A stretch of DNA of 30,491 bases from Chrysochromulina tobinii (taxonomy: Eukaryota > Haptophyta > Prymnesiales > Chrysochromulinaceae), in assembly GCA_001275005.1 (NCBI GenBank), contig JWZX01002263.1, positions 1 to 30,491 on the forward strand, read 5' to 3'. This document shows, piece by piece, positions 1 to 30,491 of this stretch. The first letter of the stretch is position 1; every line of letters begins with the position of its first letter. The position numbers were made by a program, and so were the translations under genes. A model generated the notes under the pieces. It was not told the origin of the DNA and did not search any database. It saw only the letters and a list, made by a program, of their open reading frames with translations.

Positions 1-270
1 CCGTCACCCCCACCGCCCTCACCGCCACCGTCACCTCCATCACCTCCTCGCCCACCACCCTCGCCGCCGCCTCCGTCTCCACCGCCCTCACCGCCCCCTT
101 CGCCTCCTCCCCCTTCGCCGCCGCCGCCATCACCTCCCCCACTCTCCGCCCCACCCTCGCCACCACCGAGCCCACCCCCTCCCTCACCGCCGCCCTCGCC
201 GCCGCCCGCGCCCCCACCATCTCCTCCGCCCCCTTCGCCGCCACCCTCGCCCCCACCACCCTACTCACCA
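1..270 (+). repeat. Ser-Pro-Pro-Pro coding tract 1
   Basis: Frame 1 reads almost only Pro and Ser (SPPP, SPPPP) from the window edge to about 270. Such hydroxyproline-type spacers link globular domains in algal wall and surface proteins. The tract probably continues to the left of the window. Confidence 0.85.
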
Positions 271-3200
271 GGTGCTCGTGAAGAAACACGCGTACGATTC
301 AGCCTGTCTATCGCGGCAGATGTCCAGTCGATCACACCTACCATGCTCAATTCTATCGCCGCCAATTTTGCCGCGCTCCGAAATATGGGCGTCAACGACG
401 TCACCGTCACCGTGTACGGCGCCGGCTCAGCGCTTCTTCTAGTTGAGATGCGGACACCGGACCCTGCGGTTGGGCAGGCCCTCGTCGCGCTGATTACTAC
501 CTTACCAGCGTCCACGTTCGAAGCCATCACACAATTGCCCGTGCTCCAAATTCCCGACTACTTGGCCCTATGCCCCAGTGGCGCAAACTTTGGTCATTAC
601 TGCACCATCGCCACCGCCGCCATCACCACCACCACGCCCACCGCCCCCCTCGCCCACCACCACCGTCCCCACCACCTTCACCGCCCCCTAGTCCACCTCC
701 ACCGTCGCCGCCACCGCCATCTCCTCCACCACCTTCACCACCCTACGCGCCACCACCCAGTCCATGCCCGCCTGAGCCGTCTCCACCGCCCCCATCGCCG
801 CCACCCAAACCGCCGCCGTCCCCGCCGCCGCCATCCCCGCCGCCGTTCCGACCCCCCTCGTCGCCCCCCCGGCCTCCCCCGTTTCCACCCTCTCCGCCAG
901 CGCCACCTGCATTCCCACCGTTTCCTCCGCCCCCGGCACCTCCACCCCCGTCACCTCCGCCCGGCCCACCAGCTCCTCCGCCCCCGCCGTCGCCTCCCAA
1001 TTCGCCTCCGCCGCCACCCAGCCCACATCCAAAACGGCCGCCACCCTCTCCAATGCTGCCGCCGCCGCCTCCACCGGCGTTCAGTGTCGTCCAGTTCACG
1101 CTTCAGGTTGCCGGCCACGTCTCCTTGTTCACCCCGAGCGTGCGCACCCAGATGGCAAGTGCAATTGCGGCCGCCGCGGGCGTCCACCCGTCGGCGGTGC
1201 TTGTGACGGCCGTACTGCGTCGACCCGTACTGCATCGGCTCGTACTGTGGCGTCGGGTAGCGTCATCGTGGATGTGAGCATCCGAACGCTCACGGAGACC
1301 GCGACGTCAGTGCAGTCGACGATGGCAAACGCAACGAGCAGCCCAAGCAGCGCGACTGCGATGCTCTCGAGCGTCACTGGCGTCTCGATCACCGTGCTTG
1401 CGGTCATGTCGCCACCCACTGTCTCAGAAGCAATCGAAACTCACGCCGTCACCGTCGACCAAATGTCACTCGAAAGCTCTTTGATCATAGCGGCATGTGT
1501 CGCCCTGTCCGTTGCCGCGTTCATCAGCCTCTATCACTGCTTCCAAATCAAGCGGATGCGTGCAGCTATCGAGCCGGCAGTCGCTCGGCCCGGTTCACGT
1601 GACATTGAGCTCTGGCTACGTGGAGACTTCCAATCATTCAAGGAAGACCCAACCGCTCAGAACATGTTGCTCGAGAAGCTCGCAAGGATCAACGGCCGCT
1701 ACGATGCGGCGGGAAACCTCGTTGGCGGCATCGACCCACGGCGACTTCGAATTGTTAAGCTGAAGGCGGGCTCCATCATCGTCACCGTCCGCATCGCCGA
1801 GGTGCCGCGCGCTGTCGAGAAGGCGGCCGCGGCCACAAAGGCGGCGCAGATCGCCGAATCGAAAGCGGCGATGCAACTGAAGCTCGGAGCTGCTACCAAG
1901 GCCAAGGCGATGGGCAGCAAGCTTAAGGCCAGGGCCGAGGCTGCCGCGTTGCTGCGAGCAACTGAGGCACGGGTGGCCGCCGAGAAAGCGGCGGCTGAGA
2001 TGCAGGCAGCATTCGCTGCAGCCGCTGAGCTGCGCAAGCAAGCCCTTATCAAAGCCCAGGTCGCTGCAGTTGTGAAGCAGGTGAAGGCGACGCACAAGCT
2101 GCGGGCCACCGAGGCCCAGATGGCTGCCGACAGGGCGGCAAAGATCGCCGAATCCGCCGCTGCTATGCGGCTGGAGCTCGGGGCATCCACCAGAGTCAAG
2201 CCGTTTGGGAGCAAGTTCATGCCAAGGGCCGACACAGCCTCCATCGCCGCCACCGTCATCGCCGCAGCGCTCGAGGCGGCGTTCGAGGAGATGGTTGAGC
2301 CTGCAGCTTATACGACTGCCGACACAGCATCCATCGCCATCACCGTCACCGCGAAGGCGGTCGAGGCGGCAGTCGAAAATGTGCTTGAGGCGGCAGCCGA
2401 AGCAGCGGCCGAGGAGGCCGAAGCGGCAGCCAAGGCAGAGGCCGAAGAAGCCGAGGCGGAGGCTGACGAAGCCGAGGCAGCGGCCCAGACAGCGGCATTG
2501 GTGGCGGTCAGAACAACCGTGTCGGCCGAGGCGGCCGAGGCTGTTGAAATGTCCTTAGCCTCTGAGGAGGCCGAGGCCATCGCAGCGGCCGAGGCGGCCG
2601 AGGCGGCCGCCGCGGCGGTCAAGGCGACGGCTGATGCAGTCGAGGCAGCGGCCAAGGCTGCTGCTGACGAGGCCGAGAAGGCGACGGCCGAGGCGGCCAA
2701 GGCAGCGGCCGAGGCGACCAAGGCAGAGTCTAAGGAGGCCAAGGCAGGAAAGGCCGCTGCCGCCGCCGCAAAGGTGGCGCAGATGGCTGAATCGGCCGCT
2801 GCCGGGCGGCTGGAGCTTGGGGCATCCACCAAGGTCAAGTCATTTGGGAGCAAGCTCATTTCGAAGATATTTGTTGGTTCCACCTTCGAGGCGGTCACGG
2901 CTCACGATTTCGAGACCAAGCTGCTCACAATGACACCGGCTTCGCTGGGCTTTGCCATTGGCTATCGCGTGATCTCAAAGCGTGACTTGACGGTACGCCA
3001 TCCGGATGGCTCGCCCATGACGCTAGATGAGCAGTACCTGGCAGCAGCCGTTGCCGCTATGATGGCGTTTAGCAGTGCGCTTGCTAAGATGGTAGCTGCC
3101 ATCTCAATTCAGGTCATCAGGTTCTCTTCCGAGTGCCTTCAATTCTATTGGGTGCTCGCACGCACGTGCTCGCTACAGCGTGCAAAGGAAGGGGTGATGA

Positions 3201-6200
3201 AACGGTCGCCTCTTCCCGCCAAGGTCAAGATTACCCCGCAGCAGCGCAAAGAGGGAGAGGCGCAACGCAAAGAGGCAGAAGCGCAACGCGAAGCCAGGCA
3301 AGTGGAACTTGATGGCAAGAAGACAATGTGGTCCAAAGGCCAAGCTTGGCAGAAGCAACAGGCAGGCGCTAGGCAGGCCCACGTGGACGCGATGCGCGAT
3401 TTGCAGGCAGCGTCGAAAGAGATGGGTTTGGCCGCGCGCCAGGCAACTCTCACCAAAGAGGCGCGCGCCCTGAAGCTCGAGAACGCGAAGATGATGATCG
3501 CCAAGGAGGCCCGTCGCATCGAGTTTGATAAGCCGCCACCGCCACCGCGACTGACACCCGATGAGATTATTGAGTTGCGTGATGCACAATTTGAGCGGAA
3601 ACGGGATCCGGCGCGACTTGCATCACTCCATTGGTCCTTCAACTTAGATGGCACCGTGGAGATCGATCTGAGGCCAACGCGTTCTTTCGAAGCAGCACTG
3701 AACATCCAGAACATACGCCGACGCGCCAAGGCCATACAGGATGTGAAGAAGAAGAGGTTGCGGAGGGAGGCAGAGGCGGCCGATGCGGCGGAGCTGGAGC
3801 AGATTGTCGAGGAGATGGTCGAGGAGACCATCAATAGGGACGCCATCCGACTACAAGAAGAGGCGGAGCTGCTGCAGATTGTCGAGAACATGGTCGAGGA
3901 GACCATCATGAGGGACGCCATCCGCCAACAAGAAGAGGCGGCGGCCGCGACGGTTGTGCAGTCTGCTGTGCGCTCCAAGAAAGCTAAAGAGACAGCTAAG
4001 AAAAAGAAGAAGGAGAAGCAGGAAGATAAGGAGAGGGAGGAGAGGGAGGAGCTGGACGCAGCCGCGACCGTCGTGCAAACAGCGGCGCGAGACAAAAAAG
4101 GAAAGAAGGATAAGGGTAAAAAGGGAAAGAAAGAGAAGGAGAAGGTGGCTATGGCGGAGGAGGCTCAACCGCCGGCTGAGGAGGTGCCGGCGGAGGAGGT
4201 GCCGGCGGAGGCGGCGCCGTCGGAGGAGGATGCCGCAGCAATCGTGGTGCAGTCCGCCGCCCGTGGGAAGAAGGCCAAGAAGCTGAAGGCCGAGAAGATC
4301 AAGGATAAGCTGGAGAATGAAGGGCAGGAAGTCAAGGAGGGCGACGAGGTCAAGGACGACATCACGGTCGAGGCCGAAGAGGTCAAGGACGACGTCGAGC
4401 CCGAGGCCAAGCCGTCCAAGAAGGGTGAGAAGAAGGAGAAGAAGGGCAAAGCGAAGAAGACGGCTGACGAGGTCGAAGTGGCCAAGGATGTTGGGGCCGA
4501 GGCCAATCAGGCCGATGGAGACGAGCCCAAGGAACCAAAGGCAAAGCCTTCCCAGAAGGGCGAGAAGAAGGAGAAGAAGAGCAAGGCAAAGAAGACGTTC
4601 GACGACGCTGAGACGGCCGACGCCGCAGGAAATGCCAATGAGGTCGCCGTCAACGATGGCCAGGTGCACGACGTTGAGGAGGGTGGTGAGAAGGAAAACG
4701 AGAACGCAGCAGCGACCGTCGTGCAGTCAGCAGTACGTGGCAAGAAGGCCAAAAAGGAGAAAGAGGAGAAGATCAAGGAGAAGAAAGAGCAGGATGTGGC
4801 AGCAACGAAGGTGCAGTCCGCCATCCGTGGTAAGAACGCGAAGTCCGAGTTCGTCGCTATGGAGCAGCTCAAAAAGGAAGAACACGCCGCACGCGTGATG
4901 CAGTCGGCCATGCGCATGAGGAGAGTCAAGAACATTATCCTTTTGCTCCTGGCCGAGAAAGCGTTACCTCGCGCGAAGCAGGCTGAGCGGGCCGAGGCAG
5001 CAACCGTGGTACAGGCAAAGGTGCGCCAAGGGAAGGCCAAGGAGAAGGCAGCCAAAGCTAAGGAGACCAAGGATGCCCTCGAGGAAGAGCTGCTGCTGCC
5101 CTTGGAGGAGCAAGAGGAGCGGGCGGCCGCCGCGGCCAGGGTGCAGGCCGAAGTGCGCAAAGGCCGTGCCAAGGCGGAAGCGGCCGAGAAGCGCCAGCAG
5201 AAAGCTCAGGAGGAAGAGGAGGCACACGACGCCGAGTTGAAAGAGGCAGCTGATCGAGAGAGGGAAGAGAAGGCGAAGGCAAAGGCAGAGAAAGACAAGG
5301 CTAAGGAAGAGAAGGAGAAGCAGAAGGCAGAAAAGGAACAGCAGAAGGCGAAGGCGAAGGAAGAAAAGGCGAAGGCAAAGGCAGAGAAGGAAGAGGAAAA
5401 GGCGAAGGAGAAGGAAGAAAAGGCGAAGGCGAAGGCAGAGAAGGATGAGGAGAAGGCAAAGGCAAAGGAAGAGAAAGCGAAGGCCAAGGAAGAGAAGGAG
5501 AAGGAGAAGGAGAGGTCTAAAGCAGATAAGGACAAGGAGAAAGAAGAAAAAGAGCGGCAGAAGGCGAAGGCAAAGGAGGAGGCGCAGCTGAAGGCAAAAG
5601 AGGAGAAGGAGGCAAGCGATGCCAGACTCGCTGTGCAGAAGGAAGAGGCCGAGCAAGCCAAGGCGGAGCAGAAGGCTATGGAAGACAAGGCTAAGGCAGA
5701 GAAGGACGAAGCCGCCAAGCGAGCCAAGGCGGAGGCCGCCGAGAGGGCCACAGCGGAGGCGGAGAGGGCCAAGGTTGAGCAACGGGCGAAGATGGAGTCG
5801 AAGATTCAAGCCGCTGAGAAGCTAAAGGAACAAAAGGAGGCGGGTGACGCCAAGATGACTGCGAAGAAGGAAGCAGCCGAGAGAGCCAGGGCGGAGCAGA
5901 AGGCAAAGATGGAGGCGCAACAGAGAGCCAAGGAAGAGAAGGCCAAGGCAGCGAAGGATGAGGCCGCTGAGAAGGCCAGGGCGGAGGAGCGTGCGAAAAT
6001 GGAGGCGAAGATCAAGGAAGCTGAGAAAAAGATGGCCGAGCAGAAAGCCAGGGAGGCGAGCGACGCAAAGCTGATTGCGAAGAAGGCGGCCGAAGCGCGC
6101 GCCAAGAAGGAGGAGCTTGCGAAAAAGGCGGCCACCGACAAAGCGAAGGCGGAGCAGCGTGCCAAGATGGAGGCGAAGATTGAATCCGTTGAGAAGAAGA

Positions 6201-8977
6201 TTGAAGCGAAGGAGCAGGCGTCCGCTGCGACAAAAGTGCAGTCGCATATCCGTGCCCGCAATGCAAAGGCGGAGGTCGAGAAGCGCGCCGCGGCGCGCGA
6301 CGAGGATGAGAAGGCCGCGGCTCATGCGGCCAAGAGGCAGCAGCGCTCCAACGTCGAGCGGGAGAAGGAGGAGACCCAAGCTGCCATCCGGCTGCAGACG
6401 CGTACGCGCTCGCACCTGGCCAAGGAGTACACGAGGCTTCTCGCAAAGGACAAGAGAGAGACCGAGGCGGCGGTAGTGGTGCAGTCGCGTGTCCGCGCGG
6501 TGCAGGCGAAGCCAGAGATTGAGAAGGCTAAGGTTGAGCGAGCGGCACGCGAAAAGCGGCGGCAGGAGCAGCAGGAGGTGGCCCGTGCGCTGCAAGCCAT
6601 CGTGCGGGTGCGAAGGGCGCGCGAACAGAAGAAGCGAATGCAAAAGGCTGCCGAGCTCGCAGTGGCGCTTGGCATCAGTAAGTGGGCGGCTCTGTGGATG
6701 ATGAAGGAGCAGGACGATGCCAAGGCTCAAGACGACGCTCAAGATCCACCCTCGCTAGAGGATCGAGGCGCCTGGTCGCGCGAGACGACCGGCTCGCTTC
6801 CCAAGCCATCTTCTCCTGCCGTTGATGAGGATGCGCTTTTGGCCGAGCTTGAGGCCGAGCTTGCCTTGGATGCCTCGCCAATGAAGGAAGACTTGGATAT
6901 TGTTGAGGTTGACCGCGAGGTGGACCGCGTGCTGGCCGAGCTCGAGGAGCAGGCAGCCCGTCGCGAGGCGGAGCGGCTCGAGCAGCTCGAGAAGCAAGCG
7001 CGTAAGAGAGCGGCCAAGGCTCGCCATCACTGGAGCCTGCTGCGCAAGGGCTTGAAAGTGGCTCTGCGAGTCGAGTACCAGGCGCTTGGCATTGACCCGA
7101 AAGAAGAACCCGCTACGCGATTCGCCCGGATAGTGAAGGAGAAGCTGGCCGCTCTCGCGAAGTTCCGTGCCGAGAATCCCGACTATCCGTTTGGACCCTT
7201 GCCAGAGGTCACCAGCGCACCACTCGCCTCGCCTCGCTTCTCCAGCAGCACCTCGCCTCGCCGCTCGCGGCGACCCTCCGCCAAGCCGACACGGCCCGAG
7301 CAGGCTTCAATCGTGGCCCTTGGCACCACAGTTGTGCCCATGGATATGCCTAGACCTTTGAGCGGCAGCGCCTTGCGCAGGAGCTCGTCGGAAGCGACTC
7401 TGCCCGAACGTCCGTCGACTGCCGGACTGAAGCTCGGCTCAGGGACTCTTCGCGCCTCCACGAGCACGATCCGGCTGGTCCCGGTCGACGAGGCGGTGCA
7501 GTACGGTGAGCCCTCGCATGCCACCAGTGCGCCGCAGCCTGCGCGTCAGCGAATGCCGAGCGCCCGGCCATTGGGGATCCCCCGATCTGCCGATGTGGCA
7601 GAGCTCGGTAGTGCTAGCCCTCGGCAGCCACCGAGCCTTGGATGGTCATCGAGTCCCATCAAGGAAACTTCATCGCCGGGCGCGGTGGCCGATGGCGTTC
7701 CGGTGGCTCTGAAGGGATCGCCCGACACGATGCCCGTCAAAGACAATGGCGAAGATTCCTTCCTCTTCCGCCGACCTCAACGCAACTTTGGCCGTGCGAA
7801 TTTGGAAGATCTTCAGATTGAGAGCCTTAGCCGACCTGGTAGTGCTGCGGCGTTGCCACCACAGACCTTGCGGGTCGTGGAGCGATTCCAAACCGAGGCA
7901 CCGCAGTACCCTGCACTGCTGCCGATGCGTGAGTCCTCCTCATCCACCTCCCTCTCGAGATCGGGAGGTGGTAGCCTGCCCTCGCGAAACAGCAGTGCGG
8001 GCTTCGCGCGCAAGGGGGGGTTTCTTGGCGACCCCATCTCATCATCCGAGCAGTCGAGAATCGGCAGCGCGGGCGTTGTGCACGAGGGTGGCTTGATCGG
8101 GGACCCGATTTTCACCGAGCTCACTCGGCAGCCCTCTGCATCGAAGAGCCGCGGCCGTCCACCCAAGGTCAACAGCATGCAGGCCCTCCCTCCAGAGGCA
8201 GAACCCCCTGCGTTCGTAGCGCCCCCTCGCGCGCCGAGTGCCGAGCGTCGTCCCGAACGGCGCACGCTCATCGCGCCAGCTGTGGTGCCACAGCTGGTTC
8301 CTCCACAGCTAGTTCCGGCCACAGACCGGCCACAGCCCCAGCTGGTTCCGGCCGCTGAACGACATCAAATTGCGAGCGCGCTTCGGTCAGCGGTCGTAGC
8401 GAACACACTGCGGCCGAGCGCGACGTCCGCCAATCTGCGGCCGAGCACCGCAGGGACAGCACTGCGCTCCGCCGCACAGCTTCGACCCAGTGCGTCGTTC
8501 GGTCAGCTGAACGACCATCGGTCATCGGAGCACGGCCAGCGCGCAGAGGGCGACCAACGCTTGCAACCGGGGCCCAACCCGCCACCTGCCGCCTTCGAGG
8601 CGTTCGCGTTTGTGGTACGAGATTTTATGTGTGGTCCATCTCCCTTCATGAGTGGTCCAGCCTGGGACCGAACGATAGGAGACTCAGCCCGGGGCTCACG
8701 CCCGATCAGCGCGGCCAGCTTTGGAGCCGAGCCGCACGCAGCTCGGTTCGGCTCGCTGATGGAGGCCAACCTGCCAGAGGATGACGAAACCGCTCCGTAC
8801 AGGATGCGATATGGAGATGCTCCCTCTCAAGCGCGCGCACAACAGCGCCGGACCTCACCAGGCAGTGCTCCGCCAGGCAGCGATCGCAAGGGTGCGGACC
8901 TGTCCGCCGAGCAGCCTGAAGGCCCCAAGCGCAAAGCTCGGCCGAGCACGCCCGTGTACTATGTCAACATGGGGTAG
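1..8977 (+). CDS. Giant Pro-rich, membrane-anchored, IQ-motif coiled-coil protein (5' partial, frame breaks)
   Basis: The gene enters from the left edge. Frame 1 reads a Ser/Pro tract (1-270) and then a globular domain (about 270-595). A second Pro-rich tract (about 605-1075) leads to a second copy of that domain (about 1078-1430). From 1211 to the TAG at 8975-8977 frame 2 is open, more than 2,570 codons without an intron. Order after the second domain: one transmembrane helix, a basic stop-transfer stretch, a third domain-like segment (about 1600-1800), Ala/Glu-rich coiled coil, about twelve IQ-like motifs mixed with Lys/Glu-rich coiled coil (about 3930-6640), then a Ser/Pro/Arg-rich disordered tail. 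I infer an outer Pro-rich ectodomain, as in algal pherophorin-like surface proteins, and a cytoplasmic calmodulin-binding part. Three frame changes (1 to 2 to 3 to 2) upstream of 1211 mean sequence error, unseen splicing or pseudogenisation of the 5' part. No named family is recognised for the whole protein. Confidence 0.75.
274..595 (+). other. Extracellular SEA-like domain, copy 1
   Basis: Frame 1 reads a compact domain of about 105 residues. It has the pattern RFSL..AADV, a helix ending IAANFAAL, a strand VNDVTVTVYGAGSALLLVEMRT and a final helix with LPASTFEAI. The copy at 1078-1430 shows the same order (FTLQVAGHV, IAAAAGV, GSVIVDVSIRT). I compare it with SEA/ferredoxin-like folds from the strand-helix pattern only; no family was verified. 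Confidence 0.55.
605..1075 (+). repeat. Ser-Pro-Pro-Pro coding tract 2, spacer between two related domains
   Basis: A second Pro-rich spacer, read in frame 2 at its start and in frame 3 from about 650 to 1075. It separates two copies of the same globular domain. The reverse strand of this tract gives Gly-rich open frames that are only shadows. Confidence 0.8.
1078..1430 (+). other. Extracellular SEA-like domain, copy 2 (split by a frame change)
   Basis: The first half is in frame 3 (FSVVQFTLQVAGHVSLFTPSVR at 1078-1145, then AIAAAAGVHPSAVLV). The second half is in frame 2 (GSVIVDVSIRTLTETA onward). The parts match copy 1 in order and spacing, so they belong to one domain and the frame change near 1200-1211 is real in this sequence. 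Confidence 0.55.
1211..1255 (+). repeat. Three 15-bp tandem units at the frame change
   Basis: Units start at 1211, 1226 and 1241, each with CGTACTG. In frame 2 they read RTAST, RTASA, RTVAS. The repeat lies where frame 3 must pass to frame 2, so slippage here may relate to the frame change. Confidence 0.7.
1475..1543 (+). other. Transmembrane helix
   Basis: About 22 hydrophobic residues (LIIAACVALSVAAFISLYHC) are followed by a basic stretch KRMR. This is the only clear membrane segment in the long frame. It separates the Pro-rich ectodomain from the charged coiled-coil region. The basic residues after it favour an N-out, C-in topology. Confidence 0.75.
1838..2860 (+). repeat. Three copies of an AES-AAM-LGA-FGSK protein module
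   Basis: Near-identical 30-residue modules lie at 1838-1926, 2132-2221 and 2771-2860. Each follows the pattern A-x-IAES-x-AAM-x-L-x-LGA-x-T-x-x-K-x-x-GSK. Between copies 2 and 3 lies an Ala/Glu-rich stretch (about 2375-2760) made of slipped EA/KA codons. The arrangement points to internal duplication followed by microsatellite-like expansion. Confidence 0.75.
3930..6640 (+). other. Cluster of about twelve IQ-like calmodulin-binding motifs
   Basis: The motif A-A-x-x-V-Q-S-x-x-R-G-x-x-A-K recurs from VVQSAVRSKKAK (about 3950) through VVQSAARGKKAK, KVQSAIRGKNAK, VMQSAMRMRRVK, KVQSHIRARNAK and RLQTRTRSHLAK to ALQAIVRVRRAR (about 6590). It fits the IQ consensus (hydrophobic-Q-xxx-R-G-xxx-R/K), with the first residue V or L in place of I. 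Several copies lack the Gly. Binding of calmodulin-like light chains is an inference from the family. Confidence 0.7.
5220..6230 (+). other. Lys/Glu/Ala-rich coiled-coil stretch
   Basis: This is an almost pure KAKEEK/AEKDEE repeat encoded by slipped AAGGCGAAGGA-type codons. It is expected to form a long single alpha-helix or coiled coil between the groups of IQ-like motifs. Reverse-strand Leu- and Ser-rich frames here are shadows of the codon bias. Confidence 0.7.
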
Positions 8978-9417
8978 GCCAGCAGAGTTGATTGAGTGAG
9001 TGAGTTTTATCTGGACAAGCTGATTGACTCAGTACTTACCGTAGACCCAGGATCGGGCCTACGACGAGGCAGAGGAGGCCCGGAGGAGGACTCCGAGGAG
9101 CCGACGATGAAAGTGGCTGGCTGTACAGTGCATGTGGACTGGAGGAATCGTAAAGCCGTGTGGTGCCTGGCACGTTGCAGCCCGGTGTACAGTATACCTC
9201 GCTACCCCATAGAGTTACTAAGTTTTGCATGGAAATCATTATGTAGTACAACACATCAGTTCCACGACACCTCAGGTATGACTAATTGCGCAAATCATGG
9301 GAAGCCGCTATCCGGATCCCTCCTAGCCTCGTCCTCCTCCTCGCGTCCTCGCGTCCTCGTCCTCGTCGTGACCTGAAATCTCGCCAAGACATATCCTCCT
9401 CCTCCTCCTCCTCCTCC
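8978..9417. other. Intergenic region between convergent genes
   Basis: Lies between the stop of the giant plus-strand gene and the stop of the minus-strand nucleoside hydrolase, so it holds both 3' ends. Short GAGTGAGTGAG and Ser-codon-like TCCTCG runs are present. No clear polyadenylation signal or conserved gene was seen. Confidence 0.6.
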
Positions 9418-9420
9418 TCA
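9395..9420. repeat. TCC trinucleotide microsatellite at the 3' end of the hydrolase gene
   Basis: About eight TCC units run into the TCA that is the TGA stop of the minus-strand gene. Length change here would alter the 3' UTR or stop context. Confidence 0.7.
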
Positions 9421-10551
9421 TTGCCTGATGTCCCCGCCCCGCCACACTCGGACGCAGTCGGCTACCGCCTCCCACCGTACCGCCTCGGAGACATACGGCA
9501 CCACGCACGCCACCCGCTCGACGAGGAGCTCCACAAAGGCATGCGCCTCGACGCTCATCACGATGCTCACGTTGGTGCCGGAGCCGGGCGGCAGAGGGCG
9601 ACGATCCACAAAGGTCATGCCGTGCGCGGCTCCGGGGGCACCCGTCGCGTCCACGACTACTTGAAGTGGTTTCGTTTCCACACGAAACAAGTGTGGATGC
9701 GTCGCGAACGCGACCACCATCGCATCGTGCACGGGAGCACCGTCGCACATCTGGCCGTAGCGGCAGTAGCCGTCTTGGTAGACGGCAAAGGCGCGCGCGG
9801 CGAGCTGCGCCGCCGGGCCGCCGCGCGACCGCAGGCCAGCCTGTAATTCCACGGACAGCAGCGCCTGGTGGGTGACGTCTAGCGGCAGCAGCACCAGCTG
9901 GTGCACGTCGGTTGCCGCGTGCGCTGCCCATGCGTCGAGCACGGCTTTGGCGGCGGCCGCATCGTGCGCAAAGTTGGCCTCGGCCAAAGGCGACGCATTG
10001 CCAGCGTGCGCGAGTGCGCCACCCATTAGGATGACGCGCCGGACGAGCCGCGGTAGCGATGGCTCGAGAGCAAGCGCAAGCGCGAGGTTGGTCAGCGGCG
10101 AGAAGCAGAGGATCGTAACCTGGCCGGGCGCGGCGCGGATCGTGGAGACCATCCACTCGGATGCGGAGGGCTGCACCGCCGAGCTCGCGTCGCAGTCCGA
10201 TACGCTCCCGCCGAGGCCACCGAAGCCGTCAGTGCCATGGATGAATGAGCCATCCGGCACAGGGTCTCGGGTAGAGCCGCCGTATGGCACGCGCGAGCCA
10301 ACGTACACGGGCACGTGATAGGCCGCGGCCATCAGCGTCTTTGCGTTCGCCGACGTTTGGCGCACGTCAGAATGCGAGCCAAAGCTTGAGGCGACGCCGA
10401 GAATCTCCAGCTCTGTCGAGGCTAGCGCGAGGAGCAGCGCGAGGCCATCATCGCCACCCACATCCGCGATGACGATGCACGGCTCGCGGGGGACAGTCGT
10501 TGCGCTGGTGCTGACTGCAAGGGCCAAGAGCAGGAAGAGTCGAGGATGCAT
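9418..10551 (-). CDS. Secreted inosine/uridine-preferring nucleoside hydrolase
   Basis: An intronless 377-residue protein of the IU-nucleoside hydrolase family, which cleaves the N-glycosidic bond of ribonucleosides with a bound calcium. The metal loop reads ADVGGDDG (Asp30, Asp34, Asp35). Compared with the usual D-x-D-P-G-x-D-D loop the first Asp is Ile28, while the catalytic/metal Asp30 and the Asp pair remain. Further family marks are SPLTNLA, ILMGGAL, EANFAHD and HDAMVVA (His275-Asp276, matching the conserved C-terminal metal Asp). I start at the ATG complementary to 10549-10551 because it opens directly with a signal peptide (MHPRLFLLLALAVSTSA, cut near residue 17). An in-frame ATG at 10653 would add 34 polar residues ahead of it. 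Export to the surface, a vacuole or the medium for nucleoside salvage is inferred. Confidence 0.88.
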   Translation of the reverse strand: MHPRLFLLLALAVSTSATTVPREPCIVIADVGGDDGLALLLALASTELEILGVASSFGSHSDVRQTSANAKTLMAAAYHVPVYVGSRVPYGGSTRDPVPDGSFIHGTDGFGGLGGSVSDCDASSAVQPSASEWMVSTIRAAPGQVTILCFSPLTNLALALALEPSLPRLVRRVILMGGALAHAGNASPLAEANFAHDAAAAKAVLDAWAAHAATDVHQLVLLPLDVTHQALLSVELQAGLRSRGGPAAQLAARAFAVYQDGYCRYGQMCDGAPVHDAMVVAFATHPHLFRVETKPLQVVVDATGAPGAAHGMTFVDRRPLPPGSGTNVSIVMSVEAHAFVELLVERVACVVPYVSEAVRWEAVADCVRVWRGGDIRQ

Positions 10552-11069
10552 CTTTGGATGACGAGGCGGAGCGCCCTGCGACCACCAGACCTCCTTGCAG
10601 GACCGCCACAGGAACTGCTCACAGGAACACTCTCGTTGAGAAAGACGAAACATTGACTAAAACGAAACTTGACTTACACGACCGTGACCGAGTAGCCACA
10701 GTAGCAGCACATTTCGCAGCGGAACTTCCCACACCTGTCCTGCATGCCCTACCATAGATTCTGAGCGAAGCTGCGAGAGAGACGCTCGTGGGAATGTGCG
10801 GTCTTCTCTTGCTCACGTATTGCTCACGAGAGGCGTCACTTGAGGGGCTTTAGAAGAAACCCGGCCACTACTCACATTGTTCCGTAGGAAGTGTGGCGCG
10901 GCCGGGTTTCGCCCGCATGCAGCATCCGAAGATGGGTTTCGCCCAAAAAGTTGTTTTCGATTGTTAGCCAAAAAACAACAAAGGGCTCAAGGCCCACAGC
11001 AAGACCTTTCGTGGCCCGCTTTCAACTAGCGCCACCTCGCTCTAACCTCGCTCCGCCCGCTTCGCCGCC
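10552..11069. promoter_or_regulatory. Shared upstream region of two divergent genes
   Basis: About 520 bp separate the divergent start codons of the nucleoside hydrolase (minus) and the ARM/CAP-Gly gene (plus), so both promoters and 5' UTRs must lie here. The part near 10950-10985 is AT-richer, with AAAAAACAACAAAG. No TATA box or known element could be called with confidence. Confidence 0.55.
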
Positions 11070-14000
11070 ATGACCCGAAAGGGCGGGCGCGTCACCGCGG
11101 ATCAGGTAAAGACGGCCGGCGGCCCGGCGCAGCTCATTGCCCAACTCGTATCCGATCTGGTCAAGGGCACTCATGAGGAGCGCGCTGCGGCGGCCCTGAC
11201 ACTCAAGTGCCTAACCGAACAAGCGAGCATCCACGATCTCAAGGAAGGAAAGCGCAAGGAGAACTCCGAGCTCATCGCCGAGGCGGGGGCCATCCCCGGG
11301 CTGAGCGAGGCGATTGAAATCGGGGGGGCCGGGCCGCACGCGCTCGCTGCGCTCGCTAATATCTGCTTGGGGAGTGCCAAATACCAGCAGCAACTCTTGG
11401 ATGCGGATGGCGTGCCGCGGATCGCCAAGGGCCTCCGCGGGGGCGACCCACCCACGCAGACCGCAGCGGCCGCGGCAGCTGCCTCCTTGTCGCAGCTCGT
11501 CGCATCTCGCCAGCCGCTGGTGAACGTGGGCGCGATCGTGAGCTTGGTGCCTCTGCTGAAAGGTGGCCACGAGGCACAAGTGCACGCAGCGCAGTCGCTC
11601 GCCGAGCTCGCGAAAGGCTTCGGCACCGCCGGCGCCCACTCGATCGCGGCGCTCGCGCAGTCCAAAGGAGATTCTCTCGATGCCCCCCGCGCCAAGGTGC
11701 AGACGGCAATCGCCAAGGCCGGGGCAACCGAACTGCTCGTGAGCATGCTCGAGTCGGGTAAGGCGCAGGAGGCGGCTTCGCACGCACTCGAGAGGCTCGC
11801 CGAGGGGAACGAGGAGATACAGGCCGAGATCAATGCCAAGGGCGGCATCCCCCGCCTCGTGGCTTTATTGGGAGTGGTCAACATCGACACGCAGGCACAC
11901 GCGGCGGGCGCGTTGGCAGCCATTGCGAGCGGCGACAACACCGACGAGCAGGTCAGCTCATCCGGAGCGATGGGGACGTTGATTGCGTCTGAGTGCGTCT
12001 GATTGCCTCCTTCATCAGGTTAGCTCATCCGGAGCGATGGGGCCGTTGATTGCGTCTAAGTGCATCTGAGTGCATCTGATTGCCTCCCTCATCAGGACGC
12101 CATCGCCAAGGTTGGGGGCATCCGGCCGCTGCTCGCCCTTGCTGACTCGCGCTATCCGCAGACGCAGCGCTCTTCCATCAACGCGCTGGCGTGCCTCGCA
12201 CGCAATAACACGACGAACCAGAATACGATCGTCGAGTTTGGCGGCTTGAAGCCATTGCTTAGGATCATCCAGCCGGGGAGCGGGTACATGCATGCTGATG
12301 GCATGGCTGACTGCCCCCTTTTGGATTGTGCCTTCCTGATAGGGCCTCGGAGTTCTCCTCTCGCCTTCCCTCTCACCTCCCCTCTCGCCCTTTCCCGCAG
12401 ATACACCAACGACGTGCAAGAGCAGGCGGTGTTCGCGCTCGCGCAGCTGGCTCAACACAACCATGAGAACCAGAGCAAGATCGGCGAGACGAATGCGGCG
12501 GCGTCGCTCGTGGGATTGCTCCGTCGCTCGGGCGTCCCTTCCATCGAGACGGAGGTGAGCCCTTGACTGCAATTGATTGCACTTGATTGCACTTATGGAT
12601 GTTACTTGATGGCCCCTGATGACGTCTGGTGACTGCTGATGGCTCCTGATGACGCCTGATGGCTGCAGATGGACCGTGGTGATGTCTCATGTCCCACGAT
12701 GGCCCTTGATTGAATACGAGTGCCCCTTGCCTGCCTCCCAGTCCCCCTCGCCCTCCCCCTCCCCCTCCCCCCCTCACCCCCCTCCCACCGAGCGTAGGTG
12801 TGCGGCGCGCTCTGGGTACTCTCCGAGCAACACATGCCTAACAAGGTGGCCATCAGCGAAGCGGGTGCCATCAAAGACATCGTGGCACAGCTCTCGCCGG
12901 CTTCGCCAAAGTCGACGGAGCTCGCCGAGCGCGCCCACTACAACGCGTCCAACGCGCTCGCCTCGCTCGCGGATGGGAACCCGGCCAACCAGGCAGAGAT
13001 CACGCCGCTCTTGGTGAGCCTCCTCGAGCCGGGTCCGAAGCCGGTACGTGTGCACGCGATGGAGTGCGATGGAGTGCGATGGAGTGCGATGGAGTGCGAT
13101 CGATTGCGAATGAGAGCGATGGATTCGAATTGGATTGGAGTGCCATTGATGCAATTGGAGTGCCGTAGATCCAATCGGATTCGAATTGGATTGGAGTGCC
13201 ATTGATCTCGCCAGCGAGGACGTCTCGTCGAATGCATGCACAGGCCCTCCCGCCGTGACCTCTTCTGATGAGACTCTGATGAAACTCTGAGGATGCTCTG
13301 ATGACCTCGGATTGCCTCTATCATCAGGTCCTCCGCGCCGTCGCCATCCTCTGGCGGATCATGCGTGAAAACCCATCGTGTGGCATCGGGATCGCAGCCG
13401 CCGGACCAGTCGAACCTCTAGTGCGGCTCTTGCTGAGCGACCAGCCTGAGATCGAAGCGTACGTAGAGCCTCTTCGAACTCCTCTGATGAGCTCTGATGA
13501 GCTCTGATTGCCTCTCTCATCAGGTACGCGCTGTGGAGCCTCTCGCTGTCGATCGAGCGATCCAACCAGCACATCGTCACCAACGCGGATGGCATCCAGC
13601 CACTTGTAAGGCTGCTCAGCGCCAAGTCAGGCCAAATGCGCGAGCAGGTGCGCGGACTGCCCGAGGGCGCCTGAATGCATGCATGCGCGAGAAGGTGGTA
13701 CGGGTCATCCACTACCTCGCTCCGATCGCATGATTACCTGATTACCTGATCTCGGCATTGATTGATTACCTCCCTCATCAGGCGGTACGGGCCATCCACT
13801 ACCTCGCGCTCGACAATACCGAGACTCAACGAGCGATCGTTCAGCAAGGAGCAACGGCACCCCTGATCGCTCTGCTCGCGGGCGAACGAACGGGCGACTC
13901 GCTGCACCATGCAGGTGATCACCATTGATTGACCATGATCATCAATGGATTGCCGATGAGCACCACTGATGCGCACTGGCTGCCCATGATTGCATGCAGT

Positions 14001-17000
14001 CGCGGCCCTCTCCGAGCTCGCTCTGTAACTGACTGACTGACTGGCTGCCCATGATTGCATGCAGTCGCGGCCCTCTCCGAGCTCGCTCGCAATGCGGCGA
14101 ATGCGGATGCGATCTATCAAGGGGGCGTGCTGGTGCACCTTGTAGCCGTGCTCAAGGAGCCAAATGGTCTGCCGACGACGAAAACGTGCGCGGCCTCGAC
14201 GCTGGCGCTGCTCAGTACGGCGCCTCTGGAGGAGGGGGGAGCTGGAGGCGGCGGCGGCGGCGGCGCTGCTCCGGCGGCGGCGGCCAGCGCCGCCACCGAC
14301 AAGGACAAGGACAAGGACAAGGACAAGGACAAGGACAAGGACAAGGAGGAGGCGGTGGCCGAGAAGGGCGGAGATCAAACCACGATCGCCAAGATCAAGG
14401 CGGCCGAGAGGGAGAAGAAGGCGGCAGCGGAGGCGAAGCTGGGCGAAGAGAGGGCCAAGAGCGTGATACGCGCCAAAGCGGTCGCAGCGGCAGGCGCCAT
14501 CCCACCCCTTGTGGGCCTGATGAGAGGCGAATGCGGCCTCGAGGCTCAGAAAGAGGCCGTGCGAGCGCTGTACGCGCTGGCGGATGATGAGCAGAACCGG
14601 CGCTCGATTGCCGAAGGCGGAGGCATCGACCCCTTGATGGACTTGCTTCACAGCCCGGATCAAGTGATGCGTAAGCATGCGGAGGGAACTCTGGCTCGCC
14701 TCTCGTTGGTCGACTCGAATCAAATGCTCATCATCAAGCAGCTGGTGCGCATGCCTTGATTGCACCTTGATTGCACCTTGATTGCTCATCATCAAGCAGC
14801 TGGGGGGCATGCTCGACCTGCAAGCGATGTGCAGCGTCCCGCTGTGATTGCCCCATAAGTGCCTCATAATCGCCCCTGGTTTTCCCGAATCGCCTCCCTC
14901 CTCAGGTACACAACTGATGAGCCATGATGACCTCTTGATGACCTCTCATGACTCTAAATTACCTCCCTCATCAGGTGGGCATGCTCGAGAAGGAAGCGAC
15001 GGGTTCGGAGCAGGCGGCCGCGTGCCTCGCCAATCTCGCCTGCGAGCTGCCACAGAGCCGCGATTCCATCGTCGAAGCGGGCGGGATCCCGCGCCTGCTC
15101 GCGCTACTGATCTCGGGCTCCGCCAAGATCAAGGCGCATGCTCTGAGCGCGATCGCGGAACTTGCACTCGGCAACCAAAAGATCCAAAACCTGGTTGGCT
15201 CGGACCCGAACGGCATCCCGGCGCTCGTGGCCACGATTACGAATGCAACGGCGAAGGAGACGAGTGCGATGAGCCTCTGATGACCTCTGATGACCTCTGA
15301 TGAACACTGATTGCCTCCCTCATCAGGACGGCGAAGGAGACGAGTGCGAGGAGCCACTGATGACCTCTGATGACCTCTGATGAACACTGATTGCCTCCCT
15401 CGTCAGGACGGCGAAGGAGACGAGTGCGAGGAGCCACTGATGACCCATGATTGCCCGCCTGATGGCCGATGATGACCTCTGAGTGATCTGTAATTGCCTC
15501 TGATGACCCATGATTGCCCGCCCTGATCGCCTATGTTGACCTCTCCCCGTGGCCTCTGAGTGATGACCTCCGATTGCCCATGATGACCTCTAATTGCCTC
15601 TGACGACCTCTGATGACCTCCCTCATCAGGTACCCTCTCGATCTGGACGAAATCGGCGCTCGCCATCTGGCGCATCGCCGACGGCAACAGCGAGAACCAG
15701 CGACGCTTCCTCATTGAGGGCGCCATCTCGCCGGTGGTCGGTCTGCTCACGAACAATCTGAGCGTCGAGCTCAAGGTGAGCTCTGATGACGATCGCAATC
15801 TCATCGCCCAGCTCTGATGACGATCGCAATCCTCGCCCAGCTCTGATGACGATCGCAATCCTCGCCCAGCTCTGATGAGCTCGGGTGAGCTCTGAGGACA
15901 CGTCTGATTGCAACCACCATCAGGTCAACGCGGCGGGTGCGATAGGGGTGCTCGGTCGCGGCCAGTCGGACAACCAAGCTGCTCTCATACGCTGCGGAGC
16001 CATCCCTCTACTCTGCTCTGTCATCAAGGAAGGCTTCCAGATTGGTGGCAGTCCTCCGACAGGCAAGCTCCCCGATGCTGATGTCCTCGCTCATTGCCTG
16101 CAAGCTCCCTGATGGCCCCCTGATTACCCCCTGAGCGCCCCCCCTTATGGCATGCTGATTGCCTCGCTCATTGCCTGCAGGCAAGCCGCTTGAGATGATC
16201 GAGGAGTCAGCGAATGCACTCTGGGCGATTGCAGATTCGACAAACACGGCGTACAAGGAAGCGGTCGCTGAAGGGGGCGCCGTGGCGCTCTTGATGAACG
16301 TGCTCAACAACTGCGCCTCCAAACGCACTGCCGGTGAGAGTGCCTCCAACGGCCTCATAGGCTCAGCTCGTGCATGCGAGTGCTCACCACGGCGCCCGTG
16401 CCTCCAACGGCCTCCTCGGCCCAGCACTAGCCCAGCAAGTGCATGCAAGTGCTCACCACGGCGCCCCCCTCCCCACAGACGTTTCCTCGGCCGGGCTGGC
16501 ATCGCTTGCGGACAGATGTAACGACAACCTGATGGCCATCGTCGAGGCGCAGGTGGGCGCGCGCTCGAGATTGCATGCAGATGAGATCGCATCGAGATTG
16601 CATCGAGATTGCATGCTGATCGCGAGAGTTTCGAGTCGCAGGTGGGCGCTCTCAAAGTTCGTGTGTCGCCCGTCCGCGCCATCCGTCTCCTCTCAGCCTT
16701 CGCGCAGCTCTGTGGCAACGGCAAGGCGGTGCAAGACGCCGTCGCTCATCGCGAGGATGCGATCCGTAGCCTTGTCGATTGGCTCACAACGCCAAATAAG
16801 CTCGTGCAGGCGACGGCGGCGCAGGCGGTGCTCGCGCTTGTCTCCAATAACAAAGGTCCGCAGACGATCGTGGGCAACGGCGGTGCCATCCCAGCGCTGG
16901 TCAAGCTCCTTGAGATCAAGTACGCCCGATTGCCACTGATTGCATCTGATTGCCTCTGAGGATGTTGACGATTCCCCCTGATGACGCTCGCGATCGCCAG

Positions 17001-20000
17001 GTACTTTGAGGAGGGCGTGCTCGAGGCGCAGCGGTTCGCAGTGATGGCACTGTGGCACTTGGCCTCGCTCGGCAAGAACCGCACACTCATCGAGTCTGCC
17101 AAGGGCATCCGGCCGCTCATCACGATGCTCTCGGCCGAAGGTTCGTCACGTGATTGCCACTGATTGCCACTGATTGCCAACTGATGGTTACTGATTGCCA
17201 CTGATTGCCATTGACTGATCATCACGATGCTCTCGGCCAAAGGTTCGTCGGTTCCGTTACTTGCCTCGATGGTTCTCTTTCGGATCGCTCACCACGGCGC
17301 CGAGCTCGTGAACGCGATCGTGGCCTGCGACGGCATCGAGCCACTCATCAAGATTCTCGTGACCGGTGCCCCCGCGTCCAAGCAGATGGCGGCCGCAATC
17401 ATCGCCGCGATCGCTATGGTACGTGCCGAGCCACATCTGCGTGCTTCGTGGTCTGAGAGCTCTGATGAGCTCTGATGAGATCTGATGAAGGTCGGATGCC
17501 GTGGTGGGCGAGCTCTTAGGAGCGCTCTGATGATGTCTGATTGCCTCCGCCATCAGGTTCCCGAGCACCGGAGCGCCATCGTGAGCGCGGAGGCGCTATA
17601 TCCGCTCATCGAGCTGCTAGTCTCGAACGAGCTCGGCACCCCCGAGGCGGCCGCGCGCGCCCTCACCCACCTCGCGCGCGCCGACGGCGAGCAGCAGACA
17701 GCCTCCCCCGCCTCCCCCGCCTCCCCCGGGGCGTCCCCCACTGCCCCACGTACCGCCTCCTTCCGGAGGACCAGCTCCGAGATTAGCGCCGAGATAAGCG
17801 CCGAGATCCTCCTAGGTGAGCATGGGGTGCTTGATGAGGAGGGTGCGGCGTGGCGCAAGTCGGCGATCGACAACGCGAGCGGCGTCAAGTGGCTTGTGCA
17901 CATGCTCGATGGCTCGAATCTCTCAAAGGGGAAGCACCTTCTGAAGCCCCCAGCTGTTGGCGGCTGGCCGAGCTTGCGTGTGGGGATCGTGAGCTGCCAT
18001 GAGACCGAGGAGATCTTCCCAGGTTCGAATGTGGATTTCGGCGCCAAGATTGGGATGCAGGAGCAAGCGGCGGTAAGGGCCGCTGCTCAGGACTTCTGAG
18101 TGCCGACGAGTGCCGCTGAGTGCCTCTGAGTTCCGCTCGTGCCGTGGATGACCTCCCTCATCACGATTGCTGTGGATGACCTCCCTCATCACGATTGCTG
18201 TGGATGACCTCCCTCATCAGGCTGCGCTCGCCGAGATGGCGAATGGCGACGTGAACATGCAAAGCACCATCTTGCAGCTCGGGGGCCTGCCCTACCTCCT
18301 CTCGCTCATGCGCAGCGGCTCTCCCTTGGCTCAGGAGTACGCAGAATGCATGCGAATTGCATGCTGATTACCACTGATCACTGATGATGACCACTGATGA
18401 TGACCACTGATGACCACTGATGACCTCTTGTCACCTCTGATGACGTCTGATCACGCCCGATCGTCTCCTTCATCACCTCTGATGACCACTGATGACCTCT
18501 GATGTCCTCTGAGGACCTCTGATGACGTCTGGTCACGCCCGATCGTCTCCTTCATCAGGTACGCGGCACGCGCGCTCTGGCACCTTTCGACGCAGCTGCC
18601 CAACCAATACGTGTTCGTCCAAAACAACGCCATCCCTGACTTTGTGGCGACGCTCCGTAACGGCTCATCCCTCGCCCAGATGCTCGCTGCCGCGTCGCTC
18701 GCGGAGCTGGCGCAAGGATACATTTATCAGACGCAGGGCGCCGAGATCGCATTCGGTTCGCGAGCGGATTGCCTTCGGATTGCCTTCGGATTGCCTTCGG
18801 ATTGCCTTCGGATTGCCTTCGGATTGCCGCTGAAGGCCTCCATGCTGACGACCCTCCTCAGGCACCGACGGAACGCCAGATAAGTACGCGGGCACGTTCG
18901 CGTTCGTCGACGCCACGAATCCAGAGCCCGACAGGCTGCGCACGATCGCAGACGCGCAGGGCATTGTGCCCTTGATCAAGCTGTGCTCCAGCGGCACGGA
19001 GGAGGCGAAGGAGAAGGCGGCCGCGACGCTCTGGCACCTCGCTCTGGACGAGGCGAGCCGAGACTTTATCGGCGCACAGGGCGGCATCAATCCACTCTCG
19101 TTGGTGCTGGCAGGGGGCGCGACTATGGAGGCGATTGGCAATGCGAACCTAGCGCTCGCACGACTCGGGCAGGATAACACCGCAAATCAGACGATGATCG
19201 CGAATGCTTTGATCTCGATGCTCGAGGACTTGAAGTCGCCTCCGACGGCTGAGGTTGAAGTGCGCGCCGTGCATGCCCTGTACTCGCTCGCACTCGCAAA
19301 CGTGACCGCTCCGACGAGCATCATGAAGAACGGCGCGATCACGCCGCTCGTCACCGTCCTGACTGCGGGCAAGAGTGAGGAGAGTCGGACCGAGGCCGAG
19401 AGGCTGCTCCAGCTGCTCGCGGAGAGCGGTGAGTCACACCACACCGCGATCGCGATCGCGCTGGTCAACGTGCTTGGGACGGGCTCGGTGCAAGCGCAGG
19501 AGAATGCGACGGCCCTTCTCCTCACCCTCTCCCCAACGGGCGATGAGCACCTAGCGAAGCGTCAGTCCATCGCGCAGGCCCAGCCCTTCAAGGCGCTCAT
19601 CAAGGAGCTGCGCACCGACTCGCCACGTGTGAAGATGCTCGCAGCGGCGGTCCTCGCGAGGTGATTGCATCGGATGACAGCTGATGGCCATATGATTAAT
19701 CTGATGGCTTCTGATGACCTGTGCTCGCGGCGGCGGCGGTGCTCGCGACCTGGCTGTTCCTGATGGCCCGCGATTGCCCTGGTTCGAGCACGAGTGCCTT
19801 GGCGAGGATGAAAGTCAAGATCTCTAGCTTGTACCAACCCTTTCTGGGAATGCTGAGGCAACCTTTGTCAGACTGAGCCGAGCCTCTTTGAGCACAATCG
19901 CATCTGATTGCATGCGATTGCCTGAATGGGAGTGGGATGATGAGGATCTATACGTATCGCTACGGACTCGGAGGTGTTCACACCTTTGACGATTGTATCG

Positions 20001-23000
20001 CTCTGACCGCTGAACGGCCCGCCTTCATTGCTCGGATGACCTCTGATTGCCCTCTGAGTGCCTCTGATGACCGCTGAACGACCCGCTCTCCACCCGCGTT
20101 CATGGCTCGGAGGGCCTGTGAAAACCTTTGAGTGCCTCTGTACTGCCTCCATGCAAGCCTGATTGCCTCCCTCATCAGCTCTGAGTGCCTCCCTCATCAG
20201 CTCTGATTGCCTCCCTCATCAGCTCTGATTGCCTCCCTCATGAGCCTGATCACCCCTGAATGCCTCCCTCCATCAGCCTGGCGGGCGATTCCGACGACAA
20301 CATGGCCTCGATCGCCAAGGCAAACGGCATCAAGCCGCTCGTCGCACAGCTCGACAGCTCGGATGAGAAGACGACGGCGTACGCGGCGCGTGTGCTCGCG
20401 GACATGGCGCGCAAGCAGGAGGAGTACGCGAAGCAGGTGGCCCAGGCGGGCGGCATCGCGCTCTGCGTCAAGCTGCTCGCCAAGGGCTCTCTCGAGGCGC
20501 AGGTGGGACTGCGTCTGATTGCGCGGCTGATGGCCCTTGATTGCCACTGATGGCTGCTCGCCAATCTCCCTTGATCCTCCCTTGATGGAAGCTGATGGCT
20601 GCTCGCAACGCTTGCTCGAGGCGCAGGCACAGGCGGGAGATTTGCTCAGATCGATCTCGAGGCGCTCGACGGTTGAGGTGGAGGAGGCGGGCGCGGTGAC
20701 GCACTTGATCGACCTACTCTCATCGGAGAGCCTTGACGCGCAGGTAAGCTGATGACGCTCTGATGACGCTCTGATGACGCTCTGATGACGCTCTGATGAC
20801 GCTCTGATGACGCTCTGATGACGCTCTGATGACGCTCTGATGACAAAATGAGTGCGCCTGATTGCCCGCATGATCGCACCTAATTGCCCGTCCGTCTGAG
20901 CCTGGTCTCGTATGGTCTCGCGCACCTAATTGTGCCTACTTGCGACTCACTGCACCTGATTGCCCGTCTGAGCCTGGTCTCGCAGGAGCTTGCGGCGCAT
21001 GCACTGACTGGCATCGCGGCGGGCGGCTGCAAGGAGAAGATTCGAGAATTGGGGGGCATCGAGCTGCTCGTCCGTGTGCTCAAGAGCAATCGCTCCGAGT
21101 CTTCACAGCTCGAGCGTGTGAAGGCGCACGCGGCCAATGCGCTGGCCGAGCTCGCCCGGGACGACGCGCCGATACAGCGCGAGGTTGTCCAGTGTGGCGG
21201 CATCGACGCGCTCGTTGCCGTCGTCACCACCAGTAAGCTCGACTCGAGCAAAGCCCGTGCTGCGGATCCTCTGATGACCTCTGATGACGTCTGATTGCCT
21301 CCCTCATCAGGTAAGCTCGACTCGAGCAAAGCCCGTGCTGCGGGGGCTCTTTGGTCCATGTCGTCCACGAGCCACCAGGCGGTCGTCGCGGCGGGTTCGA
21401 TCGAGTCGTACGCACTGCTTGATGGCCTCTTGATTGCCTCTTGATTGCCTCTTGATTGCTTCTGGCTGGCTCTCGATGGCAGGCTCGTGTCTCTTGATGG
21501 CCTCTTGATGGCCTCTTGATTGCCTCTTGATTGCTTCTGGATGGCTCTCGATGGCAGGCTCGTGTCACTTGATTGCCTCTTGATTGTCTCTTGATTGCCT
21601 CTTGATTGCCTCTTGATTGCTTCTGGCTGGCTCTCGATGGCAGGCTCGTGTCTCTTGATTGTCTCTTGATGGCCTCTTGATTGCCTCTTTATCGCTTCTG
21701 GCTGGCTCTCGATGGCAGGCTCGTGTCACTCGCGGGCAGTGGCGAGCTCGATGGGCGGCAAGAAGCCGTTGGAGCCCTAGCGAGCCTCGCCGCCGATAAG
21801 CCGGACAATCAGCGTCGTATCTCGACCCTACTCACCCAACAGCTGAGCAATGCCAGGCTGGTCGACGATCGGCGGGCGAAGGCTGCGTGGGCCGTTTCCA
21901 AGTTTGCGGCGACGCACAGGTCGAACCAGGACGTTCTCGCTCAGGTGGGCGGCGTCTCACTGCTCGTCAAGCTGCTCGAGCCGGTACACTACGACAGCGC
22001 CAACTCCCCACAGCTCAAGGTGGGCGGTGGCAAGCAGCTTGCTTTGGGCCCCGACTTGCACTCGCGCACGCAGATGGAGCTGTGTGCGGCGATCTGGAGC
22101 GTCACGACTGACCACCCCAAGAATCGTCGCGCGATTGCGGACGCGGGCGGGATCCCGTTACTCATCGCGATGCTCGAGGACCATCCCGATATCCATTTCC
22201 AGGCGAGTGCCGTTAATGGCCTTTGAGTGCCTCTGAGTGCCTCTGAGTGTATCTGAGTGCCGCTGAGTGCGATGCTCGAGGACCATCCTGAGATCCACCC
22301 GAGATCCACCCGAGATCTACCCGAGATCCATATCCAGCCGGCTGGGGCGCTCTGCTCTCACTGAGCATGGATTGCCTCCCTAATTGCATGCAGGCGGCTG
22401 GGGCGCTCTGGTCACTGAGCATCGACGGGGCGAATCTGACGAATCTGGGTGCGGACGGGCGCTCACCAAGCCCATCGGGGGGCGTCATCAAGACCAATCA
22501 GGAGCTGATTGCGGACGCGGGCGGTATCATCAAGCTCATCGACCTGCTCCGCTCGTCGACCAAATTTGGGTCGTCCGCCAGTGCGCAGGTCGCGCAGGAG
22601 ACGATCGCGGGCGCGCTGCATTCGCTCACCGCCCGTCCGCGGAACCGCGAGCTCATCGCTCAGGCCGACGGCATCACGCACATGGTGCCGCTCCTCTTTG
22701 GCAGGTGCGAGACCGAGCTAGAGATTGAGATTGAGATTGAGATTGAGATTGAGATCGAGATTGAGATGCTCCTCTTTGGCAAGTAGGCTGATAGGGCTGA
22801 GCGCCTACTGATTGCACTTGATTGCTTCCAATGGTCCCTGATCGAGCCTGATTGTTCATCACCCGCTCCTCTTTGGCAGCGCGTCGGACCTGACGAAATC
22901 CGAGGCGTCGGAGGCCATGCACGCCCTTGCGGCGGGCAACAAGGAGAACGTGCTGAGCCTGGTGACGCAGACAACCTCATGGTTGGCCAAGACGCCACTC

Positions 23001-26000
23001 GCCGCACAGGAGGCTGCAGGCACGATGGCGCTGCAGGTGATCCACCACACGCTCTCTTGCTGCCCTCTGATGGCCACTGAGTACAGGCTGAGCGCCAGCT
23101 GATTGCCATCCTCATCAGGTCATCCACACGCTCTCGCTCGACGACGACAACCAAGACGCCTTCGCGCGTACCGGTATCATCGGTCAGCTCGAGATCCAGC
23201 TCAACGGTGGCTGCGAGGCAGCGCAACGGCTCGCCGCGAACACGCTCACCAATATCGCCAAGATCTCGATCTCGCTGCGCAAGCAGGTGCGCTCATCATC
23301 AGCGCTGATGACCTCTGATTGCATCGCTCAGATCTCGATCTCGCCGCGCAATCAGGTCTCGCTCAATCTCGTCAAGTTGCTCGTCAGCCCGAGCGAAGAC
23401 ATGCGTAAACGAGCGGGGGCTCTGCTGCAGGACGAGAAGGAGGGTCTGGGCGGTGCGTCCAAGCAGCTGCAAAAGGAGACTGTGATTGCGGGGGGAGTGG
23501 CGCCGTTGGTCGAGCTGCTGAAAGATGGGGGAGGTTACCTCGAGGCGCACACGTACGTGCTGCAGAGCCTCTCGAGGATGATTACGGAAGCCATCTCAGC
23601 TTTGATGAGCCTCTGATGAGCTCTGATTGCCTCTCTCATCAGGTACGCGCTGTGGAGCCTCTCGATGATTACGGATGCCATCTGCCGGGCACGGATCGTC
23701 GAGGAGATGGGCATCCCGGCGCTCACTCGCTCGCTCGCCGACCGCAAGTTGAGCCTCGACGCGCGCGAGAACGGCGCGTCCATCCTCTCCAACCTCGCCA
23801 TCGACCGCTCTTCTCACGAGGAGATCATCGAGAATCGGGCTGTGCCGCTACTTGTGGGTATGCTCGGCTCGACAGAGGAATGGACTACTGCGGGGAAGAA
23901 GCACGCGGCGGTCGGACTCGCACGCTTGGCAGCGGACGACCAGGCGCGTGATTGCATGCTGGTGCTGATTGCATGCTGATTGCATGCTGATTGCATGCTG
24001 ACTCGTACGCTTGTCAGCGGACGAGCAGGCGCGCCAACTGCTCCTGTGCTGATAGCATGCTTGTGCTGATTGCATGCTCGTGCTGAGTGCATGCTGAGTG
24101 TGCATGCCTTTCCGACGAGCAGGCGCGCCAACTGCTCCTGTGCAAGGAGGGCGTCATCGCGCCGCTCGTGCACTGGATTGTGCCCAACGAGGCGCGTGCA
24201 CAGGATGAGGCCGCGGTCGACCCGTCGCTGCGGCAGGTGGCGGCCCTCGCACTCGCTGACGTGGCACGCGGAAATCCGACCGTGCAGACACTGATCACCG
24301 AAGCGGCCGTTCTCGAGCCGTTACTCTCGATGCTCGACCTCAAGACACTGCCCGAAAATCTGACCTCCGCGTGCACGCTGCTGGCCACCCTCGCCGCCGA
24401 CCACCGCGCCAACCAGCTGCAGAGCGCCCAACACGGCGCGCTGCCGCTGCTCGTGGCGCTCATCTCGAGCCCCCCCTCGTCGCAGCCAGGCACCAAGGAG
24501 CGCCACGCTTGATTGCATGCTGATTGCATGCTGATTGCATGCTAATCGCATGCTGATCGCATGCTGATTGCATGTTGATTGCATGCTGATGGCCATGAGT
24601 TGCCTCCCCCATCAGGAGCGCATCCGCGAGCGCGCAGCCCAGGCGCTCGCTATGCTGTGCGACAGCTCCGAGATACAGATCTCGCTCGCCAAGGAGGGGG
24701 GCGTGCCGCCGCTCGTCGCGCTGCTCAGCTCGCCCAATCTGGCCACGCAGGTGATTGCGATGGATTGCAGCTGATCACGATGGATGACGATGGATTGCCG
24801 CTGCTGATTACGCCCAATCTGGCCTCGCAGGAGTCCGCCTCTGATTGCCTCTGATTGCCTCCTCTGATTGCCTCTAATTGCCTCCTCTGATTGCCTCTGA
24901 TTGCCTCTGATTGCCGCTGCTCAGCTCGCCCAATCTGGCCTCGCAGGAGTCCGCCGCGCGCTGTTGTGGGCTGCTCGCCTCCGAGCACCTGCCCATACAA
25001 CTCGCCCTCTGGCATCAGAAGGCGGATGAGCAGCTTGCGGTCTTGCTGGGCTCCGACTCGCGCGTCACTCAGGGATGGGCACAAAAGGCGCTGCTGCACC
25101 TCGCCATCTGCTCGGAGAGTCGCGCCGCCATCGTCGCACGCCTCGTCTCCTGCCTGGGTGGACGGAGCACGTCCGCCCAATTCAAGGCGGCCGAAGCTCT
25201 CGCAGATCTCTTGGAACGCATCCCAAACGCGCGCCACACGATTGCTCAGGAAGGCGCGGTCGGTCCGCTCGTCGCGCTACTGGGCACCGGCCAGCGTGCG
25301 GATCGCTTCACGCCGCCAGAGCGCGCGGCGGCGGTGCTGGCGGAGGTGGCGAAGCTCCATGAGAGCAAAGGCGAGATGGAGCCAGATTGCATGCCGGATT
25401 GGATGTGGATTGCATGCCGGATTGCATGCCGGATTTGGATGTGGATTGCATGTGGATTGCATGCTGATTGGATGTGGATTGCATGGTGATGGAACGCAAT
25501 CAGTGCATGCTGATTGCATGGTGATGGCCTCGCTCCGCTCCTCAGGCGAGATTGAGCGTGCGGGCGGGCTAGCGCCTCTGGTGATGATGCTCGGGAGTCG
25601 CGGCGCACAAGCCCATGCGGCATGCGCTCTCTGGCACATGTCGATCGTTGCGAGTAACAAGGCGATCATCCTGCAGCTCGGCGCCGTGCCGCTCGTGGTG
25701 GCTGTCCTTTCGCACGGCGACCGAAAAGCGAAGCCGTCGTGCCTCCACCTGATGCTGCAGCTCGCCTCCTCCTCTGACGCGAAGGCACTCATCGTGCAGG
25801 CGCGCTGATGAGCTATGATGAGCTCTGATGAGCTCTGATGAGCTCTGATGGCCCCTCTGATGGTCGCTTGATTGCGCCTCCTCTGATGACGCGAAGGCGC
25901 TCATCGTGCAGGCGAGGAACTTAACCGTCCTCCTCGCACAGATTGCGACTGATTGCGACTGATTGCGACTGATTGCGACTGATTGCGACTGGTTTCCTTG

Positions 26001-28618
26001 CATGCAGGCGGGGAGCATCTCCGTCCTCCTCGGCATGCTCCAACTCTCCGATCAAATCTCCGATCAAATCTCCGAGCCCGCCCCCGAGCTGGACGTGCGG
26101 CCTGCGCCGTCGCCGCCGCCTTTGTCGGAGGGCGGCAAATCTGAAGGGGTGCCCGATGCACCGGGCTTGTCGGATGGGGTTCATGCGGTCGTCTTGGCAC
26201 TCCTATCGGTGCTCGACACAACGCTCCGAGGGCCTCTGATTGCATTGATTGCGGTCACCTATCGGTGCTCGACACAACGCTCCGAAGGCCTCTGATTGCA
26301 TTGATTGCGGTCGTCGACCCAACTCTCGTCACCCGAGCTGCCCTCGGAGTGCCCGCAACTGCCCTGATGGGATCTGATTGCAGACGATGCTCGCTCTGAT
26401 TGCGCATGATGGGCTCTGATTGCACACGATGCTCGCTCTGATTGCGCATGATGGGCTCTGATTGCAGACGATGCTCACGGATTGCGCATGATTGGGCCTC
26501 TCATCAGGTGCTCGCTCGAGATCAGAAGGCCTACCGGACGGCCATCGTGCAGGGCGGCGGGTTGGCCATTCTCATCCCGATCGCTTGTACCTCGCCTCCG
26601 GGCCCGACACTGCATCACGCGGTGAGCTGATCGCACACTGATTGCACACTGATTGCACACTGATTGCACACTGATTGCATACTGATTGCATACTGATCGC
26701 ATGCTAATTGCATCGCCTGCTGCCCGACACTCCATCACGCGGCATGGGGTCTCGTGCATGCATGCGCTCCCGCGTCTCGTCTATTGCCGCTCATGATCAC
26801 CGATGGCCCTAATTTGGCAGGTGAGCTGCCTGTGGGGACTGGCCCAGGATCCAAGCGTGCGCTCTCGCATCGTCGAGTCGACCGAGATCATCGAGCGGCT
26901 CGTCGCTCTCCTCACGGGCGAGGCGAGTGGAGAGACGCAGAAGATGGCGGCGTCGGCCCTGGTGCTGCTCGCGCAGGATGAGCAGGGTGTTGCGGGGCTG
27001 AGGTGAGTGATTGCATGCTGAGGTGATTGCATGCTGAGGTGATTGCATGCCGAGGTGAGTGATTGCATGCTGGCGTGATTGCATGCTGGAGTCGGCGCGC
27101 ACACTCGGCTCACAACCCTGCTGATTGCCTCCCCTCATCATGATGACCTCCCTCATCAGGCTGGTGGGCGCGGCCACTCGGCTCAACACCCTCCGTTTTC
27201 TCGTCGACGGCTGGCTACAAACGCAGGCATCCATTGTCCTTGAGCTCATCGGCCACGGGGGCGGCGGGGGCGGCGCGGGCGGCGGCGGGGGCGGCGGCGG
27301 CGGCGGTGGAGGTGGGGGCGATGGGGCGTTACTTTTTGGGGCGCCCAAGACGCCGCGTCTCCACCAATTCGTCCGCTCGAATCCGGCGCCTCTCCTCGAG
27401 TGGTACGCCTCATGATGAGCCCTGATGACGCCTGATTGCGATGGACCCAGGTGGATGGCTCCCTGATTGCTCATGATGGTCTACGATTGCCTCCCTCATC
27501 AGGTGCGAGTCGCCGCGGGGGTACATGCCCCTGATGAGCCCTGATGACGCCTGATTGCCTCCCTCATCAGGTGCGAGTCGCCGCGGGGGTACATGCCCAC
27601 GACGCCGCGCGGCGGGATCAGCCCAACCCGACGCGAGGTCAAAGGCGACGGATTGCAATCGAGGGGGCTGAGCGAGACGCTCCTCGCGCGCTGGCAGTCG
27701 AAGCTCGCCACCAACCACCCTGAGCTCAATTGGATGAATCTGCTCGGGCCCAAGAATAGCGAGCAGGGCGACAATCACATGGCTGAGCTCGCGCTCGGGT
27801 TTCGTGTGAAAGAGACGGTCCTTGTGGAGACCGAAGAGAAGACGGGACGCACCGCGACCGTGCAGGTGCACTATGATGACCCGTGATGGCCACTGAGGAC
27901 TTGAAATGGCCACTGATGACCCGTGATGGCCACTGATGACCCGTGATGGCCACTGATGACCCGTGATGGCCACTGATGACCCGTGATGGCCCGCGATCGC
28001 ATGCAGTACATTGGGCGCGTGCCCGAGATAGGCAAGGGCTACTGGATCGGTGTGGAATTCGAGACGCCCGAAGGCAAGCACGATGGCTCCATCGGCACGG
28101 CCACGTATTTCCAGGCCAAGCACGCCCACGGCAGCTTCGTGCGCCCCGACCACATCCGCAGGGTGGGGGGGTCGCCCGGTACGACGCCGGTCGCCGTCAC
28201 GGGCGCAATCAAGGACTCGAGCACGAGCCCATCGCCCAAGGGAAAACCGAACCTCAAGCTCAAGGGAGGCGCCGTCATGGGCACCCCGTCCTCCAAAGAA
28301 GGCGCCGTCATGGGCGCTCCGGGCGGCGCGGGCGGCGCGAGTGCGGCGAGCGCGCGGGGCCAGGGGCGGGGCGACACGAGCGACCGGGCTGGGCGGGGGG
28401 GGCGGGCTGGCCGAGGGTCGCAGCCGGCATCGCAGCGCTCGGCGCGGGGGAAGAAGGACAATGGCCGCGACAATGCCAAGGAGGTGAGCTTCGACACGAG
28501 CAAGGAGCCTCCTCCCCCTGCGACGCGCGAGCCGAAGATGACCAAGAAGGCGAGCGCGAAGAAGTTGAGCAGGGGGCGGTCTGCCATGCAGAAGATTGAC
28601 GAGGCGGAGGACGAATGA
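11070..28618 (+). CDS. Giant armadillo-repeat protein with C-terminal CAP-Gly domain (40 exons)
   Basis: Joining 40 exons across 39 introns gives a spliced CDS of 10,701 nt, or 3,566 residues; every junction keeps frame and restores ARM sequence. The start ATG has a strong GCCGCCATGA context and the TGA stop is at 28616-28618. Almost the whole protein is armadillo repeats, recognised by recurring GGI-x-PLV-x-LL and A-x-x-AL-x-x-LA helices with N-Q/N-R between them. Low-complexity inserts include Gly/Ala plus (Asp-Lys)8 at residues about 690-713, a Ser/Ala/Pro loop in exon 17 and a poly-Gly loop in exon 38. A CAP-Gly domain follows at about residues 3338-3416, then a basic Gly/Arg/Lys-rich tail. 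ARM repeats bind protein partners and CAP-Gly domains bind tubulin or EB-type C-terminal tails, so I infer a microtubule-linked scaffold. Individual splice sites are inferred from frame and family pattern, not from RNA. Confidence 0.85.
11952..12095 (+). repeat. Intron 1: whole intron duplicated in tandem
   Basis: Two head-to-tail copies, 11952-12018 and 12019-12095, each start with GT(C/T)AGCTCATCCGGAGCG and end in CATCAG. No exon lies between them, so either copy could be spliced alone in principle. Confidence 0.85.
13044..13327 (+). repeat. Intron 4: nested minisatellites
   Basis: Holds four GATGGAGTGC units (13058-13097) and a 30-bp unit repeated at 13121-13150 and 13177-13206. It ends with CTGATGA words and CATCAG. 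Confidence 0.75.
13648..13781 (+). other. Intron 6 with a copy of the uninterrupted exon 6/7 junction
   Basis: Inside the intron, about 13682-13722 repeats the end of exon 6 (ATGCGCGAG-AG) joined directly to the start of exon 7 (GGTACGGG-CATCCACTAC), with a few substitutions. Filler follows, then CCTCCCTCATCAG. Confidence 0.75.
13975..14088 (+). repeat. Duplicated acceptor plus exon 8 start
   Basis: A 49-bp segment (13975-14023, repeated at 14040-14088, period 65) carries GATTGCATGCAG and the first bases of exon 8. The first copy runs into a stop soon after, so the second acceptor (14064) must be used for the full protein. Confidence 0.85.
14298..14345 (+). repeat. In-frame GACAAG array coding (Asp-Lys)8
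   Basis: Eight perfect hexamers in exon 8, in frame, inside a low-complexity insert between ARM repeats. Poly-Gly and Ala codons lie just upstream. Confidence 0.9.
14745..14974 (+). other. Intron 8 with a copy of the uninterrupted exon 8/9 junction
   Basis: About 14785-14815 repeats CTCATCATCAAGCAGCTG (end of exon 8) fused to GG-GGCATGCTCGA (start of exon 9). The true donor starts GTGCGCATGC, itself a copy of the exon 9 start GTGGGCATGC. Confidence 0.78.
15248..15487 (+). repeat. 80-bp tandem units spanning exon 9 end and intron 9
   Basis: Units start at 15248, 15328 and 15408, exactly 80 bp apart. Each has the end of exon 9 (ACGGCGAAGGAGACGAGTGC) followed by CTGATGACC words; the first two close with CATCAG and CGTCAG respectively, and the third decays into filler. 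Only the first unit is coding. Confidence 0.88.
15780..15876 (+). repeat. Intron 10 tandem units
   Basis: Three copies of a unit of about 30 bp (GCTCTGATGACGATCGCAAT plus a CTCGCCCA-type end) start at 15780, 15811 and 15840, with a partial fourth at 15869. Confidence 0.8.
16334..16478 (+). repeat. Intron 12: duplicated segment
   Basis: A segment of about 60 bp with GTGCCTCCAACGGCCTC and GTGCTCACCACGGCGCCC occurs twice (about 16340-16402 and 16400-16466). Parts resemble the end of exon 12 and the start of exon 13. Confidence 0.65.
17117..17249 (+). repeat. 31-bp direct repeat bridging both ends of intron 15
   Basis: 17117-17147 and 17219-17249 match at 30 of 31 positions. Each contains AAG|GTTCGTC. 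The intron 17141-17242 runs from AG|GT of the first copy to AG|GT of the second, with TGATTGCCAC filler between. Confidence 0.88.
17701..17812 (+). repeat. Low-complexity coding insert in exon 17
   Basis: Tandem GCCTCCCCC units code for SPASPASP. Further on, tandem GAGATTAGCGCC-type units code for EISAEISAEI. Both sit in frame in a loop between ARM repeats. Confidence 0.7.
18144..18220 (+). repeat. Intron 17: three copies of the acceptor module
   Basis: Units of 28 bp start at 18144, 18172 and 18200, each with GATGACCTCCCTCATCA. The first two end in CATCAC and only the last in CATCAG, so just one copy is a usable acceptor. Confidence 0.88.
18434..18557 (+). repeat. Intron 18: duplicated acceptor module, upstream copy inactive
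   Basis: A 42-bp segment at 18434-18475 recurs at 18516-18557 with one difference. The upstream copy is followed by C (CATCAC), the downstream copy by G (CATCAG). Confidence 0.85.
18767..18828 (+). repeat. Intron 19: GATTGCCTTCG minisatellite
   Basis: Five perfect 11-bp units and part of a sixth fill the centre of intron 19. Confidence 0.9.
19661..20276 (+). other. Intron 20, the longest, with repeated acceptors
   Basis: At 616 bp this is the largest intron. CATCAG occurs at 22-bp spacing (ending 20178, 20200, 20222), then a CATGAG, then the true acceptor ending 20276. About 19722-19760 looks like a decayed copy of the exon 20/21 junction. Two related segments lie at about 20005-20040 and 20070-20115. 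No gene was found in it. Confidence 0.7.
20503..20626 (+). other. Intron 21 whose acceptor is a copy of the exon 21 end
   Basis: Exon 21 ends CTGCTCGCCAAGGGCTCTCT followed by CGAGGCGCAG. The intron ends CTGCTCGCAACGCTTGCTCG followed by AGGCGCAG. The acceptor AG is therefore derived from duplicated coding sequence. Confidence 0.78.
20751..20844 (+). repeat. Intron 22: GATGACGCTCT minisatellite
   Basis: Eight 11-bp units and a partial ninth follow the donor. A second duplicated segment with CTGAGCCTGGTCTCG precedes the acceptor. Confidence 0.9.
21233..21343 (+). repeat. Perfect 33-bp direct repeat defining intron 23
   Basis: 21233-21265 (start of the intron) and 21311-21343 (start of exon 24) are identical over 33 bp, beginning GTAAGCTCGACTCGAGC. 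The offset equals the intron length, 78 bp. The rest of the intron is CTGATGACC filler and CCTCCCTCATCAG. Confidence 0.92.
21408..21730 (+). repeat. Intron 24: four copies of acceptor plus exon start
   Basis: CTCGATGGCAG|GCTCGTGTC occurs with AG ending at 21482, 21557, 21643 and 21718 (spacing 75, 86, 75). Only the last continues in frame into exon 25. Between them lie TTGATTGCCTC words. Confidence 0.88.
22203..22393 (+). other. Intron 25: GC donor and internal exon 25/26 junction copy
   Basis: The donor is CAG|GCGAGT and the acceptor is CATGCAG|GCGGCT. About 22269-22368 repeats the end of exon 25 (GCGATGCTCGAGGACCATCC onward, with an expanded GAGATCCACCC part) joined at 22337/22338 directly to the start of exon 26 (GGCTGGGGCGCTCTG). 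Confidence 0.82.
22691..22879 (+). repeat. Exon 26 end repeated inside and at the end of intron 26
   Basis: CTCCTCTTTGGCA occurs at 22691 (exon), 22769 (middle of intron) and 22866 (acceptor). A GAGATT hexamer array of eight units fills 22721-22768. Confidence 0.85.
23261..23355 (+). repeat. Intron 28: acceptor is a copy of the exon 28 end
   Basis: 23261-23286 and 23330-23355 match at 24 of 26 positions; the first ends in the exon's AAGCAG, the second in the acceptor AATCAG. The offset is 69 bp, the full intron length. Confidence 0.88.
23553..23683 (+). repeat. Intron 29: exon 30 start repeated at the donor
   Basis: The intron's first 44 bp copy the first 41 bp of exon 30 with four substitutions and a 3-bp insertion, both starting GTACG and containing GAGCCTCTCG and ATGATTACGG. 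Confidence 0.85.
23944..24122 (+). other. Intron 30: GC donor and clear internal exon 30/31 junction copy
   Basis: 24001-24049 matches the last 28 bp of exon 30 at 25 of 28 positions, followed without a gap by the first 21 bp of exon 31 at 21 of 21. It then runs into TGATAG. The donor is GACCAG|GCGCGT and the acceptor GAGCAG|GCGCGC. Confidence 0.87.
24498..24615 (+). other. Intron 31: GATTGCATGCT array and possible GA donor
   Basis: Seven 11-bp GATTGCATGCT-like units fill 24511-24587. The likely junction is ACCAAG|GAGCGC to CATCAG|GAGCGC, giving a GA-AG intron that keeps frame. A GT donor at 24453 is an in-phase alternative. Confidence 0.65.
24721..24955 (+). repeat. Intron 32: three copies of exon 32 end and an uninterrupted junction
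   Basis: The last 30 bp of exon 32 recur at 24801-24830 (25 of 30) and 24917-24946 (29 of 30). The middle copy is followed directly by GAGTCCGCC, the start of exon 33, so it is an intron-free junction copy. Filler between is TGATTGCCTC. Confidence 0.86.
25371..25545 (+). other. Intron 33: GC donor that repeats the exon 34 start
   Basis: The donor side is AAAG|GCGAGATGGAGC and the acceptor side TCAG|GCGAGATTGAGC. The interior is built of GATTGCATG words. No in-phase GT donor was found nearby. Confidence 0.78.
25800..26007 (+). other. Intron 34: GC donor and internal exon 34/35 junction copy
   Basis: About 25875-25941 repeats the exon 34 end (GACGCGAAGGC-CTCATCGTGCAG) joined at 25911/25912 to a diverged exon 35 start (GCG-GGA then CCGTCCTCCTCG). 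CTGATGAGCT and GATTGCGACT arrays flank it. Confidence 0.78.
26203..26314 (+). repeat. 56-bp tandem repeat across the exon 35 end
   Basis: CTATCGGTGCTCGACACAAC and the following bases occur at 26203 and again at 26259. The first copy holds the end of exon 35 and the donor. GATGCTCGCTCTGATTGCGC units follow in intron 35. Confidence 0.85.
27257..27319 (+). repeat. Poly-Gly coding tract in exon 38
   Basis: GGC/GGG codons give a Gly run broken by one Ala, in a linker between the last ARM repeats and the CAP-Gly region. Confidence 0.85.
27503..27598 (+). repeat. Duplicated acceptor plus exon 39 start (68-bp period)
   Basis: CCTCCCTCATCAG|GTGCGAG and the following bases occur with AG ending at 27502 and 27570. 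The first copy of the exon start runs into CTGATGAG filler, so only the second leads to the CAP-Gly exon. Confidence 0.87.
27797..28165 (+). other. CAP-Gly domain, split by the last intron
   Basis: Exon 39 ends with GFRVKETVLVETEEKTGRTA and TVQ. Exon 40 resumes with YIGRVPEIGKGYWIGVEFE, the signature GKHDGS (usually GKNDGS) and GSFVRPDHI. Removing 27866-28006 joins TVQ to YIGRVP exactly as in CAP-Gly proteins (TVRYIG), which confirms that splice junction. The His in place of Asn in the signature is unusual. The tail after it is Gly/Arg/Lys-rich and probably disordered. Confidence 0.9.
27883..27990 (+). repeat. Intron 39: 20-bp tandem array
   Basis: About five units of GTGATGGCCACTGATGACCC, the first one degenerate, fill the intron that splits the CAP-Gly domain. 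Confidence 0.88.
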
Positions 28619-28994
28619 CGTGTCGCCCGATAAGCGCGAGGCTACTGGTTGCGTGGAACATGAGAAGATGTGGCGACGCGGCATCCGGCAAGTACAGCTG
28701 TGAAAAACTAGTCTCTGAATCGAATGCACGGCACAGAGGTCTGATGTGATTAATTAGGATGTGATGTGAGAGTTCCGGGACCGAGTGTTCGGTTCGGTTT
28801 TCGTCGTACCTTTCATTTTGCGGTCCGAACACGGTCTTGAGATCTTCATAAACAAGAGTTCGGGCAATGCATTTTATCACGCCCCCCCTCCAGCGGGCCT
28901 CTCATCACGCCCCTCCCGCCCGTCCGAGAGCACCTGCGGCCATCTCGATGTCGTCATGGAATCCACACGCCGTGGTAGCCAGCCCCGACCGCGG

Positions 28995-29072
28995 GCGCAC
29001 CTTGGCCACGTCACATGCATGCGTCCCACACAGGCGCACCTTGGCCACGTCACATGCATGCGTCCCACGCAG
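28995..29072. repeat. 39-bp tandem duplication
   Basis: Two units starting at 28995 and 29034, with CACCTTGGCCACGTCACATG; each ends in CAG followed by GCGC, the same CAG|GC context as the GC-type intron borders. Confidence 0.85.
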
Positions 29073-29114
29073 GCGCTGCACTGAGCGCTCCCCTTTCTAG
29101 ATGGAGCAACATTC

Positions 29115-29272
29115 GCAGTCCGCCGTGCTCGAGCTTCGTCAACATGAGCAGTCCGCAATGCTAGAGCTTCGTCAACATTAGCAGTCCGCCGTGCTCGAGA
29201 TTCGTCAACATTAGCAGTCCGCCGTGCTCGAGATTCGTCAACATTAGCAGTCCGCCGTGCTCGAGCTTCGTC
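29115..29272. repeat. Five-unit 33-bp tandem array
   Basis: Units start at 29115, 29148, 29181, 29214 and 29247. Each has GCAGTCCGCCGTGCTCGAG and then TTCGTCAACATTA, with few substitutions. Confidence 0.92.
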
Positions 29273-29517
29273 CTGCCGACGCCTCCTCCTCCGCCATCAC
29301 CTCTCCTCCTCCGCCATCACCTCGCGTCCTTCGCCATCACCTCTCCGCCATCCACCTCCTCCACCATGATTGACCACTTCCTCCACCGTGATTGACCACC
29401 TCCTCCACCGTGATTGACCCCTCCACCATGATTGAACCCCGCCTCCGCCATCGCCTCCGCCATCGCCTCCGCCATTATTGAACCCCGCCTCCGCCCCCGT
29501 CGCAACCGCCTCCGGCC

Positions 29518-30491
29518 TCAGCCGCTGTGGCCGTACAGATGGCCCAGGCGCACGAGCGTGTGCTTGTCGGCGCGCGCCGTGTCGCGCAGCCGCGTGAGCG
29601 TCGCGTACTGCTCCTCGGTGGTGCCGTCCGCGTACCTGATGAGGGAGGCAATTAGGGGTGCTCAGAGGTCATCCAGAAGCCCTTCGGGGCCATCAGAGGT
29701 CATCAAGAGGCAATCATGGCGCATCAGTGTACCTGATGAGGGAGGCAATTAAGGGTCATCAGAGGTCATCAAGAGGCAGTCATGGCGCATGAGCGCCGTC
29801 CGCGTACGTGGCGAACGTATTGGCCGACAGGTCGAGGAGCCCGAGGTGCACATTCGGGTCGGTCGCGAGCGCCGTGAGCATCTCGATGGCGGCGAGGATC
29901 TGATGCGGGAGGCAATTAGGGTCATCGCAGGTCATCGCAGGTCATCAAGAGGGAGAGGGGGGCACTCATGATTGTTCGAGGGGGGCGGCGAGGACCTCGA
30001 TGCCATTCCACGCGAGCGTGAGCTTCTTGAGTGAGCCCTTATTGCGACGAAGCGCCTTGATGGCCTGGAGACACGTGGCGTCTGTGAGCATGCACTCGTC
30101 CAGGTGCAACGTGCTGAGCGAAGCGTTCGTGCGAAGCGCCTTGGCGATCTGCTCGCCGCCCGCGTCGCCGATCGGGTTCCGCGAAAAGTCGAGGCTCTGC
30201 AGCCGGCACGAGGGCTGGCATAGCCACGTGCTGACGGCCTTGGCCGCGAGCTCACATAGCATGTTACCGCCCAGGCTCAGCTGGGCGAGCATCGGCGCAC
30301 GCCCAAGCCCCTTGAGCAGCTTAGAGACGAGCTCGGGTCGTTGGGTGAGCCGCCCTTCCTCCCACATCAGCGAGAGCTTCGTGTCGCTCAGGTCGAGCGC
30401 ACGCAGACGCAGAGGGCCGACGGCGACGGCGTCCACAGCGCCGTACCGGGCGTTCACAGCTGGAGCCTCCCCGACGACGCCGGCGCTGCTG
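29518..30491 (-). CDS. RI-like leucine-rich-repeat protein (5' partial, two introns)
   Basis: Minus-strand exons are 30491-29996 (open at the window edge), 29899-29808 and 29635-29518. Together they give 234 visible residues ending HLYGHSG and TGA. The pattern LDLSDTKLS, LAQLSLGGNML, LQSLDFSRNPIGDAGGEQIAKAL, LSTLHLDECMLTD, LKKLTLAWNGIE, LGLLDLSANTFATYA has the 28-29-residue spacing of ribonuclease-inhibitor-type LRRs, which bind protein partners. Splicing joins WNGIE to ILAAIEML and ANTFAT to YADGTTEEQ; both preserve frame. The GTG at 30457 is not a convincing start because the frame stays open upstream. The biological role is unknown. Confidence 0.82.
29636..29807 (-). repeat. Second intron of the LRR gene, internally duplicated
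   Basis: On the minus strand two units each run from GTAC through ATGCGCCATGA-TGCCTCTTGATG to AATTGCCTCCCTCATCAG and are followed by GTAC. The donor GTACGCGGACGGC equals the start of the next exon. Confidence 0.85.
29900..29995 (-). other. First intron of the LRR gene
   Basis: Read on the minus strand, the donor GTCCTCGCCGCC repeats the next exon start ATCCTCGCCGCC. The intron ends CCTAATTGCCTCCCGCATCAG-like, matching the ARM gene introns, with TGATGACCTGCGA units inside. Confidence 0.8.

Follow-up and report, generated by a model that had tools for sequence, protein, structure and literature searches.

The birth of spliceosomal introns has long been an open question, with few cases caught in the act, and the locus described here raises it in a concrete form: from what source did a single gene obtain 39 introns, many of which hold copies of the exon sequence at their own junction? 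The window, by which we mean the whole stretch of 30,491 nucleotides that was analysed, is contig C1147 of a 53.15-Mb genome of 2,253 contigs. The gene in question has a eukaryotic structure and lies on the + strand at 11070..28618, with 40 exons and 39 predicted introns that leave one open frame of 3,571 aa once spliced; Pfam matches place an Arm domain at 18966-19664 and a C-terminal CAP_GLY domain at 27983-28618, both on the + strand.

Introns and their own exon junctions

The gene model was obtained by a Viterbi procedure, which gave 40 introns, and was then corrected by hand to 39 introns between 11952 and 28006, the same count and end points as in the preliminary description of this DNA. 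The corrections followed the reading frame and the logic of the ARM repeats; a few also drew on the duplicates, and for this reason the uncurated 40-intron model was tested too. The donors are GT in 33 introns and GC in six, and the 10,716 bp of coding sequence compare with an intron total of 6,833 bp. Many of these introns are packed with 10-11-bp repeats of the TGATTGC and TGATGACC type, and CATCAG forms the terminal 6 nt of 18 of the 39. Within introns 1-39, TGATTGC occurs 99 times in sense and twice in antisense orientation; antisense copies should be harmless inside an intron, yet they are nearly absent, which suggests an orientation-bound source. Phases 0, 1 and 2 are represented by 21, 8 and 10 of these introns, respectively. 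Beside the gene, a 2,576-aa IQ-motif ORF at 1247-8977 (+) and a 411-aa nucleoside hydrolase ORF at 9418-10653 (-) both run without interruption, so that intron gain looks gene-specific. On the other flank, two CCTCCCTCATCAGG ends on the minus strand at 29635-29745 adjoin a minus-strand LRR frame at 29966-30457, and this is probably another gene with the same introns. A 33-bp unit repeated five times (91% match) occupies 29107-29272, outside any assigned gene.

Each whole intron was matched against the 40+40 nt of its own spliced junction. The mean score was 18.87 against 9.54 under shuffled pairing (z 20.7; 0 of 20,000), and the own junction took the top rank for 21 of the 39 introns. Compared with pieces taken 60 or 100 nt away in the same exons, the introns stayed at the null (z -0.7 and 0.2). 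The preliminary description had seen such copies in most of the 39 introns; the pattern is real but holds individually for about half of them, namely 19 of 39 at an FDR of 0.05 with 1,000 random exon segments per intron as the null, the other 20 having no significant junction copy in that test. It had also proposed aligning the flanks against shuffled pairings, and in this splice-site-anchored form an excess is found on both sides, with z 9.7 for the intron start against the next exon start (donor side) and z 10.5 for the intron end against the previous exon end (acceptor side), the uncurated model giving 6.9 and 8.8. The cross controls (intron start against previous exon, intron end against next exon) are flat at 20 nt and rise to z 4.3 and 7.1 at 60 nt, in agreement with copies situated further into the intron. 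GC donors are paired with a downstream exon that starts with GC in five of six cases, against 6 of 33 for the other introns (Fisher p 0.004), a coincidence to be expected of donors that were copied from the next exon; donor positions +3..+6 also match exon positions +3..+6 above shuffles (0 of 20,000). The splice consensus by itself yields a weak in-register similarity, and the copies might be attributed to chance, to this shared consensus or to an artefact of assembly. We consider such an origin extremely improbable. Shuffled pairing retains the consensus and is nevertheless far exceeded, and by this control together with that of the displaced exon pieces chance and consensus were rejected; against misassembly stand the many different identities of the copies and the exact match of a Lon protein considered below.

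The anatomy of the copies can be written X-f-X: a coding stretch (X), a filler patch of TGATTGC-type intron repeat (f), then X again. Judged from its sequence, intron 23 (21233..21310; this and all following introns on the + strand) appears as the clearest young case, with X at 21233-21265 identical to 21311-21343 over 33 nt (100%; q 0.002) and a filler at 21266-21310 that supplies a branch-like CTGAT, a pyrimidine tract and the CATCAG acceptor. X lies over the junction in intron 15 (17141..17242; q 0.002), at 17117-17147 / 17219-17249 (31 nt, 97%) with f at 17148-17218, and in intron 13 (16553..16641), at 16542-16560 / 16631-16649 (19 nt, 95%), the latter not significant alone. The next exon is copied at the intron start over ~41 nt (84%), with filler after it, in intron 29 (23553..23642; q 0.002) and partly, over 12/12 nt, in intron 27 (23037..23118; not significant alone), while the exon end is copied at the intron end over 17/17 nt in intron 26 (22705..22879) and over 33 nt (88%) in intron 28 (23287..23355), both at q 0.002. 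An exon-start copy lies within intron 35 (26209..26507; q 0.002), an exon-end copy within intron 36 (26622..26820; q 0.002) and a weak junction copy in intron 24 (21408..21718; q 0.047).

By alignment spans, eight introns (6, 8, 20, 25, 30, 32, 34 and 37) contain within them the exon-exon junction copied without interruption, a form absent from the list of the preliminary description, and this fits repeated events of the type X-f-X-f-X. Intron 6 (13648..13781) has X at 13693-13720, f at 13721-13779 and X at 13780-13807 (score 34 against a null maximum of 18; q 0.002), and intron 8 (14745..14974; q 0.002) has X at 14725-14754, f at 14755-14782 and X at 14783-14812. A copy of the exon end and junction (82% over -25..+6; q 0.005) lies inside intron 20 (19661..20276); intron 25 (22203..22393; q 0.002) begins with a GC donor, as does intron 34 (25800..26007), where X at 25775-25802 / 25887-25914 (96%) places the junction copy between two unlike fillers (score 44 against a null maximum of 18). 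Intron 30 (23944..24122) has X at 24020-24049 identical to 24114-24143 and two filler stretches (score 44 against a null maximum of 17), intron 32 (24751..24946; q 0.002) takes its donor, GTGATTGC, from filler and its acceptor from the copied exon end, X being at 24719-24751 / 24915-24947 (97%), and in intron 37 (27003..27159; q 0.002) the whole junction is copied in degraded form (68%). Numbering assumed equal, eight of the twelve introns that had been named as examples pass (8, 15, 23, 26, 28, 29, 30 and 32), and 13 (q 0.29), 21 (q 0.11), 27 (q 0.11) and 33 (q 0.37) do not. The claim that coding segments were duplicated locally at the junction, with many cases in one gene, is borne out.

Recurrence in other contigs and predicted exact restoration by splicing

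The junction-copy pattern is not special to the window gene. A comparison set of 195,557 bp was taken from 20 other contigs, eight of them (L009-L016) chosen by motif density and 12 (L017-L028) by contig number. For the 67 terminal CATCAG-type acceptors in this set, the first 40 nt of the next exon resemble the 500 nt upstream of the same site at z 21.5, and at 35 of the 67 the exon-start copy beats the upstream DNA of every site in another contig; the following 40 nt of exon, compared as a control with the same 500 nt in the 20 contigs, gave z 1.2 and were best in 5 of 67. The density is uneven, nine of the 12 contigs picked by number being without any CATCAG-type terminal acceptor. A scan of the window and these loci for direct repeats around filler, in which f of at least 15 nt was demanded, returned 61 events, 55 of which were retained as sense-strand events by the strand filter (10 in the window, 43 in L009-L016 and 2 in L017-L028; one of the 55, L012 +855, is probably the reverse-strand reading of an event). 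At an identity of at least 95% (42 events), X has a median length of 30 nt (quartiles 24-33, range 20-67, an X longer than 54 nt including filler) and f one of 58 nt (range 21-195). The two copies are identical in 25 of the 55 events, with X of 20-54 nt, and among the 35 rows with copies of at most 55 nt their identity ranges from 0.80 to 1.00, which fits different ages and gives qualitative support, with no clock fitted, to the age series that had been suggested for these introns.

Splicing could restore the message exactly: a GT-AG pair that removes precisely X+f is present in 33 of the 55 events, against a mean of 4.9 and a maximum of 9 in 24 shifted controls. With GC donors allowed too, the contrast is weaker (38/55 against a mean of 15.7 and a maximum of 31), and 17 of the 55 have no restoring GT/GC-AG pair. 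Three layouts can be distinguished, in which X is the exon start only and the acceptor comes from the filler (14/55), X is the exon end only and the donor comes from the filler (9/55), or X spans the junction and supplies both splice sites (15/55). The earlier proposal that the outer AG|G pairs became the splice sites describes the last layout well, but neither the two in which the filler contributes a site nor the events that lack a restoring pair. The insert length modulo 3 is 0, 1 and 2 in 15, 20 and 20 of the 55 events; since only 15 are multiples of three, the inserts are not, as a class, in-frame coding inserts, and most would break the frame unless spliced.

One gene, encoding a Lon protease on contig L015, is backed at the protein/transcript level. 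The entry P0005 (JGI, 482 aa) comes from one contig of 2,054 nt, against the 3.3 kb over which the corresponding exons are spread in L015. A contig of that length has no room for most of the intron sequence and is most simply a spliced transcript, although the assembly behind it may be of DNA or RNA. By exact spliced matching, 481 residues of P0005 fit over 10 GT-AG introns. The own junction is the best match in seven of these 10 introns, and in six of the seven the score is 28-37, where the best other intron reaches 12-17. A wrong donor choice doubles conserved residues (VLDPAQNG, VLFLATAN), and the corrected protein, in a query that still held two extra residues, aligns with single copies to solved Lon proteases. 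These alignments support, outside the window gene, the rule that the duplicate and the filler are removed together.

A protein search with the window gene returned relatives only, with no near-identical spliced sequence over introns 23-28. The frame of P0125 (63% identical; a 378-aa frame, on contigs up to 12.5 kb) runs through the positions of introns 25-28, and that of P0001 (79% identical in the aligned part) is continuous through the positions of introns 8, 9 and 10. P0002, which comprises 36 member sequences and is identical over 222 residues, crosses the position of intron 8 and departs at intron 9, which may reflect intron polymorphism within the species. That the frames are short and the contigs long suggests genomic DNA lacking these introns, a reading that is suggestive only, as the source assemblies may be DNA or RNA. 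These relatives bear on the view that no intron was gained, and that old introns have instead grown by minisatellite-like tandem duplications which swallowed exon edges. Expansion of this kind is clear in three window introns: in intron 7 (13915..14064), acceptor end and exon start are duplicated inside the intron (31/31 nt; q 0.002); intron 9 (15264..15629) contains 80-bp tandem units that copy exon end and intron (2.5 copies, 97%; q 0.006); and in intron 38 (27403..27570) a 68-bp unit of acceptor and exon start is duplicated, with X of 46 nt at 100% (q 0.002). It is equally clear at 5021-5407 (+) of contig L025, where head-to-tail 78-bp units of exon start, filler and acceptor form an X-f array that is expanding in one intron. 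A CATCAG acceptor end stands immediately before the first exon-start copy in 10 of 42 rows, indicating growth of an existing intron. In 27 of the 35 rows with copies of at most 55 nt, however, no CATCAG precedes the first copy, the coding sequence of the left exon seems to run on unbroken into that copy, and the frames of the relatives run through. As an account of the whole set, growth of old introns thus seems very unlikely to us.

Source of the filler and a proposed route of gain

The filler bears on several ways in which X-f-X might arise. According to the preliminary description, a coding segment containing AG|GN was duplicated in plain tandem and the repeat filler grew later between the copies. 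In favour of this view, the duplicate lies over the junction with both splice sites in the third layout above, tandem duplication is an established route of intron gain that has been demonstrated in vivo (as reported in PMC3443670), and introns that extend over tandemly repeated 24-bp AGGT segments are described from fission yeasts (PMC4974935). On the other side, the filler and intron end GATTGCCTCCCTCATCAGG occurs 2,219 times in the 53 Mb at no more than one mismatch, against none for the reversed-pattern control, and the same 19-nt intron ends are found in the ARM gene, the Lon gene and genes on L012 and L016; such a genome-wide family points to filler that was copied in and not grown anew. 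None of the 25 events with identical copies lacks filler, a count partly built into a scan that demanded it. Among 307 short tandem repeats in a separate scan with other criteria, only 16 were coding-like duplications free of filler, and several of these resembled simple repeats. In 23 of the 55 events, moreover, one splice site is drawn from the filler. Growth of filler between plain duplicates was rejected on the genome-wide family, the identical-copy events and the scarcity of filler-free duplications, and that part of the earlier account is not supported; plain tandem duplication as a general explanation is improbable. An exact search with the 21-nt intron end in viral_contigs and genome_contigs gave 0 matches in each, the window's own or very near genomes being possibly excluded from them.

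A family of this size could also be a transposable element of the introner type, with X as its target-site duplication. One intron end in thousands of copies, the strong sense bias of TGATTGC inside introns and the origin of one splice site from the element and the other from the duplicate, as described for introners (PMC9860276), would all agree with it. The patches, however, are 21-195 nt and the duplicates 20-67 nt long in the 42 events, compared with the 3-9 bp cited for duplicated targets in the same source, and the patch ends share no common sequence: their information does not exceed ~0.5 bit in the span, L-only and none classes, and in R-only patches the 3' end is fixed by its use as an acceptor. 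A transposon with fixed ends was rejected for this lack of a common end sequence. The filler also most resembles that of its own gene. For 14 of 49 patches the best source lies in the same contig, outside 350 nt, against 4.6 by chance (0 of 5,000, adjusted for filler-rich contigs); the result against whole contigs is positive without adjustment as well, and a cruder test restricted to the events gave p 0.07. The sense bias would follow from templates in the same gene, and we regard an introner as an unlikely source. Microhomology over 2 nt was found at both joints, joints other than splice sites included, at 0.36 against 0.29 and 0.41 against 0.28 (0 of 3,000 each). Error-prone repair typically leaves templated patches that show microhomology.

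We propose, with a probability of roughly 0.7, that local repair or replication events duplicate coding DNA and capture an intron patch, whereby introns arise and then grow. In each round, a local event of DNA repair or replication would duplicate ~18-54 nt of coding DNA and place between the copies a patch of ~20-200 nt of intron repeat, made of TGATTGC/TGATGACC units. This patch would be copied from introns already present, with a preference for those of the same gene, and would almost always keep the orientation of the gene. Splicing of the resulting X-f-X would take out one X together with f and leave the message unchanged. With the patch would come a pyrimidine tract and a branch-point-like CTGAT, which we take as the putative branch point. 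Some patches would also carry the acceptor (..CCTCCCTCATCAG) and others the donor (GTGATTGC..), leaving the second splice site to the duplicate, which would supply both if AG|G[T/C] lies inside it. Further rounds at the same site would produce X-f-X-f-X, in which uninterrupted copies of the junction remain within the intron, and the survivors would presumably be the inserts that splice. A filler that has not grown in place, is not a defined element, is of local origin and shows microhomology at its joints favours break repair or template switching, and we infer that the event is either a staggered break with fill-in or a template switch. It can be hypothesised further, although we hold this bolder form to be slightly less probable than an even chance, that introns breed introns without a transposase: the introns of a gene would template the repair of staggered breaks in nearby exons, each repair duplicating ~30 nt of exon and planting a branch point and a 3' splice site, in a process that would be self-reinforcing, would proceed gene by gene and would be ongoing in the lineage. 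The genome seems to hold many recent introns that can still be read, with copy identities reaching 100%, in which the source, the duplication size, the joints and the choice of splice site are measurable, making the question of intron origin directly testable. If the proposed route is true, three models (tandem duplication, break repair and introners) would be joined in one, and intron-presence polymorphism is predicted within the species.

Relation to known routes of intron gain

A literature search, mostly outside subscription journals, showed no report of long variable duplicates with an intron-repeat patch among the titles and abstract openings listed, but each part of the anatomy has its counterpart. 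In the cases of tandem genomic duplication described for ATP2A1, fission yeast and the potato RdRp (PMC4974935), a coding segment at the junction is likewise duplicated and splicing restores the message; in the potato gene, the branch site, pyrimidine tract and 3' site are taken from the parental intron, according to the same source. Here too coding sequence is directly duplicated around the intron, the copies being aligned with its splice sites. In contrast to these cases, an intron-repeat patch separates even identical copies here, individual genes contain many events, and most duplicates (median 30 nt) would not be long enough to form an intron by themselves. An intron that equals the duplicate, with both sites from AGGT, is not what the events scanned show, for which f was at least 15 nt: 15/55 span the junction and 23/55 use a site of the patch. 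Introner elements, known from Micromonas and Aureococcus and from 175 genomes in one survey (PMC9860276), resemble the present introns in forming many related, sense-biased introns that bring one site and take the other from a duplicated target, and many similar introns are indeed found in unrelated genes here. They differ, as far as that account describes them, in their target duplications of 3-9 bp, compared with variable duplicates of ~18-54 nt here; defined element ends and a constant short target-site duplication were not observed, and the patches, without fixed ends, carry filler like that of the same gene.

The closest likeness is to gain by break repair, in which inserted DNA comes to lie between direct repeats from a staggered break (as described in PMC4202315 and PMC3443670). 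The X-f-X events show its features, with filler between direct repeats and microhomology at the joints, save for a proven intron-less allele. In the Daphnia cases of this kind, the repeats copied from the adjacent exon measure 4-12 bp, whereas here the duplicates are longer and the filler is one recurring, intron-derived type. Small tandem duplications of a comparable kind are reported to follow opposite-strand nicks with 43-nt overhangs, through fill-in by Pol alpha-primase/CST (PMC8355091), although neither the creation of an intron nor a filler patch belongs to the outcome described there. The X-f-X arrangement is best called a variant of intron gain by repair, which works like tandem duplication, break repair and introners.
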